A stretch of 64,000 nt of DNA from Sulfurospirillum oryzae (GTDB taxonomy: Bacteria > Campylobacterota > Campylobacteria > Campylobacterales > Sulfurospirillaceae): positions 62,001 to 126,000 of the forward strand of contig NZ_JANZKZ010000005.1 of assembly GCF_025770725.1 (NCBI RefSeq), in the 5' to 3' direction. The position numbers were made by a program, and so were the translations under genes. Below are positions 1 to 64,000 of the stretch, piece by piece (position 1 is the first letter of the stretch; the number at the start of each line of letters is the position of its first letter). A model generated the notes under the pieces. The model did not search any database, had not been told where the DNA came from, and saw only the letters and a list, made by a program, of their open reading frames with translations.

Positions 1-3000
1 ATGGCGATACTCTCTATGGCGGTGATAACGCTACAACATTTAATGGCAATGATAGAATAGATTACAGTGAACTGGGTGCTGGAGCTGTTTATATCGATAT
101 TAACGCAACGGCTGGACTATCCTTTGCACAATTAGTAGGTACTCCAGCAACCATAGATACCATTTATGGATTTAATACGGTCTATGGAAGTAGCGGAAAC
201 GATACTATTGTAGGCAATATCAATGACAATAGTATCAATTCAGGCTCAGGGGATGATGTCATCTATATGAGCCCACTAGCAACCATTTCATCATCAGCGA
301 GTGCGGGTAGCGATACGATCGATATGGGCATTGGAGACGATAAGCTTTATGTGTTTGCATCGGAGCTTACAAGTACAGATACAATCAATGGTAATACGGG
401 TAATGACACTATTTTGTTTAGAGATGGTGGAATACTCAATAATGCTTCTGCTTTTGCCAATGTATCTTCTATAGAGGTTGTTCAGTTTGCTGATGTTGCT
501 AACACCATCAGCCTTGATACAACACAACTGAATGGGGTACAACTCATTGGTGGTTCTTCCGATGACATCTTTAACTATGCCATAACTAATTTTAATAGCC
601 TTGATAAAATAGATGGTGCTGTAGGAAATGACACTTTGTCGTTTACAACAGCTGGGACACTGACTGACTCGATGCTCAGTTCTGTTTCAAGTATTGAAAA
701 AATACAGCTTGCCAATGGAATCAATACCGTCACCGTTGATGTGAGCAGTGTGAGTGGAGGCGTTGCAACACTCTATGCTGGAACAAGTGGCACCAATACC
801 TATAACTACTCACTCGCGAATCTTACAAGTGCCGATCATATTGTGGGTGGTGGTGCAAGTACTACGGATATAGTGCAATTCTTAAATGCTGGAACCATCG
901 CAGACGATACAAGGTTTAGTGGTCTTAGCTTTATAGATCAGATCAGGCTTGCAAATGGGACAAATACTTTTAACATTGGTTCGAATGAAACACAACTCAG
1001 CGGTGTCAGCCTTATTGGTGGCAGTGGTATCGATACGTTTGTGTATACCTCAACAGCATTAACCGATGCCACTGCGAATGCAAAATTGGCAGGATCTGGT
1101 AGTAATGATATTTTGCAAATTACAGGAAGTACCAATGTTGTGAATGCCAATCTTTCAGGATTCACAGGCATTAATACTTTAAATCTAAACAGTTATACCG
1201 GCACTATTGCCCTTGGTGCAAACGCTACAACTATGGGACTTTTAAACATTGATGCCAGTGGAAATGCTGGAATATTGACTATTGATGCTTCGGGTATGAA
1301 TTCTGCTGTTACGATTAATGCGACAAATGCGAATGGAAGTACCTATAAAGGGAGTGCTGTTGCAGGAGATGTTTTAAATATTAACAATGCTTTAACCAAT
1401 CAAGATGCTTCAAATATAACAGGCATCGAGACTATTAATGTAAATGCCAATACAACCTTTACAGGCGACATTACAGGTGTGAGTAATCTGAGTGTCGCAA
1501 GCTCAAAAACACTGAACCTTGATGCCAGTGCATTAAGCGGCGATACAATGAGTATTGCCGATGCGGGTACTTTGGTGATCAACAATGCGAGCAGTTCAAC
1601 GCTATTAAATGGACTTACTTTGACAGGTGCGGGCGCTTTACAAGTCAATGGAACCAGCAGCAATGATACCATTACGCTCAACTCCACGCTTACGTCATAC
1701 ACAGGAACAATCACACTAAGTGGTGGCGCAGGGGATGATATGATTGTCGGTAGTGGCAAAAATGATACGCTCTTGGGTGGTACTGGAGCCGACACGCTAA
1801 CCGGAAGTGCTGGAACCGATAGGATGGATGGTGGAGAAGATGGCGATGTGTATCGTTTTACGGCAGCAGCAGATATTGCAGCAGATGTCATTAACGATAC
1901 AGGCAGCAGTGGAAATGATCTTATTTTTATGGATGCAAGTGGCAATTTTTCTCTAGCGAGTGTTTCAGTTAATGGCGTTGAAGAGCTTAAATTTTATCAA
2001 GGTGTGGGATCTCAAACATTAACCATTTCACAAGCGCAAGCAACTTCTCTTGCAACTTTTACCGGCTTTGCTGGAGCCACCGATACACTCAGCGTTACGG
2101 GAGTAACTACCAGCCTTAATATGAACAATGCAAAAACATATACCAATATTGCCAAAGTGAGCATTGACGCCTCAAGTGCTTCATCTGCCGTGACACTCAC
2201 AGGTGTATCGACTCTTTCCAACAGCATAACTGGTGGTAGTGGAAACGATACCATCATTGCAGGAACACTCGCAGATACTTTAGCAGGTGGCAGTGGTAAT
2301 GACACTTTCCAAATCAACAGTGGTTATTTAACCTCTGCCGATACTATTTCAGATGCAAGCGGTTCGGATACGCTTGAAATTACCGATGCGGGCGCAACCA
2401 TTAGCGATGCACAATTAACCAATGTAACGAATGTGGAGATTTTAAAATTAGGTGCAGGTTCTACAGTGACATTGGGAACTGAGGCAAATAATGCAGGTAG
2501 TGGATTTACAACGGTTAATGTGAGTGCGGGTGGAACAAATACCATCAACAATAGCACGATCAATAACCTCAGCGTTGTGGGTGGCGCTGGTGCTGATACG
2601 CTCAATGTCAGCGGAGGCGTTGCCATTAATGCAAGCAATCTAAGCAATGTTGAAAATCTTAATATCACGAGTGGCACAAGTGCTATGAGTGGTACACTTA
2701 GTAGCGCAACGATAACAACGATCTCCTCAGGTGCTACACTTACCACAGCCGTGCCTTCAACAGCACTTTCTGGCAAAACAATCAATGTCAACGGTACACT
2801 TAGTGCGACGAGTGTTAATGGCACTGATGTGTCGCATGTATCTGTAAACAGTGGTGGCACAGCGAACTTTACACTCTCTGCAGGAGGTACATTTGATGCT
2901 AGTGTCATGAGTAAAGATACCAATGGACTACTTAAAATTTATGGCAATACGGGCAATGAAACCATAACCATAGACAGTGCAAAATTTACCAATGCGAGTG

Positions 3001-5519
3001 ATCTTATCAGTGATTCAAGTGGAACCTCAGATACCCTTGTCGTCACAGGTAGCAATGCGATAGACTTTACAAAAATCAGTGGTATGGAAATTGTTGATTT
3101 GACCAACTACAATGGTACAACATTGACGACCAATACGACAACCAGTGAGACGATCAAAATTGATTCTGCCTATACATCCATTAATGCAGGTGGTGGAGTC
3201 GATCAGCTTTCTATTACCGCGAATAGTGTTGATTTAAGTGGTGCAACACTGAGCAATATTGAAAGCTACGCTGTTGCAAGTGGGGCGACATTAACCATTA
3301 AAGCTTCAGATGTTACGGGTAAAGCCGTTACGGGTGCTGGAAATATTGTGGTGATTCATAGTGCGGATTCAGCTTATAATTTTTCAGCTATTACAACGAG
3401 TGGAGCTAAAACTCTTGAATTTACGGCTAATTCAACCTTTAGTGGCAATTTAGGCTCACTCTCTACGGTTAGTGTTGATAACGGCGTAACTGCAACCATA
3501 AGCGCAGCATCACTTAATGGCAAAACAGCGACGATTTCAGGGGCTGGCGCTTTAGATATTACCGCTGACGCAACAGCTGCGAATAACAATTTTTCAGGGC
3601 TTACCAACGCGATTACAGGTAATGTCACGCTTAATGTCGCTAGTACTCTTGATTTGAGTGCTGTAACGCTAGGAACTGTGCTCGATAAGCTCAATACAAG
3701 TGCGTTAGTAACACTCAGTGGTGCGCAAGCAAATGCCATCAACCAATACTCCGGAACGGGGAATATCACCGTTGAGGTTGGAACAGTAGCTAATGTGGAC
3801 CTTTCTATTAAGACACTGGCTGGTTACAGTGGTACCTTTACCGTGAACGATGGCACGGGTGTTCAGACATTAACCGGAACCTTGAATGATGATGTTTACA
3901 ATGTAGATAATGCCTCTACTACTATTTTTGCAAGTTTTGGTAATGATACTATTAACATTTTGTCCTCTTTAAATAGCAATTTATCAGGAGGCATTGATGG
4001 TGGTGGTGGTGGCGGTGATGTCCTTAATATCAATAAAAGCGGCTTAACATTCAATATGAGCAATATCACCAGTATTGAAACGATCAATGTAAACCAAAAT
4101 GCGACCTTTAACAACGGAGTACTTTCCGCTACAACGACAACCGTGGCTTCAGGTGTTACTCTAAGTGCAGACGCTTCTGTGCTGAGTGGTAACACGCTTA
4201 ATGGTTCAGGAACACTGAGCGTAACCAATCTTGATGCCGCACTTACTGCTGATTTTTCGCATGTGGCAGGAGCAACAACCCTCAATGTGGATTGGAGTGG
4301 AACAGGCACGTATACAGGAAACTTGAGCAATGTTGATACGTTAAATATCTCCAGTGGTACGATGCATACTACCGATGATATTGTCTCTGGACATACCATC
4401 ACAGGCACAGGATCACTCATCGTTGATGTTGATAGCAATCTTGGCTTTACATGGTCAAATATGGCTGCATCTTTAAGTAGTGAAACCATCAATTTTACGA
4501 GTGGGACAACCTATACTCAAACATTGACCAATGTCGATGCGATTACTCTCGAAAGCGGTGTAAATGTTGATATTTCGGGTGCAACGATTGGTGCGACCAC
4601 GACGTCTGTGGCGGGTGCTGGTGGCAATGAATCCTTAACACTGAACAGTAGCTTTTTACATGTAACTTCTAGTGTTGATTTAGCGGGAGGTTCATCTGAT
4701 ACATTAAGTGTCACTGGCAATACAGCACTAACAGCGGCAGATTTTGGCAAAATACACAATGTCGAGACACTCGATCTTAGCGGTTACACAGGCTCCGTAG
4801 ATTTGACCAGTACAAGCGGTATAACACAGCTCAATACAGGTGCTGGTGTGAATAGTACGACCATTGATTATGCAATGAATGTAAATGATAGCGCAGGAGT
4901 CGATACCCTTTATACGACGGCAAGTATGAATTTAAGTAGTAACACTCTTTCAGGTATTGAAACGCTCAGTGTTGCGAGTGGAACGACAACGACACTTGAC
5001 TATAATGATCTAGGTGCAGGTAAGATAACAACGCTTAGCGGTAGTGGTAGCGTTGCGGTTAACGGTGAAGCTTCTATGAATATTCACAGTGAAAATGTAG
5101 CAGGATTGGGCTCCGATAAATTGGGCATTACCGGTACCGCAGGAGCGGATAATTTGGTGCTTGATTTTAGCCAATTGGACAAAATACACTTTGATGGCAC
5201 AACGGGCACGGATACGGTAAGCTTTACATCTTCTGCCGTAGCGAGTGGTGCTACATTTGATACGAATGCCTTTAGCAATATTGAGACGTTAGACATCAGT
5301 AGTCTTGGGCTTAGTGGCTCAGGGGTAACGATAGATGCCAATGCTCTTAAAAGCTTCACGGGTGGTACCAACGATTTAACATTGGTGATAAGTGCTACGG
5401 CATCACAAGATTCCTATATTCATCTCTCAAACGAAACAACCTATCAAAGTGTTACGTCTTTGACTGCGGGCGATCATGTTTTAGATAATGGTTTGACGTT
5501 ACATGTACAAACAGTTTAG
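1..5519 (+). CDS. RTX-like giant secreted adhesin, 3' part (5' end outside window)
   Basis: This is the C-terminal 1,838 residues of a very large extracellular protein, probably a surface adhesin exported by the transporter encoded directly downstream. The frame is open from base 3, and codons before the first ATG at 267 already read RTX-like sequence (GGDNATTFNGNDRIDY, then YGSSGNDTIVGN). The ATG at 267 is therefore internal and the real start lies upstream of the window. The protein is rich in Gly, Ser, Thr, Asn and Asp, with hundreds of residues of degenerate repeats such as LSNVENLNITSG. Clear glycine-aspartate nonapeptides occur near 1720-1850 (GGAGDDMIVGSG, LGGTGADTLTG) and 2230-2310 (GGSGNDTI, AGGSGNDTF). 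These are typical calcium-binding RTX turns. Only 7 nt separate its stop from the ABC transporter gene. Adhesin is an inference from size and context; a protease or S-layer-like protein is possible. Confidence 0.85.
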   Translation, partial: GDTLYGGDNATTFNGNDRIDYSELGAGAVYIDINATAGLSFAQLVGTPATIDTIYGFNTVYGSSGNDTIVGNINDNSINSGSGDDVIYMSPLATISSSASAGSDTIDMGIGDDKLYVFASELTSTDTINGNTGNDTILFRDGGILNNASAFANVSSIEVVQFADVANTISLDTTQLNGVQLIGGSSDDIFNYAITNFNSLDKIDGAVGNDTLSFTTAGTLTDSMLSSVSSIEKIQLANGINTVTVDVSSVSGGVATLYAGTSGTNTYNYSLANLTSADHIVGGGASTTDIVQFLNAGTIADDTRFSGLSFIDQIRLANGTNTFNIGSNETQLSGVSLIGGSGIDTFVYTSTALTDATANAKLAGSGSNDILQITGSTNVVNANLSGFTGINTLNLNSYTGTIALGANATTMGLLNIDASGNAGILTIDASGMNSAVTINATNANGSTYKGSAVAGDVLNINNALTNQDASNITGIETINVNANTTFTGDITGVSNLSVASSKTLNLDASALSGDTMSIADAGTLVINNASSSTLLNGLTLTGAGALQVNGTSSNDTITLNSTLTSYTGTITLSGGAGDDMIVGSGKNDTLLGGTGADTLTGSAGTDRMDGGEDGDVYRFTAAADIAADVINDTGSSGNDLIFMDASGNFSLASVSVNGVEELKFYQGVGSQTLTISQAQATSLATFTGFAGATDTLSVTGVTTSLNMNNAKTYTNIAKVSIDASSASSAVTLTGVSTLSNSITGGSGNDTIIAGTLADTLAGGSGNDTFQINSGYLTSADTISDASGSDTLEITDAGATISDAQLTNVTNVEILKLGAGSTVTLGTEANNAGSGFTTVNVSAGGTNTINNSTINNLSVVGGAGADTLNVSGGVAINASNLSNVENLNITSGTSAMSGTLSSATITTISSGATLTTAVPSTALSGKTINVNGTLSATSVNGTDVSHVSVNSGGTANFTLSAGGTFDASVMSKDTNGLLKIYGNTGNETITIDSAKFTNASDLISDSSGTSDTLVVTGSNAIDFTKISGMEIVDLTNYNGTTLTTNTTTSETIKIDSAYTSINAGGGVDQLSITANSVDLSGATLSNIESYAVASGATLTIKASDVTGKAVTGAGNIVVIHSADSAYNFSAITTSGAKTLEFTANSTFSGNLGSLSTVSVDNGVTATISAASLNGKTATISGAGALDITADATAANNNFSGLTNAITGNVTLNVASTLDLSAVTLGTVLDKLNTSALVTLSGAQANAINQYSGTGNITVEVGTVANVDLSIKTLAGYSGTFTVNDGTGVQTLTGTLNDDVYNVDNASTTIFASFGNDTINILSSLNSNLSGGIDGGGGGGDVLNINKSGLTFNMSNITSIETINVNQNATFNNGVLSATTTTVASGVTLSADASVLSGNTLNGSGTLSVTNLDAALTADFSHVAGATTLNVDWSGTGTYTGNLSNVDTLNISSGTMHTTDDIVSGHTITGTGSLIVDVDSNLGFTWSNMAASLSSETINFTSGTTYTQTLTNVDAITLESGVNVDISGATIGATTTSVAGAGGNESLTLNSSFLHVTSSVDLAGGSSDTLSVTGNTALTAADFGKIHNVETLDLSGYTGSVDLTSTSGITQLNTGAGVNSTTIDYAMNVNDSAGVDTLYTTASMNLSSNTLSGIETLSVASGTTTTLDYNDLGAGKITTLSGSGSVAVNGEASMNIHSENVAGLGSDKLGITGTAGADNLVLDFSQLDKIHFDGTTGTDTVSFTSSAVASGATFDTNAFSNIETLDISSLGLSGSGVTIDANALKSFTGGTNDLTLVISATASQDSYIHLSNETTYQSVTSLTAGDHVLDNGLTLHVQTV

Positions 5520-5526
5520 GATATAA

Positions 5527-7641
5527 ATGAAATCAACAGCACCTATTCAAAGCAGAAGTAACGAAAACGATACATTGCTACTGGCTTTTAAATACATTCT
5601 TGATTTTTACTATGGCAACGTTTCATTTGAGACGATTCAGACCATTTTAGCGCACGATAGAAAGCAAACAAGTGTGGATGATTTGCGTTATGGCTCTTGT
5701 GATTTTGGACTTCAATTTGAAGAGATGGAACTCTCTTCCGATATGGTTCATTCGCATCTTTTCCCGTGTATTGTCATTGCCGAGAATGATGATGTTGGCA
5801 TTGTCACCTCTTTTGAAGACGGGGTCATTACCCTTCTTAATCCATTAACAGAACAAAAAGAGGAAATGGACATTACTCTGCTTCAACAGCGTTTCTGCAC
5901 GCTGCTCTCTTTTTACAAAGAGGTCTCCTATAAAAATGTTTTGACGCATGAAACAAAGGAGAAAGAGTGGTTTTGGAAGCATCTTTTGGATTCCAAAGCT
6001 GACATTGTTCGTGTGGGTATTTTAACGGTTTTTATCAATCTTTTTATTATTCTCATCCCGATGTACTCGATGAATGTTTACAACCGTGTCATTCCTAATT
6101 TTGCGACCGAAACGCTGTTTGTTTTAACGATTGGTATAACCTTTATTTTTATTTTTGATGCGATTTTTAAAATGGCTAGGGTCTATATTTTGGAGAGCAT
6201 GGGTAAGCGCATTGGTAGCATTTTGGAAGAAGAGATGCTCAAACGGCTTCTTCTGATTCAAAGTGGGCATGACCACTTGCTTGCAGGTTCAAAAGCCAAT
6301 TTATTTCGAGAAATTGCTCAAATTCGAGACTTCTTTATGTCAAAAAGCATTGGTTTGGCGCTTGATTTACCGTTTGTCTTTTTAACCCTTTTGGTTATTT
6401 TTATTATTTCTCCTGCCATTGCTGCGGTGACACTGTTGTGTGGACTTATTATCGTTGGTATTAACCTTGCGTTTCAAGTGACTATTTTTAGCTGGAGCAA
6501 AAAGCTTTTTCATGATGGGCAAATGAAGCACAACTACCTCTTTGAAACAATCAAAGGCATCGAGACGTTAAAGCTGACCAATGCCATTACCCGAAGACTT
6601 TTTAAATGGCGACAGTTGGTTAATTTCTACAATTTTATCAATCTCAAAATTCAGATGCACTCTAATTTGGCGATGAATCTCTCCGCCGTTGTGATGCAGT
6701 TGGCGACGGTTCTAACGCTCGTTGTGGGTGTTTATGAGATTCAAGATAAAAACATGACTATTGGCGCACTTGTGGCACTCAGTATTTTGGTTGGGCGAGC
6801 GATGGTTCCTATTGTCAATATCTCAACCATTTTGAGCAAATACAAAGAGTTCAAAGAGTCACTAGAATCGATCAATAACTTTTGGCATCTTCCTCTAGAG
6901 ACGCAAAAATCGATTGAAATTGGTATTCAGGCCTTGCAAGGTGAGATTGAGTTTAACAATGTGATCTTTACCTATGCAGGCTCCAAGTCACCTTCGCTGG
7001 CGAGCGCAACATTTAAAATAAAACCAGGTGAAAAAGTAGGATTCATTGGTCGTACGGGTGCGGGGAAAAGTACCATTTTACGGCTTCTCTCAGGGCTTGA
7101 TACCGCGCAATCTGGCACCATTCATATCGATGGGCATGAGATCAACACCATTCATCCAGTCGAACTTCGTGCTAACATTGGTATTATGCCGCAAGAGCCA
7201 TTTTTATTTGCGGGGACACTGAAAGAGAACATTGAAATTGGTGTGAATATTGGCAAAGAAAAACTCATCAAACTTCTTGCGATGACAGGGCTTGAAGAGC
7301 TAGTCAAACGCTCAGGCGAGGGCGAAAACTTCCAAGTCGGTGAAAATGGTAGCAGGCTTTCTGTGGGTCAACGCCATTTAGTGGGATTGGCGAGAGCACT
7401 CATTAATGACCCTGCTATTCTTGTGTTGGATGAGCCAACGACGGGCATGGATGTGGGGTTAGAAAAAGAGATGGTCGAGCATCTGAAACCGATGGTGAAA
7501 GAGAAAACACTTATCGTCATCACGCACCGTTTTGCAGCCCTTGAGCTGGTCGATAGAGTATTGGTGGTTAACAATGGTCGCATCGTTGCCGATGGCGCTC
7601 GCGATGAGATTTTAAAACAGTTACAGGGTAAACAGCCATGA
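5527..7641 (+). CDS. Type I secretion ABC transporter, LapB/HlyB type
   Basis: This is an inner-membrane peptide exporter with fused permease and ATPase, expected to drive secretion of the upstream RTX-like protein. Residues 1-140 match the position of a C39-like domain, but no catalytic Cys-His arrangement is visible. It is likely the inactive, substrate-binding version seen in LapB and HlyB proteins. Residues about 160-430 are hydrophobic and form the transmembrane domain (start GILTVFINLFIILIPMYSMN). The nucleotide-binding domain shows Walker A GRTGAGKST near residue 508, signature LSVGQRHLVGLARAL near 610, Walker B AILVLDEPT near 630 and the H-loop ITHR near 664. Length 704 aa is normal for the family. 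The stop overlaps the next ATG by 4 nt (ATGA), so the two genes are translationally coupled. No TolC-like outer-membrane gene is in the window. Confidence 0.93.
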   Translation: MKSTAPIQSRSNENDTLLLAFKYILDFYYGNVSFETIQTILAHDRKQTSVDDLRYGSCDFGLQFEEMELSSDMVHSHLFPCIVIAENDDVGIVTSFEDGVITLLNPLTEQKEEMDITLLQQRFCTLLSFYKEVSYKNVLTHETKEKEWFWKHLLDSKADIVRVGILTVFINLFIILIPMYSMNVYNRVIPNFATETLFVLTIGITFIFIFDAIFKMARVYILESMGKRIGSILEEEMLKRLLLIQSGHDHLLAGSKANLFREIAQIRDFFMSKSIGLALDLPFVFLTLLVIFIISPAIAAVTLLCGLIIVGINLAFQVTIFSWSKKLFHDGQMKHNYLFETIKGIETLKLTNAITRRLFKWRQLVNFYNFINLKIQMHSNLAMNLSAVVMQLATVLTLVVGVYEIQDKNMTIGALVALSILVGRAMVPIVNISTILSKYKEFKESLESINNFWHLPLETQKSIEIGIQALQGEIEFNNVIFTYAGSKSPSLASATFKIKPGEKVGFIGRTGAGKSTILRLLSGLDTAQSGTIHIDGHEINTIHPVELRANIGIMPQEPFLFAGTLKENIEIGVNIGKEKLIKLLAMTGLEELVKRSGEGENFQVGENGSRLSVGQRHLVGLARALINDPAILVLDEPTTGMDVGLEKEMVEHLKPMVKEKTLIVITHRFAALELVDRVLVVNNGRIVADGARDEILKQLQGKQP

Positions 7642-8909
7642 TCAACAAAATGATGATTGAAAAGCGCTGGAATTATTACATTACCGTTGTGCCTATTGGG
7701 CTCTTTTTTCTGGTGTTCTTTCTTTGGTCAGCGTTTAGTGAAATTGATGAAGTGGTACGGGGAAATGGCAAAATTGTCCCCTCTGGTCAGACAAAAATCC
7801 TTCAACACATGGAAGGGGGAATTGTCTCTGAAATCTTGGTCAAAGAGGGTGATAATGTGGCGATCAATCAGCCGATTTATCAGCTGAATCAAGCCTTTTT
7901 TACAGCCGACCTCAAAGGCAAAGATCTGGATCGTGTCTCCTTGCAGGCAAAAGAGCAGAGATTGATGAGTTTAATTGACGATACAGAACTCGTCTTTGAC
8001 AAAGATGTCACGGAGCAGTACCCTGAAATTGTCAACAATGAATTGCAAATTTTTCGCAGTGAAAAGCTCAATAACTCAGAACGTCTCAGTGGCGTTCAGC
8101 AAAAAGTCGAACAAAGACAGTATGAGCTTAAAGAGCTAGAAAGCAGGCAAAAAAACCTCTCGTTAGAGCTCAATATGGCACAGGAAAACACCTCCATTAC
8201 CGAACAGTTGATGAAATCGGGTGCGGGGTCGCGTAAAGAGTATCTTTTTGAGATGAGCAAAAAACAAAATCTCATTACGCAAGTGGACGAGGTGAAAAAT
8301 CTTATTCCTGTGACACAAGGCAAGTATAAAGAAGCGATGCACGAACTAGGCTCAATTCGTTCTGATATTCAATCAAAACTTCTCAATGACCTTAAAGACG
8401 TACGTTTGAAACTAAGCCAACTTTCACAGCAAAGTGAGGCAAGCATTGATAGAACGAAGCGCCTTCTCATCACTTCTCCCGTCAATGGCATCGTGAATGT
8501 TCTTTACTTTCACACGGTGGGCGGAACGATTAAACCGGGTGATAAAGTGGCTGAGATAACACCGCTTGAAGAGGGTTTGATGATCGAAGCGAACATCAAA
8601 GCGTCAGATCGCGGACGTATCTGGATGGGGCAAAAAGCGAACATCGAAATCACCGCGTATGATTATGCGCGTTATGGCATGATCGAGGGTGAGCTTGTCT
8701 CCATCAGCCCCGATAGTTTTACGAATCAAAAAGGTGAGATTTTTTACGCAGTTAAAATCAAAGCCTCCAAAGATCGCCTTGGTCCAAACTTGCCTATTAT
8801 GCCAGGAATGGAAGCAGGGGTGAACATCATCACGGGGAAGAGAACTGTACTTGGATATATTCTACTTCCACTTAAACGCATGGGGAAAAATGCTCTCTTA
8901 GAGCCTTGA
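7638..8909 (+). CDS. HlyD-family membrane fusion protein of type I secretion
   Basis: This is the periplasmic adaptor linking the ABC transporter to an outer-membrane channel. A short cytoplasmic N-terminus is followed by one transmembrane helix (VVPIGLFFLVFFLWSAF, about residues 16-35). Next come the typical first barrel strand (GNGKIVPSGQTKILQHMEGG), a long coiled coil rich in Gln, Glu and Leu at about residues 90-270, and the second half of the lipoyl/barrel region (LLITSPVNGIVNVL, then GDKVAEITPLEEGLMIEA). The length of 423 aa fits LapC/HlyD proteins. It overlaps the transporter stop by 4 nt and ends the operon. A hairpin follows at 8932-8965. Confidence 0.93.
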   Translation: MINKMMIEKRWNYYITVVPIGLFFLVFFLWSAFSEIDEVVRGNGKIVPSGQTKILQHMEGGIVSEILVKEGDNVAINQPIYQLNQAFFTADLKGKDLDRVSLQAKEQRLMSLIDDTELVFDKDVTEQYPEIVNNELQIFRSEKLNNSERLSGVQQKVEQRQYELKELESRQKNLSLELNMAQENTSITEQLMKSGAGSRKEYLFEMSKKQNLITQVDEVKNLIPVTQGKYKEAMHELGSIRSDIQSKLLNDLKDVRLKLSQLSQQSEASIDRTKRLLITSPVNGIVNVLYFHTVGGTIKPGDKVAEITPLEEGLMIEANIKASDRGRIWMGQKANIEITAYDYARYGMIEGELVSISPDSFTNQKGEIFYAVKIKASKDRLGPNLPIMPGMEAGVNIITGKRTVLGYILLPLKRMGKNALLEP

Positions 8910-8931
8910 TTATCTTTTACATGTAAAGGTT

Positions 8932-8965
8932 TTAGAACATCAAAGAAATAATTCTGATGTTCTAA
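8932..8965. terminator. Hairpin between convergent genes
   Basis: An 11-bp stem (left arm 8932-8942, TTAGAACATCA; right arm 8955-8965) encloses a 12-nt A-rich loop. It lies between the HlyD gene (plus) and the end of the BcrAD-type reductase gene (minus), whose stop codon is inside the right arm. The T-run after the stem is weak on both sides, so terminator function is an inference. A TTTACATGTAAA palindrome sits just before it at 8916-8927. Confidence 0.55.
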
Positions 8966-9720
8966 TGAATCGCTTCAAACCCCGATAATGCAGCACCCAC
9001 AGCACCGATAAGTTGCGGATGGGTGGGAATGATGATAGGGCGTTCTAGTTTTAGCTCTAAAAGATGGTGTAAGAAAGGGTTGAGTGCGCCGCCACCGGTG
9101 AAGACGATGGTTTCATCAGGTTTGACGACAAACTTTCGAGCCATCGAAGCCAAACGCGATGCGATGGATTCGTGGACGCCCCAACAGATGTTCGCTAAAC
9201 TCTCTTTTTTCGCAATGAGCGAAATAACCTCAGATTCGGCAAAGACGGCGCACATGCTAGAAATTGTCAGCTCTTTGGTCGCATCAAAACCTACTTGTGA
9301 GAATGTTTCCATATCTAAACCTAAACGGTTGGCGGCGATCTCTAAGAATTTCCCCGTTCCTGCCGCACATTTGTCGTTCATACGAAAGTCGCTGAAACTC
9401 CCAAATTCTGCCATACGAATCACTTTGCTGTCTTGTCCGCCGAGGTCGATGACCGTAGCCACATTGGGCTCAAAAAAGTACGCCCCTTTGGCGTGGGCTT
9501 TGATCTCGGAGATAACGGGTGCTCCGTGCGAGTCACCTAGCATATGCCGTCCGTAGCCTGTGGCGACGAGCATTTTGACTTCTTTGTCTTTGAGGTATTC
9601 GCCCACGATGACGTCTTGGTTAAAAATGGTTGGGATCACCACGTGATGGGTGATCTCCTTCTCTTTTCCAATTCCGATAATTTTTGTATAGGTTGAGCCT
9701 ATATCTACGCCCCAAAACAT
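8962..9720 (-). CDS. ATP-dependent reductase/activator (BcrAD/HgdC family; double-cubane protein reductase)
   Basis: This ASKHA-fold ATPase injects low-potential electrons into its partner encoded just upstream on the same strand. The N-terminus has the phosphate-binding motif VDIGSTYTK, then IDLGGQDSKV near residue 91 and FTGGGAL near the C-terminus. Two cysteines, C118 in KCAAGTGKFLE and C157 in SSMCAVFAES, are the expected ligands of the [4Fe-4S] cluster bridging the dimer. Length 252 aa is normal for HgdC/BcrD/DCCP-R proteins. Its ATG shares one base with the TAA of the upstream gene (TAATG), which implies coupling. The pair without further dehydratase subunits matches the double-cubane cluster protein and its reductase rather than a hydroxyacyl-CoA dehydratase, which would have two catalytic subunits. 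Confidence 0.88.
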   Translation of the reverse strand: MFWGVDIGSTYTKIIGIGKEKEITHHVVIPTIFNQDVIVGEYLKDKEVKMLVATGYGRHMLGDSHGAPVISEIKAHAKGAYFFEPNVATVIDLGGQDSKVIRMAEFGSFSDFRMNDKCAAGTGKFLEIAANRLGLDMETFSQVGFDATKELTISSMCAVFAESEVISLIAKKESLANICWGVHESIASRLASMARKFVVKPDETIVFTGGGALNPFLHHLLELKLERPIIIPTHPQLIGAVGAALSGFEAIH

Positions 9721-11039
9721 TATTTGGCTGCGAATGCTTCGGCTTTTTGTTTAAACATGATGCTCTCCAAAAAGGCTTCAACACGGGTTTTGATCTGTCC
9801 TGCATCTTCAGGGGAATAATCCGACTCGATGACAAGACACGGAATGCCCTCTTTGGCGAGTGCTTCAGTCACAAGGTGAGACTCGACATTGTACGTGTGG
9901 CAGAAGGAAAGCGTGTAGTAGATGACGCCATCGGCTTTGCGATCTTTGTACATTTGAACGATTTTGTCTGTTCTACCTGTGTTTGGAGTGAAACACGCAC
10001 AGTCGATTTTTGAGTAGCGTTGCATCAAGCGCACGTAAAGCTCGTCTTCGTCTTTAACGCCTTCAATGTCCACATTGTCTTTAAAGTAACGATGTCCGAT
10101 GCACCCTTCTTCATTGATGATGCAGGCACCTGAACCTTCAACAGCGGTGTGAAGTTTCCAGTTTGGCGGTGCAATGGGTGTGCCTAAAACCATGATGCGA
10201 GGCGTATTTTCAGGGAAAACGCTCACTCTATTTTTAATGCGTTCATCAAGTTCATCGCAGAGTTCATTTACTTTTTGCGTAAAGCGTTTTGGGTCATCTA
10301 AAAAGCTCATTTGGCTGATGAAAAGCGCGTCTTTACCGCTGATAGGCATGATGTCTGGGTGCATACCGCGAAGCGTATCAAGGCGTTTCATCGCGTCACG
10401 CTTGGCGTTGATGATTTTTACACCGTTCAACATCTCCGCAAGGCTGAGTTTTCGCTCACTGACCTCTTCAATGTGCTCTTTAAACTCTTTGATTTCCTCT
10501 TGCCACATTTTGAGATCACGCTCGCGTTTCATGTGTGGGATGTTCATCACATGCACAGGGTGATGTTTACCTAAAAGTTCCCATGTTTTTTTCTTCGCTT
10601 CACAGGTGGTTTCACCGTAGATAAAATCGGCTGATTGGGTATAGGCACAGGTGTGTTGGAGTTTAAAGCCATAGGCTGATTTGATGAGAGGGCAGATGTT
10701 ACGAGGCAGTTCGCTCTCCGCATCGGCGATAGGAGGATTGGCTCCGCCACACAGTCCAAAACACGCTCCGCCTGCTCCTACAACAATCTCTTCCGGAACA
10801 AAGATACAAAAGGTTCCCACCGCAGGTTTTTTTTGCGCTTTAAGCGCGTTAATCTCAGCAATGCGTTCTGCTTGGATTTCGCTCATAAACCAGTCAAAAT
10901 ACGCCATCGCTTTGGGGCGATTGGGTTGGCTCATAAAACCTGCTTGATAGCCTGCAAGTCCCATACCCATCATTTTTGCATGACGCTCTACGTCAACACC
11001 GATACTTCCTAATAAATCTTTGTGGAGTTCAACACCCAT
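9720..11039 (-). CDS. Double-cubane [8Fe-9S] cluster protein-like (HgdB/BcrB superfamily)
   Basis: This 439-aa protein belongs to the 2-hydroxyacyl-CoA dehydratase D-component superfamily. Cysteines are visible at C78, C93 and C97 (GGACFGLCGG), C116 (RNICPLIK), C131 and C146 (GETTCEAKKK), consistent with a double-cubane cluster. The C-terminal half has the family segment ending in LVIESDYSPEDAGQIKTRVEAF. In Carboxydothermus a single such protein plus its ATPase reduces small molecules such as acetylene; its physiological substrate is not known. Here the same two-gene layout is seen, with no second dehydratase subunit, CoA-transferase or acyl-CoA dehydrogenase nearby. The ATG at 11039 is preceded by AAGGA. 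The upstream leader contains three dyad elements. Assignment to DCCP rather than a dehydratase is inference from context. Confidence 0.82.
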   Translation of the reverse strand: MGVELHKDLLGSIGVDVERHAKMMGMGLAGYQAGFMSQPNRPKAMAYFDWFMSEIQAERIAEINALKAQKKPAVGTFCIFVPEEIVVGAGGACFGLCGGANPPIADAESELPRNICPLIKSAYGFKLQHTCAYTQSADFIYGETTCEAKKKTWELLGKHHPVHVMNIPHMKRERDLKMWQEEIKEFKEHIEEVSERKLSLAEMLNGVKIINAKRDAMKRLDTLRGMHPDIMPISGKDALFISQMSFLDDPKRFTQKVNELCDELDERIKNRVSVFPENTPRIMVLGTPIAPPNWKLHTAVEGSGACIINEEGCIGHRYFKDNVDIEGVKDEDELYVRLMQRYSKIDCACFTPNTGRTDKIVQMYKDRKADGVIYYTLSFCHTYNVESHLVTEALAKEGIPCLVIESDYSPEDAGQIKTRVEAFLESIMFKQKAEAFAAK

Positions 11040-11125
11040 TGTTTTTCCTTGTTGTGAAAAATGTAGTGCTGTTTGGGTTTACATGTAAAGAGATAAGCAG
11101 TAAAAAAAGGTGCTACTTCATGTAT

Positions 11126-11164
11126 GTCTAAGCCTTAGACTCATACCAACCGTGCGGTTGGTAT
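11126..11164. promoter_or_regulatory. Two adjacent dyads upstream of the double-cubane gene
   Basis: GTCTAAG-C-CTTAGAC (11126-11140) is followed after 2 nt by ATACCAACCG-TG-CGGTTGGTAT (11143-11164), both perfect inverted repeats. The second has a 2-nt centre, more like a protein-binding operator than an RNA hairpin. They lie 87-125 nt upstream of the double-cubane protein start and just past the end of the flavoredoxin-like gene. A TTTACATGTAAA palindrome lies between them and the gene at 11078-11089. Operator or attenuator/terminator are both possible. Confidence 0.5.
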
Positions 11165-11227
11165 AACAGCATTTGATGTATTGTAATCTACTAAAGATTA
11201 AAATTTAGTAAAATTTGCTTTACCAAA

Positions 11228-11800
11228 TTAAGAGATAATTTCTCCGTTTACTAAAAATTTTGAGCCCACTCGCCCGACATTATCCATCTTTACATGTAAG
11301 GATGGATCTATGACATCATCACAGTAATACGCATGTTCAACTAAAAGTAAACACGGGGTTGTCTCGCTTCCTTCGATTGGCATGGTTTTTACAAAACTGC
11401 AAAAAAATGCGGCTTTGGAGGCTTTGACCATCATGGGATAATCGGGCAATATCTTTTGACCAGAAATGCCAAAGGTTTCAAATTCACTTTCTTCATACGA
11501 AAGCGATGTCGCACTTTGACTCATGACATCTTTAAGCTCCTTGTGAACAAAGCTGATGGTAACTTTGGAGCCTTTTAAAAAGTTGGCAAGTGTATCTTTT
11601 GGGCTGTCATCGTCTTTTTTGCCGATGGAGACAATGAGCATAGGAGGCTCTGAGGAGAGAGGTATAAAATAGCTAAAAGGTGCTAGGTTGGTAATGCCAT
11701 GATGTTCTGTACTAATCCATGCAATAGGACGAGGCGTGACGGTGTTGGAGATGAGTTTGTAGATGCTGTTAACGTCAAGTTTTGAAAAGTCTAAGAGCAT
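11228..11800 (-). CDS. Flavin reductase-like / flavoredoxin FMN-binding protein
   Basis: This 190-aa protein has the split-barrel FMN-binding fold of the flavin reductase-like (DIM6/NTAB, flavoredoxin) family. The family N-terminus is clear: LISNTVTPRPIAWISTEHHG, followed by NLAPFSYFIPLSSEPPMLIVSIG near residues 35-58, the segments that contact FMN. It ends with the usual VGRVGSKFLV. A redox role, for example electron transfer from FMN, is expected; the partner is unknown. It is transcribed in the same direction as the double-cubane gene pair but separated from it by 188 nt that contain dyad elements, so co-transcription is uncertain. A TTTACATGTAAA palindrome (11809-11820) lies directly before its GGGAAA ribosome-binding site, shared with the divergent uppP upstream region. 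Confidence 0.85.
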   Translation of the reverse strand: MLLDFSKLDVNSIYKLISNTVTPRPIAWISTEHHGITNLAPFSYFIPLSSEPPMLIVSIGKKDDDSPKDTLANFLKGSKVTISFVHKELKDVMSQSATSLSYEESEFETFGISGQKILPDYPMMVKASKAAFFCSFVKTMPIEGSETTPCLLLVEHAYYCDDVIDPSLHVKMDNVGRVGSKFLVNGEIIS

Positions 11801-11896
11801 AGTTTCCCTTTACATGTAAAGTTTATTTGGCTGTCAAAAAAGATTATAACATGCAATATGTTACAATTGCGCCTTACTTTAAAGCTAGGACTTTTT

Positions 11897-12661
11897 GTGG
11901 ATATATTACAGTCAATCATTATGGGAATTGTAGAGGGTTTCACCGAATTTTTGCCCGTTTCTTCAACAGGGCACATGATCGTTACGGCAGATTTTTTAGG
12001 CATCAAACAAGACACAGTGACGAAGGCGTATGAGATTATCATACAGTTTGCAGCTATTTTAGCGGTTGTTTTGGCATACAAAGAGAAGTTTACGCTCAAA
12101 AAAATTGAGCTTTGGAAGAAACTTGCGGTGGCATTTTTACCTATTGGTATCATTGGCTTCTTGTTTGCAAAACATATCAAAGCACTTTTCAGCGTCGATG
12201 TTGTGGCAACGATGTTTATTGTGGGTGGTGTTGTGTTCTTGATTGCTGAGAAGTATTACAAGCCCAAAGAGCATTTTATCAATGATGTTGAAAAAGTGAG
12301 CTACAAACAAGCCTTTCTTATTGGCTTGGCACAGGTGGCAGGTTTAATTCCTGGAACAAGTAGGGCTGGTTCAACCATTTTAGGTGCTATGTTTGTGGGC
12401 TTAACGCGAAAAGCGAGCGCGGAGTTTTCGTTTTTATTGGCGTTTCCTGTTATGAGTGCAGCAACGGGGTACAGCATCGTTAAAAATTACAACGAATTTA
12501 ATGCGGACAATCTTCTTATTTTAGGAATAGGTTTTGTAGTAGCGTTTATTACCGCGTACTTTACCATTAAACTCTTTTTGCGCTTTTTACAAAGTTATAC
12601 GTTTGTCAGTTTTGGTATTTATCGCATTATTTTTGGTGTTGTGCTTCTAGCGTATTATTAA
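11897..12661 (+). CDS. uppP: Undecaprenyl-diphosphatase UppP (BacA)
   Basis: This integral membrane phosphatase recycles undecaprenyl pyrophosphate, the lipid carrier for peptidoglycan and other cell-wall polymers; it also gives bacitracin resistance. The family signature near the N-terminus is complete (GIVEGFTEFLPVSSTGHMI), as is the second conserved block LIPGTSRAGSTILGA. About eight hydrophobic segments follow to the C-terminus. I prefer the GTG at 11897, which gives the normal MDILQSII start and has AGGA six bases upstream. The in-frame ATG at 11858 would add 13 residues not usual for the family. It is divergent from the flavoredoxin-like gene and followed by about 140 nt before the chemoreceptor gene. 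Confidence 0.93.
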   Translation: MDILQSIIMGIVEGFTEFLPVSSTGHMIVTADFLGIKQDTVTKAYEIIIQFAAILAVVLAYKEKFTLKKIELWKKLAVAFLPIGIIGFLFAKHIKALFSVDVVATMFIVGGVVFLIAEKYYKPKEHFINDVEKVSYKQAFLIGLAQVAGLIPGTSRAGSTILGAMFVGLTRKASAEFSFLLAFPVMSAATGYSIVKNYNEFNADNLLILGIGFVVAFITAYFTIKLFLRFLQSYTFVSFGIYRIIFGVVLLAYY

Positions 12662-12761
12662 GCAAAAAGGTAACAAGATAGGCGACGAAAAGTTAAATTT
12701 CAGTCATATTCTGTCACGAATTATGTAATATTAATGTTATAGTAATGCTATAGAATTACTT

Positions 12762-12775
12762 TATAATATCCTAAA
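12762..12775 (+). promoter_or_regulatory. -10 element TATAATATCCTAAA upstream of the CZB chemoreceptor
   Basis: A perfect TATAAT (12762-12767) lies 32 nt before the chemoreceptor ATG. The 14 bases from 12762 are identical to those at 17756-17769 in front of the EF-hand gene. No good -35 box is seen, which is common for Campylobacterota sigma70 promoters. Confidence 0.6.
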
Positions 12776-12799
12776 CTTTTAGACTAGGAGAGTCGTGCC

Positions 12800-14122
12800 A
12801 TGTTTTTTACCAAAAAAGAGCCTGAAGAGCTTATGCTTTTAAGGCAAGAAGTAGAAAACCTCAAAGCAGAAAATGCAATACTTCAAAACTTGTCACGTTT
12901 TTCTCAAGAAGAAATAATCGTGGTGGTTGATAGGGCTAAAAATATCGTGATGCAAAACGATTTAGCCCAACAGATCATCAAAGAGCCTCAAAAATTAGCT
13001 AGTGCTTTGAATGAGTCTATGGAAAGTATCAGCATGGATGGATGTCAGGGCAGTGTCTCTGCTAAACGACTCAATTCTGAGCTAATCGCCTATAGTATCA
13101 TCAAAACAGATGTTCGTAATGCAAAAGACAGCAATATTCTCTCTTTGCATCAAAACTCCATTTCAGGGGCACTCAAAAACTCTCAAAAAACTTTTTCTGA
13201 AATTTTAGATGATCTTAAAGTCATGAAGGAAGAGTCAGCACAAATCTCAAAGGAGTCCAGAGATGGTCTCACGCTTGCAAGCAATTCCTCTTTAGCGATG
13301 GATAAACTAAGCCTTCTTATCAGCGATGTTGTGACCAATGCAAAGTCTCTTTTAACCAGAAGTAAAGAGATTTCAAGTGTCGTGCAACTCATCGAAGATA
13401 TTGCTGATCAAACCAATTTACTAGCACTCAATGCTGCCATAGAAGCGGCGCGTGCAGGTGAACATGGGCGTGGTTTTGCCGTCGTTGCCGATGAAGTGCG
13501 AAACTTGGCGGAACGTACGCAAAAAGCGACCAAAGAGATTGCGATGGTAGTTCAAACGATGCAGCAAGAGTCTTCTCAAAGTGAACAGAGCACCGAAGAG
13601 GTCAGTAAAATCGCTCGAGCTACCAAAGAACAGACCGATGAGTTAAAAGTCAAGATTGTCTCTTTTGAAAAAAATGCGACGAGATCGATGTTTGAAGTCA
13701 GCCACTTAAGCGATAAAATCTTTGCATCTTTAGCCAAAATAGACCATGTTATCTATAAAAATAACGTTTATGCCCTTTTGTTTGGTGAACACACCGAATT
13801 TAAAACGACTACGCATCATGAGTGCCGATTGGGTAATTGGTATGAAAGAGGTGTAGGCAAAGAGGAGTTTAGTAAAACGGCTTCGTATAGTAAACTAGAG
13901 AGTCCTCACGCCAAAGTGCATGAAGTGGCGAACCGTTTAGCCAAAGAGTGCGGCGGTGAAAAAGCGATTTGCTCAAAAGAAGAGATTGAAGCGATGGTAA
14001 GAGAGATTGAAAATGCAAGTGGTGGCGTGTTTGAAACACTTGATGCCATGGTCGATGAAAAAGCAAAAACGCTGATGTTTGAAGCCAAAGAACATCTTTT
14101 TGATAAACAAGTGAGGGCATAG
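12800..14122 (+). CDS. Soluble methyl-accepting chemotaxis protein with C-terminal CZB domain
   Basis: This is a cytoplasmic chemoreceptor of the TlpD type, without transmembrane segments. An N-terminal coiled coil and a PAS-like region (about residues 1-110) precede the signalling domain. Its hairpin tip is near residues 200-245 ([20 protein letters not shown], then [17 protein letters not shown]). The C-terminus carries the chemoreceptor zinc-binding domain: His near residue 317, the motif [10 protein letters not shown] near 340, and HAKVHEVA near 371-378, giving the His-Cys-His-His zinc ligand set. CZB receptors sense oxidants such as HOCl or zinc; the cysteine ligand needed for this is present. 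It heads a cluster with a receiver protein and two histidine kinases, the next gene starting 3 nt after its stop. Confidence 0.92.
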
Positions 14123-14125
14123 GCA

Positions 14126-14494
14126 ATGAAAAAGATGATCAAAGTAGCCGTGATTGATGATGAGCAAACAATCTTGGATATGATTGAGAAGTATCTCAGT
14201 CGCACAGCAGGTTTTGAGGTAACGACATTTAGTAATCCTCAAAATGCAATTTCCCGCATTGACAAAAGTTATGATGTAGTGCTTTTGGACATCATGATGC
14301 CTCAAATGAATGGCTTGGATGTGCTTAAAACGCTTCTTGAAAAAGCACCAGAACTCAAAATCATTATGATGACAGCGTACTCTACGCTTGATAAAGTACT
14401 TAAATCGCACCGAGAGGGCGCAACGCATTACATTATGAAGCCATTTTCATCCATGAAAGCATTAGAAGAGAAGATCAACGAACTGGTAAGTTAG
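14126..14494 (+). CDS. Single-domain response regulator
   Basis: This 122-aa protein is a stand-alone receiver domain. It has the acidic pocket VIDDEQ at residues 9-14, the phospho-acceptor Asp in VVLLDIMMPQMNGL (about residue 52), a Thr in MMTAYS and the conserved Lys in MKPFS. No output domain is attached, so it acts by protein contact or in a phosphorelay. It lies 3 nt after the CZB chemoreceptor and 8 nt before a PAS histidine kinase, which is its most likely partner. Confidence 0.9.
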   Translation: MKKMIKVAVIDDEQTILDMIEKYLSRTAGFEVTTFSNPQNAISRIDKSYDVVLLDIMMPQMNGLDVLKTLLEKAPELKIIMMTAYSTLDKVLKSHREGATHYIMKPFSSMKALEEKINELVS

Positions 14495-14502
14495 AGTCTC
14501 CC

Positions 14503-16194
14503 ATGGAAGATTTGCGTGCAAAGATTAGGGAGTTGGAGCAAGAAATAGAAGTGCTTCAGCGCCAAAATAGGCATATTTTAGAGCATGCAGTTCATGAGAA
14601 AAAAGAGCTTGAGTACCTTGTCAATAAAGCCAAGCTCTATTTTAATAGCTCTGATCTGGCGTATTTTGTGCTTGATCATCAGCAACGTATTGTTGACGTC
14701 AATAAAACCTTTTGTACCCTCTTTGGTTATAGCAATGAGGAGGTTTTATTTTTACATGTAAACCAACTTTTTACGACATCTAGGCGTTATGAAAAATGGT
14801 GGAATACACATTTTAAAGAGGGTACATTTCAAAGTGCGAGTAATCTAGAGTACTGTTTCCGTAAAAAGAGCCATCGTACTTTTTGGGCAGAGCTTTTCGG
14901 AAAAAAGATAGTTGACAATCAGCGAAGCTTGAGCATTTGGAGTGTGCGTGACATCTCACTACGCGTAAAGTCGCGTAATACCATCGCTAAACTCAATCTC
15001 AAATACCAGCAGCAGCTTCGTGACATTGAAGCTGTTTTAGACATCATCCCTGTTCCTGTTTTCATTAAAGATAAAAATTTTCGCTACATTGGGTGTAGCC
15101 GTGCTTTTTGTGAGTATTTTGGTTTGAGCAAAGAGCAAGTGCTGGGGAAAACGGCATTTGATCTTTATCCTATCGAAATTGCCAATAGGCTTTATGAAAG
15201 AGATTTGGAAATGCATGAGCGCAATTTTCAGGTTTATAAAGTTACAACCATTGCACCTCTAACTAAACAAGAAGTTACCCTTGAAATTCAAAAAAAACAG
15301 ATGATGCGTGGAGGGAAATTTGATGGTTTTGTGGGTGTCTTCATCGACATAACACAGAGTGAAAAACAAGAGCAATATCTGCAAAATCGTATTCGTGAAG
15401 AGGTCGATAAAAACCTTCAGATGCAAGCAATCTATCAAGAAGAGATGATTCGCAATGCTAAATTTAGCGCCATTGGACAGATGGCTGCGGGAATTACGCA
15501 TGAGATCAACACACCACTGACCTACGTCAAAGGTAATTTTGAGATGCTGGTTGAAGATATAGCCACCTATATGATGGACTCACCACGTAAAAATTTGATG
15601 ATAAAAGATGCTAGGACCATTCAAGATGGCATTGAGCGCATTGAGCGTATTGTGGAGACAATGCGTGAAGCATCGCAAAAGAGCCGTGAACAAAAAGAAA
15701 ATGTCAATCTTTATGAGTTGCTTCTCTCATCGTTGGCACTTTCTTATAACCGCTCTAAACAGATTGTAGCTCTTACGCTTAACGATAAAGTGTTTGATTT
15801 TAACTACCAAAAGAGTGAGTACTCTTTTATCTGTTGTGTGCAAAAACAACGCATTGAGCAGGTGTGGGTCATCATTCTTAACAATGCCCTTGATGAGCTT
15901 ATTAAGATTGAATCGTTTGAAAAACGCTCTTTACATGTAAAGACTTTTAAAGAGGACGGTCAGGTTGTTGTACAGTTTAAAGACAATGCCGGCGGGATTG
16001 ATGAGAAAATATTACCACGTATTTTTGAGCCTTTTGAAAGTACGAAAGAGAGTTCTGGCATTGGCATTGGGCTTAACATCGCACAGCAAATTGTAAGACA
16101 AAATGGTGGAGAGATCTTCGCTTACAACGAAGATAATGGTGCGGTGTTTGAGGTACATTTTCCTTTGGTAAAAGAGCTAGATCATGAGTTTTGA
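14503..16194 (+). CDS. PAS-domain sensor histidine kinase (soluble)
   Basis: This is a 563-aa soluble histidine kinase. An N-terminal coiled coil (residues 1-50) is followed by two PAS domains (about 50-160, with YFVLDHQQRIVDVN; and about 180-300, with VFIKDKNFRYIGCS). The dimerisation/phospho-acceptor helix has His in AAGITHEINTPLTYV near residue 331. The ATP-binding domain has N-box NNALDELI, G1 DNAGGID and G2 GIGIGLNIAQQI. It belongs to the family of PAS kinases common in this phylum. It overlaps the next kinase gene by 11 nt. Two perfect TTTACATGTAAA palindromes lie inside it (14751-14762, 15930-15941), read as LHV both times. Confidence 0.9.
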   Translation: MEDLRAKIRELEQEIEVLQRQNRHILEHAVHEKKELEYLVNKAKLYFNSSDLAYFVLDHQQRIVDVNKTFCTLFGYSNEEVLFLHVNQLFTTSRRYEKWWNTHFKEGTFQSASNLEYCFRKKSHRTFWAELFGKKIVDNQRSLSIWSVRDISLRVKSRNTIAKLNLKYQQQLRDIEAVLDIIPVPVFIKDKNFRYIGCSRAFCEYFGLSKEQVLGKTAFDLYPIEIANRLYERDLEMHERNFQVYKVTTIAPLTKQEVTLEIQKKQMMRGGKFDGFVGVFIDITQSEKQEQYLQNRIREEVDKNLQMQAIYQEEMIRNAKFSAIGQMAAGITHEINTPLTYVKGNFEMLVEDIATYMMDSPRKNLMIKDARTIQDGIERIERIVETMREASQKSREQKENVNLYELLLSSLALSYNRSKQIVALTLNDKVFDFNYQKSEYSFICCVQKQRIEQVWVIILNNALDELIKIESFEKRSLHVKTFKEDGQVVVQFKDNAGGIDEKILPRIFEPFESTKESSGIGIGLNIAQQIVRQNGGEIFAYNEDNGAVFEVHFPLVKELDHEF

Positions 16195-17710
16195 TTTTTT
16201 AAAAAATTTTTATGACTCAATGCGTGAAGGGCTTTATGCCTTTGATAATGATGGAAAAATTACCCATTTCAATGCCTCTGCTCAAAAAATTTTGGGGTAT
16301 GATGAGGCGGAGCTTCTGGGTAAAATAGGGCACTTTATTTTCCATGCACACCACGAGAAGCAAGGACTTTTGCAATGCTCGCTCTACAAAGCCTTTTTAC
16401 AAGGCGAACCTTATGAGGGCGAAGATATTTTTTTAACCAAAGATGGTAGATGGATCAATGTTTGTATGCGAGCCAATCCTATTTTTGAAAAAGGCGTTAA
16501 AAAAGGCTACGTGGTTCTTTTTTGGAGTATCGCAACAAAAAATCGCCGAGACAACGAGGCTATGCTAGATGAGGTTGCAAGCAGTATTTTGTGTGAAAAA
16601 AGTGATTTTGATGAAAGCGAAGCTTTTTATGAGCAGATTTTTGAAACCGCCAATCTTGGCATCTGTTTGACCGACAAAGAAGGGCGATTTGTAGCAGTCA
16701 ATGCTGCATACAGTAAGATTTATGGGTACAGCGAAGCAGAGTTGATTGGAAAACATTTTCAGATGATCATTCCTGAGGAAAATCATGACAATCTTCACGT
16801 AGACAACGATAGCTTTTTGACGCAAAGGAAACTTCATAATGATGAGTATGAAGCGATACGAAAAGACGGCAAACGGATATTTGTGTATGCTTCCGAGGGT
16901 ATATTAGATCATATCATCGGGGGACCTTATAAAATTACAACTATTTCTGATATTACAGAGATGGTAGAATCACGAAAGTTACAAAAAGAGCAAGAAGCGA
17001 TGCTGATTCAGCAAAATAAACTTGCAGCCATGGGTGAGATGATAGGGCATATCGCTCATCAATGGAGACAACCGCTTAATGTTATGAATATCACCACCTT
17101 AGATCTTAAATTTAAACAAGAACTCGGTTCGCTCAACGATGAGAAGCTTAAAAGCGCTTTGGGTGTTATAGAGTCCTTAACTGAGCAGATGAGCAATACC
17201 ATCAATGATTTTATGAATTTTTACAAACCTAACAAAGATAAAAAAGATTTTTCACTTTACGAGACGGTGCTTTATGCGACCAATATCATTGCACCTCAGC
17301 TGAAACATGAAGCTATTTCACTCTCTTTAAATATTGATTCTAAGCTTAGATTGCATGGGCTGGCTAATGAACTGCAACAAGTTATTCTCAATCTTATCAC
17401 CAATGCCAAAGATGCTTTTGCCTCCAAAGATTTGGAGACAAAACAGATATGTGTTGTGGCATGGAGCAGCAATGATGGCATTAGCTTATGCGTGGAAGAC
17501 AATGCTGGTGGAATTGATGAGGCCCTTTTGGAGCGTATTTTTGAGCCTTATTTTACGACTAAAGGACAAATGCAAGGGAGTGGTATTGGACTTTATATCT
17601 GTTCAATGATTATGAAAGAGAGCTTTGGAGGCAGGATTAAGGTTGAAAATATCAGCTATGAAGATGACGTTATTGGGGCGAGATTTATTTTAGAATTTCC
17701 GAATTATTAA
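16184..17710 (+). CDS. PAS-domain sensor histidine kinase (soluble)
   Basis: This is a 508-aa histidine kinase without membrane segments. PAS domains lie at about residues 1-120 (GLYAFDNDGKITHFNASAQK) and 145-260 (LGICLTDKEGRFVAVNAAYS). The H-box is IGHIAHQWRQPLNVM, His near residue 289, of the HisKA type with the QWRQPL variant typical of Campylobacterota. The catalytic domain has NLITNAKDAF, DNAGGIDE and GSGIGLYICSMI. The start overlaps the preceding kinase by 11 nt. The two kinases probably share the receiver protein at 14126 or feed different inputs into one pathway together with the CZB chemoreceptor. Confidence 0.9.
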   Translation: MSFDFLKNFYDSMREGLYAFDNDGKITHFNASAQKILGYDEAELLGKIGHFIFHAHHEKQGLLQCSLYKAFLQGEPYEGEDIFLTKDGRWINVCMRANPIFEKGVKKGYVVLFWSIATKNRRDNEAMLDEVASSILCEKSDFDESEAFYEQIFETANLGICLTDKEGRFVAVNAAYSKIYGYSEAELIGKHFQMIIPEENHDNLHVDNDSFLTQRKLHNDEYEAIRKDGKRIFVYASEGILDHIIGGPYKITTISDITEMVESRKLQKEQEAMLIQQNKLAAMGEMIGHIAHQWRQPLNVMNITTLDLKFKQELGSLNDEKLKSALGVIESLTEQMSNTINDFMNFYKPNKDKKDFSLYETVLYATNIIAPQLKHEAISLSLNIDSKLRLHGLANELQQVILNLITNAKDAFASKDLETKQICVVAWSSNDGISLCVEDNAGGIDEALLERIFEPYFTTKGQMQGSGIGLYICSMIMKESFGGRIKVENISYEDDVIGARFILEFPNY

Positions 17711-17755
17711 GCTCTTTATTAGAACATTGTTACTTTTTAGTTACTCTTGTAAGTG

Positions 17756-17769
17756 TATAATATCCTAAA
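17756..17769 (+). promoter_or_regulatory. -10 element TATAATATCCTAAA upstream of the EF-hand gene
   Basis: TATAAT at 17756-17761 is 36 nt before the EF-hand protein ATG. The 14-mer is identical to the one at 12762 in front of the chemoreceptor. Upstream, GTTACTTTTTAGTTACTCTT carries two GTTACT copies 11 bases apart, a possible regulator site. Confidence 0.55.
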
Positions 17770-17796
17770 AGTTAGTTTTGCAAGAAGGAGTTTCGT

Positions 17797-18264
17797 ATGA
17801 CAATCGGCAACAGCCTTTCCTCGGCTTATTCATCTTATGGTAGCAGTAGCGTTAACAGCCAAAGCGGTGCGAGCGGCATGTCTTCTTCTCAAAATTTTGG
17901 GAATGTCATGACTCAGATGGCAACTTCCCTTATGACTTCAATGGACACGAACAAAGAGAATAGTATTGATAAGTCTGAATTTCAAAGTGCTATTGATGCA
18001 TTATCTGGTAATTCAAATAGCACCAGCAACTCTAGTAGCACCGATAAAATCTTTAGTGCACTTGATACTAACAAAGATGGAACCATCAGCTCAGATGAAC
18101 TTTTAAGCGCACTAAAACAATCTCAGTCAGATAATACGTCGGCAACACAAACGTCAACAAAAAAATCAATCGAAGATTTGCAATCTAACTTGTTACAAAA
18201 AATCTTGGCAGCGTATGGAAATACCGATACAACAACAAGTAGTAGCTCAAGCCTTATAGCGTAG
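17797..18264 (+). CDS. EF-hand calcium-binding protein
   Basis: This 155-aa protein is rich in Ser, Thr, Asn and Gln and has two clear EF-hand loops: DTNKENSIDKSE near residue 49 and DTNKDGTISSDE near residue 90. Each has Asp/Asn at positions 1, 3 and 5 and an acidic residue at position 12. No classical signal peptide is seen, although the Ser-rich N-terminus is unusual. It has a strong ribosome-binding site (AAGGAG) and its own promoter-like element. Similar Ser-rich EF-hand proteins are frequent in Sulfurospirillum-like genomes; the role is unknown. The ApbE-like gene follows after 11 nt and may be cotranscribed. Confidence 0.8.
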   Translation: MTIGNSLSSAYSSYGSSSVNSQSGASGMSSSQNFGNVMTQMATSLMTSMDTNKENSIDKSEFQSAIDALSGNSNSTSNSSSTDKIFSALDTNKDGTISSDELLSALKQSQSDNTSATQTSTKKSIEDLQSNLLQKILAAYGNTDTTTSSSSSLIA

Positions 18265-18275
18265 AGCTGAACACG

Positions 18276-19118
18276 GTGTATATTGCTCATTTTACAGCTT
18301 TTACAACACCGTGCGAAATTCAACTTGATGTCACAACCAAAGAAGAGGGAGATCACATCCTTGCTTCTTTGCTGTCAGAAATAGAGCGTCTGCAAAAACA
18401 GTACAGTTTTTTTGAATCCACCTCAGAAATTTATGCCATCAACCACCGCCAAAACGATACACTTTCTGTGAGCCAAGAGCTTGCAGGTATTTTAGAGCTA
18501 GCACTGTTTTATGCGCGTATGACGCAAGGTGCTTTTGACATTGCGCTTGCAGGAACACTCAAACAAGTGCAAAAGTCAACTTCTTTGTGTGAATATCAGA
18601 TGTTTTATGATGCATTGACTCCTTTTGCATCCTTTGACTCGTTAGTGCTTGAGGGGACAACATTGCGTTTTTCCAATCCCTATACGCAGATAGATTTAGG
18701 TGGCATTGTCAAAGAGTATGCCGTGGATCAAACCATGATGTCACTTCAAAAAATGGGAATTTTTTCCGCTTTGGTTAACTTTGGAGGCGATATTGCAGCG
18801 TATGGAACATGCCATAATGAGCCTTGGAGTATTGGGATTCAAGACCCTGAAAATTCTGAGGTCAATCTCACAATACGAGAGCTTCATAACGCTTCGCTTT
18901 GTACGTCAGGGCATTCAAAACGTTATACATCTATCGAAAAACAACGCTTCTCGCATATTATTGCGCCCATGTTGGACGAGTCCAGCACAGTACGACAAAA
19001 TCAAATCAGCATTATGGCGCCAACAACCGTTGATGCAGGTGTTTGGAGTACGGCACTGCTTGTGAATCCTCAATTACGGTTACCAAAACATCTTATCAAA
19101 ATTTTGGAAATTGCCTAG
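18276..19118 (+). CDS. apbE: ApbE-family FAD:protein FMN transferase
   Basis: ApbE proteins attach FMN from FAD to Thr/Ser residues of target flavoproteins, such as Rnf/Nqr subunits or periplasmic reductases. The 280-aa sequence shows the family blocks: FFESTSEIYAINH near residue 46, DLGGIVKEYAVDQ near 140, VNFGGDIAAYG near 167, SGHSKRYTS near 210 and, near the C-terminus, TTVDAGVWSTALLV, the Mg-binding DAxxTA-like motif. The start is a GTG. No signal peptide or lipobox is evident, so it may act in the cytoplasm or a longer N-terminus may be missing. The motif order is intact, so it is probably active; the target flavoprotein is not in the window. Confidence 0.85.
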   Translation: MYIAHFTAFTTPCEIQLDVTTKEEGDHILASLLSEIERLQKQYSFFESTSEIYAINHRQNDTLSVSQELAGILELALFYARMTQGAFDIALAGTLKQVQKSTSLCEYQMFYDALTPFASFDSLVLEGTTLRFSNPYTQIDLGGIVKEYAVDQTMMSLQKMGIFSALVNFGGDIAAYGTCHNEPWSIGIQDPENSEVNLTIRELHNASLCTSGHSKRYTSIEKQRFSHIIAPMLDESSTVRQNQISIMAPTTVDAGVWSTALLVNPQLRLPKHLIKILEIA

Positions 19119-19121
19119 GTT

Positions 19122-20309
19122 TTAGAGTGTTTGTACTTTAAGGTCTAGACACAAAATCTTTTCTTTGTCTTCTAACACAAATTTTTGTGCAAAGGTACGA
19201 CACATACGCCCCGATGCGCGCGAGATGTATTTTTGGCTTAGATAGTTACCGCGCTTTGACTCTTTTGTGATGTAAAAATACTCTTTAAGCGCGTGGTTAT
19301 CGCCGTTTCGTGCGGGTTGAAAAAACTCGTTGGTATCAACACTGATAAACGTATCGCCCTCTTGAATACCGGTATTGGCATCAATGCAGTAAATCGCTTC
19401 GATGATGTCAAACTCTTTTAGAAAATCAGAAAGATCTGTTTTATGGGTTGTTTTAATCGCTTCTATAATGGTGTGGGTATAGGTCTTAGCACTCTCGATT
19501 AAAAATTCTTTGAGTTGCATAGAGGCTTTGACATTTTGAGTGTGTTTAGCTCCAATATAAGCAATTTTTTCATCCAAAAATGTTTTCTCATAAACCGAGC
19601 CACTCGGTCTTGCAAACCAAAATCCTTGAAAAAGATCGATGTCAAGTTTTAAAGAGCGAAGGATTTCCTCCTCCTCTTCAACGCCTTCAGCAAGAACAAG
19701 GGCGCCGATGTTAAAGCACATATTGGCGATCGATTTTAAGATCTCTTTATGAATAAAATTTTGATGGACATTGAAGACAATGGAACGATCGACTTTGACG
19801 ATATGCGGGCGCACTGTCGAAATACGATCAAAGTTGGCATTTCCTGCTCCAAAATCATCGAGTGCGATTAAAAAACCACGCTCTTTATAGAAATCACAAA
19901 ACTGTTTGAGACGATCACTGTCCTCAATCTGATACTCTTTAATCTCAATGACAATGCGCGAAGGGGGAATGCCTAGTTCATTGGCAAGTGCGCTAAAAGC
20001 AAAGTCTGCCAAGCTGATCTTGCTATCGAGTAGATGTGATTCAAAATTGAGAAATAAAAGAAGCTCTTTGTTCTCTTCTAAGATGGTTTTAAAACGCTCT
20101 AATGCTTTCATACGTACGTACTTGTCAAGTTCAAAAGAGAGATTCTCTTTCTTGGCTTGGTCAAAAACGAAAATAGGGGAGAGGGGTTCATTGTTTTCAT
20201 CGTATGCTCGCATCAGCGCTTCAAGTCCAATGACTTTAGCACTACGGATGGAGACAATGGGTTGAAAATAGATGCAGATACTATTATTTTGAATTAGTTT
20301 TGAAACCAC
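19122..20309 (-). CDS. EAL-domain c-di-GMP phosphodiesterase with C-terminal sensor-like domain
   Basis: Residues 10-245 form an EAL domain that should hydrolyse c-di-GMP. Visible motifs are GLEALMR (residues 28-34), the metal/catalytic segments VIEIKEY and LDDFGAGNANFDRI, and LAEGVEEEEE with the conserved E-G-V. No GGDEF domain is attached. Residues about 260-395 form a second domain with NGDNHALKEYFYITKESKRG and SRASGRMCRTFAQKF, resembling PDC/Cache-type sensors. It is soluble, since no membrane helix is visible. It is convergent with apbE, stops 3 nt apart. Together with the cyclases at 25649 and 57685 it indicates active c-di-GMP control. Confidence 0.88.
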   Translation of the reverse strand: MVSKLIQNNSICIYFQPIVSIRSAKVIGLEALMRAYDENNEPLSPIFVFDQAKKENLSFELDKYVRMKALERFKTILEENKELLLFLNFESHLLDSKISLADFAFSALANELGIPPSRIVIEIKEYQIEDSDRLKQFCDFYKERGFLIALDDFGAGNANFDRISTVRPHIVKVDRSIVFNVHQNFIHKEILKSIANMCFNIGALVLAEGVEEEEEILRSLKLDIDLFQGFWFARPSGSVYEKTFLDEKIAYIGAKHTQNVKASMQLKEFLIESAKTYTHTIIEAIKTTHKTDLSDFLKEFDIIEAIYCIDANTGIQEGDTFISVDTNEFFQPARNGDNHALKEYFYITKESKRGNYLSQKYISRASGRMCRTFAQKFVLEDKEKILCLDLKVQTL

Positions 20310-20418
20310 AGATATTCCCTTACTTTGGCGTGTGTTCTATTATAACATGCGCAAATTTGTATGATTGATTAAAAAAAAGGCAAATGAGGTTTTTTGAAAG
20401 AGAAGAAAAGATTATTTT

Positions 20419-20892
20419 TTAAACTTTGATAATGCTCCACTCTTGGATAAGCTTTTCCAGTGAAAAAGCAGCATTGGCAGGGCTGGTTGAGGGTAGTTTA
20501 ATAATCGGCAAATGCGTCTTTGTTTCGCAATAGGTTTGGTACAGTTTATAAGCTGTTGCACCGTTGGCATAAATGCGTGTGATGTTGCTTTGTGCTAGGA
20601 TATTTGAAAAATCCGTTGGTACCACATTTTTGATGCTGCTATCGCTTGAGCCTGTGATTTCACAGCTTTGAATGACATCCCATATCGCGATGCCATGTTT
20701 TAAAAGCATATCTTTCTTAGCTTCAATGGTGATAGGCGAAGGTGTCTGGGTTAAAGAGGCGATCACTTTCCAAAAACGGTTTTGCGGGTGTCCATAATAA
20801 AAGCTCTGCTCACGTGATTTGACAGAGGGGAACGTGCCTAAAATCAGCACGTTTGAGTGTTTGTTATAGATAGGCTCAAATGGATGTTGCAT
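20419..20892 (-). CDS. DNA-deoxyinosine / hypoxanthine DNA glycosylase (UDG superfamily)
   Basis: This is a 157-aa uracil-DNA-glycosylase-fold protein of the family-6 (hypoxanthine-DNA glycosylase) type, which removes deaminated bases. The active-site region near the N-terminus reads NVLILGTFPSVKSREQSFYY, followed by GHPQNRFWKVI, both typical of the family. The C-terminal LPSTSPANAAFS is the conserved substrate-binding loop (SPAN). A TTTACATGTAAA palindrome lies at 20903-20914, 11 nt upstream of its ATG, between it and eptA. It may be cotranscribed with eptA, from which it is separated by 44 nt in the opposite orderly sense (it lies upstream of eptA on the minus strand). Confidence 0.85.
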   Translation of the reverse strand: MQHPFEPIYNKHSNVLILGTFPSVKSREQSFYYGHPQNRFWKVIASLTQTPSPITIEAKKDMLLKHGIAIWDVIQSCEITGSSDSSIKNVVPTDFSNILAQSNITRIYANGATAYKLYQTYCETKTHLPIIKLPSTSPANAAFSLEKLIQEWSIIKV

Positions 20893-20936
20893 CTGTTTTC
20901 ACTTTACATGTAAAGATGAAAAAGTATAGCACAAAC

Positions 20937-22493
20937 CTAGTGCAAGAGGTCTAAGTTTGGCTTGTACTCACTTGTTTTAACAGCAAAAAGTCCCAAGAGT
21001 GTGTGAAAGAAATTGTCTTGTGAAAAACGCTCATTGGCTTTTACATGTAAAGATTCACGTTTGGTTTTATCACCAAAGTAAAAGAGTGCAGGTACGTGTT
21101 TTTGGGCTTCTGGAGCAATCATATAAGGCAGTCCGTGCAGGTAAACACCATTTTCACCGAGTGACTCGCCATGGTCAGAAAAATAGACCAGCGTAACGTC
21201 GTATTTGTCCTCATTGACTTTGAGTAGGTTGATGGTCTCATTGACGATGTAATCGGTATAGAGAATGGTGTTGTTGTAGGTGTTGACGATTTGATCGTGG
21301 CTACATTTATCAAGTTCTTGCGTGTCACAGGTTGGCGTAAACTTTTTAAAGGAATCGGGATAGCGTTTAAAGTAGGTTGGTCCATGACTTCCTTCTTGAT
21401 GAAGCACGATAAACGTGTCTTCGTAGCGTGCGTCAATGTTTTTTTGAAAATCTTTGAGCAATACTTCATCGAAGCCTTGACCACCGTATTGAACAACATC
21501 GCTCATGCGTTTAGCGATCTCTTTGTCGCCTCCTGAATTGTTGTCTCTCCAGATGATACGAACACCTGTTTTTGCCAGCACGTCGACAGCATTTTCAAAG
21601 TATTCTTTATCGTCACTCCAGTCATTTCTGCCAAATTTAGAAAACATACACGGCACTGAAATAGCGGTTGCCGTACCACAAGAGGCGAAGTTTTGTAAAT
21701 AAACGATGTCATCTCGTTTTGACAAAAGTGGGTTGGTTGGTACGTCATAGCCACCCAGTGAAAAGTTTTGCGCACGCGCTGTTTCACCTAAAATAAAGAC
21801 AACCAGCTTTTTCTTTTCGCTACTTTGGCGTGTTGCATCGGTGGCAATCGCTTTAAATTCAGGTTTTGGTTTGAATTTAGCATAGACAAATTTAGAAAAA
21901 GAAGCGATGGGATAAGCGGGGTTAAGGTACATTTTGAGTTCATGGTGATTTCTAAAAAATGAGCTGTACGATTTACTGACCATCATATAAAGTCCCACAA
22001 TCAGTAGCAGTGAAAGGACCCCTACAAGAGCTTTTTGTGCAAACTCTTTTGCGTAGCTTGAAAAAGAGATGGGCGCTTTAAAAAGTACCCAAAACGAAAG
22101 AGCACTCGCACAGGTAAGATAAATGATGAGTTTTGGCGTAAAGAGGTCAAGCACTTCGGCACTGTCAGTTTGCATGACATTGATGAACATATTTTTATCA
22201 ATAACCGTTCCAAAGGTATCGATAAAATAACTCGACATTGCTCCTGCGACAATGAGGATAGAGACAAAAATTCTAAAAAGCTTTTTATGTGTCAGCAGTA
22301 GAAGAAAATTGAGAATGCAAATAAACATAAGCATCAAAATAAAAGGGGCACTGAGGGCGATGAAATAGTTTTTTTCCTCCATCGCATAAGTGAAAATTTT
22401 TGAGAAGAAGGTAATGTTGTAGAGCGAAACCATTCCCAAAGAGAGCAGTAAAATGGTTCGTTGACTGTGTGATGCAAAAAATTTAAAAGGCAT
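20937..22493 (-). CDS. eptA: Lipid A phosphoethanolamine transferase EptA
   Basis: EptA transfers phosphoethanolamine from phosphatidylethanolamine to lipid A (and, in Campylobacter relatives, to other envelope targets), which lowers negative charge and gives polymyxin resistance. Five N-terminal transmembrane helices occupy residues about 10-170. The periplasmic alkaline-phosphatase-like domain shows FILGETARAQNFSLGGY with the nucleophilic Thr near residue 236, and zinc-ligand motifs YFSDHGESLGENG and HQEGSHGPTYF. Length 518 aa is within the usual 500-550. A two-component pair lies directly upstream on the same strand, only about 60 nt away. A perfect TTTACATGTAAA palindrome is inside the gene (21040-21051). 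Confidence 0.93.
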   Translation of the reverse strand: MPFKFFASHSQRTILLLSLGMVSLYNITFFSKIFTYAMEEKNYFIALSAPFILMLMFICILNFLLLLTHKKLFRIFVSILIVAGAMSSYFIDTFGTVIDKNMFINVMQTDSAEVLDLFTPKLIIYLTCASALSFWVLFKAPISFSSYAKEFAQKALVGVLSLLLIVGLYMMVSKSYSSFFRNHHELKMYLNPAYPIASFSKFVYAKFKPKPEFKAIATDATRQSSEKKKLVVFILGETARAQNFSLGGYDVPTNPLLSKRDDIVYLQNFASCGTATAISVPCMFSKFGRNDWSDDKEYFENAVDVLAKTGVRIIWRDNNSGGDKEIAKRMSDVVQYGGQGFDEVLLKDFQKNIDARYEDTFIVLHQEGSHGPTYFKRYPDSFKKFTPTCDTQELDKCSHDQIVNTYNNTILYTDYIVNETINLLKVNEDKYDVTLVYFSDHGESLGENGVYLHGLPYMIAPEAQKHVPALFYFGDKTKRESLHVKANERFSQDNFFHTLLGLFAVKTSEYKPNLDLLH

Positions 22494-22555
22494 ACAGAAT
22501 ATCCTTATAGGTTTAATGTCGTTATTTTAGTGCAAATAGATGAATGTAAGATGAA

Positions 22556-23953
22556 TTAGAATGTTACAAAAATATGTGTGCCAACTCCTTCTTGGCTTTG
22601 AAGTGAAATACCAAAATCATGCAAGTCGAGAATGTTTTTGACGATCGCAAGTCCAAGCCCGCTTCCTTGAGTCGTTTGTTTACTCTCATCGCCTCTGTAA
22701 AACTGCTCAAAAACATGTGCTAACTCTTCTTTCTTGATTCCCAACCCTTCGTCTTTGATGTGAAGTTCATGTGGGAAAAGAGCGATCTCAATGGTCGCCG
22801 GAGCCGTTGAGTATTTAATGGCATTGTCGATGAGATTGGCAATGACAATTTTTAAAAGAGCAGCATTGCCTAAGACACTGACAGCTTCTAAAGTGTTTAC
22901 ATGTAAATGCAGATTTTTCTGCTCACTTAAAGGGCGCTTTTCTTCGATGGCGTCAATAAGTATTTCGTCCAAATAGACTTCACTAAAATGGTGTTTCAGC
23001 TCATTCTTGGTAGTGCTGGATAAAAAGAGAATTTTTTCGATGACTTCATGCAGCGTGATGACCTCTTTAGCGACTTTTTTCAAAATCTGTTGGTACTCTT
23101 CTGCACTGCGCTCTTTACGCAGACCCACGTCAACTTCCCCTTTGATGATGGTAAGAGGTGTTTTGAGCTCATGTGAAGCGTTTTGTCCAAACTGTTTGAC
23201 TTGAGCGTAGGCATTTTGAAGCTCACTCAAAAGTGTGTTAAATGTATCGATCAGATCATCGATCTCGTAAGCAATATGCGTTTGCGGGATGATAGAGTGT
23301 ACATCGTGAGCTGTTATTGCTTTGGCTGTATTGGTAACTTTTTGAACGTTTGAGAGTGATTTTGAAATTAAAATATAAGCGACTACTAAAATGATGGCTA
23401 GCAATAACGAGAGCCCCATCCAAAGGGTAGAGATCATCTCTTTGATTTGGGGAGTATGTTTGTCATACGGCATAGCACATTGTAAAAAGAGCATTTGGAA
23501 CTCATTTTGGGCTAAAAAAATCGTTCCAATATAGATTTTACGCTGTGTTAGTTTTGTATCTGACATCATTGAAAAAACGATTTTCTCGGGATTGTCAAAT
23601 ATTTGTTGAACAATGGTGGGCTCTATTTTGAGAATTTCACCTTTGAGGTCACTCGATTTATTAAGAATTTGTGGGGTATTTGACAGGCTATCGTATGCCA
23701 CTATTTGCGCATATAAGACAGGTATATCAAACTCTGCCTTGTTGTCATCAAGGGTGATCGTCTCTTTATCTGTTCGTTGCGTAAAATCGTGTTTAATATC
23801 TTTTAAAACCGTAAAAAGCGTAGCTTCTAATGACTGTTTATAGGAGCTTTCAAGGGTATGCACAACGATATATCCAAAGCTATAAAAGAGGGTAAATAAA
23901 ACAACTCCGAGTGTGCCAATCAGTCTGAATTTAAGATTTTTAAAGTGTTGCAT
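22556..23953 (-). CDS. Membrane sensor histidine kinase, probably controlling eptA
   Basis: This is a 465-aa classical sensor kinase. A first helix (about residues 10-32) and a second (MGLSLLLAIILVVAYILI, about 175-198) flank a periplasmic sensor of about 140 residues. A HAMP linker follows, then the H-box NASHELKTPLTIIKG (His near residue 261), N-box NLIDNAIKYS, G1 IKDEGLGIK and G2 GSGLGLAIVKNIL. It overlaps the response-regulator gene by 14 nt and precedes eptA by about 60 nt. A PmrB/ColS-like role in envelope stress control is inferred from position. One perfect palindrome (22896-22907) is inside. Confidence 0.9.
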   Translation of the reverse strand: MQHFKNLKFRLIGTLGVVLFTLFYSFGYIVVHTLESSYKQSLEATLFTVLKDIKHDFTQRTDKETITLDDNKAEFDIPVLYAQIVAYDSLSNTPQILNKSSDLKGEILKIEPTIVQQIFDNPEKIVFSMMSDTKLTQRKIYIGTIFLAQNEFQMLFLQCAMPYDKHTPQIKEMISTLWMGLSLLLAIILVVAYILISKSLSNVQKVTNTAKAITAHDVHSIIPQTHIAYEIDDLIDTFNTLLSELQNAYAQVKQFGQNASHELKTPLTIIKGEVDVGLRKERSAEEYQQILKKVAKEVITLHEVIEKILFLSSTTKNELKHHFSEVYLDEILIDAIEEKRPLSEQKNLHLHVNTLEAVSVLGNAALLKIVIANLIDNAIKYSTAPATIEIALFPHELHIKDEGLGIKKEELAHVFEQFYRGDESKQTTQGSGLGLAIVKNILDLHDFGISLQSQEGVGTHIFVTF

Positions 23954-24614
23954 CGCTGATAGCGTATCCTTGATTGCGGTAAGTTTTAATCAGTTTCAGA
24001 TCAAAATTTTTATCAATTTTTGTACGCAAGCGGTACATGTAAACATTGATGATATTACTTTGAATGCTTTGCTCCATACTGAAAATTTGTTCTTCTAAAA
24101 TGTGCTCTTCCACAATGGCATTTTTATGACGTATAAGATACTCTAAAAGCACATACTCCTTAGCCGTCAAAGCAATACTTTCTCCCGCACGACGAACGGC
24201 TTTAGTCAGTGGATTTAGCTCAAGATCACTCACGCGAAGCAGAGGCTCTTTTTGATCACTTTTACGTAACTGCACATGAATACGCGCCAAAAGTTCATCA
24301 AAACTAAATGGCTTGGTTAGATAATCATCCGCTCCTAGGTTGAGCAAATTCACTTTGTCGCTAATAGTGCTTTTGGCACTGAGCATGATAATAGGAATAG
24401 CGATTTTCTGCTCTCTTAGCTTTTTGCAGACATCATCGCCTTGAAGACCGTTGATCATGATGTCAAGAATGATAACATCGTACGCGTTAATGCCCGCTAG
24501 GTAGATGGCATCTTCGCCATTGTCACACACATCAACGCAAAAGTACTCTTCTTCTAACCCTTTTTTTAAAAAGGCGGCGATTTTGGTATCATCTTCTACG
24601 ATCAAAACTTTCAT
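23940..24614 (-). CDS. OmpR-family response regulator
   Basis: A receiver domain (residues 1-115) has acidic residues VEDD at 6-9, phospho-acceptor Asp in VIILDIMINGL (about residue 51), MLSAK and the Lys of LTKPFSFDELL. The C-terminal winged helix (about 125-222) has LTAKEYVLLEYLIRHKNAIV and ends YRNQGYAIS, typical of OmpR/PhoB DNA-binding domains. The length of 224 aa is normal. It is transcribed ahead of the kinase (14-nt overlap) and eptA. The most likely regulon therefore includes eptA. Its ATG lies directly after the rarD stop, with no gap. Confidence 0.92.
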   Translation of the reverse strand: MKVLIVEDDTKIAAFLKKGLEEEYFCVDVCDNGEDAIYLAGINAYDVIILDIMINGLQGDDVCKKLREQKIAIPIIMLSAKSTISDKVNLLNLGADDYLTKPFSFDELLARIHVQLRKSDQKEPLLRVSDLELNPLTKAVRRAGESIALTAKEYVLLEYLIRHKNAIVEEHILEEQIFSMEQSIQSNIINVYMYRLRTKIDKNFDLKLIKTYRNQGYAISDATL

Positions 24615-25511
24615 CTAGACCTCTTTAACGCGTCTTTTTTTCAGGTAACCATCAATGCTAAAGATGGCAAGTGCAATCCAAATGAGCACAAAACTGGTCA
24701 ATTTTTCTGGAAGTAAAATCTCATCATAAACAAAAATTGCTAACAAAAAGGAAACGGTCGGTCCGATGTACTGGAAAAAGCCTATATGGATGAGTGATAG
24801 CCTTGTAGCCGCAGCATTAAACCAAAGCAGAGGAATAACCGTAATGACACCTGCAAGCATTAAGAGCCATGAAATGGCATTGGGTGGAAAGACAAACGCA
24901 TTTTGTGCTGTAAAGACTAAATAACCAAAGTAGAGCAGTGCTAAAGGAAATAAAATAAGTGTTTCTATGTAAAGTCCACTTAGGGCAGGAAGATTGACCT
25001 GTTTACGAATAAGCCCGTAAAAAGCAAAACTAAATGCCAGCATAAGCGAAACAATCGGCACAGAGCCTAGCGTGATGATTTGATAAAAAATGGCGATAAA
25101 GGCTAAAGCAATAGCAATTTTTTGCCAAAAAGTAGGGCGGTCTTTGAAGACAAGTATTCCAAGCGCAAAATTGACTAAGGGGTTGATGTAGTAACCCAAG
25201 CTTGATTCTGCAATCATACTATGTTCCACGGCCCAGATAAAAACGAGCCAATTGGTTGAAACCAATAGCGCGGAGAGGACAAGATATTTGATCTTGGATA
25301 TATCTTTTACCAGTAGTTTAAATGTGCCAAATTGGCGACCAAAAAGCATCACACCAAAGAGTAAGACAACGGACCAAATAATGCGGTGTGCTAGGATTTC
25401 GGTTGCTGTGACTGTTGAGATAATTTTAAAGTAGATGGGCACCAAACCCCAAAATGTAAACGCTAAAATAGCGTAAATGTATCCTTGTGCCTCTTTTGAG
25501 AGATTATTCAT
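24615..25511 (-). CDS. rarD: RarD-type EamA-family transporter
   Basis: This 298-aa polytopic membrane protein has about ten hydrophobic helices in two repeated halves, as in EamA/DMT transporters. The N-terminus GYIYAILAFTFWGLVPIYFK and the central VEHSMIAESSLGYYINPLVN are hallmarks of the RarD subgroup (called chloramphenicol-sensitive protein in older annotation). The substrate is not known. The C-terminus ends in a basic tail (KKRRVKEV). It is the most upstream gene of the minus-strand block containing the two-component pair and eptA, with no gap to the regulator gene. Confidence 0.9.
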   Translation of the reverse strand: MNNLSKEAQGYIYAILAFTFWGLVPIYFKIISTVTATEILAHRIIWSVVLLFGVMLFGRQFGTFKLLVKDISKIKYLVLSALLVSTNWLVFIWAVEHSMIAESSLGYYINPLVNFALGILVFKDRPTFWQKIAIALAFIAIFYQIITLGSVPIVSLMLAFSFAFYGLIRKQVNLPALSGLYIETLILFPLALLYFGYLVFTAQNAFVFPPNAISWLLMLAGVITVIPLLWFNAAATRLSLIHIGFFQYIGPTVSFLLAIFVYDEILLPEKLTSFVLIWIALAIFSIDGYLKKRRVKEV

Positions 25512-25616
25512 GCGACCAGCTTTTAAAAGGGAGATTATGGCGTTATTATAGGCTAAAGATACTTACATGTATAAATTAAAACTATTTATTGATTTTTATT
25601 CATTACTAAAAATTGT

Positions 25617-25622
25617 TATAAT
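25617..25622 (+). promoter_or_regulatory. -10 element before the diguanylate cyclase
   Basis: TATAAT lies 26 nt before the cyclase ATG. It sits in an AT-rich stretch with phased T and A tracts, typical for promoters of this phylum. A degenerate copy of the ACATGT palindrome (25562-25573, 10 of 12 matching) lies upstream between the divergent genes. Confidence 0.5.
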
Positions 25623-25648
25623 GATAAAAATTAGAAAAAGGTGATAAC

Positions 25649-27772
25649 ATGAATCTTAAAGCAAAACTTTTTGTTTTCATGACAGCGCTTTTTTTCCTCT
25701 TTTCTACTTTTGTATGGTTTTATTCTGATTTTTTATTTGAAAGTATTAATGAAAAATGGGCGGAGCGGTTTATTAAAAAGCAGGTTGCTTTCGATAAAAA
25801 CCGTACACTTCTTCCTATTTTAAGGGAGCTTTCACTCACAAGAGAGATGGCAAACGAACCTGATCTTCAAGCGATGGCACTGCATGAAGACGATCCTATT
25901 GTAAGGCAAAAAGGGTTAGACGTCTTAGAACGGTATCGTCTTTTATTTCAAGACCGAAGCTATTTTGCCGTTTTTGTCAAAACACAGCACAATTATGCCA
26001 ACAATGCCACTAATGATTTTAAAGGTAAAGAGTTTCGCTATACACTCTCCACTTCTGAAAGTAATGACGCTTGGTTTTTTAAAATACTTGGAGACAATGA
26101 ATCTTTTTGGGTGAATGTCAATAAAAACATGAGGTTAGACAGTACTAAAGTATGGATAGATGTTGTTCTTGAAAGTGGCAATGGTCAAAAAGTGGGAATT
26201 GTGGGTACTGGGGTTGATTTTGAGCGCTTTTTACGTGAGTCTGTTGGCATTGAACAAGAAGGTGTACACAATTTTCTTATCAACAAAAATTTTGCCGTTC
26301 AACTTGCTCGAGACACGACACTGATCGATTATAACAGCCTCACCAAAGCCAATGGGGAGCATAAAACCATTGATTTATTATTTTCAAAACATGATGTTGA
26401 GCAGATCAAAAAAGTTATTAATATGCTTTACCTTGAGCCAGAAAAAGTTGAGACATTGTGGGTCAATTTTGAAGGGAGTAAACATCTTTTAGGCATTGCG
26501 TATCTTAAAGAGATTGGATGGTTTAATCTAACGTTGATTGATCCAGCTGAACTAACATTGATGAAAAATATCACCATTCTTCCAATGCTTAGTCTTCTTT
26601 TTTTAGTTTCCCTTGTATGTGTTGGATTTACACTCAATTATTTGGTTTTAAAGCCTCTAAGTCAGCTGAAAGCATCGATGAAACGCATTGAGCATGGCGA
26701 TTATTCTATGGATCTTTCATTGCCTCGTGGGCATGATGAGATTGCTGGGCTTTCACGTCAATTCAACGAGATGATTGCCTTTGTCCGCTCCAATAATCTA
26801 GCATTGGAAGATAGAATTCATGAGCGAACATTAGGGCTTATGCAAAGTGAAGCCAAACTCAATACGATTTTAGATACGGTAGAGGCTTTTATTTACATCA
26901 AAGATACGCAGTACCGTTATGTTTATGCCAATAAAAAAACGTGTGATCTGTTTGGTGTTACTTTGGAGACGCTTATAGGGCATGAAGATTGTGACTTTTT
27001 TGACATCGAAACAACTCAAAATATCCGTAAGTTTGATAGTGAAGTGATTGAGTACGGGCGCAAAGTGACGCGTGAAGAGACCAATATGAGTTTACAAACA
27101 GGACTGTCAACAACCTATCTTTCTACAAAAATTCCTTTGCTAAATGAAGATGGAACGCTTTACGCATTATGCGGTATCTCGACGGATATAACTGAGCGTA
27201 AAAAAACCGAAGAGCTGGTTCGCGAGCTTGCTTTTCATGACACTCTAACGCATCTTCCTAATCGGCGAATGTTTGATGAACGTTTTACGTTTCTATTGGC
27301 GCAAGCTAGGCGCCATCATAAATGGGGTGCATTTTTAGTGATTGATCTGGATAATTTCAAGCCACTCAATGATGTTTTCGGTCATAAAGCAGGTGATCTT
27401 TTACTCACAGATGTAGCAGCACGTCTCAATGCTTGTGTGCGCCAAAGTGATATTGTCGCTCGTTTTGGTGGTGATGAGTTTATTGTAGCTCTTAGTGATT
27501 TAAGCAAAAATGAAGAAAATGCTAAAGTCGAGGCGATGAGGGTGGCCTCTAAAATACTCTTTCATGTGAGAGCCCCTTATGTCCTCTTATTGGATGAAGA
27601 GGAGAAGAAGGATAAAGTCATTACTCATGAGTGTACTGCAAGCATAGGCGTAACTCTTTTTGGCTATGATAAACAGCACAAAGAGCATATTTTTAGTGAG
27701 GCAGATAGGGCAATGTACCAAGCCAAACAAAAAGGGCGAAATCGCATCGAGTTTTATAAGGAGAGTGTATGA
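25649..27772 (+). CDS. Membrane diguanylate cyclase with periplasmic sensor, HAMP, PAS and GGDEF domains
   Basis: This is a 707-aa inner-membrane c-di-GMP synthase. A first helix (residues 5-28) and a second (about 305-328) enclose a periplasmic Cache-like sensor domain (contains WFFKILGDNESFWVN and VGIVGTGVDFERF). HAMP follows (about 330-385), then PAS (about 405-520, FIYIKDTQYRYVYANKKT). The GGDEF domain ends the protein. Its active-site motif RFGGDEF is intact near residue 605, and the inhibitory I-site RQSD lies five residues before it. Both imply an active, feedback-inhibited enzyme. The stop overlaps the ATG of the next gene by 4 nt. Confidence 0.92.
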   Translation: MNLKAKLFVFMTALFFLFSTFVWFYSDFLFESINEKWAERFIKKQVAFDKNRTLLPILRELSLTREMANEPDLQAMALHEDDPIVRQKGLDVLERYRLLFQDRSYFAVFVKTQHNYANNATNDFKGKEFRYTLSTSESNDAWFFKILGDNESFWVNVNKNMRLDSTKVWIDVVLESGNGQKVGIVGTGVDFERFLRESVGIEQEGVHNFLINKNFAVQLARDTTLIDYNSLTKANGEHKTIDLLFSKHDVEQIKKVINMLYLEPEKVETLWVNFEGSKHLLGIAYLKEIGWFNLTLIDPAELTLMKNITILPMLSLLFLVSLVCVGFTLNYLVLKPLSQLKASMKRIEHGDYSMDLSLPRGHDEIAGLSRQFNEMIAFVRSNNLALEDRIHERTLGLMQSEAKLNTILDTVEAFIYIKDTQYRYVYANKKTCDLFGVTLETLIGHEDCDFFDIETTQNIRKFDSEVIEYGRKVTREETNMSLQTGLSTTYLSTKIPLLNEDGTLYALCGISTDITERKKTEELVRELAFHDTLTHLPNRRMFDERFTFLLAQARRHHKWGAFLVIDLDNFKPLNDVFGHKAGDLLLTDVAARLNACVRQSDIVARFGGDEFIVALSDLSKNEENAKVEAMRVASKILFHVRAPYVLLLDEEEKKDKVITHECTASIGVTLFGYDKQHKEHIFSEADRAMYQAKQKGRNRIEFYKESV

Positions 27773-28110
27773 TCAAAGTGTATGGTATTACGACGTGTGG
27801 TAGTGTCAAAAAGGCGATTGCTTTTTTTAAAGCGAAGGTTGTTCCTTATGCGTTCATAGACCTTAAAAGTACGCAGATCAGTGAAGCAAAACTAAAAGAG
27901 TGGCTAAGTAAGCAACCCATGTCGGTTATCTTTAATACCAAAGGAACGAAGTTTAAAACTTTGGGGCTTAGTAAAGAGATGGACGATACAGAAAAAGGAA
28001 GTTGGCTTTTAAGGGAGCAGCTACTTTTTAAACGCCCCATCGTTGAGTGTGAAGATGGAGCGCTTTTGGTTGGTTTTGACGAAGAAGTTTATACGAAAAA
28101 ATTTGTTTAA
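27769..28110 (+). CDS. ArsC/Spx/YffB-family thioredoxin-fold protein
   Basis: This 113-aa protein has the arsenate-reductase-like fold. The N-terminus KVYGITTCGSVKKAIAFFK carries one active-site Cys (residue 11) followed by GSV, as in YffB/Spx-type proteins rather than true arsenate reductases. Other family blocks are FIDLKS near residue 30 and KRPIVECEDGALLVGF near 87. The biochemical role of this subgroup is not established. It is translationally coupled to the cyclase (ATGA overlap) and ends convergent with the LysE-type gene, overlapping it by 4 nt. Confidence 0.85.
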   Translation: MIKVYGITTCGSVKKAIAFFKAKVVPYAFIDLKSTQISEAKLKEWLSKQPMSVIFNTKGTKFKTLGLSKEMDDTEKGSWLLREQLLFKRPIVECEDGALLVGFDEEVYTKKFV

Positions 28111-28730
28111 GCGCGTTTTGCCGTTGAGATAAAAAAGGCTGCAAGGAGTAAAAAAGCTCCTGTAAGACGGTTTTGAATCTTGATGGCGCGAATAGACTTA
28201 ATGACATTTTTAAGGCGTGAAGCTAAAGAACTATAGCCTGTCATGACAATAATATCCACACAAATGAGTGTTGCGCAGATGATGACAAACTGCCCCAAAA
28301 GTGGTTCATTTGGATTGAGAAATTGGGGAATAAACGCAACCAAAAAGACCGTTGCTTTGATGTTGGTCAGGTTAATCAATGTGGCTTGAATAAACGCTTT
28401 GGAAGCGGAAAAAGCTTTGATCTGCTCTGCATCGTTTGGTAAATGTGGTTTTTCAATAAACTTCATAACCCCCAAAAAGACCAAGTACACCACGCCAATC
28501 CATTTAATGATATTAAAAAGAAGCAATGAACTCATAATGAGAGATCCAAGCCCGATAACGACAACAAACGTTTGCACAAAAAGGCCCATCTGAAGCCCCA
28601 TAATAGCGGCATAAGAGCGCTTAAGTCCGTATTTGAGTCCATAGTTCATAGAGACAACAGCTCCAGCACCAGGAGAGACACTAATGAGAATGGAGGCGAC
28701 GAGCATCGTAAGCCAAATATCGAGTTGCAT
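28107..28730 (-). CDS. LysE-family exporter
   Basis: This is a 207-aa inner-membrane protein of the LysE/RhtB family, which exports amino acids or related compounds. It has about six hydrophobic segments and the family N-terminal signature ISVSPGAGAVVSMNYGLKYG. The specific substrate cannot be deduced. It is convergent with the ArsC-like gene (4-nt overlap). A second, distant paralogue lies at 33434-34060 in the same arrangement. The upstream region (28731-28947) is unusually rich in inverted repeats. Confidence 0.88.
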   Translation of the reverse strand: MQLDIWLTMLVASILISVSPGAGAVVSMNYGLKYGLKRSYAAIMGLQMGLFVQTFVVVIGLGSLIMSSLLLFNIIKWIGVVYLVFLGVMKFIEKPHLPNDAEQIKAFSASKAFIQATLINLTNIKATVFLVAFIPQFLNPNEPLLGQFVIICATLICVDIIVMTGYSSLASRLKNVIKSIRAIKIQNRLTGAFLLLAAFFISTAKRA

Positions 28731-28796
28731 AGAACGTCCTTAGCATAAGCATTTAAGATAGCGTATTGTAATCGAAAATGGCTTAGATGGAACAGC

Positions 28797-28946
28797 GTTC
28801 TTACAAAATTTATTTTGAAAGAACTTGAAGCACCAAAGGTGCGTGGGCATTCTGCCGAGGAAAACCACGTGTTAACGTAGTCTTTTCACAGAAACTTCGT
28901 TTTGAGCTTTGCTTTAAAAACGTGTAAAGAGTTCTGCAAGAACTCT
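28797..28946. other. Intergenic stretch with four hairpins; possible structured RNA
   Basis: Between the divergent LysE gene and the small-protein operon, four inverted repeats follow one another. GTTCTT-A-CAAAAT and its complement form a 28-nt dyad with one A-A mismatch (28797-28824). GCACC-AAA-GGTGC is at 28830-28842. CGTGG..CCACG encloses a GCA-TTC-TGC hairpin (about 28842-28869). AGAGTTCT-GCA-AGAACTCT is at 28928-28946. No reading frame or known RNA family was recognised, and no U-run ends the structure on either strand. It may be a leader of the LysE gene, a small RNA or simply degraded DNA. Confidence 0.35.
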
Positions 28947-28947
28947 A

Positions 28948-28976
28948 TTGATAAAAGCGTGTTCATGTGGTACAAT
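28948..28976 (+). promoter_or_regulatory. Sigma70 promoter of the NosL/ABC operon
   Basis: TTGATA (28948-28953) and TACAAT (28971-28976) are separated by 17 bp, an almost ideal housekeeping promoter. It predicts a transcript starting near 28983, with a leader of about 19 nt that carries GAGGAG before the ATG at 29002. This supports the shorter start of the first gene, since the ATG at 28948 would lie inside the promoter. Confidence 0.7.
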
Positions 28977-29001
28977 CTTCACTTACATTAGAGGAGATGC
29001 A

Positions 29002-29313
29002 ATGGTTGCTCGTATCACGTTTTTTGCACTATTCTTGACACTTTGCATCACGATTATGGCACAAATCTTTTACTATTCTTATGCATGCGCACTCACACCT
29101 TCAAAGATTACATGTAAAGAAGAGTTGGTCGCTCTTTCTGGATTGCCTGATCTTGCTTTGGTAAGTGAAGCACACTACGTTCGCCACCGAAGTCTCAGTG
29201 ATGTTTTCTCTTACTTTGGCGATTCACCTGAGCTTTTAGAGTATTTTCCTTCTACTTTCGTGTATCACTACGCACCCAATTCTCAGCCTTCAAGGATAGA
29301 ACGTGTCTTTTAA
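29002..29313 (+). CDS. Small single-pass membrane protein, first gene of the NosL/ABC operon
   Basis: I do not recognise the family. The 103-aa product has one N-terminal membrane helix (FFALFLTLCITIMAQIFYYS, residues 6-25) and then an extracytoplasmic region with two cysteines (CALTPSKITC). I chose the ATG at 29002 because it follows GAGGAG and lies downstream of the promoter; the in-frame ATG at 28948 has neither. It overlaps the permease gene by 11 nt, so it is probably part of the same system. The Cys pair facing the periplasm could bind metal or be a disulfide, which is speculation. An 11-of-12 copy of the ACATGT palindrome encodes ITCK here. Confidence 0.7.
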   Translation: MVARITFFALFLTLCITIMAQIFYYSYACALTPSKITCKEELVALSGLPDLALVSEAHYVRHRSLSDVFSYFGDSPELLEYFPSTFVYHYAPNSQPSRIERVF

Positions 29314-30490
29314 ATTCAATTTTTTATTGTTAGATTACGGGGTTCGCTCTCTCACGCGCCGTGCGGGGAAAAGCTTTTTTATCTTTTTTATTTTAAGTTT
29401 GCTCATTTTTTTACTCTCTTCAATTTTGATGATAGCAGACGCTATTAAACTTGAACTGAGCACCACACTCAAAACGTTACCTCAAATTACACTTCAACGC
29501 TTTGTTGCGGGTAAGCAGACTGATGTACCGATAGAGAGAGTCGATGCACTTTTAGATATTGAAGGCATTAGTGCGATAACGCCTCGTGTGTGGGGATATT
29601 ATTACTTCAAACCTGCAGGCGTAAATTTTTCCGTTGTTGGTGTGGATGCTTATGAAGAGCAGTACTCTGCTACGCTTTCTAAACTCACACAGAGTTTTGA
29701 TGTGAAACTGCTTGAGAGTGAAAATGCCATGATCGTGGGTGTTGGTGTGAAAAAAGTCTTAGCGGAAAATTATTACACCGACTTTTTTAATTTCGTTACC
29801 AGCGAAGGAAAATGGCAACGCGTTTCGATCGCGGGTGTTTTTAATTCAGACCTTGCTTTAGAATCCAATGATCTGATTATTTTGCCTAAAAAATTGGCGT
29901 ATGCTATTTTTGGAATGGAAAAAGACAAGGCCACCGACATTATGGTTAAAGTGGCTAATGTGAAAGAGATTCCTACCATCGTGCAGAAAATTACGACACG
30001 CTTTCCTGATATGCGCGCTATCACTCAAGATGACATTAGAGTCAGTTACCAAAATATTTTTGATTATAAAAGCGGCTTTTTCCTCTCCCTTTTTAGTATT
30101 TGTGCCTTTGCTTTTTTTATTATTATTTACGATAAAACAAGCGGCTTGAGTTCTGAAGAGAAGAAGGAAATCGGCATTTTAAAAGCGATTGGTTGGAGCA
30201 GTGATGATATTTTGAAAGAGAAGTTTTTTGAGAGTTTCATTATTGCTATAGGTGCTTTTTTAGTAGGGATTGCGTTATCTCTTTTTTACGTCTATGGCTT
30301 GCAAGCACCACTTTTGCGCAATGTATTCATGGGGTACTCCGAGCTTAAACCTGCTTTTGCATTGCCGTTTCATCTAGATTTTGCGATGCTTTTTCTACTG
30401 TTTCTCTTAAGTGTTCCCATTTACATCGCCGCCACTTTGATTCCTTCGTGGCGAGCTTCAAGTTTAGATGCTGATGAGGTGATGCGATGA
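29303..30490 (+). CDS. FtsX/MacB-type ABC transporter permease
   Basis: This 395-aa inner-membrane subunit has one N-terminal helix (SFFIFFILSLLIFLLSSIL, about residues 23-42), a periplasmic domain of about 200 residues, and three C-terminal helices (from about 260). The family motif EKKEIGILKAIGWSSDDIL precedes the penultimate helix. The layout is that of MacB/LolC/FtsX permeases, which work on periplasmic or envelope substrates rather than moving solutes across the membrane. The stop overlaps the ATPase start by 4 nt. Genes for a NosL-like protein and a CxxC membrane protein follow in the operon, suggesting a role in extracytoplasmic metal or thiol handling. Confidence 0.88.
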   Translation: MSFKFNFLLLDYGVRSLTRRAGKSFFIFFILSLLIFLLSSILMIADAIKLELSTTLKTLPQITLQRFVAGKQTDVPIERVDALLDIEGISAITPRVWGYYYFKPAGVNFSVVGVDAYEEQYSATLSKLTQSFDVKLLESENAMIVGVGVKKVLAENYYTDFFNFVTSEGKWQRVSIAGVFNSDLALESNDLIILPKKLAYAIFGMEKDKATDIMVKVANVKEIPTIVQKITTRFPDMRAITQDDIRVSYQNIFDYKSGFFLSLFSICAFAFFIIIYDKTSGLSSEEKKEIGILKAIGWSSDDILKEKFFESFIIAIGAFLVGIALSLFYVYGLQAPLLRNVFMGYSELKPAFALPFHLDFAMLFLLFLLSVPIYIAATLIPSWRASSLDADEVMR

Positions 30491-31155
30491 TTTGGGTTCA
30501 AGAGGTAAGTAAAAGCTTCATTCAAGGCGATGAGAACGTTCATGCGTTGCATAGTATATCTTTACATGTAAAGAAAGCAGAGTGCGTGGTACTTAAAGGA
30601 TCAAGCGGTAGTGGCAAAAGTACTTTACTCTCTTTAATAGCAGGGCTCTCTCAGCCAACGAGCGGTGAAGTGCGTGTAGATAGTAAAGAAATTTCTAAAT
30701 TACCAGAGCATTTTAGTGCTGCCCTTAGACGCCAGAAAATTGGGTTTATTTTTCAAAAATACCACCTTATAGCACATCTTAGCGTTCTTGAGAATGTCAT
30801 GGCTCCTTTGATTCCTGAGAACCTTCCTTTACATGTACTCGAGAGCAAAGCCAAAGCAGTGATGGAGCAGTGTGGCATTGCGCACAAAGCTGGGATGCGT
30901 GTGAACCGTCTTTCTGGAGGAGAACAACAACGTGTGGCAATCGCACGTGCCTTGATCAATGATCCTTTAGTCATTTTAGCCGATGAGCCAACCGCCAATC
31001 TCGACGAAAAACTCTCTCGTGAGCTTATAGCCTCTCTTGAGAAACTCAAACAAAGTGGCGTGACACTCCTCATTGCAACACACGATCCGCTCTTTTTTGA
31101 CCTTGCGTTTGTTGACCATGTTGTTGAGATTAAAAATGGTGAGATTGTGGTATGA
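30487..31155 (+). CDS. LolD/MacB-type ABC transporter ATPase
   Basis: This is a 222-aa ATP-binding subunit that should pair with the upstream permease. Motifs are Walker [10 protein letters not shown] near residue 38, Q-loop FIFQKYHL, signature [15 protein letters not shown] near 140, Walker [14 protein letters not shown] near 160 and H-loop IATHD. The closest group by motif is LolD/FtsE/MacB. It overlaps both neighbours by 4 nt. One perfect TTTACATGTAAA palindrome (30561-30572, read LHVK) and a 10-of-12 copy (30828-30839, read LHVL) lie inside the gene, only 267 bp apart. Confidence 0.92.
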
Positions 31156-32114
31156 GCTTAACCCCTGAGATTATCTCGCTGCTTATTCTCGATGCCATTT
31201 TTCTTTTTTTTGGCATCATTGCTTTTGCCATAGGTTTTCGCATAGCGCTCAAGTGGGACAGTCATGCAACCACACCCCTTCAATACACGCTTTCTAAACA
31301 GAGCTATTTAGTTTCGACCATTATCAAATACATTTTTATGCTCAAACTACCTCTGTTTCTCTTTTTTATTTATACATGCGATAAGCTCTCCACCATCATC
31401 ACCGGTGCTATGTGTGCGAGTGGCGTGGTGAATTCGGTTGATTTTGGGCTTTATTTGACGCTGTTTAAACTTTTAAATCTTTATCTCTTTGGCTTTTGGT
31501 TGCTGCTTCACTATGCTGATATAAACGATGAAAAATTACCCTTTACTCAGCTGAAATTTGTTTTGTTTGTCCTTTTTTCAGTACCGCTTTTTGTGGAAAT
31601 TGGGCTTGAGATAGCTTTTTTTGCAGGGCTTAACATCAGTAAGATTGTCAGTTGTTGCGGTACACTTTTCTCTGCATCAAGCAGTTCGTACATTTCACTA
31701 CTTTTTGCGGTGGATGCCTCATTGTGGGTCTGGTTTTTCTATGGCTTCTTTGGCATGATTATGCTTGCTTTTTGGTTGAAAAATATGTCTTTGATGATTT
31801 TTGCCAATGGCATGTTCTTACTTTTTTCAATCATCACATTGATTGTCTTTTTTAGTCCGTATGTTTATGAACTCCCAACTCATCGCTGTCCGTTTTGTTT
31901 GTTGCAGAGGGATTATTATTTTGTGGGATATGCGCTTTACACACTTCTCTTTGCTGGAACATTTTATGGCATTGGCGGAGGTGTTTTAGCGTTGGTGTCA
32001 CACAAGGCACAACCACATTTTATGAGAGCCTCTTTGGTGTTGAATGCGCTTTATCTCCTGATCTTAACGAGTTATCCTGTGGTCTATTTTATACGAAATG
32101 GAGTTTGGTTGTGA
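31152..32114 (+). CDS. Polytopic membrane protein with DsbB-like CPFC motif
   Basis: I do not recognise a named family. The 320-aa product has about eight hydrophobic helices. Cysteines form three groups: [14 protein letters not shown] near residue 76-89, SCCGTLF near 165, and [17 protein letters not shown] near 240. The last resembles the periplasmic active site of DsbB (PCxLCxxxR), suggesting a quinone-linked thiol oxidoreductase or a cysteine-based metal site. It is embedded between the ABC ATPase (4-nt overlap) and the NosL-like gene (GTGA overlap). NosL-type proteins bind Cu(I) through Cys/Met, so a membrane partner that keeps thiols in the correct state would make sense; this is inference. 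Confidence 0.7.
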
Positions 32115-32617
32115 AAAAAAATGTTTTCGTCGGTGTGTTGATTGTATTTCCTCTCTTAGCGCTTGGTGGGCTTTTTTGGTTTTTACATGTAAAGCATCAA
32201 CTGCCAACTGACATAAGCAATAGTTCCAAAGTCGCCTTAGAATTTAAGGACAACACGATTCAATGCCCAGAGTGTCACATGTTCATCGTGGGTAAAAAGC
32301 ACACAGCACAAATTGTCACAGGAGATTCTAAAACACACTTTTTTGATGATGTTGGATGTGCTATTTTGTGGATGAAAGAGCAAAAAATCGAGCCACAAAC
32401 CGTTGCTATGTGGGTGTATAGCAATGATACGAACCGTTATATAAATGCCTTTAAGGCAGCTTATTCCATCAACGATGAAACGCCGATGCATTATGGCTTT
32501 GGAGCGTATGAGCAGAAGAAAGAGAGTATGATAGACTTTAATGAGATGCGTCTTCGCATGCTCAGAGGCGAAAATATGAGCGACTCTAAAATACGCCAAC
32601 ACTTACAAGGACACTAA
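32111..32617 (+). CDS. NosL-like membrane-anchored copper-binding protein
   Basis: The 168-aa product has one N-terminal helix (VFVGVLIVFPLLALGGLFWF) and a periplasmic NosL-like domain: CPECHMFIVGKKHTAQI near residue 53, then THFFDDVGCAILWMKEQ near 77-93. NosL binds Cu(I) and helps deliver it to N2O reductase. No nosZ is in the window, so this paralogue probably serves another copper or thiol protein. Unlike typical NosL there is no lipobox; the anchor is a helix. I chose the GTG at 32111, which overlaps the previous stop as GTGA; in-frame codons further upstream lie inside the previous gene. A perfect palindrome (32182-32193) encodes FLHVK right after the helix. Confidence 0.8.
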   Translation: MKKNVFVGVLIVFPLLALGGLFWFLHVKHQLPTDISNSSKVALEFKDNTIQCPECHMFIVGKKHTAQIVTGDSKTHFFDDVGCAILWMKEQKIEPQTVAMWVYSNDTNRYINAFKAAYSINDETPMHYGFGAYEQKKESMIDFNEMRLRMLRGENMSDSKIRQHLQGH

Positions 32618-32618
32618 G

Positions 32619-33437
32619 ATGAAAGTAGCCATCAGCGGAGCGAGCGGTTTTGTTGCCAATGCACTCAAAAAAAGATTCCCAAATTTTGTCGTGATTGAGC
32701 GAAAAGATGACGTGGAAGCTATCAAGCAAAAACTTGAAGGGGTAGGTGCTGTTTTTAATCTCTCGGGTGCGCCCATCGTTGCGAGATGGAATGAGGCGTA
32801 TAAAAAAGTGCTTTACACAAGTCGTATTGAGACAACTAAGAAGCTTGTCGAAGCGATCAATCAAAGTGAAATAGAGCATTTTATCTCCACCTCTGCGGTA
32901 GGCATTTACCCCAATAACACACCTTGCGATGAGCGAACCCTTCCTTTAGGCGATGATTTTTTAGGAAAGCTTGCGCAGGATTGGGAAGCGGAAGCTTTAA
33001 AATGTACGAAACTCACCACCATTTTACGTTTTGGTGTTGTGCTAGGTCCTGATGGAGGAGCACTCTCCAAAATGCTACCTGCTTTTAAACTAGGACTTGG
33101 AGGCATTATTGGCGATGGGCGAATGATGACCAGTTGGATTGATATTGACGATCTTGTTGCCATTTATGCTTTTGTGTTGGAGCACCAATGCGAGGGCATT
33201 TATAATGCTACTGCTCCGCAGCCACTGAGTAACTACGACTTTACAAAAATATTAGGAAAAGTGTTGCATCGCCCCACTTTTTTACCTATACCTTCTTTTA
33301 TGATCAAACTGCTTTTTGGCGAAGGTTCAACGGTTTTACTTGATAGCAAAGAGGTTTACCCTAAGGCATTGCTTGAAAAAGGATTTACTTTTAAGTATGG
33401 CGAGTTAGAAAAATCCCTTATAAAGATTTTAGCCTAA
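32619..33437 (+). CDS. TIGR01777-family NAD-dependent epimerase/dehydratase (YfcH-like)
   Basis: This 272-aa Rossmann-fold protein has the short N-terminal nucleotide-binding motif ISGASGFVANALKKRF. Further family blocks are FNLSGAPIVARWNEAYKKVL near residue 46, STSAVGIYPNN near 90 and LRFGVVLGPDGGALSKML near 137. It belongs to the extended SDR subgroup TIGR01777 (YfcH/SulA), whose substrate is unknown. It starts 1 nt after the NosL-like gene and could be the last gene of that operon, though no functional link is obvious. It ends convergent with the second LysE gene, overlapping by 4 nt. Confidence 0.88.
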   Translation: MKVAISGASGFVANALKKRFPNFVVIERKDDVEAIKQKLEGVGAVFNLSGAPIVARWNEAYKKVLYTSRIETTKKLVEAINQSEIEHFISTSAVGIYPNNTPCDERTLPLGDDFLGKLAQDWEAEALKCTKLTTILRFGVVLGPDGGALSKMLPAFKLGLGGIIGDGRMMTSWIDIDDLVAIYAFVLEHQCEGIYNATAPQPLSNYDFTKILGKVLHRPTFLPIPSFMIKLLFGEGSTVLLDSKEVYPKALLEKGFTFKYGELEKSLIKILA

Positions 33438-34060
33438 CGCTTTTCTAAAAAGAGTGTAATGCCAAGAGAAACCATCACGATTCCTGAGATCGCATCTAAA
33501 CTCTGGCGTACACTTTTTTTCGTGATAAAACCATTTGCTGAGACAATGGTATAGACTAAAAATGCCTGCCAGATCGTTCCTACAATAAAATGCAGCAAGG
33601 CTAGAAAGAGTGATTGTGCAAGTGCAGAACTCTCGTGAGAGATAAATTGTGGTAAAAATGCCATATAGAAAATGACGGCTTTTGGGTTAAGGACATTAGA
33701 TAAAAATCCCTCTTGTAATGATGTCCAAAAATTAAACGGTTTTTTCGCAACCACTTTTTGATGCGTTCCTTTGGCATTCCAAAAAGACCTTAGTGAGCCA
33801 ATGCCGAGCCAAATAAGATACAAAGCTCCCGCAATTTTTAAAATTGTAAATGCTGTGGCCGAATAGAGTAAAACCGCAGAGATACCTACTGCTGAAAGTG
33901 TTGCATGCACAAAAAGCCCTGAACAAATCCCCAAACTTGAAACAAGTCCATCTTTAGCGCCCCCACGCAATGTATTACGAATAACGATCATTGTATCGGC
34001 ACCAGGTGTCATTGTCAGTAATGTGATAGCGACTAAAAATGTCCAAAGATCTAATGGCAT
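33434..34060 (-). CDS. LysE-family exporter (second copy)
   Basis: This 208-aa inner-membrane exporter has about six hydrophobic segments and the signature MTPGADTMIVIRNTLRGG of the LysE/RhtB family. It differs clearly in sequence from the paralogue at 28107-28730, so its substrate may differ. Downstream it overlaps the end of the TIGR01777 gene by 4 nt. Upstream, about 105 nt separate it from the divergent flavodoxin operon, and that gap holds the Fur-like promoter of the flavodoxin side. Confidence 0.88.
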   Translation of the reverse strand: MPLDLWTFLVAITLLTMTPGADTMIVIRNTLRGGAKDGLVSSLGICSGLFVHATLSAVGISAVLLYSATAFTILKIAGALYLIWLGIGSLRSFWNAKGTHQKVVAKKPFNFWTSLQEGFLSNVLNPKAVIFYMAFLPQFISHESSALAQSLFLALLHFIVGTIWQAFLVYTIVSANGFITKKSVRQSLDAISGIVMVSLGITLFLEKR

Positions 34061-34113
34061 ACTCTTCCTTTTAAAGTAAAAAAGTATTTTACAGCGAAAA
34101 GAATAAAAATATA

Positions 34114-34148
34114 TTGACTTATTATTTGAAAACGGTTATCATTTTGAA
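34114..34148 (+). promoter_or_regulatory. Sigma70 promoter with overlapping Fur-like site before the flavodoxin operon
   Basis: TTGACT (34114-34119) and TATCAT (34137-34142) are spaced by 17 bp. The AT-rich GAAAACGGTTATCATTTTG overlaps the -10 box and shares TTATCA with the two repeats at 38079 and 38131. It is consistent with iron-responsive Fur repression, which is known for flavodoxins in many bacteria. The Fur assignment is inference. Confidence 0.5.
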
Positions 34149-34166
34149 AAATAAAAAAGGTTAAAG

Positions 34167-34613
34167 ATGTCTGAAGCATATTCCACGCTCAATGAAATAA
34201 GCCGTCGTTTTGATAAAGAAGATTTGGCACTACTGGCAAAACATCCAGATCTTTGTTTTACCATCAACAGTTATGAACTTTTTTCACATCATGTTTTTAG
34301 TCGTGTTAAGCGCCAAAATCCTGATAAATCGGTTTCACAAGAGGAGAAGCGCATTGTCATTCAAAGTGAAGAGAGTAATGAATCATTACACTTATATCCG
34401 ACATGGAAAACCATTGAGCAACGCGCTGATCTTGAAGCATCTGCAGAGATTAATCAGGCGATAGATTTACTTGCATCACTTGAGTGTAAGCACATTTATC
34501 TACTTTTTCCACGAAGTGCAAACTTTAGAAAACATGTGCTTATTCGCAGTGAAAAACTTGATGATTTAGGCATCGAGTACACTCTAAAATTGGTACCTTA
34601 TACCATTTATTAA
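34167..34613 (+). CDS. Uncharacterised protein upstream of flavodoxin
   Basis: I do not recognise the family. The 148-aa soluble product has no cysteines apart from C29 (DLCFTIN) and C87 region (LECKHIYLLFPRS), and no membrane helix. The C-terminal half (EINQAIDLLASLECKHIYLL, then VLIRSEKLDDLGIEYTLKLVPY) looks like a small alpha/beta fold. It is cotranscribed with flavodoxin, 22 nt upstream, behind a promoter with a Fur-like site. A role in iron limitation or flavodoxin maturation is a guess from position. Confidence 0.75.
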   Translation: MSEAYSTLNEISRRFDKEDLALLAKHPDLCFTINSYELFSHHVFSRVKRQNPDKSVSQEEKRIVIQSEESNESLHLYPTWKTIEQRADLEASAEINQAIDLLASLECKHIYLLFPRSANFRKHVLIRSEKLDDLGIEYTLKLVPYTIY

Positions 34614-34635
34614 ACGATCTAAAGGAGAAAGAATT

Positions 34636-35142
34636 ATGAAAATAGCTATTTTTTATGGAAGCACTAACGGTAATACGGCGGAGGCCGCTCTTAAAATTCA
34701 AAAGCGGTTAAATACGGATATTTATGATGTTGGAAAGCTCAAAAACGGAGACAACCTTGCCAAATATGATGTGCTCATTTTAGGGACATCAACATGGTAT
34801 GATGGCGATTTACAAGATGATTGGGATAGCTTTATGAGTCATTTAAAAGCGGCTGATCTTAAGGGTAAAACCGTAGCGCTTTTTGGACTAGGCGATCAAG
34901 AAGGGTATGGTAGTGATTATGTAAGTGGCATGCGTCTTATTTATGATATGGTTATTGACAAGGGTGCTAAAGTCATTGGGTTATGGGATGATATAGGCTA
35001 TTCGTATGAAAGCTCGGCTTCGGTTATTGATGGCAAATTTATAGGGCTTGCTTTAGATGAAGAGAATCAAAGTGAACTGACCGATGGGCGCATTGCTTCA
35101 TGGTGCGATCAATTAGAAGCTTCTTTAAAAGGAAATGCATGA
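34636..35142 (+). CDS. fldA: Flavodoxin
   Basis: This 168-aa long-chain flavodoxin carries FMN and replaces ferredoxin as low-potential electron carrier. The FMN-phosphate loop is FYGSTNGNTAEAA (residues 7-19). The isoalloxazine-binding loops are STWYDGDLQDDW near residue 56-67 and LFGLGDQEGYGSDYVSGM near 92-109. The C-terminus has the DDENQSE-like acidic tail region DEENQSELTDGRI. The start has an AAAGGAG Shine-Dalgarno sequence. In Campylobacterota flavodoxin is the electron acceptor of pyruvate and oxoglutarate oxidoreductases and is usually essential. A hairpin terminator follows at 35281-35305. Confidence 0.95.
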   Translation: MKIAIFYGSTNGNTAEAALKIQKRLNTDIYDVGKLKNGDNLAKYDVLILGTSTWYDGDLQDDWDSFMSHLKAADLKGKTVALFGLGDQEGYGSDYVSGMRLIYDMVIDKGAKVIGLWDDIGYSYESSASVIDGKFIGLALDEENQSELTDGRIASWCDQLEASLKGNA

Positions 35143-35318
35143 GTACTTACACAATGACGTCTATTCAATCATGCGATGAGCCTTTGGCAAAGTTTAAAAA
35201 TGGGGAGAAAACAGAAATAAAAAGTACACAAAATGCAAAGGATCGCCTACTCTTTTGCAAGTGTACCTGCTAAATTTAAGAAGAGAAGGGGTTTCCTTCT
35301 CTTCACATTACTCTTGAA
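35139..35318 (+). CDS. Possible 59-codon ORF coupled to fldA (doubtful)
   Basis: An ATG overlaps the fldA stop (ATGA) and reads 59 codons (start MSTYTMTSIQSCDEPLAKF) before a TGA at 35316. The frame runs straight through the terminator hairpin and 11 nt into the end of the convergent DUF1007 gene, which argues against a real full-length protein. Its first 25 or so codons look protein-like and could be the remains of a longer gene. No family recognised. Confidence 0.2.
35281..35305. terminator. Bidirectional terminator hairpin
   Basis: A perfect 10-bp stem, GAAGAGAAGG (35281-35290) with CCTTCTCTTC (35296-35305), encloses the loop GGTTT. It lies between fldA (plus) and the DUF1007 gene (minus), 3 nt from the latter's stop. 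On the minus strand it is followed by TTAAATTTA, a modest U-rich tail. Confidence 0.75.
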
Positions 35319-35823
35319 CCACAACTTTATAGGCATAGTAAAAGTCCGCATCATACCCTTCGACTTTGCATTTGATAGGTTCTTTACATGTAAGCCACTC
35401 TTTTTTCACAATAAGCGCTACATACATCTCTGCATCGTAAAAACGTAGCTCATATTTTTTAAACTTTGGCTTTGGAATAGCAAACGTGTAAATGAGTTTT
35501 TTGCCATCAAAGGTAGCGTTAAAGTCACTAAAGCGTTTGAGATCAAACTCATCTTTGCCATTTGACATGTGCATAAAATAGCTGTAAGGCTCTAATGTTT
35601 TAAAATGATCTTTTTCCATAAAAGCCACTTCGTTGGCATCGAGCTTTTTATCTTTATTTTTATCATAGTCGTCCATGAGCATGGCAGAACTCATCTCATC
35701 AAAACTCCACGTCAAAATAATTTTATCCGGCAAGACTTGTACCTTGGTATCAATAAAAACATGTGGATGTGCACACAAAAAAGTACTGAGCAAAGTACTC
35801 AAAAATATTAAACGAAAAAACAC
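35308..35823 (-). CDS. DUF1007 periplasmic protein, metal-transport partner
   Basis: A signal peptide (MFFRLIFLSTLLSTFLCA) directs this 171-aa protein to the periplasm. The mature N-terminus HPHVFIDTKVQV carries two His near the processed end, the hallmark of DUF1007 proteins that accompany NicO-type Ni/Co transporters. An EF-hand-like loop (DYDKNKDKKLDANE) follows near residue 54. The His-rich terminus and context suggest delivery or capture of Ni2+ or Co2+. It is the third gene of a minus-strand operon, 9 nt after the fused NicO transporter. Confidence 0.85.
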   Translation of the reverse strand: MFFRLIFLSTLLSTFLCAHPHVFIDTKVQVLPDKIILTWSFDEMSSAMLMDDYDKNKDKKLDANEVAFMEKDHFKTLEPYSYFMHMSNGKDEFDLKRFSDFNATFDGKKLIYTFAIPKPKFKKYELRFYDAEMYVALIVKKEWLTCKEPIKCKVEGYDADFYYAYKVVVQE

Positions 35824-35832
35824 AACGACTCC

Positions 35833-37245
35833 TTACGCAATGAGTAAGATAATACCCAATATCAGCATGATAGCAAGGCTAATCACTTCACTGTAAATAA
35901 AAATTTTTGGGCTTTTGGTTTGAAAACGATTTTTCGTAAACACCGTAGCTACCGCCGTTAGGGCAATAACGCTACTCATACCTAAGCTCATACTAAGTGC
36001 TGCTAAAAAACCTAAAAGATAGGCTCCAGTATTAAGTGCAAAAATGAAGATGGTAATGGTTCCCGGACAAGGAATAACCCCAGCGCTTAAAACCACACCC
36101 CAGTCTGTACTTTGGGATTTTGGTGAACAAGAAGAGCATTTACATGTAAAAGGGTGCGCTGAAAATGAGACAATCTTTGGCGTGCTTTTCATCGCTTGAA
36201 TTTTTTGCCAACCCAAATAACCTGCAATGCTGATAATAATAAGCGCTGAGAGCTTCGTTGCATAGTAGGTGACGTTGGTAAAAAAGGCATTAAAAAAGAG
36301 ATCAAAGAGTCCGTAAATGACGAGTGTAAGTAAAAAGGCGGCAAAGGTATGCACGATGCCAATCAGGGCTGCTATGCCAAGAGCTTTGCTATAGCGATGG
36401 TGTGAAGCAAAAAGATAGGAGCTAACGAGCGCCTTGCCATGACCTGGTCCTGCGGCATGCAAGAGTCCGTATAAAAACGACATACCTAAAAAGAGGGCAT
36501 AAGTTGTCATTGTGCCTTTTTCTTTGAGTGTGGTGATGGCATTTTGAATTGTTTGCTGTGTATGGGTTAATCGTGTTTGAAGCCATGACATCGAAGGAGG
36601 GAGCTCTTTAGGTTGTTCAACATCTTCCTTTTTTGGAGGAGCTAAGGAGGTGTCTTTTTGTGTCACGATACCGTTAGTAATTTTAGTAAAGGCGATGTGG
36701 TTAGCCAGATTGAATTCGAGTGTGAAAGGCTCTTTAATGGTGTATGTGACACTATGCACCAAAAATTTAAAATACTCTTCTTTATCTTCAAACACAAAGG
36801 AGATTTCATCACCCGTTGCCACTTCTTGATTGATCTTGGTTGTAAAACGAAAAATGAGATTCTCCCCTTCTAAAAAGAGGTTTTTTGTCTTTACATGTAA
36901 AGGTAGTTTTTTCACATTCTCTTGGTTGGGTTGAGTCGCGTTTAGATACTCAATGGTCGTTAGGAAATTTCTTTTTTCAATGTAATTTTCCAAGATAATT
37001 TTAACGCGCTCAAGCTCTTTGGGGTCAAGTTTATTATTGTGATTTTCATCGTAACGTGTGAGTAAAGTATTGATAAAATCTTGCGTAAATGTCCATTCAA
37101 ACGTAATGGTTTCAATCTTAGACGGTGTACCATTTAGGGTGATGGTAACTGTAGCTGAGGGTGTATAAAGGGCACACAGGGCACACGCAAAAAGGTTGTA
37201 AGGAAGCATAAAAAGCAAAAATGTAAAAAGAAATTTTCTAAGCAT
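35833..37245 (-). CDS. NicO-family Ni/Co transporter with N-terminal DUF1007-like domain
   Basis: This 470-aa protein joins two parts. Residues 1-200 begin with a signal sequence and resemble the DUF1007 partner protein, including an EF-hand-like loop YDENHNNKLDPKE near residue 65. Residues 245-470 are a six- or seven-helix transporter domain with HAAGPGHGKALVSSYL (the metal-binding HxxxGHGK motif) and GVIPCPGTITIFIFALNTG. A Cys- and His-bearing cytosolic loop (HPFTCKCSSC) lies between helices. The fusion of the soluble and membrane modules, next to a separate DUF1007 gene and a second NicO gene, is notable. Import versus efflux (NicO/RcnA) cannot be told from sequence. Two perfect palindromes lie inside (36139, 36890). 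Confidence 0.85.
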   Translation of the reverse strand: MLRKFLFTFLLFMLPYNLFACALCALYTPSATVTITLNGTPSKIETITFEWTFTQDFINTLLTRYDENHNNKLDPKELERVKIILENYIEKRNFLTTIEYLNATQPNQENVKKLPLHVKTKNLFLEGENLIFRFTTKINQEVATGDEISFVFEDKEEYFKFLVHSVTYTIKEPFTLEFNLANHIAFTKITNGIVTQKDTSLAPPKKEDVEQPKELPPSMSWLQTRLTHTQQTIQNAITTLKEKGTMTTYALFLGMSFLYGLLHAAGPGHGKALVSSYLFASHHRYSKALGIAALIGIVHTFAAFLLTLVIYGLFDLFFNAFFTNVTYYATKLSALIIISIAGYLGWQKIQAMKSTPKIVSFSAHPFTCKCSSCSPKSQSTDWGVVLSAGVIPCPGTITIFIFALNTGAYLLGFLAALSMSLGMSSVIALTAVATVFTKNRFQTKSPKIFIYSEVISLAIMLILGIILLIA

Positions 37246-37248
37246 AGG

Positions 37249-37995
37249 TTAAAAAGCTCGTGTTGAGATAGGGTTTAGTAAGAACAAAAGTCCTAGTGCT
37301 ATAACTAACAGAACTCCTAAAAGTCGCAATACCCAGAACCAACGAGGCTGTGTCATCACAGGTTTTGATTTTTGCATGATGTTGACCAATAGACCTGCAA
37401 GTGAGATGGTAAGCCCCATGCCAAGACTCATAAATACAGCCGCAACCATACCAATGGTGATGTGTCCTAACGTGATGGCAAAAAAGCAGAGCGTAATGAC
37501 ACCAGGGCAGGGCACAATACCCGCTAAAAGAACGACGCCAAAACGGCTTTTTTGCGGGCGAACACTCTCTTTCGTTATTTTGCGTGAGCGCCAAACGTCA
37601 TACAGTAGCCAGCATCCCATTAAGACAATTAATGCGCCTGAAATTTGAAACAGTGGTGGATTGACTTGTCGAAAAAGTTTCATAGCACTGACTTGAATCA
37701 GATACGTCGCTGCCAGTGTGACCACAAGGGCAGAAAGTGCATGAACGATGGCGATGAGAAAGCCTATTTGAAAGACATGCATTTTTTTAGTGGGGTTGGC
37801 TAAAAGATAACCTGCAACGAGTGCTTTACCGTGTCCTGGACCGATGGCATGAACCACACCATAACCAAAAGAGAGGGCAAAAATAAGCAGCATAGGCGTT
37901 AGATTACCATCTTCAATGGCACGAAAATGAGACGAAAGTTCTGTGTTGAAATAACGATTTGCTTCAGCAAAACTGATAGCGAGGGATGAAAGCAT
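37249..37995 (-). CDS. NicO/RcnA-family Ni/Co transporter
   Basis: This 248-aa membrane protein has six or seven helices and the same core motifs as its neighbour: HAIGPGHGKALVAGYLLANP near residue 50 and AGIVPCPGVITLCFFAITLG near 155. The His and the GHGK segment are the expected metal-path residues. It is the first gene of the three-gene operon (NicO, DUF1007-NicO fusion, DUF1007) with only 3 nt to the next gene. Two different NicO subunits suggest either a heteromeric transporter or two transporters with different metal preference. The divergent promoter region carries Fur/NikR-like repeats. Confidence 0.85.
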   Translation of the reverse strand: MLSSLAISFAEANRYFNTELSSHFRAIEDGNLTPMLLIFALSFGYGVVHAIGPGHGKALVAGYLLANPTKKMHVFQIGFLIAIVHALSALVVTLAATYLIQVSAMKLFRQVNPPLFQISGALIVLMGCWLLYDVWRSRKITKESVRPQKSRFGVVLLAGIVPCPGVITLCFFAITLGHITIGMVAAVFMSLGMGLTISLAGLLVNIMQKSKPVMTQPRWFWVLRLLGVLLVIALGLLFLLNPISTRAF

Positions 37996-38076
37996 GTGAG
38001 TCTCCGAAATAAGTAAAAGTTATTGTATCCCAGAGCCATTGTCAAAAAGATAAATAAGTTTTTTTAGTTCATAAAA

Positions 38077-38145
38077 TGATAGCAATTATCAAATTTAAAA
38101 GAAATTAAGCAAAACTATCCTAGTATTTCAATAACAATTATCAAA
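38077..38145. promoter_or_regulatory. Twin metal-regulator-like repeats in a divergent promoter region
   Basis: ATAGCAATTATCAAA (38079-38093) and ATAACAATTATCAAA (38131-38145) match at 14 of 15 bases and start 52 bp apart. The first forms the dyad TGATA-N5-TATCA (38077-38091). They lie between the NicO operon (minus) and the DUF2325/porin operon (plus), the second just before the ribosome-binding site. The pattern fits Fur (TGATAATnATTATCA-like) and less well NikR; regulator identity is inference. Confidence 0.5.
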
Positions 38146-38156
38146 AAGGAGAAGCG

Positions 38157-38462
38157 ATGTCAGTACTAGTGATAGGTGGAGATAAAATTGATTCGATAGC
38201 GTCGGTATTGCAAGATTTTTCTTTTGAAAAGATTACGCATTGGGATGCAAGGAACCCTTCTGTCGTCAAAAAAGATATTCCACAAGATGTGCATTTGGTC
38301 ATTATGTTGACCAATTTTTTAAATCATAATGCAATGAATAAATTTAAAAATGAAGCCAAGCGAAAAGCGATCGAGTTTATCTGTGCAAAGCGCAGTGAAA
38401 GCTCTGTTTTTTGTGAGCTTTGCAAAAAATACAATCCAAATGGTTGTATTTTAGAAAAATAA
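38157..38462 (+). CDS. DUF2325-family protein
   Basis: This 101-aa soluble protein starts SVLVIGGDKIDSIASVLQDF and has VHLVIMLTNFLNHNAMNKFK near residue 60, matching the DUF2325 pattern of a small Rossmann-like fold. A C-terminal cluster of cysteines (CAKRSESSVFCELCKKYNPN plus a final Cys) could bind a metal. In Campylobacterota members of this family are often found near iron- or metal-related genes; the biochemical function is unknown. It precedes the porin gene by 14 nt, in the same probable transcript, behind the twin metal-regulator-like repeats. Confidence 0.75.
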   Translation: MSVLVIGGDKIDSIASVLQDFSFEKITHWDARNPSVVKKDIPQDVHLVIMLTNFLNHNAMNKFKNEAKRKAIEFICAKRSESSVFCELCKKYNPNGCILEK

Positions 38463-38476
38463 AAAGGAGTTAATCA

Positions 38477-39601
38477 ATGCAGTTACGCTATTCACGTATG
38501 ATTGCGGCAATAGTTTTAGGAAGTAGTTTAAGTGTGGCAGGTGATGCTACAAATTTGGAAGAGGCTTTCGCGAATGGTAAAATTGAGGGCACCATTGGTT
38601 GGTTTGGACAGCATATTGATGCTAAAGAGGGTACAAACAGTGGCTTTTCCAATGGCTATGTCAATATTGGATTTGAGACAGCACCTATACATGGTGTAAG
38701 TCTTGGAGTCTCAGGCTGGGGTAGTTTGAAAATCAGTGAAAAAAATGACGATGATTATAAAACTTCTATAGCTGATCCAAATATGCTTTCCCAAGCTTTC
38801 GTGAAGGTTGAACATGAAGGTATGGGGAGAGTTGTACTAGGGCGTCAAGCGGTGGATTTTAACTGGTTGAGCGATTATATTGAAGGTGCGACATTTGAAT
38901 TCAGTAGTATCGAAAATCTTGTTTTAAATATGGCATGGGCACGTAAATATGCTGTAGTCGATATTGATGAAGTCTCCAATAAATTTGGAAAAATTAATGG
39001 CAATGACGGCATTTACATGCTTGAAGCAAAATATATGCCTATGGAATCTTTGGAACTCAATCCTTATTTTTACTACGGTGAGAATCTTTTAAATACACTT
39101 GGTTTTAAAGTAACATTGAATTTAGCCCTAAATGAAGAGGTTAAAACAAAGACGATGCTTCACTATGCTTCTATCGATAGTGCTGTTTCGGGTACGCCAA
39201 ATGGTTCATTTACTCAGGTAGAACAAGGCGTTTCACTTTTTGGTGTTAGTGCGGCTCTTGGGTATATTAAAGTCGATAAAGAGGGTATGGCTGAACTTGG
39301 TACTTTTGGCGATCAATTGCCATTTGAAGAGCACAATCATACTTTTGATAAAGATGCTAAAACACCCTATATCAGTGCCTTGTATGAAGTTGAAGGTGTA
39401 AAACTAAGTGCAATTTATGCAGAAACGAAATACCTCGATACACTTCTTGCCAATAAACTTAAAGAAAAAGAGTTTAATGTCAAAGTAAGCTATGAGGTTC
39501 TTAAAAATATTGAAACTTCACTCCTCTATGCCAATGTTAAAAATGATGACATCGTACAAAGTTACGATGCGATTAAAGCACATATTTTCTATAAATTTTA
39601 A
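38477..39601 (+). CDS. Outer-membrane porin (OprD/Campylobacter-type)
   Basis: A signal peptide (MIAAIVLGSSLSVAGDA region, residues 10-25) precedes a 350-residue beta-barrel-like sequence with alternating polar/hydrophobic strands and a C-terminal Phe (AHIFYKF). Segments such as GRVVLGRQAVDFNWLSDYIEGATFEF are typical of the OprD-like porins of Campylobacterota. The cargo is not known. Co-transcription with DUF2325 behind Fur-like repeats and divergence from Ni/Co transport genes suggest metal chelates or uptake under metal limitation, which is inference. A strong hairpin terminator follows. Confidence 0.85.
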   Translation: MQLRYSRMIAAIVLGSSLSVAGDATNLEEAFANGKIEGTIGWFGQHIDAKEGTNSGFSNGYVNIGFETAPIHGVSLGVSGWGSLKISEKNDDDYKTSIADPNMLSQAFVKVEHEGMGRVVLGRQAVDFNWLSDYIEGATFEFSSIENLVLNMAWARKYAVVDIDEVSNKFGKINGNDGIYMLEAKYMPMESLELNPYFYYGENLLNTLGFKVTLNLALNEEVKTKTMLHYASIDSAVSGTPNGSFTQVEQGVSLFGVSAALGYIKVDKEGMAELGTFGDQLPFEEHNHTFDKDAKTPYISALYEVEGVKLSAIYAETKYLDTLLANKLKEKEFNVKVSYEVLKNIETSLLYANVKNDDIVQSYDAIKAHIFYKF

Positions 39602-39612
39602 TACTATACAAT

Positions 39613-39652
39613 CTTATGAAAGAGAAAGCAATCTCTCTTTCATAAGTATTTT
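39613..39652 (+). terminator. Rho-independent terminator after the porin gene
   Basis: A perfect 13-bp stem, CTTATGAAAGAGA (39613-39625) with TCTCTTTCATAAG (39634-39646), has an 8-nt loop and is followed by TATTTTTA. It starts 11 nt after the porin stop. Confidence 0.85.
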
Positions 39653-39901
39653 TACCTTTCCTCACTATTCTTTTCATTAGACAAACTTGGTCTTTTCTTT
39701 ACATTCATATCTTGGTATATTGTCTTTAATATTTATTAAGATATATAAAATGTATCGAAAATACGCTAAAATAGGACATATTAAGTAAAATAGCAAGTTT
39801 ACATGTAAAGAATACTCATAATTTTCTCATGCTATTGAGAGGGTTCATAAAAATAAAGTTATAAAAGTTCATAATATCAAGGAAAGGGAGCTTTCAAGGG
39901 T
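39653..39901 (+). promoter_or_regulatory. AT-rich leader region of the 7TMR-DISM kinase
   Basis: Together with the terminator this is the longest gene-free stretch (39602-39901). It contains a perfect TTTACATGTAAA at 39798-39809 and two GTTCATAA copies (about 39843 and 39866), with several possible -10 boxes (ATAAAATG, TTATAAAA, CATAATAT) among which I cannot choose. No reading frame or RNA gene was recognised in it. Confidence 0.4.
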
Positions 39902-41746
39902 ATGGTATATCTGAAAATAGTATTCGTGTTGTTATTCACCTCTGTTGTCTCTGCAAGCTCACTGCAAATTGACGCTGCAACATCTTTTTATGATGTACTT
40001 TCTCATTCTGAAATCTATAACGATCATACCAAGTCTCTCACTCTAGCAGATATAGAAACAAGCCCTGTTGCATTTAGCAAAAATGATAAAAAGCTTGTAG
40101 GGTTTGGGTATGCACCAAATTTTACGGTATGGGTAAGGTTTTTACTTGAAAATGTAACGGATACAAAACTTGAAAAGGTGTTGGAATACGACAATACCAT
40201 CACTTCTGAAATCTATTTTTTCGATGGAAACCAGTCAGAAGGCGTGCTTGAAGGGCTGTTTCATATTGCGAAAGAGCGAAAAACGATCAACCCTATTTTT
40301 CCTATAACGCTCCAACCTCATGAAGTAAAAACTTACTATCTTAAAGCAAACTCTTACACGTCCGCACTTATTGTAAAGCTCAATTTATGGAATCAAAGCT
40401 CTTTTTATGAAAAAGAGATCAACCATCAGCTCTGCCTTGCACTCTTCTTTGGCGCTATGAGTGTTCTTGCGATGTACAATCTTTTTCTCTTCTTTTTTAC
40501 AAGAGATCGAAGCTATTTTTATTATGTACTTTACATTGTTGGACTTATTGTACACCATGTCATTTATGTTGGATTTGCGGGTATCTATTTTGTCAATCAA
40601 GCATGGATGGTTCGTCTCATTGCATTTTCTCCGCTCATCGTAGCCTTTCCTATAGGTTCATTAGCGCTTTTCTCCAAATCTTTTTTGAACATCCCCCGTA
40701 ACTATCCAAAACTCAATAAAATTTTGTCGCTCTATTTGGTTGTTTTTGTATTTTTTCTTTTCTTAAGTATGATGAGCAATGCTCTGCATCAGTATCGTAA
40801 TCTCTTTTTTATCTCATTATTAATCTATTTATTTGCAGTAACAATTTATGCCGCAGTGAAAAAGAATAGACAAGCCTATTTTGTTCTTTTTGGCTGGGTT
40901 CTTATTGTTGTGACGTTTGTGCTGATGTATCTCTCCAGTGCGGGCATTTTTAATATTTATGAGTATGTACGCTATTTTGTTGAGCTCTCATTGGTATGTG
41001 AGGCGACGATCTTTTCCATTGCTTTGGCAGATCGCATTAAACAGTTGCGCAAAGATAAAGAGATTGCAAATCAAAAAGTTTTAGATCAACAGAAAAATGA
41101 AAAAGAGCGACTTGAGCGTAAAGTCATGGAAAAGACACAAAACCTCAATGTAGCACTCGCCGAAAAAGAGCTACTGCTTAAAGAGCTCAACCATAGAGTT
41201 AAAAATAATATGCAGATGATCGTTTCACTTGTACGCCTCCAACGCGATGAGATTAAAGATGAAAAGCTTGATGACATGTTTCAAACCATTCAGAACAGGA
41301 TCAATGCGATGAGCCACCTGCATGAGCTTTTATACAAACAAGACACGATCTCACACGTTAATGCGTATGAATACTTTACACTGCTCATTGACGAGTTTGA
41401 AGAGAGTTGCCATAGCAATATTTCGATCCATTTTGACATCAAAGCAGAACTTGAAAATGAACATGCTGTTTATTGTGGGTTAATCCTCAATGAACTGATG
41501 TCCAACGCCTTCAAATACGCCTTCCCCAATGGCCATGGGGACATTACGATTCTTTTGGAAAAGATAGATAATAGATTTAAACTCTTTGTAGCCGATAATG
41601 GCGTGGGTTACGATCAAGATGTCGCATCCAATTCCTTAGGACTCATTCTTGTGCATACGCTGGTTATTCAACAGCTCAAAGGAGAGATTCATATTGACGC
41701 ACATAATGGGGTGAGGGTAGAAATTGTATGGAGTAGCCATGACTAA
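39902..41746 (+). CDS. 7TMR-DISM sensor histidine kinase (HisKA_2 type)
   Basis: This is a 614-aa membrane kinase. A signal peptide (residues 1-18) and a periplasmic 7TMR-DISM extracellular domain (about 25-170, with FTVWVRFLLENVTDTKLE) precede seven transmembrane helices (about 180-385). A coiled coil leads to a HisKA_2/HWE-like phospho-acceptor LLKELNHRVKNNMQMIVSLV near residue 430 and an ATP-binding domain with LILNELMSNAFKYAFPNG and VADNGVGYD. 7TMR-DISM domains are thought to sense carbohydrates or other small ligands. The last 23 nt overlap the response-regulator gene, its obvious partner. Confidence 0.92.
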   Translation: MVYLKIVFVLLFTSVVSASSLQIDAATSFYDVLSHSEIYNDHTKSLTLADIETSPVAFSKNDKKLVGFGYAPNFTVWVRFLLENVTDTKLEKVLEYDNTITSEIYFFDGNQSEGVLEGLFHIAKERKTINPIFPITLQPHEVKTYYLKANSYTSALIVKLNLWNQSSFYEKEINHQLCLALFFGAMSVLAMYNLFLFFFTRDRSYFYYVLYIVGLIVHHVIYVGFAGIYFVNQAWMVRLIAFSPLIVAFPIGSLALFSKSFLNIPRNYPKLNKILSLYLVVFVFFLFLSMMSNALHQYRNLFFISLLIYLFAVTIYAAVKKNRQAYFVLFGWVLIVVTFVLMYLSSAGIFNIYEYVRYFVELSLVCEATIFSIALADRIKQLRKDKEIANQKVLDQQKNEKERLERKVMEKTQNLNVALAEKELLLKELNHRVKNNMQMIVSLVRLQRDEIKDEKLDDMFQTIQNRINAMSHLHELLYKQDTISHVNAYEYFTLLIDEFEESCHSNISIHFDIKAELENEHAVYCGLILNELMSNAFKYAFPNGHGDITILLEKIDNRFKLFVADNGVGYDQDVASNSLGLILVHTLVIQQLKGEIHIDAHNGVRVEIVWSSHD

Positions 41747-42461
41747 GACAAAAATTCTAATTGTAGAAGATGAGGCTATTGTCGCACTAGATATTAAAAA
41801 AGCTTTAATCCAGTTAGGACATGACGTCATTACGATGGTAACCAACCATGACGATGCTATCAGAAGCGTTGAAAAAAATAGACCCGATATTATTATTATG
41901 GACATATATTTAAACAATAGCCTAGATGGTATACAAACGGCAGAAGATATTCAAAAAATCCATGCAATTCCCATACTCTATCTTAGTGCTTTTGCTGATG
42001 ATGAAACGATTAATAGAGCCGTTAAAACCAATCCTATAGGTTACCTTACAAAGCCTTTTAAACGTGAGGAGTTAAAATCGACCATTCAGTTAGGTTTGTA
42101 TAAAAAAGAGATAACCGATCAATTAGCCATTGACCATAGCCATACGTCTTTGGGGCTTAATTACAGTTATGATCACATCAATGGACAACTTTTTTACGGC
42201 GATATGCTCATTAAACTTGGTATTAAAGAGAACGCACTTTTAAGAATTCTGATCGAAGCCAAAGGAAAACCAATCTCTTTTCAAGAGTTAGAATATTTCC
42301 TCTGGCCTGATACACCTATTAGCAAAGGGGCGCTTAGAACACTTATTTATCGAACAAGAGCAAAACTCGAATATAAATTTATCGAGACCATCCCCTCTGT
42401 CGGCTGTAAATTAACACCCATTTCTAGTGCAATGGAACCTATCTTAAAAAGCATTTTTTAA
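41724..42461 (+). CDS. Response regulator with winged-helix output
   Basis: The 245-aa product begins with a receiver domain: IVEDEAIVALD near residue 10, phospho-acceptor Asp in DIIIMDIYLNNSLDGIQ (about residue 57), LSAFADD, and Lys in LTKPFKREEL. The C-terminal part (about 150-245) looks like an OmpR-type winged helix: LGIKENALLRILIEAKGKPI, LRTLIYRTRAKLEYKFIETI and SVGCKL at the recognition hairpin. HisKA_2 kinases paired with such regulators are common in this phylum. The ATG at 41724 may not be the true start; an ATG at 41739 (MTKTKILIVEDE) would also fit. It overlaps the convergent acyltransferase-like gene by 23 nt. Confidence 0.88.
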   Translation: MYGVAMTKTKILIVEDEAIVALDIKKALIQLGHDVITMVTNHDDAIRSVEKNRPDIIIMDIYLNNSLDGIQTAEDIQKIHAIPILYLSAFADDETINRAVKTNPIGYLTKPFKREELKSTIQLGLYKKEITDQLAIDHSHTSLGLNYSYDHINGQLFYGDMLIKLGIKENALLRILIEAKGKPISFQELEYFLWPDTPISKGALRTLIYRTRAKLEYKFIETIPSVGCKLTPISSAMEPILKSIF

Positions 42462-43197
42462 AAAAAGCGGACACTTGCGTAATATCCCACGATAAAACCA
42501 AAATAGCTTTATCAAGATTGCCATAAGCGTCTAACTCTTTTTCAATTTTCATTCCACCAAATTTAGCATATAAGTTATAATGATCGTGCGTAATAGAGGC
42601 TAAAATGAGGTTGATCTTATCAGGATTATGAAGAGCAAGCTCATAGATGCCTTTGTAAAAGTTCTTAAATTCTAAACCTAGTCCTTTGTCACTTTGTTTG
42701 ACCACTTGCCTTGATAACTCACACAGCTTATGTTCTCGTAAATATTCCAATGAAACATTTTTTTCGGTTGGCAAAAAATGCTTATCATCAAAAATAAGTC
42801 GTATAGACCCACTCATTTCATTTTCACTTTGGTAGTAAAAAATGGCAGAATGGGTATCGTAAGTATCAAAATTAAGCCCTTCAATTTCGTCTTGAAATTC
42901 ACGCTGATACCCTTTTGTTGCATAGATAGCACTCCGTAATTTAAAGACATTGATGAGCTCTTCTGCGGTCGTGGTAAGTTTGAGATTTTTATGGTCATTG
43001 TCCCATGAGAGTTTTTTATTAAAAGCGATGCTCTCATCAATGATTTGCTCTAAAAAGACTTTTTTTTGAAAGAACCCTAATAACCTTTTTCCCCTAGTTT
43101 CTGAAATAGAGAGTTGACATTCCTTGCATGGATGAGATTGCTTAGTCGCAAGCTCTTTAATCTCCATCATTGCACCATTCTTGTTTAGATAAGCCAT
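42439..43197 (-). CDS. GNAT-fold N-acyltransferase, FeeM/autoinducer-synthase-like
   Basis: This 252-aa soluble protein resembles LuxI/FeeM-type N-acyl synthases and PEP-CTERM-associated acyltransferases. It has VFKLRSAIYATKGYQREF near residue 84, the acidic DTYDTHSAIFYY near 112, SGSIRLIFDD near 129 and ELSRQVVKQSDKGLG near 158. The last is the family E-x-S-R motif. The C-terminal part has YAKFGGMKIEKELDAYG. A separate Cys pair (CKECQL) lies near residue 25. It may acylate an amino compound using acyl-CoA or acyl-ACP; the product is unknown. AAAGGAG precedes the ATG. It is convergent with the two-component regulator and divergent from the racemase-like gene. Confidence 0.65.
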   Translation of the reverse strand: MAYLNKNGAMMEIKELATKQSHPCKECQLSISETRGKRLLGFFQKKVFLEQIIDESIAFNKKLSWDNDHKNLKLTTTAEELINVFKLRSAIYATKGYQREFQDEIEGLNFDTYDTHSAIFYYQSENEMSGSIRLIFDDKHFLPTEKNVSLEYLREHKLCELSRQVVKQSDKGLGLEFKNFYKGIYELALHNPDKINLILASITHDHYNLYAKFGGMKIEKELDAYGNLDKAILVLSWDITQVSAFFKKCFLR

Positions 43198-43337
43198 GTT
43201 CTATCTCCTTTAAAGTTGATAGAACAATCCTACAAAAAGGGGGTGATACAGTTCACATCGTGAGATGTTTTATGTTTGAAAATGAGCTTGGATGTAAAAA
43301 TTGCGCAAATAAATCATTTTTTTTTAATAACACAAAA

Positions 43338-43373
43338 ACTGTGACGCAAACTGTGACACAAATAGTTTATAAT
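43338..43373 (+). promoter_or_regulatory. Direct repeat ACTGTGACRCAA x2 with -10 box
   Basis: ACTGTGACGCAA (43338-43349) is immediately followed by ACTGTGACACAA (43350-43361), 11 of 12 identical, then TATAAT at 43368-43373. Head-to-tail repeats abutting a -10 box are a typical binding pattern for OmpR-type regulators; the regulator encoded at 41724 is a candidate. This is 75 nt before the racemase-like gene. Confidence 0.5.
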
Positions 43374-43447
43374 GAATGAAATGTACTTTTTAAGGCTGGA
43401 ATTATGACGAGCTGTTTGATGTCTAAAATGATGCAACGAGGGTTACA

Positions 43448-44365
43448 ATGAATGCAGAAATGGCGAACTATGCCCCTTTATCATTTAATACTACTATTTT
43501 CAATAATGCAAAAGAGATACAAAGTCATGTAGATACTTACATTCATGGATTACATCAAGAAGCAGAGCATCTCAAACAGTCAAAAAAAGAGTTAAGCGAT
43601 CAAAGTTTTAAATCGGGGTTATTGACTTATGTTCCATTGGGCGGCAAAAGCGATACACATCTCCTTTTGTTAGGAGGCATGGGGCCATTAGCAGGGGCAC
43701 ATGGGATGAAGGAGTGTTTGTCATTTTTACAAGATGCGTATTCTGTAACACTTTTTCAGGCGTGTTTTATTCCCAAACGAGATTCAGATCATGATGTCGC
43801 TTGGAGCCTTTATGAGGCGCTACATGTAGCAGTACAAAATTGTCCCAAAAATAAGAAGATAGAGTTGATTGTTGTTTGTAATGGTGCGCATCATTTTATT
43901 GAAGATGCATTAAAACTTTTTTACCAAAAAAGCTCACATAAAAATCGAGACATACGCTTTCATTCACTCAAAGCATCTGTCGAAAAAAAAAGTAGAACCT
44001 TTGGAAGGCTAAAGTGCATTGCACTTCAAAGTAACTTTGCTGCTCAAAAAGGTATTTATGGAAACTCACAGAATATTTATTCCATGGACACAATCCCCCC
44101 ATTATCAAGCTATCAAAAAAATTTAACATTGGCTATCGAAGGAGTCAAACGTTTTGATAAACACACAACGCTTTTGAATGCCATTAAAGTTTTTCATGCA
44201 CTTATGGATTATGGTGCTAAAAGACTTTTACTCGGGTGTGCGGAGATACCTATTATTATTGATTCGTTAAAAAAAGAGGCTCCTCATGACATCCAAGAGT
44301 ACTTATCAAGCGTTACCTTGATTGATCCTTTGATGCTCGCTCTTCAAGAAATGGCAGAAAAATAA
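43448..44365 (+). CDS. Aspartate/glutamate racemase-like protein with N-terminal extension
   Basis: The 305-aa product has the Asp/Glu/hydantoin racemase layout: LLLLGGMGPLAGAHGM near residue 73, first catalytic Cys C144 in VVCNGAHHF, and second Cys C264 in LLGCAEIPI. Both catalytic cysteines are kept. The usual flanking residues differ (CNTxH is CNGAH and GCTE is GCAE), and about 70 residues precede the GGMGP motif, which normally lies within the first 10. It may be a racemase with altered substrate or a related isomerase. Upstream are a repeat-containing promoter and a divergent acyltransferase-like gene. A palindrome-core GCTACATGTAGC lies inside at 43819-43830. Confidence 0.75.
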   Translation: MNAEMANYAPLSFNTTIFNNAKEIQSHVDTYIHGLHQEAEHLKQSKKELSDQSFKSGLLTYVPLGGKSDTHLLLLGGMGPLAGAHGMKECLSFLQDAYSVTLFQACFIPKRDSDHDVAWSLYEALHVAVQNCPKNKKIELIVVCNGAHHFIEDALKLFYQKSSHKNRDIRFHSLKASVEKKSRTFGRLKCIALQSNFAAQKGIYGNSQNIYSMDTIPPLSSYQKNLTLAIEGVKRFDKHTTLLNAIKVFHALMDYGAKRLLLGCAEIPIIIDSLKKEAPHDIQEYLSSVTLIDPLMLALQEMAEK

Positions 44366-44523
44366 GCGCAAAGATGCACTCAACGTGTGATGAAACGGCG
44401 ACACGCTTTTGTTAGAATTTTAAAAATAGGATGAATATTAGAAAAGCAGAATGATTGAGTGGTGAAAACAGTGGGGATGAATTTTTTAAAGATTTAGAAG
44501 TGGCTAAAAAGCCCTAAAATACG

Positions 44524-44599
44524 TGGTGGAGTGTAGGGGGATCGAACCCCTGACCTCAACGCTGCCAGCGTTGCGCTCTCCCAGCTGAGCTAACACCCC
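44524..44599 (-). tRNA. tRNA-Ala, anticodon GGC
   Basis: On the minus strand the 76-nt cloverleaf is complete. Acceptor arms are GGGGTGT/ACACTCC, the D arm GCTCAGCTGGGAGAGC, and the anticodon stem CAACG/CGTTG with loop CTGGCAG (anticodon GGC). The T arm is AGGGG TTCGATC CCCCT. Discriminator A and an encoded CCA follow. It is the only RNA gene recognised with certainty in the window. Confidence 0.97.
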
Positions 44600-44645
44600 A
44601 ATTGAAAAAAAAGTATTTTACCAAGAGAAACTTAAAAATTGGTTC

Positions 44646-45173
44646 TTAAGCAGCAATTTGTCTCATTTTTTCTGCTTTGATAAGAGCATAAGCTTCTTGA
44701 ATTTGCTGAAATTTTGTAGTAGAATTTTTAAGGCTGCTTTCATCTTTAGATACGATACTATCGGGATGAAACATCTTTGCAAGAATAAGATATTTTTGAC
44801 GAATACTTTCTAAACTTTCTGTTTTATGAGCATTGAGTAAGCGGTAGGGATCATGATGTGTTGTTGGGATGTGATGTAAGCGTTGCTTGAACTTTTTTTT
44901 CACCAGTTTGATAGGCTTTTGAGAAGATAAAAGAAGCTTTTGCAAAAAAGAGGCGTTATGCGTTTTGGAAGCAAAAGCACATGTATTATACAAGGAATTC
45001 AAAAAAGCTTTTCGCCTTTGGTTATGCTCTGGTGTGTCAAAGTTGATCAGCGTTTCATTGACCCAAAATGAACGTCCCACCAAATGAGTCAAAACATGGC
45101 TTACATGTAAATAATGTGAAGAGGTTTCTGCAACATAAATGGTAATGCAATCAGGCGAGAGATGAAGTTTCAT
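44646..45173 (-). CDS. J-domain (DnaJ-like) protein
   Basis: The 175-aa product carries a J-domain at its C-terminus (about residues 108-170): DPYRLLNAHKTESLESIRQ, KYLILAKMFHPDSI with the essential HPD, and FQQIQEAYALIK. It should stimulate an Hsp70 (DnaK-type) ATPase. The N-terminal 100 residues (contains ITIYVAETSSHYLHVSHVLT) are not recognised and may bind a specific client; there is no Gly/Phe linker or zinc finger. It is transcribed toward the tRNA-Ala gene on the same strand. Confidence 0.82.
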   Translation of the reverse strand: MKLHLSPDCITIYVAETSSHYLHVSHVLTHLVGRSFWVNETLINFDTPEHNQRRKAFLNSLYNTCAFASKTHNASFLQKLLLSSQKPIKLVKKKFKQRLHHIPTTHHDPYRLLNAHKTESLESIRQKYLILAKMFHPDSIVSKDESSLKNSTTKFQQIQEAYALIKAEKMRQIAA

Positions 45174-45358
45174 GTTTTCTCCTTACTTAAGATGTAAAAG
45201 CAAAATTGATTCCTTGCGGGGAAAAGCCTTTTTTTCGTTGTTGTTAACACTTTTTTAATATTTTTTAAGTTATATTTACAAGTAAAGCGAATATGACCTG
45301 ACTGTGACTATTGTAACGATAGGGAGACGCCTTTAGAAATTTTAATGAAGGAGATGAT

Positions 45359-45745
45359 GTGAGTAAACGAGTAATTCTAGTCGATGACTCTAAAACAATT
45401 CTCGCAACAGCACAAATGGCTCTTGAAGAGATGGTCAACAAAGGGATCATCCAGTTTGCTACTTACCTTAATCCTGCCGAATTACGTGACGCTCTTTTAA
45501 GCGGTAGTGAAGATTATGATTTACTGATTAGCGACATTAATATGGCGCAGATGAGTGGACTTGATCTTTCTGCTGAACTCAAGGGACATGAAAAATTTAA
45601 AAACCGACCTATTTTAATTCTCACAACGGAGAGTTCACCTGAAATGAAAGCACGCGGTAAAGCTATCGGTGTGACAGGATGGATGGTAAAACCTTTTAGC
45701 GATGACAAGCTTGTCAAAGCGATTAACATGGTACTGGGGTTATAA
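45359..45745 (+). CDS. CheY-like response regulator, first gene of the chemotaxis operon
   Basis: This 128-aa stand-alone receiver has acidic residues VDDSKT near 7-12, phospho-acceptor Asp in LLISDINMAQMSGLDL (about residue 58), TTESS and the Lys of MVKPFSDDKL. It starts with GTG after GAAGGAGATGAT. The SK/T after the acidic pair resembles the CheY-type regulators found at the head of chemotaxis operons. Its gene starts the plus-strand cluster; CheW follows after 4 nt. A TTTACAAGTAAA (one mismatch to the palindrome, in the core) lies in the upstream region at 45275-45286, and ACTGTGAC at 45301. Confidence 0.9.
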   Translation: MSKRVILVDDSKTILATAQMALEEMVNKGIIQFATYLNPAELRDALLSGSEDYDLLISDINMAQMSGLDLSAELKGHEKFKNRPILILTTESSPEMKARGKAIGVTGWMVKPFSDDKLVKAINMVLGL

Positions 45746-45749
45746 ACAG

Positions 45750-46256
45750 ATGGAGCCAACCAAACGAGCAGAAAAAGCGAATAATCGTTTTTTGACTTTC
45801 TATTTAGAAGACGAAATGTATGGTGTGCATATCTCTGATGTTAAAGAGATCATTGCAATGATGAAAACCACACCTGTCCCTAAGACGCCAAAGTTTATCA
45901 ATGGTGTCATGAATTTAAGAGGTAACATTATCCCTGTGGTTGATATGCGTCTTAAATTTGATATGCCTTCCTTTCCTCAACACATGTACACGGCGATTGT
46001 TATCATTAAACTAGATGAGAAACTCATCGGTTTTATCGTGGATAAGGTTGAAGAGGTTATCAATGTGGATGACAATCATCTCAGTCTTCCTCCTGAATTT
46101 GGTGGACATATCGATACAAAATTTATCAAAAACATAGCGCAACATAAGCAAAAAGTGGTGATGATCTTAGATCTTTTGGCCCTTTTTGGTGAAGAAGAGT
46201 TGAACATGGTACAAAATCTCAGTAAAACAGTCAGTGATAAAGCAAAGGAGAAGTGA
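45750..46256 (+). CDS. cheW: CheW coupling protein
   Basis: This 168-aa protein joins chemoreceptors to CheA. The CheW fold is clear: [20 protein letters not shown] near residue 13, [20 protein letters not shown] near 40 with the conserved GVxNLRG, and [19 protein letters not shown] near 100. I chose the ATG at 45750, 4 nt after the receiver stop. An in-frame start at 45702 would overlap the receiver gene by 44 nt. A basic C-terminal tail ([11 protein letters not shown]) follows. It overlaps the MCP start as TGATG. Confidence 0.93.
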
Positions 46257-48235
46257 TGAAACACGCAACATTAGGGTTTAGAATCTCATTAGGATTTGGG
46301 GTTTTAATAGCAATCGTTTTAATGATAGGGCTTACAGGTATTATTAATATGCGCACAGCTTCTTCTGATTCTTCACGTTTATCACAGATTTATGTTCCTG
46401 AAGTAAGCATTGCTAACGATATTTTACAAAATGTAAGTCAAGGTAGATACTATATTTTGGCGTTTTCTGACCTTGATGATGAAACGGCTTTGGTGAAAGC
46501 AAAGAAAAACTTTGCTGAGTTGCAAACGAACTTACAAAAAGCCGAAGAGTTAGGTAAAAAGTACTCACTCAAAAAGCTCTTAGAGCATGAAAAAATTGCG
46601 GCTAAGGCTTTGGTTGATTATATGGCTTCGGTTGAGCGTAGTGAAAAAACACTGACTAGAAAGAAAACGCTTGATGCTGCAATGGTAAGCAATGCGGCTC
46701 TTTTTCTCAAAAGTACAGGTGAGTATCGTCAGTCACAAGAAGATAAATTTTTAAAAGAGATCACTGATAAAGCAGCCCCTTCTGTTTTAAAAGCACGTTA
46801 TGACAAATTAGATAATTTGAGTGATATTCTTGATATCGCAACCTATTCTAGGGTTTATGGACAGCGTGCTCAAGTCGTACGTGATGCTTCGGTATTAGAT
46901 GGTGCAATCCAAAAGTTTGATGCCCTTTATAAAGTCATTGCAACGCTAAAAACACATACGGATGATACGACAAATATGGCACAGCTCAATGGAATTGAAG
47001 CCGCTGCAAAAGTCTATGAAACTTCTCTCAGGGGTTTTGTAAGCGTTATGCAAGAGACTGCGGATGAGCAAAAAACACGTATGAAAATCGGTACAGAGCT
47101 TAATAGTGCTATTGATGCCATTATTGATGATGGCTTTAGTACGATTAGTGAAATCTCCAATGAATCGAGCAATACCCTTGATCGAGCTTCATGGGGTATG
47201 ATTATTGGTGTTCTTTTAGGATTAGTTATCAGCGTTGTCATCGCTTTCTTCTTGATCAAAAGCATTGTCAAAGTTGTTGTTGATTCTGTCAAATCACTCT
47301 CTGAAGGTACAGCCCAAGTGGTCAGTGCGAGTGAGCAAATCAGCTCTGCTTCTGTTTCGCTCGCAGAAGGTGCAAGTTCTCAAGCGAGCAGCGTGGAAGA
47401 GGTGAGTGCGACCATCGAGCAAGCAACCGCTAGTAACAATCAAAATGCAGATAATAGTCGCGAAGCTAATCTGTTAGCGCAACACTCAAATGACGCGGCA
47501 AGACTGGGTAACCAACAAGTCGGCGACCTTATGATTGCTATGGAAAAAATTACCGATTCATCTCAAAAAATTGCCAAAATCATTAAAACGATTGATGAAA
47601 TTGCATTCCAAACTAACCTTTTAGCGCTTAATGCCGCAGTGGAAGCAGCGCGTGCTGGTGAGCATGGTCTTGGTTTTGCTGTTGTAGCCGAAGAGGTGAA
47701 AAATCTTGCAGAACGTAGTGCTGGGGCTGCAAAAGAGATTACGGGTATCATTGAAGCAAGTATTGATCAAGTGAAGATGGGAACTGAAGTTGCCAATCGT
47801 ACGAAAGAGTCTTTTGGTGAGATACTTCTTAGTATTAAAAAGACTTCTGATCTTATTGGTGAGATTGCCATTTCAGCCAAAGAACAAGCTGAGGGCATGA
47901 ATCAAATTGCTACGGCAATGGGATCTGTTGATCAGATAACCCAACAAAATGCGTCTGCTTCAGAAGAGACAGCTGCGGCGGCTGAAGAGCTTAATGCACA
48001 AGCCATTTCTATGCTTGAGAGTGTTGCTGAGATCGCTGCTCTTGCTGGGTATGATATGGGAAAAGAGAGTGCTAAAGCCTTTTCAATAAAACGAGTGTCA
48101 AGTTCGAGTTTAAGTATGCCTCCTAAGCGTTTGGTCATGGCTCCGAAAAAAGCAAAACCAAGCTTTTCAACAGCAACCAAACGAAGCAATGAAGAAGTAT
48201 TCCCTTTAGATGAAGATGATTTAAAAGAGTTTTAA
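46256..48235 (+). CDS. Methyl-accepting chemotaxis protein (membrane)
   Basis: This is a 659-aa transmembrane chemoreceptor. Helix 1 (about residues 8-29) and helix 2 ([20 protein letters not shown], about 310-330) flank a helical periplasmic sensor domain of about 270 residues. The signalling domain has the hairpin tip [20 protein letters not shown], then [17 protein letters not shown], near residue 445-485. The C-terminus ends in an acidic tail after a Lys/Ser-rich linker, [10 protein letters not shown], resembling the tethers that bind CheR or CheB. I prefer the ATG at 46256, spaced 6 nt from AAGGAG, over the GTG at 46253. It is the receptor of this cluster; its ligand is unknown. Confidence 0.93.
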
Positions 48236-48292
48236 TGATTTGCTTTTACATGTAAAGCGTAGTGTGAAAAATCTTTTGACTAAGGGTAAGCA

Positions 48293-48562
48293 ATGTGTAT
48301 AGATGGAGATGTGCTCGAACTCGATATTGAGATGGACTTAGAAGAGGTAAAAGCGCTTCAAGTTTTCATTAAAGATCGCTTGGATTATGTTGAGGAGATT
48401 GTTTTATTGCGTTCCAAAGACGGCACTCCCTCAACATCAGCACTCTTTTCACTGCTTTTTTGGATTAAACACAAAAAACCTACGATCAAGATTGATTTTA
48501 TTGAGACGATGAATCTTAATCTTGAATCGTATGGCATGATGAACTGGATAGCGCATGAGTAG
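48293..48562 (+). CDS. Small STAS-like protein of the chemotaxis cluster
   Basis: The 89-aa product has an alternating beta/alpha pattern (VLELDIEMDLEEVKALQVFI, then EEIVLLRSKDGTPSTSALFS, then TIKIDFIETM) that fits a STAS/anti-anti-sigma fold. Such small proteins are found before cheA in several accessory chemotaxis operons. A conserved Ser for phosphorylation is possible (S46 in GTPSTSALFS). It overlaps cheA by 8 nt. The identification rests on pattern and context and is not certain. A perfect palindrome TTTACATGTAAA lies in the 57-nt gap before it (48245-48256). Confidence 0.6.
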   Translation: MCIDGDVLELDIEMDLEEVKALQVFIKDRLDYVEEIVLLRSKDGTPSTSALFSLLFWIKHKKPTIKIDFIETMNLNLESYGMMNWIAHE

Positions 48563-50591
48563 AGAAAAACTAAGACAAATTTTTATCGAAGAGGCGAATG
48601 AGATTATCGAGAAGATGGATATTGATATCTTCAATTATGAAGAATCTCCAAGTGATAAAGCCCTGCTCAATGAAATTTTTAGAGGTGTCCATACGCTCAA
48701 AGGCAGTGCTAATGCTTTTAACTTTTCGCATCTTGGTGAGTTTGTTCACCATTTTGAAGATGTCTTAGACTACTTTAGAAGCAGTGATGCCATTCCTCAT
48801 AGTCATGATGTCGATCTTTTTTTAGAGAGTGTCAATGTCATTAAAGAGACACTTTTTTGTGAAGTAGAGGGTAGTACTGAGTTACCTAGCAGTTATGCGG
48901 TATGTTTAGAAAAAATCCAAAAAATTCTTTTACATGTAAACGATTTGAAAGAACCAGCAGAAAGTTCTACCAACGATCTCTCTTTGGAGTTTGGTAACGA
49001 TACTTTTTGCAAAACACCAACGACTGTGTGTAATGAAGAGGCGTTTTTAAATGAGTTACAAACAGATGAAACACTCTTTAAAATTACGCTAACGCTTGAT
49101 GAAGATATTTATCTGCGTGGATTTGACCACTTCTTATTTTTCAAAAATCTTTTACATGTAGGAAAAATTTTAGCATCCTTTTGGAGTTTTCCTGAGCATT
49201 TAGACGAAGAGCCATTTGATGTCGAACGCAATGCCATTAAAGAGGTCAACATTTATCTTGCAAGTCGTAAAGATCGTGAGAGCATTGCTGATGTCTTTGC
49301 TTTTTTGGATGAAACAGAGTTTTCCATCCATGAAGTGAAAGGTGTCAACCCTATTGATGAGATAACACCAAATATTGTCGAGGCGCAAAAAAGTGCTACT
49401 GTGGAAGAGAAGGAAGATGCCAAGAAAAGCAGTGTTGTGCCTAAAAACTTTCTCAAAATTGATGCACTTAAATTAGACGAACTCTTTGATTCCATTGGAG
49501 AGCTTGTAATCGCACAAAATTACTTAGGCGAAAATACCAAAATCAAAGCAATTCAAGATTCAGAAGTGACTAAAACGATTGAAAATCTCTCCAAAATTAC
49601 ACGTCTTATTCAAAATCGCGTCATGTCGTTGCGTATGATCCCTATTCGTGATACGTTTGAGAAAATGAAGAGAGTGGCACGCGACTCATCTAAAAAAGTG
49701 AACAAGCCAATCCACCTTGCCTTAGAAGGCGAAGAGACAGAAATCGATAAAACAATGGTCGAAGCACTCTCTGATCCTTTGGTTCATATCATTCGCAATG
49801 CGATTGACCATGGCATTGAGAGCAGCGTGGAAGAGCGCCTAAAAGCGGGTAAAAGTGAAGAAGGGCAAGTAACGCTAAAAGCCTACCATCGTGGTGGGAA
49901 TATTATCATTGAAGTAAGAGATGATGGACGTGGAATTGATAAAGTAAAAGTTTACCAAAAAGCGTTAGAAAAAGGGATTGTAGCAAAAGATGAGGAGCTG
50001 AGTGAATCCCAAGTCTATGGACTTATTATGCAACCCGGTTTCTCGACGGCTGATGTGGTAAGTGATATCTCAGGACGAGGTGTTGGGCTTGATGTTGTAA
50101 AAACAGCTATTGAAGCCGTACGCGGTAAAATTGATATTAGTTCCGAAGAAGGCAAAGGCACAACATTTTGCATCGTGTTACCACTGACTTTAGCCATTAT
50201 TGATGGCATGATTGTACGATCTAATGAGAAGATTTTTATTATTCCAACACTTTGTATTACCGAGTCTTTTAGACCACAACAAGAGAGTGTTCATAGTGCT
50301 AGGGGGCAAGAAGAGTTTGTGCAGTTACGCTCTGAGCTTTTACCGATTGTGCGACTTGGACGTGTTTTAGAACTGGATGAATGTATGCCAAATCCGTGGG
50401 AATCCACACTCGTTTGCATTGAAAATGTAAGAGGTAAATTTGCGCTTCTTGTGGATGAACTTGTTGGACGGCAACAGGTGGTCATAAAGACATTAGGCGG
50501 GTTCTTGGCAAAAACCGAAGGAGTAAGTGGAGGAGCTGTTATGGGCAATGGCGAAATAGCTCTGATCTTAAACGTTGAAGAGTTGTACTGA
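48555..50591 (+). CDS. cheA: Chemotaxis histidine kinase CheA
   Basis: This is a 678-aa CheA without the C-terminal receiver domain usual in the main Campylobacterota CheA. The order is: Hpt domain with phospho-acceptor His in GVHTLKGSANAF (about residue 45); a linker and P2-like region (about 130-290, including FKITLTLDEDIYLRGF); a dimerisation domain (LDELFDSIGELVIAQNYLG, about 310); the ATP-binding domain (HIIRNAIDHGIESS, then GRGVGLDVVKTAIEAVRG); and a CheW-like domain to the end. All kinase boxes look intact. Within P2, two ACATGT palindromes (48929 perfect, 49151 at 10 of 12) lie 222 bp apart. The stop shares its last base with the cheR ATG. Confidence 0.95.
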   Translation: MSREKLRQIFIEEANEIIEKMDIDIFNYEESPSDKALLNEIFRGVHTLKGSANAFNFSHLGEFVHHFEDVLDYFRSSDAIPHSHDVDLFLESVNVIKETLFCEVEGSTELPSSYAVCLEKIQKILLHVNDLKEPAESSTNDLSLEFGNDTFCKTPTTVCNEEAFLNELQTDETLFKITLTLDEDIYLRGFDHFLFFKNLLHVGKILASFWSFPEHLDEEPFDVERNAIKEVNIYLASRKDRESIADVFAFLDETEFSIHEVKGVNPIDEITPNIVEAQKSATVEEKEDAKKSSVVPKNFLKIDALKLDELFDSIGELVIAQNYLGENTKIKAIQDSEVTKTIENLSKITRLIQNRVMSLRMIPIRDTFEKMKRVARDSSKKVNKPIHLALEGEETEIDKTMVEALSDPLVHIIRNAIDHGIESSVEERLKAGKSEEGQVTLKAYHRGGNIIIEVRDDGRGIDKVKVYQKALEKGIVAKDEELSESQVYGLIMQPGFSTADVVSDISGRGVGLDVVKTAIEAVRGKIDISSEEGKGTTFCIVLPLTLAIIDGMIVRSNEKIFIIPTLCITESFRPQQESVHSARGQEEFVQLRSELLPIVRLGRVLELDECMPNPWESTLVCIENVRGKFALLVDELVGRQQVVIKTLGGFLAKTEGVSGGAVMGNGEIALILNVEELY

Positions 50592-51418
50592 TGCAGCGGC
50601 TTGTCTTAAGGCGTAAAGAATTTTCCCTTTTTCAAGCATTTATTTATAAAAATATTGGTATTTCTTTAGGCGATCATAAAATCTATCTGGTGCAAGCAAG
50701 GCTTGCTAAGAGGGTTAAACAATTAGGGCTTGAGAGTTTTGGAGAGTATTACGATTTTTTAGTGGCAGATAGAAAGGGTGGCGAGCTTGAATACCTCTCT
50801 TCACTTATTTCAACCAACGTTACCTCTTTTTTTCGAGAGCACAAACAGTGGGAGTTTTTAAAAAGCCATCTTGCTTCTATTTTAGAGCGTTCGGGTGGAC
50901 GGTTACGCATCTGGTCAGCGGCGTGTTCGAGTGGGGAAGAGCCTTATAGCATTGCGATGTTTTTAGCTGAACATCTTCCCAATATGACGCAATATGATAT
51001 AAAGATTTTAGCAACGGATGTTTCGCCAAAAGTGCTCAAGATTGCAATGTCAGGAATGTATAGTCAAAAAGCGTGTATGTCTTTAAGCGATGAGTATTTA
51101 CGAAAGTATTTTTCACCTGTACTGGTGGAAAATGAGGCATATTATCAAATCAGTGACATGCTTAAAAAACAGATTATTTTTAGAGAGTTTAACCTTGTGA
51201 CAGGAGATTATGATCTGTTTGCGCAAAAAGCGTTTGACATCATCTTTTGTCGCAATGTCATGATCTATTTTGATAGACCAACTCAAAACAAATTAGTCGA
51301 TCGGTTTCATGCCATCTTGGCAAAAGAAGGGCATCTTTTTATCGGAAGTTCAGAAGCACTCACCGATATGAAAAAAGAGTTTAAATCTAAAAGTGCTTCA
51401 ATCTATCAAAAGGCGTAA
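50591..51418 (+). CDS. cheR: Chemotaxis methyltransferase CheR
   Basis: This 275-aa protein methylates glutamates of the chemoreceptors using S-adenosylmethionine. The N-terminal helical domain (FIYKNIGISLGDHKIYLVQA) precedes the SAM-binding domain: TNVTSFFREHKQWEFL, LRIWSAACSSGEEPYSIAM near residue 110, ILATDVSPKVLKIA near 150, and FDIIFCRNVMIYFDRPTQ near 215. The family length and motifs are complete. Its position between cheA and the kinase-like gene, with receptor tail motifs in the cluster, suggests tether-assisted docking. Confidence 0.95.
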   Translation: MQRLVLRRKEFSLFQAFIYKNIGISLGDHKIYLVQARLAKRVKQLGLESFGEYYDFLVADRKGGELEYLSSLISTNVTSFFREHKQWEFLKSHLASILERSGGRLRIWSAACSSGEEPYSIAMFLAEHLPNMTQYDIKILATDVSPKVLKIAMSGMYSQKACMSLSDEYLRKYFSPVLVENEAYYQISDMLKKQIIFREFNLVTGDYDLFAQKAFDIIFCRNVMIYFDRPTQNKLVDRFHAILAKEGHLFIGSSEALTDMKKEFKSKSASIYQKA

Positions 51419-51419
51419 T

Positions 51420-52331
51420 ATGAGCGAGAATAGAAACTTTGATAATGTCAGTGATGCTATTTTACTGGAAGAGGTAAAACGTAGATTCGATCAAAAAAAC
51501 AGTACGCTTGAAGAGATGGAATTTTTAACCAAAAAACTCTATCTTCTCAATGAAAAACTCAAAGAGCATGACTCAATCAAGGGTGAGTTTTTATCGCTGA
51601 TTAAAAACGTTTTCAATAATCCCCTTAGCTCCTTGCTCAACCTCTCTTCGATGATGCGTAAAAATCAAGATACTCCCAAAACGCAGCAAATGAAAATTCT
51701 TTTGGATATGGAGTTACGCAAATTAGATTTTCAGCTCAATAATATTTTTACTGCCGCGGAGATCGAAGCAGGAGAGATTGCTAATTATTGGAGTGAAGTC
51801 GATTTACGCCTGCTTATCGATGAGGTCAAGGAATCATTTAACTATCTCATTGAAGAGAAAGAGCTTCGTTTTGATGTCGATATTTCACTAGACCATTTGA
51901 TTGTCAGTGATGCGAAGAAGTTGAATACTATCTTTTCTAATCTTATTTCCAATGCGTGTGAGTATTCGTTCCGAGGTAATAAGGTTGCGATTCATGCAAG
52001 AATATATAATGAAATATTAGTGATAAGTATTGGCAATGTGGGCGATATTATTGAAAAAAAGGACAAAAAAGAGATCTTTAGTCGTTTTAAAAAAGTAAGA
52101 GGACGATACAGTAAAGCGCGAGAAGGTGTTGATGGTTTAGGATTGGGACTTAGTATTGTGGGCTCTTTGGTAGAGTCGTTAGATGGAGAAGTGGATTATG
52201 ACTCATCCGAGAGCGAGACTGTGTTTACCCTTCGCATGAAACTTCAAGATCAAAAAAAAGCTGAAGCACTGATGAGTGAGAGTGCCAATGAATTTATGTT
52301 TGACGACACGCAAGAGATGAAAGAGTTTTGA
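51420..52331 (+). CDS. Histidine-kinase-like protein lacking the phospho-accepting histidine
   Basis: This 303-aa soluble protein has the HisKA/HATPase layout, but the H-box is degenerate: SLIKNVFNNPLSSLLNL at residues 58-74 has Asn63 where SHELRTPL kinases have His. The ATP-binding domain looks better kept (NLISNACEYSFRGNKV as N-box, GLGLGLSIVGSLVESLDG as G2 box), but the G1 box is changed to IGNVGD. It probably binds ATP but cannot autophosphorylate at the usual site; it may be a scaffold or regulate CheA. The C-terminus DDTQEMKEF resembles the MCP tail. I chose the ATG at 51420, 1 nt after the cheR stop. Confidence 0.8.
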   Translation: MSENRNFDNVSDAILLEEVKRRFDQKNSTLEEMEFLTKKLYLLNEKLKEHDSIKGEFLSLIKNVFNNPLSSLLNLSSMMRKNQDTPKTQQMKILLDMELRKLDFQLNNIFTAAEIEAGEIANYWSEVDLRLLIDEVKESFNYLIEEKELRFDVDISLDHLIVSDAKKLNTIFSNLISNACEYSFRGNKVAIHARIYNEILVISIGNVGDIIEKKDKKEIFSRFKKVRGRYSKAREGVDGLGLGLSIVGSLVESLDGEVDYDSSESETVFTLRMKLQDQKKAEALMSESANEFMFDDTQEMKEF

Positions 52332-52798
52332 TGCTGCCTCGCAAATTTATCCATGTTGGAGAGATTTTTGTTGGCATTAAACCGACCGAGATTATCACTG
52401 TGCTTGGCTCCTGCGTAGGTGTATGCTTGTATGATAAGGTGGAAATGATCGGAGGCATGAATCATTACTTGTTGCCATTATGGAACGGAAATGGGTTGGA
52501 AAGCCCAAAATATGGCAATATTGCGATTCCAAAATTGATTGAAAACATGGAAAATATTGGGTGTCTTAGATGCAATATGGAAGCAAAGATTTTTGGGGGT
52601 GCCAATATTCATCGATCAAACTCAGAGGGACAGCTTATTGGACAGAAAAATATCTTGATTGCAAAAGAGATTTTAAGACAGTGGAGTATTCCCATTAAAG
52701 CGGAAGATACGGGTGGCAATAATGGTAGACGCATTATGATGATCAGTGATGCCAATCGTATCATTCTCAAATACGTTCAGAACGAGATTATGGAATGA
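52331..52798 (+). CDS. cheD: Chemoreceptor glutamine deamidase CheD
   Basis: CheD deamidates receptor glutamines to glutamates and can be controlled by CheC. The 155-aa protein shows the catalytic Cys in VLGSCVGVCLYD near residue 26, the catalytic His in GGMNHYLLPLW near 42 and the conserved EAKIFGGANI near 85. The ATG at 52331 overlaps the previous stop as TGATG; a TTG just before it is unlikely. It overlaps cheB by 4 nt. A CheC gene, its usual partner, is in the facing operon at 57688. Confidence 0.93.
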   Translation: MLPRKFIHVGEIFVGIKPTEIITVLGSCVGVCLYDKVEMIGGMNHYLLPLWNGNGLESPKYGNIAIPKLIENMENIGCLRCNMEAKIFGGANIHRSNSEGQLIGQKNILIAKEILRQWSIPIKAEDTGGNNGRRIMMISDANRIILKYVQNEIME

Positions 52799-53823
52799 TT
52801 CGCGTTTTAATTGTGGATGATAGCGCCACGGCACGGCATATTTTAAGAGAAATCTTAGAGAGTGATGCAAGACTTGAAGTGATCGGTTTGGCGGCTGATG
52901 CTTACATTGCACGTGATATGATTGTAGAGCTAAAGCCAGATGTTATCTGTTTGGATGTCGAGATGCCACGTATGGATGGAGTCACTTTTTTGCAGAAGTT
53001 GATGTTGCATTATCCTACACCGGTTGTGATGGTTTCTTCTTTGACACGCGCCAGTGCCCGCATTACGCTAGATGCACTTGAAGCAGGTGCTGTGGACTAT
53101 GTGGCAAAGCCGCATTCACACATTTACGATGGCAAGGAGATGCTGAAAGATGAGTTGATCCAGAAGGTGATTAATGCCTCTTATGCGAGAGTGCAAAAAA
53201 AAATCCCTATGGCTCAGAAGAAGAGCTATTTTACAAGTCTTGCAGAGACAACCCATAAAGTGATTGCTATCGGTTCTAGCACGGGTGGAACGGAAGCACT
53301 CAAGGTTGTGCTTGGAGGACTTCCCAAAAACGCTCCTGCCATATTGGTTGTGCAACACATGCCTCAAAGTTTTCTTGAATCTTTTGCTTTAAGGCTCAAT
53401 CAACTATGTGCCATTGATGTAAAGATTGCACAGCATGGAGAGTTTTTGCAGACGGGCACAGCCTACATTGCGCAAGGAAGCAAACACATGGTGCTTAGGC
53501 GTTCGGGGGCTAGTTATTTTATTGAAATTGGTATAGGTGAAAAAGTGAGTGGACACTGCCCAAGTGTCGATGTTCTTTTTAATTCGGTTGCAAAAGTTGC
53601 AGGAAGCAATGCCGTAGGAGTCATTTTAACAGGGATGGGAAGCGATGGTGCACGGGGAATGTTGCACATGCACGAAGCGGGTGCTAAAACCATTGCTCAG
53701 TCTGAAGAGAGTTGTGTTGTTTTTGGAATGCCTAAAGAAGCAATACGTTTAGGTGGTGTCGATAGAGTGTCTCCACTGGGAGAGATAAGTCAAGACATTG
53801 TAAATCTATTAAAAAGTGAGTAA
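52795..53823 (+). CDS. cheB: Chemotaxis methylesterase CheB
   Basis: This 342-aa protein combines a receiver domain (VDDSATARHILREIL near residue 7, phospho-acceptor Asp in VICLDVEMPRMDGV near 56, AKPHSH) with a C-terminal methylesterase/amidase domain. The catalytic Ser lies in IGSSTGGTEAL near residue 160, the His in VVQHMPQSF near 186 and the Asp in GMGSDGARGM near 281. All catalytic parts are intact. It removes methyl groups set by CheR when phosphorylated. It overlaps cheD by 4 nt; the next kinase gene starts 5 nt after it. Confidence 0.95.
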   Translation: MIRVLIVDDSATARHILREILESDARLEVIGLAADAYIARDMIVELKPDVICLDVEMPRMDGVTFLQKLMLHYPTPVVMVSSLTRASARITLDALEAGAVDYVAKPHSHIYDGKEMLKDELIQKVINASYARVQKKIPMAQKKSYFTSLAETTHKVIAIGSSTGGTEALKVVLGGLPKNAPAILVVQHMPQSFLESFALRLNQLCAIDVKIAQHGEFLQTGTAYIAQGSKHMVLRRSGASYFIEIGIGEKVSGHCPSVDVLFNSVAKVAGSNAVGVILTGMGSDGARGMLHMHEAGAKTIAQSEESCVVFGMPKEAIRLGGVDRVSPLGEISQDIVNLLKSE

Positions 53824-53828
53824 CAGCA

Positions 53829-55346
53829 ATGGTAGAAGATTTTTTTAATAAAAAGCCGTCTATTGTTTTAATAGGTAATGCTGTACATAACCCTGCATTG
53901 ATAGAAAAGGCGCAAACACTGTGTAATCATGTTTTTAAAGTTCAAACTTCTGATGAACTTCTCAATATTGTGTATCTCAATTACCCTAATATTATCTTTG
54001 GATCAGTTTCGCATGAAGATACTTTTTATCTTGATGCAATTTCTTGGATTAAAAAACTCAAAATCAACACCTATATAGTGCTTTATTTTGAAGAGAAACA
54101 TACACTTCATTTAAAAGAAATTATGGATCTAAAATGCCAGAGGTATTGTTATACAGATTCTACGCAAGCATCGGTTTTGACAGAATTAGAAGAGAGTGTG
54201 GCTATGGCACTTCATGATACCGTGTATCATGGATTCAAGGCATATTTTCATGCTTTTGTTGAACATTCAATTGTCTCAAAATCTGATCTTGAAGGTAATA
54301 TCACATTTATCAACGAGAATTTTACGAAAATTACAGGCTATACCAAAGAAGAGATTCTGGGCAAGAACCATAATATTTTAAAACACCCTAGCAATGACAA
54401 TGAAATTTATAAAGATTTATGGGATACCATCACTAAGGGAAAAGTCTGGAGGGAGCGAGTTCTTAATCGAAATAAAGATGGCAGTGACTTTTGGGCAGAT
54501 ACGATTATCATACCTTTTAAAGATGAAATTACGGGAGAGATATTAGAATATTTGGCCATTAGGCGAGATATTACGCAGCTTTTAATAGAAAAAAAAGCCA
54601 TTATGGCAAAACAGATACACGCCGATGAAGAGATGAAACTTTCAGAAGCTAAAGATGCATTTTTGATTTTGTTTACGCATGAACTTAAAACACCACTCAA
54701 TGCGATTTTGAATTTCTCACAGTACCTTTACAAACACATGCCCCATATTGATGAAGTACCAAAAGCTAAACGACTTTATCTTTTAGATCAAATCTATAAG
54801 AGTGCCACTTCTATGTTAGAGAATGTTACGAACATCTTAGACTTAGGAAAATTGCGCAACCAAAAATTGCATTATAATTTAACACTCTTTAATGTCAAGG
54901 AAAGTATTTTAGATGTGATTGAAAAGCATGGATCTTTGGCAATTGAGCATAAACGCACGATGTTGTTTCAAAGTGATGGGAGTGATCCTTTTATTACGAG
55001 TGATGAGTATCGGTTTAAGCAGATTCTCTCCAATATTATCTCCAATGCCATTAAATATGGACATACCATTGTTGAGATTTTTTTAATTTCGGATAACGAA
55101 AAAATTGAGGTTATTGTGCAAGATGATGGTAAAGGGATTAAAGATAAAGAGGAAGTGTTTGAGCTTTACACCCAAAGTTCTTCAGGTCTTAGCAGTATTG
55201 AAAAAAAAGGTACAGGGATCGGGCTTCATTTTGTAAAGCTACTATGTGAAGGTATGGGACTGGAGTATAAAATAGAAGATTCACTAACCCTTGGTGGGGC
55301 AAAATTTATTTTAACCAAGCGATTGAAGGAGCAAAAAAATGTATAA
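53829..55346 (+). CDS. PAS-domain histidine kinase of the chemotaxis cluster
   Basis: This is a 505-aa soluble kinase. Residues 1-130 look like a receiver-like domain that has lost the acidic pocket (starts KKPSIVLIGNAVHNPALIEK). A PAS domain follows (about 140-255: HSIVSKSDLEGNITFINENF, then YTKEEILGKNHNIL), with a PAC motif. The H-box is intact (LLFTHELKTPLNAILNFSQY, about residue 283), as are NIISNAIKYG, DDGKGIKD and GTGIGLHFVKLL. It overlaps the response-regulator gene by 8 nt, the likely phosphate receiver. This pair branches the chemotaxis cluster into a second output. Confidence 0.88.
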   Translation: MVEDFFNKKPSIVLIGNAVHNPALIEKAQTLCNHVFKVQTSDELLNIVYLNYPNIIFGSVSHEDTFYLDAISWIKKLKINTYIVLYFEEKHTLHLKEIMDLKCQRYCYTDSTQASVLTELEESVAMALHDTVYHGFKAYFHAFVEHSIVSKSDLEGNITFINENFTKITGYTKEEILGKNHNILKHPSNDNEIYKDLWDTITKGKVWRERVLNRNKDGSDFWADTIIIPFKDEITGEILEYLAIRRDITQLLIEKKAIMAKQIHADEEMKLSEAKDAFLILFTHELKTPLNAILNFSQYLYKHMPHIDEVPKAKRLYLLDQIYKSATSMLENVTNILDLGKLRNQKLHYNLTLFNVKESILDVIEKHGSLAIEHKRTMLFQSDGSDPFITSDEYRFKQILSNIISNAIKYGHTIVEIFLISDNEKIEVIVQDDGKGIKDKEEVFELYTQSSSGLSSIEKKGTGIGLHFVKLLCEGMGLEYKIEDSLTLGGAKFILTKRLKEQKNV

Positions 55347-56625
55347 AGTATTGATTGTTGATGACAACGATAACAATAGGCTCACGCTAAATCTTTTACT
55401 TGAAGAAGTTGAAGATATTGAAGTTTACGAAGCCGAGGATGGGCAACTTGCAGTAGAAATGTGTGTTAAGAACCATTTTGATCTGATTTTTATGGATATT
55501 ATGATGCCCAATATGGATGGTTTCGAAGCGACAAAATTCATCAAACAGGTGAATAAAAAGAGCATGATTATTGCGTTAAGTGCGCTTGATGATGACGCAT
55601 CAAAACATAAAATGCTCTCGTTGGGCGCAGAGGATTATCTTACAAAACCTCTTAATTCTGAGCACTTTTTACAACGCATTAGGCAGTATCTGCGCATTAT
55701 AGAGCTTCGTAATCAGAAAATTCACAAGTACCCTCAAGCACTTAATCCATTTAATGCCCACGTCTATCATCGTACGATGACGTTTCGTGTTGATGATGAA
55801 AGTGCTTTGGCTGAGTTTTGGGATTATTGGCTTAATAGTGAGAAAAATATCATCAACCTTAGTGATTGTGTCCGTCTCATTTATGGGTTTGGTTTGTGGC
55901 TTTTAAAGCATGAGTATGAGTGTAGTTTAGTGGTCGAAGAGAATGAGGAAAAACTCTATATGATGCTGGTACATGTAAAACCTTTGGGCAGCAATATTAT
56001 TAAAAATATTTTACTCAAACATTTTGCCAATGCTAAGTATATTTTATCAAATGATATGCTCACCTTTCAGCTCGATAAAGAAGTTAAACGCGACAATGGC
56101 GTTGTGGAAGTGAGTGATGAAGCGAAAAAAATTCTCTCTAAAACGCATGACAATGTTCTCAGTGCCGTGGATTATATTAATAATACTGCGATTTCTTTCA
56201 TTTCAAAAATTGATGGTCTTGAGATGATCAATGATGAAACCGATAAAGCAATTTTAGTCTTTGAAAAAGAACCTACCAAGCGAAATCTTGCTGTGATTTA
56301 TGAGAATTTTCAAGAGTACGCAGATATTTTAGAAGAGTTGATGGATTTTGAACATTTAGGGTTTGCAGTACAAACATTGATTGATTTTTTAGGCACACTC
56401 ACAGAAGAACAATTTGATCCTGAAAAGTCTAAACGTCTTGCGGCGATGCTCTTAAATCTTTTACATGACTTAGCCTCATGGAGAGAAAATGTCTTTATCA
56501 CCCAAGTGGCACGCGATATACATTATCTTGACTCATCGCTTTTAAGTTCGTGTATTCAAATTGAAGCCATTTTTGAAGAGAAGAGTTTAAGCCTAGATCA
56601 TGATGATGATATAGAGTTCTTTTAG
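55339..56625 (+). CDS. Response regulator with a large uncharacterised C-terminal domain
   Basis: A receiver domain (residues 1-120: VDDNDNNRLTLNLLL, Asp in LIFMDIMMPNMDGFEA near residue 54, LSALDDD, LTKPLN) is joined to about 300 residues that I cannot assign. This output region has no helix-turn-helix, GGDEF, EAL, HD or ATPase motif. It begins around FNAHVYHRTMTFRVDDESAL and includes long acidic helices. The C-terminus DHDDDIEFF is acidic and ends in Phe, like two other proteins of the cluster. A 10-of-12 palindrome copy (55968-55979, read LVHVK) lies inside. It is the last gene of the operon, followed by a terminator hairpin. Confidence 0.85.
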   Translation: MYKVLIVDDNDNNRLTLNLLLEEVEDIEVYEAEDGQLAVEMCVKNHFDLIFMDIMMPNMDGFEATKFIKQVNKKSMIIALSALDDDASKHKMLSLGAEDYLTKPLNSEHFLQRIRQYLRIIELRNQKIHKYPQALNPFNAHVYHRTMTFRVDDESALAEFWDYWLNSEKNIINLSDCVRLIYGFGLWLLKHEYECSLVVEENEEKLYMMLVHVKPLGSNIIKNILLKHFANAKYILSNDMLTFQLDKEVKRDNGVVEVSDEAKKILSKTHDNVLSAVDYINNTAISFISKIDGLEMINDETDKAILVFEKEPTKRNLAVIYENFQEYADILEELMDFEHLGFAVQTLIDFLGTLTEEQFDPEKSKRLAAMLLNLLHDLASWRENVFITQVARDIHYLDSSLLSSCIQIEAIFEEKSLSLDHDDDIEFF

Positions 56626-56637
56626 GAAAATATGCAA

Positions 56638-56669
56638 AATGCCATTCACGCTAAAGCGTGTGTGGCATT
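56638..56669. terminator. Bidirectional terminator between convergent operons
   Basis: AATGCCA pairs with TGGCATT (56638-56644 / 56663-56669), then a G-U pair and one mismatch, then CACGC with GCGTG around the loop TAAA. It lies between the receiver-output gene (plus) and the diguanylate cyclase gene (minus), 5 nt from the latter's stop. Confidence 0.75.
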
Positions 56670-56674
56670 ATCAG

Positions 56675-57685
56675 CTATTGATGGTGAACTTTATAGGTAT
56701 TGCGACCTTCCGCTTTAGCGACATAAAGTGCAAGATCAGCATTTTTAATCAATTGATTAAAGTCAGATCCATGATCAGGGAAGAGGCTAATACCAATGCT
56801 GGTAGTCACACTAAGATCCAAGTGGCGAACTCGAATAGGTTGTTGAACAGCGCTAATAAGTTTTTTAGCAATATGTTCTAATGTTTTAGTTTCTTCAATG
56901 TCATCTACAAGAATAATAAACTCATCTCCGCCAAAGCGTGCGACAGTATCCGATTTACGTGTAGCTAAGAGTAAGGTTTTTGCTACATGAATGAGAATCA
57001 TATCTCCAACATCATGACCCAATGAATCATTGATTTCTTTAAAATTATCCAAATCTAAAAAGAGTACACCAAATTTTTTACCACTGGTTTGATTGTTTTC
57101 AACTAAGAGTTGTAACCGTTGATTGAGCAGTGTTCGGTTTGCTAAAGAAGTGAGATGATCATAATGGGCTTGTTTATAGATAATGTCTTTTTGTTTAATA
57201 AGTTTATTTTTAGCCGTCTCAAGTTTTCTAATGGTTGCATTGGCAACTTTGATTGAACGAGCAAGATCTTCACTCTCTTTGTTGCACTTCGCCTTTTCTT
57301 CCATCAAACTGGTTTGATCGTAAATAAGTACAGTCACTTGCCTTTTTTCGATGTTGTAAGGCATAATGGTCACATCTTGTTGCATAAACTCAAAGATTGA
57401 TTTCGTGGTTATCGAGTTTTTCATAGGAAACAGATAGTGGTTAGAATCGGCAGTAAAGAAAGAAGGACCTCCCAGCGTGAGGGCTGTTTTGATATGACGT
57501 TGGAGTGATTTAAGACGTTCAGGTGTTACATTAAACAGCGAAAGTAGATTTTTTCCTACAACATCTTGTGCTTCAACATCACTGTGTACCGCAACCCATT
57601 TGTTGACGTAGTAGATGTTTAAATCGGCATCGATGGTTAAGATACCTACATTAATCGAATCAATAATTTTTTCACAATTTATCAT
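56675..57685 (-). CDS. PAS-GGDEF diguanylate cyclase
   Basis: This is a 336-aa soluble c-di-GMP synthase. The PAS domain lies at about residues 1-120 (INVGILTIDADLNIYYVNKW), followed by a short coiled coil. The GGDEF domain starts near 165 (YDHLTSLANRTLLNQRL), with intact active site ARFGGDEFIILV near 255 and the inhibitory I-site RKSD five residues before it. It is the last gene of a minus-strand operon with CheY and CheC, 2 nt after cheC. This links the chemotaxis cluster to c-di-GMP, for instance motility-to-biofilm control. Confidence 0.93.
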   Translation of the reverse strand: MINCEKIIDSINVGILTIDADLNIYYVNKWVAVHSDVEAQDVVGKNLLSLFNVTPERLKSLQRHIKTALTLGGPSFFTADSNHYLFPMKNSITTKSIFEFMQQDVTIMPYNIEKRQVTVLIYDQTSLMEEKAKCNKESEDLARSIKVANATIRKLETAKNKLIKQKDIIYKQAHYDHLTSLANRTLLNQRLQLLVENNQTSGKKFGVLFLDLDNFKEINDSLGHDVGDMILIHVAKTLLLATRKSDTVARFGGDEFIILVDDIEETKTLEHIAKKLISAVQQPIRVRHLDLSVTTSIGISLFPDHGSDFNQLIKNADLALYVAKAEGRNTYKVHHQ

Positions 57686-57687
57686 GG

Positions 57688-58287
57688 CTATAACTTATCA
57701 ATCGTACTTTTTAAATGATCAAGCATCTCATTGTTGAGAAGAATAAACATGTGCCCCAAGATATTCTCTTTTTCAATATCTAGTGCTGTTTTAATGACAA
57801 TGACATTGTCATAGCCTTCGATTTTATCGTACTTATCCATTTCGGAGATTTCGCGTTTTTCAATGGAAGGGACTTTAAAAATGGTTTCGCCATGAATGAT
57901 TTCACAAAACTTGCCGATACAGGCCGATGTGATGATATTGGTAAGTTCCATAATAGATGATTTTATATCACCCTTATCACTTACTTCTTGTTTGAGCAAA
58001 AGATTACAAAAGGCACGTGCTGAGTAGTTGTTAAAGACGAACAACACTTCGCCATTAAAAGAGCCTAGAAAACGCTGTTTTGTGAGATAAAATTCGTACT
58101 CTTCTTCCAAAACTTCAATGATTTTATCGTCCAATTTGTGGATATCAATACTTGAAATGTCAGGAATATGAAGTTTGGCATGATTGTCCAGCATATCGCC
58201 AATCAAAGACGCGGATAGTCCGAAAGAGACATTAATGAGTTCTTTTAAAACATCTTCTTGTTGTGGGTTAAAATAGTGTGTTGTCAT
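57688..58287 (-). CDS. cheC: CheC-type CheY-P phosphatase
   Basis: This 199-aa protein has two copies of the CheC/FliY/CheX phosphatase motif: VLKELINVSFG near residue 14 and IMELTNIITSACIG near 110. Each has the E-x-x-N pair that attacks phosphorylated CheY. Two motifs point to CheC rather than CheX. It lies directly after the CheY gene (no gap) and before the cyclase. CheC also interacts with CheD, encoded in the facing operon. Its likely job is to dephosphorylate one or both single-domain receivers of the cluster. Confidence 0.85.
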   Translation of the reverse strand: MTTHYFNPQQEDVLKELINVSFGLSASLIGDMLDNHAKLHIPDISSIDIHKLDDKIIEVLEEEYEFYLTKQRFLGSFNGEVLFVFNNYSARAFCNLLLKQEVSDKGDIKSSIMELTNIITSACIGKFCEIIHGETIFKVPSIEKREISEMDKYDKIEGYDNVIVIKTALDIEKENILGHMFILLNNEMLDHLKSTIDKL

Positions 58288-58668
58288 TTAAAATACCAAC
58301 TTTAGCAAGGTTGTGCGAAATTCTTGTTCATCCACAGGCTTGGAAATAATGGCCGAAGCACCAAGCGCTAAAACTTTCTCTTTAGTTGTTTTTTGACGAT
58401 CAGCAGAGATCATCACGACAATGGCTTCAGGATTGATAGCTCGAATACGCCCTAGGGCTTCAATGCCATCAATACCAGGCATGGTGATGTCCAAAAAAAC
58501 AACATCAGGTCTGTGTTTATCGTAAAGAGCGATAGCCTCTTCACCATCGCACCCTTCGATAATATCAGCATTTTCAACAATTTTTTTTGGGATCATCTCA
58601 ATAAGCCATTTTCGTGAAATTTTCGAATCATCAACGACTAGAAAAATCATTTTATTAGATAAGCTCAT
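58288..58668 (-). CDS. CheY-like response regulator (facing operon)
   Basis: This 126-aa single receiver domain has VVDDSKISRKWLIEMIPKKI near residue 10, phospho-acceptor Asp in VVFLDITMPGIDGIEAL (about residue 57), MISADRQ and ISKPVDEQEF. The DDSKISRK start is typical of CheY proteins paired with CheC. It is the first gene of the minus-strand operon; its promoter lies in the 61-nt AT-rich gap to the PP-loop gene. It may be the output regulator of the accessory chemotaxis system. Confidence 0.92.
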   Translation of the reverse strand: MSLSNKMIFLVVDDSKISRKWLIEMIPKKIVENADIIEGCDGEEAIALYDKHRPDVVFLDITMPGIDGIEALGRIRAINPEAIVVMISADRQKTTKEKVLALGASAIISKPVDEQEFRTTLLKLVF

Positions 58669-58729
58669 CTCATAATCCTCATATTTTAATTCTATAATTT
58701 ATAATGGTACAAAAATTATCTTTAAAAAA

Positions 58730-59713
58730 CTATATAAGATACTTTTTAGCATCCTCTTTTGTTTCATAAGGGGATGATTGAATGACTCTTTCACCGATGC
58801 GAAGAGCATAACTTTGATCGGGGAGGGCTTTGGTAAATGTTAAAATAATACGACACGCTTCTTCTTCATCTGCACATGAAGCATTTTTGGAAAGTAGCGA
58901 AGAAGGAGCGCTCATATCTTCGTTTACATGTAAAAGATTAAACTTAGGATTATTCAAAGAATCGATAATGTCATTTTCTTTTTCATTGCGTCCGATAACA
59001 AGCTTTGCTCCCTCTGGAAGTCTAAAATGTCTTCCATTTTTAAGCACTTCAATATCTTCTTTTGCAAAGCTATCGTATTTTGTGAAATCACGCATACGGA
59101 TGCTAAATTGCACATCAGTCAGTAAACATCCTCCTGCAGGCGTGGGGTAATCTTCCCATCCTAATTCTTTCGCAAGGGAGAGTTGTGCGTTGCGTCCTCT
59201 GCCATTAAAGCCTAAAAGCCGGCTTCGATCAACCCAGCCTTCTCGTTCAGGTTTGGTCTCTTCCATCACTAAAGCAGACATTGGACGAAGAATAAGGTCT
59301 TCATCAAGATCATCGGCTATTTTCTTCACGAGTCTTAGTGCATCTTTATTCTGGCTCATCGGACGTTGACCCACCACTTCGCCTGTGGCAATAAATGAAG
59401 CACCATAGCGCGGCAAGAGTGACTTTGCAACGCTAAACATAAAACCATGACAGTCGATGCATGGGTTGAACTGTTTTCCATAGCCATATTTTGGGCTAAA
59501 AAGAACTTTTTGAAGGTATTCATCGCGGACATCAATGACTTCAAGTGTTGCGCCAGCAATTTCTGCGCGACGTTTAAGGGTATCAAAATGATCTTCTTTG
59601 ACACCAAAACCAATGTTAATGTGCAGAGCAATGACTTCGATGCCTTGCTGTGTTAAGAGTTTCATGGCGAGCATGCTATCAAGCCCGCCGCTATAGAGTA
59701 CTAATGCTTTCAT
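58730..59713 (-). CDS. PP-loop ATP pyrophosphatase, probable tRNA-thiolation enzyme
   Basis: This protein of about 327 aa has the PP-loop ATP-binding motif ALVLYSGGLDSMLAMKLL at its N-terminus. A CIDCH motif (Cys pair) lies near residue 85 and the Cys in TPAGGCLLTD near 200. The combination resembles MnmA/ThiI/TtcA-type sulfur transferases that activate tRNA uridines, but the family identity is not certain. The C-terminal region (LVIGRNEKENDIIDSLNN) is unusual for MnmA. I prefer the ATG at 59713 (MKALVLYSGG); a GTG at 59728 is also possible. It overlaps the end of dnaG by 23 nt. A perfect palindrome (58923-58934) encodes LHVN. Confidence 0.75.
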   Translation of the reverse strand: MKALVLYSGGLDSMLAMKLLTQQGIEVIALHINIGFGVKEDHFDTLKRRAEIAGATLEVIDVRDEYLQKVLFSPKYGYGKQFNPCIDCHGFMFSVAKSLLPRYGASFIATGEVVGQRPMSQNKDALRLVKKIADDLDEDLILRPMSALVMEETKPEREGWVDRSRLLGFNGRGRNAQLSLAKELGWEDYPTPAGGCLLTDVQFSIRMRDFTKYDSFAKEDIEVLKNGRHFRLPEGAKLVIGRNEKENDIIDSLNNPKFNLLHVNEDMSAPSSLLSKNASCADEEEACRIILTFTKALPDQSYALRIGERVIQSSPYETKEDAKKYLI

Positions 59714-61349
59714 ACGGAACCAATTCACCTTGTTTTAATTTCATCATTTTTTCTTGTATTTTACGAATCAAAAACTGCTTTTTATCATAACTTAGCTCAC
59801 GTGCAGTTTTGATTTCTTGAAACTTTTCGTTGTAGTAGTGGTATAAAAATGCGACCATCGACGCGATCAGTGATTTTTCATCGTACACTTTGATGTCTTC
59901 CCACAGCGAAATGCGTCTAAGCTTAGGATGTTCAAATTGATTGTCCAAAAGAAGCGAAAACTCTTCTTGGTGGGTTTTGAACATAGAGCTATCGATGGTA
60001 TCGAGTACCGTATCAATAAGACTGGGTTCACTTAAAATCGTTTTGATGATGGTAAGTTCCAGCATATCTTCAAAGGCACGCTCCTTTTTATCGAGTCTTT
60101 GAGGTTTATGGCTCTGAATTTTCACCAAATTATGGTGAAGCCCCAGTTTTTCTGAGAGCATCCCTGTATAACTCTCTTGAACGGCTTGAGGTAGTGTTTT
60201 AAGGTAACTCATCGCCTCAGTTAGCGCTTGTTGTTTGGCGAGAGGGTCTTTGAGGTTGTACTTTTTCACCATGCGCTCTAGTGAAAACTCAATAAAAGGT
60301 TGAGGCGTTCTAAAGAGGTGATTGAGGGCATCAATGAGATTGTTTTGCACCATATCCGCAGGATCCATTCCTCCACTAAAAAGAACAACGCCTCCTTTAA
60401 TACCATGCGTGCTAAGTAACATAGAGGCTTTAAGAGCGGCATTAATGCCCGCATCATCGCCATCATACGCCACAATGACTTCAGGATCACCCCTTGTGAT
60501 AAGAGGAATATGCTCGTTTGTAAGGGCAGTGCCTAGCGTTGCAACGGCATGGGTAAACCCTGCTTGATGCAACATAATAACGTCTAAATAGCCTTCGGTA
60601 ATAATGATTGTTTTTTGTTTGTAAATATTTTCTTTGGCAAGATGGTAGCCATACAGCAGTTGCGATTTGTTAAAATGTTTGGTTTGAGGCGAGTTAACAT
60701 ACTTAGCAGGATGATTCGAAAGCGTTCGCCCACCAAAACCAACAAGCCTGTTGCTCGGTGAATAGATGGGAAAGGTAACGCGTTCGATAAAACGTGCATA
60801 AGGGTGATTGTTTTCTCCAATGCCTGCAACGCCATACTCCATACTTTCACTCATGGCATAACCACGTGAGCTTAAAAAATCAAGCGTCGCAAAAGAGGCA
60901 GGCGCATAACCGATTTCAAATTTTTCAACAGAGGCTTCAGAGATGCCTCTTTGTCTCAAATACTGTTTCGCTTGGGGGTTGTTATCGAGTTGTTTAATGT
61001 AAAAAAGATTCAAACTCTCCATCAGCTTTCGATCTTCTTTTTTAATGCCATCATTGGTGGTATAAGAGAGTGAAAAGTTGACCATATTGGCGAGTTTTTC
61101 GATGGTTTCAGGGTAAGAGAGTTTTTCATACTCCATGACAAATTTGATGCTATCTCCTCCAGCGCCACAGGCGAAACAGTGGTAAATCTGTTTTGAGGGA
61201 CTCACCACAAGGCTAGGACTTGTGTCATTGTGAAAAGGGCACACGCACTTATAGTTGGCACCGTTTTTTTTCAGCTCTAAGTATGAGCCTACGACATCGA
61301 CAATATCAAGACGTTGTTTGAGGTTTTCAATGGATGTTTTATCTATCAT
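59691..61349 (-). CDS. dnaG: DNA primase DnaG
   Basis: This 552-aa primase synthesises RNA primers at the replication fork. It has the CHC2 zinc finger at residues 37-65 (CVCPFHNDTSPS and HCFACGAGGDSIKF), and the RNA-polymerase/TOPRIM core with IITEGYLDVIMLHQAG near 255 and VAYDGDDAGINAA near 297. A helicase-binding C-terminus follows. The start is set by the conserved MIDKTSIENLKQRLDIVDVV. A -10 box (minus strand TATAAT, 61361-61356) lies only 6 nt upstream of the ATG, so a leaderless transcript is possible. Confidence 0.95.
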   Translation of the reverse strand: MIDKTSIENLKQRLDIVDVVGSYLELKKNGANYKCVCPFHNDTSPSLVVSPSKQIYHCFACGAGGDSIKFVMEYEKLSYPETIEKLANMVNFSLSYTTNDGIKKEDRKLMESLNLFYIKQLDNNPQAKQYLRQRGISEASVEKFEIGYAPASFATLDFLSSRGYAMSESMEYGVAGIGENNHPYARFIERVTFPIYSPSNRLVGFGGRTLSNHPAKYVNSPQTKHFNKSQLLYGYHLAKENIYKQKTIIITEGYLDVIMLHQAGFTHAVATLGTALTNEHIPLITRGDPEVIVAYDGDDAGINAALKASMLLSTHGIKGGVVLFSGGMDPADMVQNNLIDALNHLFRTPQPFIEFSLERMVKKYNLKDPLAKQQALTEAMSYLKTLPQAVQESYTGMLSEKLGLHHNLVKIQSHKPQRLDKKERAFEDMLELTIIKTILSEPSLIDTVLDTIDSSMFKTHQEEFSLLLDNQFEHPKLRRISLWEDIKVYDEKSLIASMVAFLYHYYNEKFQEIKTARELSYDKKQFLIRKIQEKMMKLKQGELVPYESISTL

Positions 61350-61352
61350 GGT

Positions 61353-61380
61353 CTTATTATATCAAGTTTGGTATAATAAG
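61353..61380. promoter_or_regulatory. Symmetrical divergent -10 pair between dnaG and the TPR gene
   Basis: CTTATTATA (61353-61361) and TATAATAAG (61372-61380) form a perfect 9-bp inverted repeat around TCAAGTTTGG. Each arm holds a TATAAT pointing outward: the minus-strand one for dnaG, the plus-strand one for the TPR/rnhA/rnc/aroC operon. The plus-strand leader would be about 78 nt. Confidence 0.5.
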
Positions 61381-61461
61381 AAATTGAGGATACTAAACTT
61401 ACTGGTACGTAAGCTTTGTAATGGAATGAAATAACGCTTATATGTAAATAAAGGGTAGAAT

Positions 61462-62508
61462 TTGGATAATTTTTTTATAGCATACCGCGATCCACTTTTT
61501 GGTGTCATCATTTTGTTTGCCATTGTTTTTGTTATCTCCTTCTCTAATTATTGGTGGGGTGTTTTTAAGAACAAAGAAGAGAAACAAAGTATCGATAAGT
61601 TTGTTAAAAAATTTGAAATTGTCACCGACGAAAATGAGTATAAAAAACTTTTGGAAGACGCTTCGATTCCTTTAGAATCGTTAGCATTGCTTGCACATGC
61701 GTATGCCAAAAGTGGGGACTATGAAAAAGCGATCAATATCTACCTTGTGACACTCAAGCGCGTCAAAGGTAAGGACGAAAAACAGTACCTTCTTTCAACA
61801 CTTGGGAAGACCTATTTTAAAGCAGGTTTTTTGCGTCGAAGTTCCGAAGTCTTTTTAGAGTCATTGCGTCTGCATCCACGCAATGCAGAATCCCTCAAAT
61901 ACCTAACCGTCGCCTATGAGCAACTTCAAGAGTATGTGAAAGCCGAAGAGGTTTTGGACTCATTGGAAGAGTTGGGTGCAAAAGTAAGTGTGCAAAGAAC
62001 GTATCTTAAAGCACTTGAGACGATTAAAGAGAGTCATCTTAAAGAGAGCCAAAAAGTTGAGAAGCTTTTAGAACTTTGCAAAACAGCCCCTTTTTTAAAG
62101 CGAAAATTGTTTGAATACATGCAAGAAAATGGTATTAAAATTGAGCCTTCTTTCTTTGAAACGTTATCCTTCAAAAGCGTCATTGATCTTTTATGGTATG
62201 TTGATCCTATGGTCTATGATATTCTTACATGTAAAGATCCACTGGTGCAACAAATTGCGATGGCAAGGGGCTTGAGCCCTTATGTTGAGCAAGAGGGTGA
62301 AGTTCCTTTTGCACTGGATGTCTTAAGTAAGCTTCAAAGTATCGGTTATAGCAAAGCAAGCCTTGGTTTTGAGTACCTTTGTGGTGAATGCAAGCAAGTT
62401 TTCCCGATCCATTTTTACAGATGCCCTCATTGCCAAAGCATCGACAGCGTTACGATCCAAACCACACTGACCAAAGCAGACGATGAAGAAAATATCTCTT
62501 TTCTGTGA
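61462..62508 (+). CDS. LapB/YciM-like TPR protein with C-terminal zinc ribbon
   Basis: This 348-aa membrane-anchored protein has one N-terminal helix (GVIILFAIVFVISFSNYWWG, about residues 9-28), several tetratricopeptide repeats (about 70-190; for example LALLAHAYAKSGDYEKAINI) and a C-terminal rubredoxin-like zinc ribbon (YLCGECKQVFPIHFYRCPHCQS). This architecture is that of LapB/YciM, which controls LpxC turnover and LPS level in E. coli; the same function here is inference. The start is probably TTG at 61462 after AGGG. It overlaps rnhA by 26 nt. Confidence 0.75.
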   Translation: MDNFFIAYRDPLFGVIILFAIVFVISFSNYWWGVFKNKEEKQSIDKFVKKFEIVTDENEYKKLLEDASIPLESLALLAHAYAKSGDYEKAINIYLVTLKRVKGKDEKQYLLSTLGKTYFKAGFLRRSSEVFLESLRLHPRNAESLKYLTVAYEQLQEYVKAEEVLDSLEELGAKVSVQRTYLKALETIKESHLKESQKVEKLLELCKTAPFLKRKLFEYMQENGIKIEPSFFETLSFKSVIDLLWYVDPMVYDILTCKDPLVQQIAMARGLSPYVEQEGEVPFALDVLSKLQSIGYSKASLGFEYLCGECKQVFPIHFYRCPHCQSIDSVTIQTTLTKADDEENISFL

Positions 62509-62908
62509 TGGCTCATCCTTAGGAAATCCTGGTGCTGGTGGCTATTGCGCTATTTTGCGTTTTGGGGCGGTTGAACGCATTGTCAGTGGTGGAATGGCAA
62601 ACGCTACCAACAATCAGATGGAACTCTTGGCGGTTATTGAAGGCTTGGCAGCCCTTAAAGAGCCATGCGATGTTACGCTTATTAGCGATTCAAGTTATGT
62701 GATCAAAGGGATTAATGAATGGCTTGAAGGCTGGAAGCGCAAAGATTTTGCCAAGGTGAAAAACCCAGAACTCTGGCAGCGCTATGTGGAAGTCTCTAAA
62801 AACCATAAAGTTCATGGTATTTGGGTCAGAGGACATGATGGACACGTAGAAAATGAAATGTGCGATAGGATCGCAAAAGAAGAAGCAACCAAAGTAAAGG
62901 AAAGATAA
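62483..62908 (+). CDS. rnhA: Ribonuclease HI
   Basis: This 141-aa enzyme cuts the RNA strand of RNA-DNA hybrids. The metal-binding carboxylates are all visible: Asp in [17 protein letters not shown] near residue 9, Glu in [13 protein letters not shown] near 48, Asp in [10 protein letters not shown] near 69 and Asp in [15 protein letters not shown] near 130. The family length is about 145-155. The stop and the rnc ATG share one base. It sits in the conserved Campylobacterota order TPR gene, rnhA, rnc, aroC. Confidence 0.95.
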
Positions 62909-63591
62909 TGCAAAAAAGATTAGAAGCGTTACAGAAGCGTTTGGGTTATCAGTTTAAAGATCAAGACCTGATAATCGAGGCACTTACGCACAAAAGTTCA
63001 AAACAACCCTACAATAACGAGCGTTTGGAGTTTTTAGGCGACGCGGTACTGGACCTCATTGTGGGTGAGTACCTTTACCATGAATTTACCGAAGTAGCAG
63101 AGGGTGAACTCTCCAAGCTACGCGCTTCGCTTGTTAATGAAAAAAGCTTTGAAAAACTGGCACGTTTGCTTCATTTAGGTGAGTGCATTTACATCTCACT
63201 GGCAGAAGAGAATAACAATGGACGTGAAAAACCTTCCCTTCTTTCCAACGCGTTTGAGGCGATTATGGGCGCACTCTACCTTGAAGCGGGGTTAGAGAAA
63301 GCCCGAGCTTTGGCGATAGCGCTTTTAGAAGAGGCGTACCCTAAAATTGATATGGATGCGATTTTTAGAGACCATAAAACCACCTTGCAAGAGCTGACAC
63401 AAGCCCATTTTGGCATGACACCAGAGTATCGCTTGGTGCGCTCCTTTGGGCCGGATCATAAAAAAGAGTTTGAAATCGCTGTGAGTGTGAGAGGCAAAGA
63501 CCTTGCCATTGCCAGTGGAAAAAGTAAAAAAGAGGCACAGCAAAAAGCGGCAATGCTCGCACTTGAAATCCTTAAAAAAGAGATCAGATGA
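62908..63591 (+). CDS. rnc: Ribonuclease III
   Basis: This 227-aa double-strand RNA endonuclease processes rRNA and structured mRNAs. The signature [20 protein letters not shown] (about residues 36-55) holds the catalytic Glu and Asp. The second metal site Glu lies in [16 protein letters not shown] near 113. The double-stranded RNA-binding domain is C-terminal (about 155-225, with [16 protein letters not shown] and [18 protein letters not shown]). The stop overlaps the aroC start as ATGA. Confidence 0.96.
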
Positions 63592-64000
63592 ATACATTTG
63601 GAAGAAAATTTTGTTTTACAACCTTTGGTGAATCGCATGGAAAGGCAATTGGCTGTGTGGTCGATGGCGTCCCAGCAGGCTTAGAAATCGATGAGGAATT
63701 TATTCAAAGCGAGTTAGATAGAAGAAAACCAGGTCAGAACAAATTTGCCACCGCACGCAAAGAGGGCGATAAGATTGAAATTTTAAGCGGTGTTTTTGAA
63801 GGTGTTAGTACTGGAACGCCCATTGCGATGATTATTTTCAATGAAAATCAAAAAAGCGGTGACTATGACAGTGTGAAAGATCTTTTTCGTCCAGGGCATG
63901 CGGATTTTACCTATTTTCACAAATACGGAATCAGAGATTATCGCGGTGGCGGACGCAGTAGTGCCAGGGAAACAGCCGCACGCGTGGCAGCAGGTGCTAT
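63588..64000 (+). CDS. aroC: Chorismate synthase AroC, 5' part
   Basis: The first 137 codons are in the window; the 3' end lies beyond 64000. AroC makes chorismate from EPSP in aromatic amino acid biosynthesis with reduced FMN. The N-terminal signature [22 protein letters not shown] (a 20-residue core is the standard aroC motif) and the later [13 protein letters not shown] region ([20 protein letters not shown]) are both present. The ATG overlaps the rnc stop by 4 nt, so the gene is coupled to rnc. Confidence 0.96.

Follow-up and report, generated by a model that had tools for sequence, protein, structure and literature searches.

What an envelope-type ABC transporter, a membrane protein rich in conserved cysteines and a NosL-like protein are doing together in a single operon is the question raised by a locus of Sulfurospirillum oryzae that lies within a 64,000-nucleotide stretch of genomic DNA, which we call the window. 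The combination is of interest in that the nitrous oxide reductase NosZ of clade II is among the major biological sinks of the greenhouse gas N2O, and the assembly of its copper sites in Campylobacterota is, to our knowledge, known only in part.

Operon organization and the ABC components

Five genes occupy positions 29002-32617 of the forward strand and follow one another with overlaps of 11, 4, 4 and 4 nt, which bears out the overlapping set that had been proposed (Table 1). Their order is g1, an FtsX/MacB-type permease (gene 2), a LolD-type ATPase (gene 3), an 8-TM protein with five conserved cysteines (gene 4) and a membrane-anchored NosL (gene 5). The near-consensus promoter assigned to the operon is well placed, about 25 nt upstream of g1, but promoter-like sites are no commoner in this region than in shuffled sequence (7 found versus 9.6 expected), so it is the position of the site that argues for it.

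Table 1. The five genes and the upstream site, in window positions
Feature	Position	Strand	Evidence
Promoter-like site, TTGATA-17-TACAAT, TG before the -10	28948..28976	+	Consensus scan 10/12, extended -10
g1, 103 aa, single TM	29002..29313	+	No family match
FtsX/MacB-type (type VII) ABC permease, 395 aa	29303..30490	+	PF02687, 2e-13
LolD/FtsE-type ABC ATPase, 222 aa	30487..31155	+	PF00005, 1.9e-36
Gene 4, 8-TM membrane protein of undescribed family	31152..32114	+	AlphaFold2 model, invariant cysteines
Gene 5, membrane-anchored NosL, GTG start, 168 aa	32111..32617	+	AlphaFold2 model, Foldseek/VIA match

The description of genes 2 and 3 as an FtsX/LolD-type ABC transporter proved sound. With an FtsX C-terminal domain in the permease and an ATPase nearest to LolD and FtsE, the pair belongs to the type VII ABC systems, the FtsX/MacB superfamily. 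The permease scores just below the cut-off for the MacB-type periplasmic domain MacB_PCD (25.9 bits, cut-off 27) and matches LolC chains in the PDB at E 1e-3, but falls far short of the lolCE equivalog (55.7 bits, cut-off 362.45), and the ATPase is well short of the LolD equivalog (207.9 bits, cut-off 307.75), as it is of the FtsE cut-off. Type VII systems such as MacB, LolCDE and FtsEX work on periplasmic partners and do not pump substrates through the membrane. The operon shares with them an FtsX-fold permease and a LolD/FtsE-like ATPase; it differs in having a single permease gene, in scoring under the LolC/E and LolD cut-offs, and in its partners, which are a NosL and a cysteine-rich 8-TM protein.

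The product of g1 had been described as a small cysteine protein, a label that comparison removes: no cysteine is conserved among its homologues, and a cysteine-based role was rejected for this reason. What the homologues do keep is the motif LPDLAxxxExxYxRHRSLSDxFSxF...FPSTFVY, with FVY at the C-terminus.

A NosL fold in gene 5

Gene 5 scores 18 bits against the Pfam NosL family (PF05573), below the gathering cut-off of 24, and a sequence search against the PDB gave nothing useful. Despite the low Pfam score its predicted NosL-like character holds, and it was fold comparison alone that brought this out. The AlphaFold2 model (pLDDT 92) matches the Shewanella NosL crystal structure 7og7 with a VIA Z of 13.0 (rmsd 2.4 over 112 residues) and the NosL chains of the solved NosDFYL with Z 12.3-12.8 (Foldseek/VIA), the next-best VIA row being MerB at a Z of only 5.7. 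Judged by this modelled fold, gene 5 is a NosL, an assignment that is new as far as the open literature shows.

The Cys/Met site expected of a copper-binding NosL is retained as a C-x-M plus a second Met, with C55, M57 and M126 invariant in 55 of 55 aligned gene-5 sequences. In the window protein it forms part of a Cu(I)-type motif, CPECHM, at residues 52-57; the first Cys of this CxxC is not universal among the 55. CXXCXM is the motif described for clade II NosL (PMC6530538), and we regard gene 5 as a putative Cu(I)-binding protein. It has no lipobox Cys, its N-terminal helix (residues 4-28) being free of cysteine, and is anchored by a TM helix instead of by lipid.

Gene 4 and its five cysteines

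Searches of Pfam, NCBIfam and the PDB returned no relative of gene 4. Its AlphaFold2 model (pLDDT 83.5) contains eight long helices, for which Foldseek found no PDB chain at E <= 0.001 and VIA listed unrelated generic helix bundles. Seven residues, C88, C168, C169, C246, C249, K65 and H244, are identical in 123 of 123 homologues; H244, C246 and C249 sit in HxCPFC, part of a wider motif HxCPFCxxQ[RK] beside a TM helix. By the positive-inside rule, all five cysteines are predicted to be on the periplasmic side.

The original prediction called this protein DsbB-like, and the part of that claim that stands is the common motif, since gene 4 also has, at the membrane surface, a CxxC with xxxR/K after it (CPFCLLQR in the window protein, with R or K in most homologues). 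Profile and PDB fold searches do not extend the resemblance. The DsbB profile has zero matches among 64 gene-4 family members, and comparison with Campylobacterota DsbB by hhalign gives probabilities of 0.6% and 1.5%, on which we rejected membership of DsbB; identity with VKOR was also rejected, a single homologue giving one sub-threshold match. Unlike DsbB and VKOR, gene 4 has eight TM helices and three additional invariant cysteines. From its sequence it appears to represent a distinct five-Cys family, new as far as the open literature shows.

These cysteines could nevertheless make the operon a thiol-redox module, in which the 8-TM protein would be a quinone-linked dithiol oxidoreductase working in the manner of DsbB or VKOR, the ABC motor would gate access to it, and the redox state of the cysteine ligands in NosL, the NosZ CuA site or MccA would be set before copper enters. 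The HxCPFCxxQ[RK] motif beside a helix, the predicted periplasmic location of all five invariant cysteines and the lone VKOR match are what such a module would lead one to expect. The lack of any DsbB family match, the hhalign values and the empty PDB fold search weigh against it, and we consider it rather unlikely.

Recurrence of the module and linkage to nos genes

A search of the GTDB genome collection gave 441 places with a homologue of gene 4; judging by their titles, some of which read only 'bacterium' or 'Proteobacteria bacterium', the best 80 of these are all from Campylobacterota. The original prediction hung on the five families clustering in other genomes, and the set does recur in the same order across the Campylobacterales, far above chance. 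The five genes stand within the nos cluster, between nosL and nosY, in S. diekertiae and S. cavolei UCH003 among others. At other loci the quartet of g1, permease, ATPase and gene 4 lies beside the nos genes, either downstream of nosY on the same strand, adjoining on the opposite strand, or upstream of nosY-nosZ. Counting a locus as nos-linked when two or more nos genes lie within 10 kb of it, linkage holds for 25 of 44 homologous loci (the 44 had 6 kb or more of flank, or were linked to nos in any case). Chance would give far fewer, given that a neighbourhood of ~20 kb represents by our estimate roughly 1-2% of a genome. The distribution of nos linkage needs at least 17 changes on the gene-4 tree, indicating that the association has been gained or lost many times.

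The set had been thought to be undescribed, but a five-gene insertion in the S. cavolei nos cluster was drawn in 2016 (Fig. 5 of PMC4794192), identical in order and in position between nosL and nosY and labelled as an ABC permease, an ABC ATPase and three hypotheticals. The part of that paper dealing with the cluster assigns no function and mentions no family analysis and no stand-alone or mcc copies; it also gives the W. succinogenes nos cluster, without the insertion. The recurrence in mcc clusters and as stand-alone copies and the order-wide distribution are new as far as the open literature shows, with the reservation that Kern et al. 2011, on the Wolinella mcc cluster, may list the mcc copy.

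NosL-family genes (NosL, dNosL) adjoin many modules. Together with a permease and ATPase nearest to LolCE and LolD, and with the fact that canonical NosL is a lipoprotein and a probable Lol substrate (PMC6530538), this would suit a Lol-type machine reserved for sorting or releasing lipoproteins of the NosL family to the proper membrane, copper being incidental to the motor. We find this very improbable: both ABC components score far under the Lol equivalog cut-offs, gene 5 is held by a TM helix and lacks a lipobox cysteine, and the invariant-cysteine protein has no role in such a scheme.

The nos and mcc clusters of S. oryzae

The absence of nosZ and other nos genes claimed for the locus is true of the window, where the module stands alone and unlinked to nosZ or nosDFY, but not of the genome, in which a complete clade II nos cluster lies on another contig (C1; the window is on C5). 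Its NosZ, of 867 aa, passes the cut-off for Sec-dependent NosZ and is accompanied by NosB, NosD, NosG, two c-type cytochromes, NosH, NosF, NosL and NosY. The cluster also encodes another NosL, which shares 73% identity with gene 5, and one more protein of the NosL family, and it lacks the quartet of g1, permease, ATPase and gene 4. Because this cluster keeps the NosL gene alone of the five-gene set, the window copy may supply the remaining four parts in trans. A third contig (C4) carries an mcc cluster, for the haem-copper sulfite reductase. Its MccA can be matched from end to end with the solved Wolinella structure 4rkm and keeps the CX15CH haem motif. Within this cluster is a diverged form of the module, with identities of 32% for the permease, 48% for the ATPase, 34% for gene 4 and 40% for gene 5.

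Since the module is usually found within or beside nos genes, with a distant version in the company of mcc, it most likely aids copper loading, a function that we infer from genomic context. The window operon is a stand-alone paralogue of the nos/mcc-linked module and most likely helps to load copper into enzymes of this kind. More fully, we put at about 0.6 the probability that the operon is an ATP-driven inner-membrane accessory for the maturation of periplasmic cuproenzymes, chiefly clade II NosZ, with the diverged paralogue serving MccA. The idea of a machine dedicated to copper delivery or thiol redox for a cuproenzyme is in this respect favoured by the nos/mcc context, the NosL fold and the Cu(I) motif, but the cytochrome oxidase once offered as a target is unsupported.

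Co-occurrence with NosZ and MccA

Among 299 Campylobacterales genomes at least 90% complete, and counting NosZ on convincing matches only, 153 carry gene 4, 125 carry NosZ and 30 carry a close MccA. Gene 4 and NosZ occur together in 102 genomes, gene 4 only in 51, NosZ only in 23 and neither in 123, giving an odds ratio of 10.7 and a nominal p of 8e-20 with shared ancestry ignored. All 30 genomes with a close MccA (at least 62% identity) also carry the gene-4 family, and 13 genomes with a distant MccA-like enzyme (about 48-52%) have no gene 4. A strict need of MccA for the module was rejected because these distant enzymes keep both Cu-ligand cysteines without it (5 of 5 examined).

Gene 4 was also found in 41 genomes that have neither NosZ nor MccA. 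With 23 NosZ genomes lacking gene 4, the module is thus neither NosZ-specific nor required for NosZ. Some of the 41 hold it at conserved housekeeping loci (truD/dksA-like, or an M48 protease with a prmC-like gene, the names being read from sequence), so that the module either has another target or outlives its enzyme. We regard a further target beyond NosZ and MccA as likely. In one genome mccA and the beginning of mccC have been lost, but both module types are kept. Multicopper oxidases and NirK-type cupredoxins were rejected as this third target, given that PF07732 proteins show no association with the module (8 of 41 module-only versus 5 of 39 module-free genomes).

The module-only genomes would also fit a role in general copper homeostasis, by efflux or uptake, that is favoured in cuproenzyme-rich organisms, with co-regulation accounting for the nos linkage; in some genomes the module adjoins two-component regulators and a DsbD_2 membrane protein. 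However, the counts of multicopper oxidases speak against this explanation, as does the fact that half of the order lacks the module even though copper stress is a general one, and the explanation seems to us distinctly unlikely.

A proposed working of the module

The gene order, the recurrent linkage to nos and mcc, the NosL fold with its motif and the invariant cysteines are established features from which a working can be proposed for the preferred reading, maturation of cuproenzymes. The permease and LolD-type ATPase would form a type VII mechanotransmission motor that acts on periplasmic partners and transports nothing through the membrane, with g1 as a small periplasmic adaptor for the permease. 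The 8-TM protein would offer five periplasmic thiols (C88, C168/169 and C246/249), which may bind Cu(I) and pass it on, or else maintain ligand thiols in the reduced state; between Cu(I) loading and keeping thiols reduced, sequence alone does not decide. The anchored NosL would receive Cu(I) from the 8-TM protein and hand it over to the assembly line of NosDFY/NosZ or of MccA. The simplest scheme is therefore an ATP-driven step that would, en route to NosZ and MccA, load Cu(I) onto thiol ligands or keep those ligands reduced. Within it, copper binding, the order of transfer, the role of the motor and action in trans are what we infer.

A close known parallel is NosDFYL, which assembles CuZ of NosZ and is likewise a nos-encoded ABC motor on which NosL docks, with gene 5 matching its NosL chain. 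In contrast to NosDFYL, the module has an FtsX/MacB-type permease and not NosY, lacks the NosD beta-helix, includes g1 and the five-Cys protein as extra parts, and occurs in addition to nosD, nosF and nosY within the same clusters. Whether it amounts to a new class of copper-loading machine, with a type VII motor and a five-Cys 8-TM relay to NosL-type chaperones serving two unrelated cuproenzymes, NosZ and MccA, and at least one third target, is a tentative proposal to which we give somewhat less than even odds. Should the module be a second ABC step beside NosDFY, common to the haem-copper sulfite reductase, it would point to copper insertion by a modular system, and a membrane protein family so far undescribed would gain a role open to testing. 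The scheme also predicts that nos clusters from which the module has been lost can be served by a stand-alone copy.

Origin of the window copy

An ArsC-like/LysE pair and an epimerase flank the module in the window, and S. diekertiae, like several further Sulfurospirillum genomes, has it at this same chromosomal site. On the gene-4 tree, the window copy nests with nos-embedded and stand-alone copies alike; plasmid carriage was considered and no match was found. Nos-embedded and stand-alone copies of the same genome have 95.9, 99.1 and 98.3% DNA identity over 3.6 kb in three genomes and are only about 67% identical in two others. Compared with the 73-82% DNA identity that the window copy shares with the copies in its relatives, the within-genome values of 96-99% indicate recent duplication or gene conversion. 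One genome that lacks NosZ has nosY together with a NosL gene attached behind its stand-alone copy, and recombination between the nos and stand-alone sites would best fit both this arrangement and the identities.

Variant nos and mcc loci

The nos cluster of the window's own genome carries nosL, nosY and two more NosL-type genes: one encodes a second NosL, 73% identical to the gene 5 product, and the other another member of the NosL family. The quartet of g1, permease, ATPase and gene 4 is missing from this cluster, and a gap of only 62 bp lies at the position that it occupies in relatives. At L211 in genome G009, nosY and a NosL gene are joined to a stand-alone module, in what looks like a product of recombination between a nos site and a stand-alone site; nosZ was not detectable in the G009 genome despite the presence of these two genes. 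The G016 locus L242 is a decayed mcc cluster, from which mccA and the 5' end of mccC are missing; it still contains mccD, the gene for CcsBA and the module of mcc type. In both module copies of G014 (L212 and L213), a single open frame of 493 amino acids spans genes 4 and 5, which suggests a frameshift common to the two copies and spread by gene conversion or duplication.

Among the distant MccA-like octahaem proteins (L205-L209), the last haem motif is wider than CX15CH and the Cu-ligand cysteines are kept; the neighbours of their genes differ, and a gene of about 670-730 amino acids lies directly 3'.

Neighbours of the modules

The window operon is flanked on either side by a LysE-type exporter-like gene, and both genes are retained at the same site in relatives. 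Where nos or mcc genes do not adjoin the module, some genomes have a DsbD_2 membrane protein gene 3' of it (L188, L190, L191, L197 and L203), sometimes with two-component regulators nearby, a possible hint at another copper target.

Coordinates of the nos, mcc and neighbouring features
Feature	Location	Coordinates	Strand
LysE-type exporter-like gene	window	28107-28730	minus
LysE-type exporter-like gene	window	33434-34060	minus
Part of nos cluster without the quartet	L067 (G000:C1)	10672-12992	
Stand-alone module with joined nosY and NosL gene	L211 (G009:C1)	5051-9946	
Decayed mcc cluster	L242 (G016:C1)	from 11131	
DsbD_2 gene	L197	5924-6634
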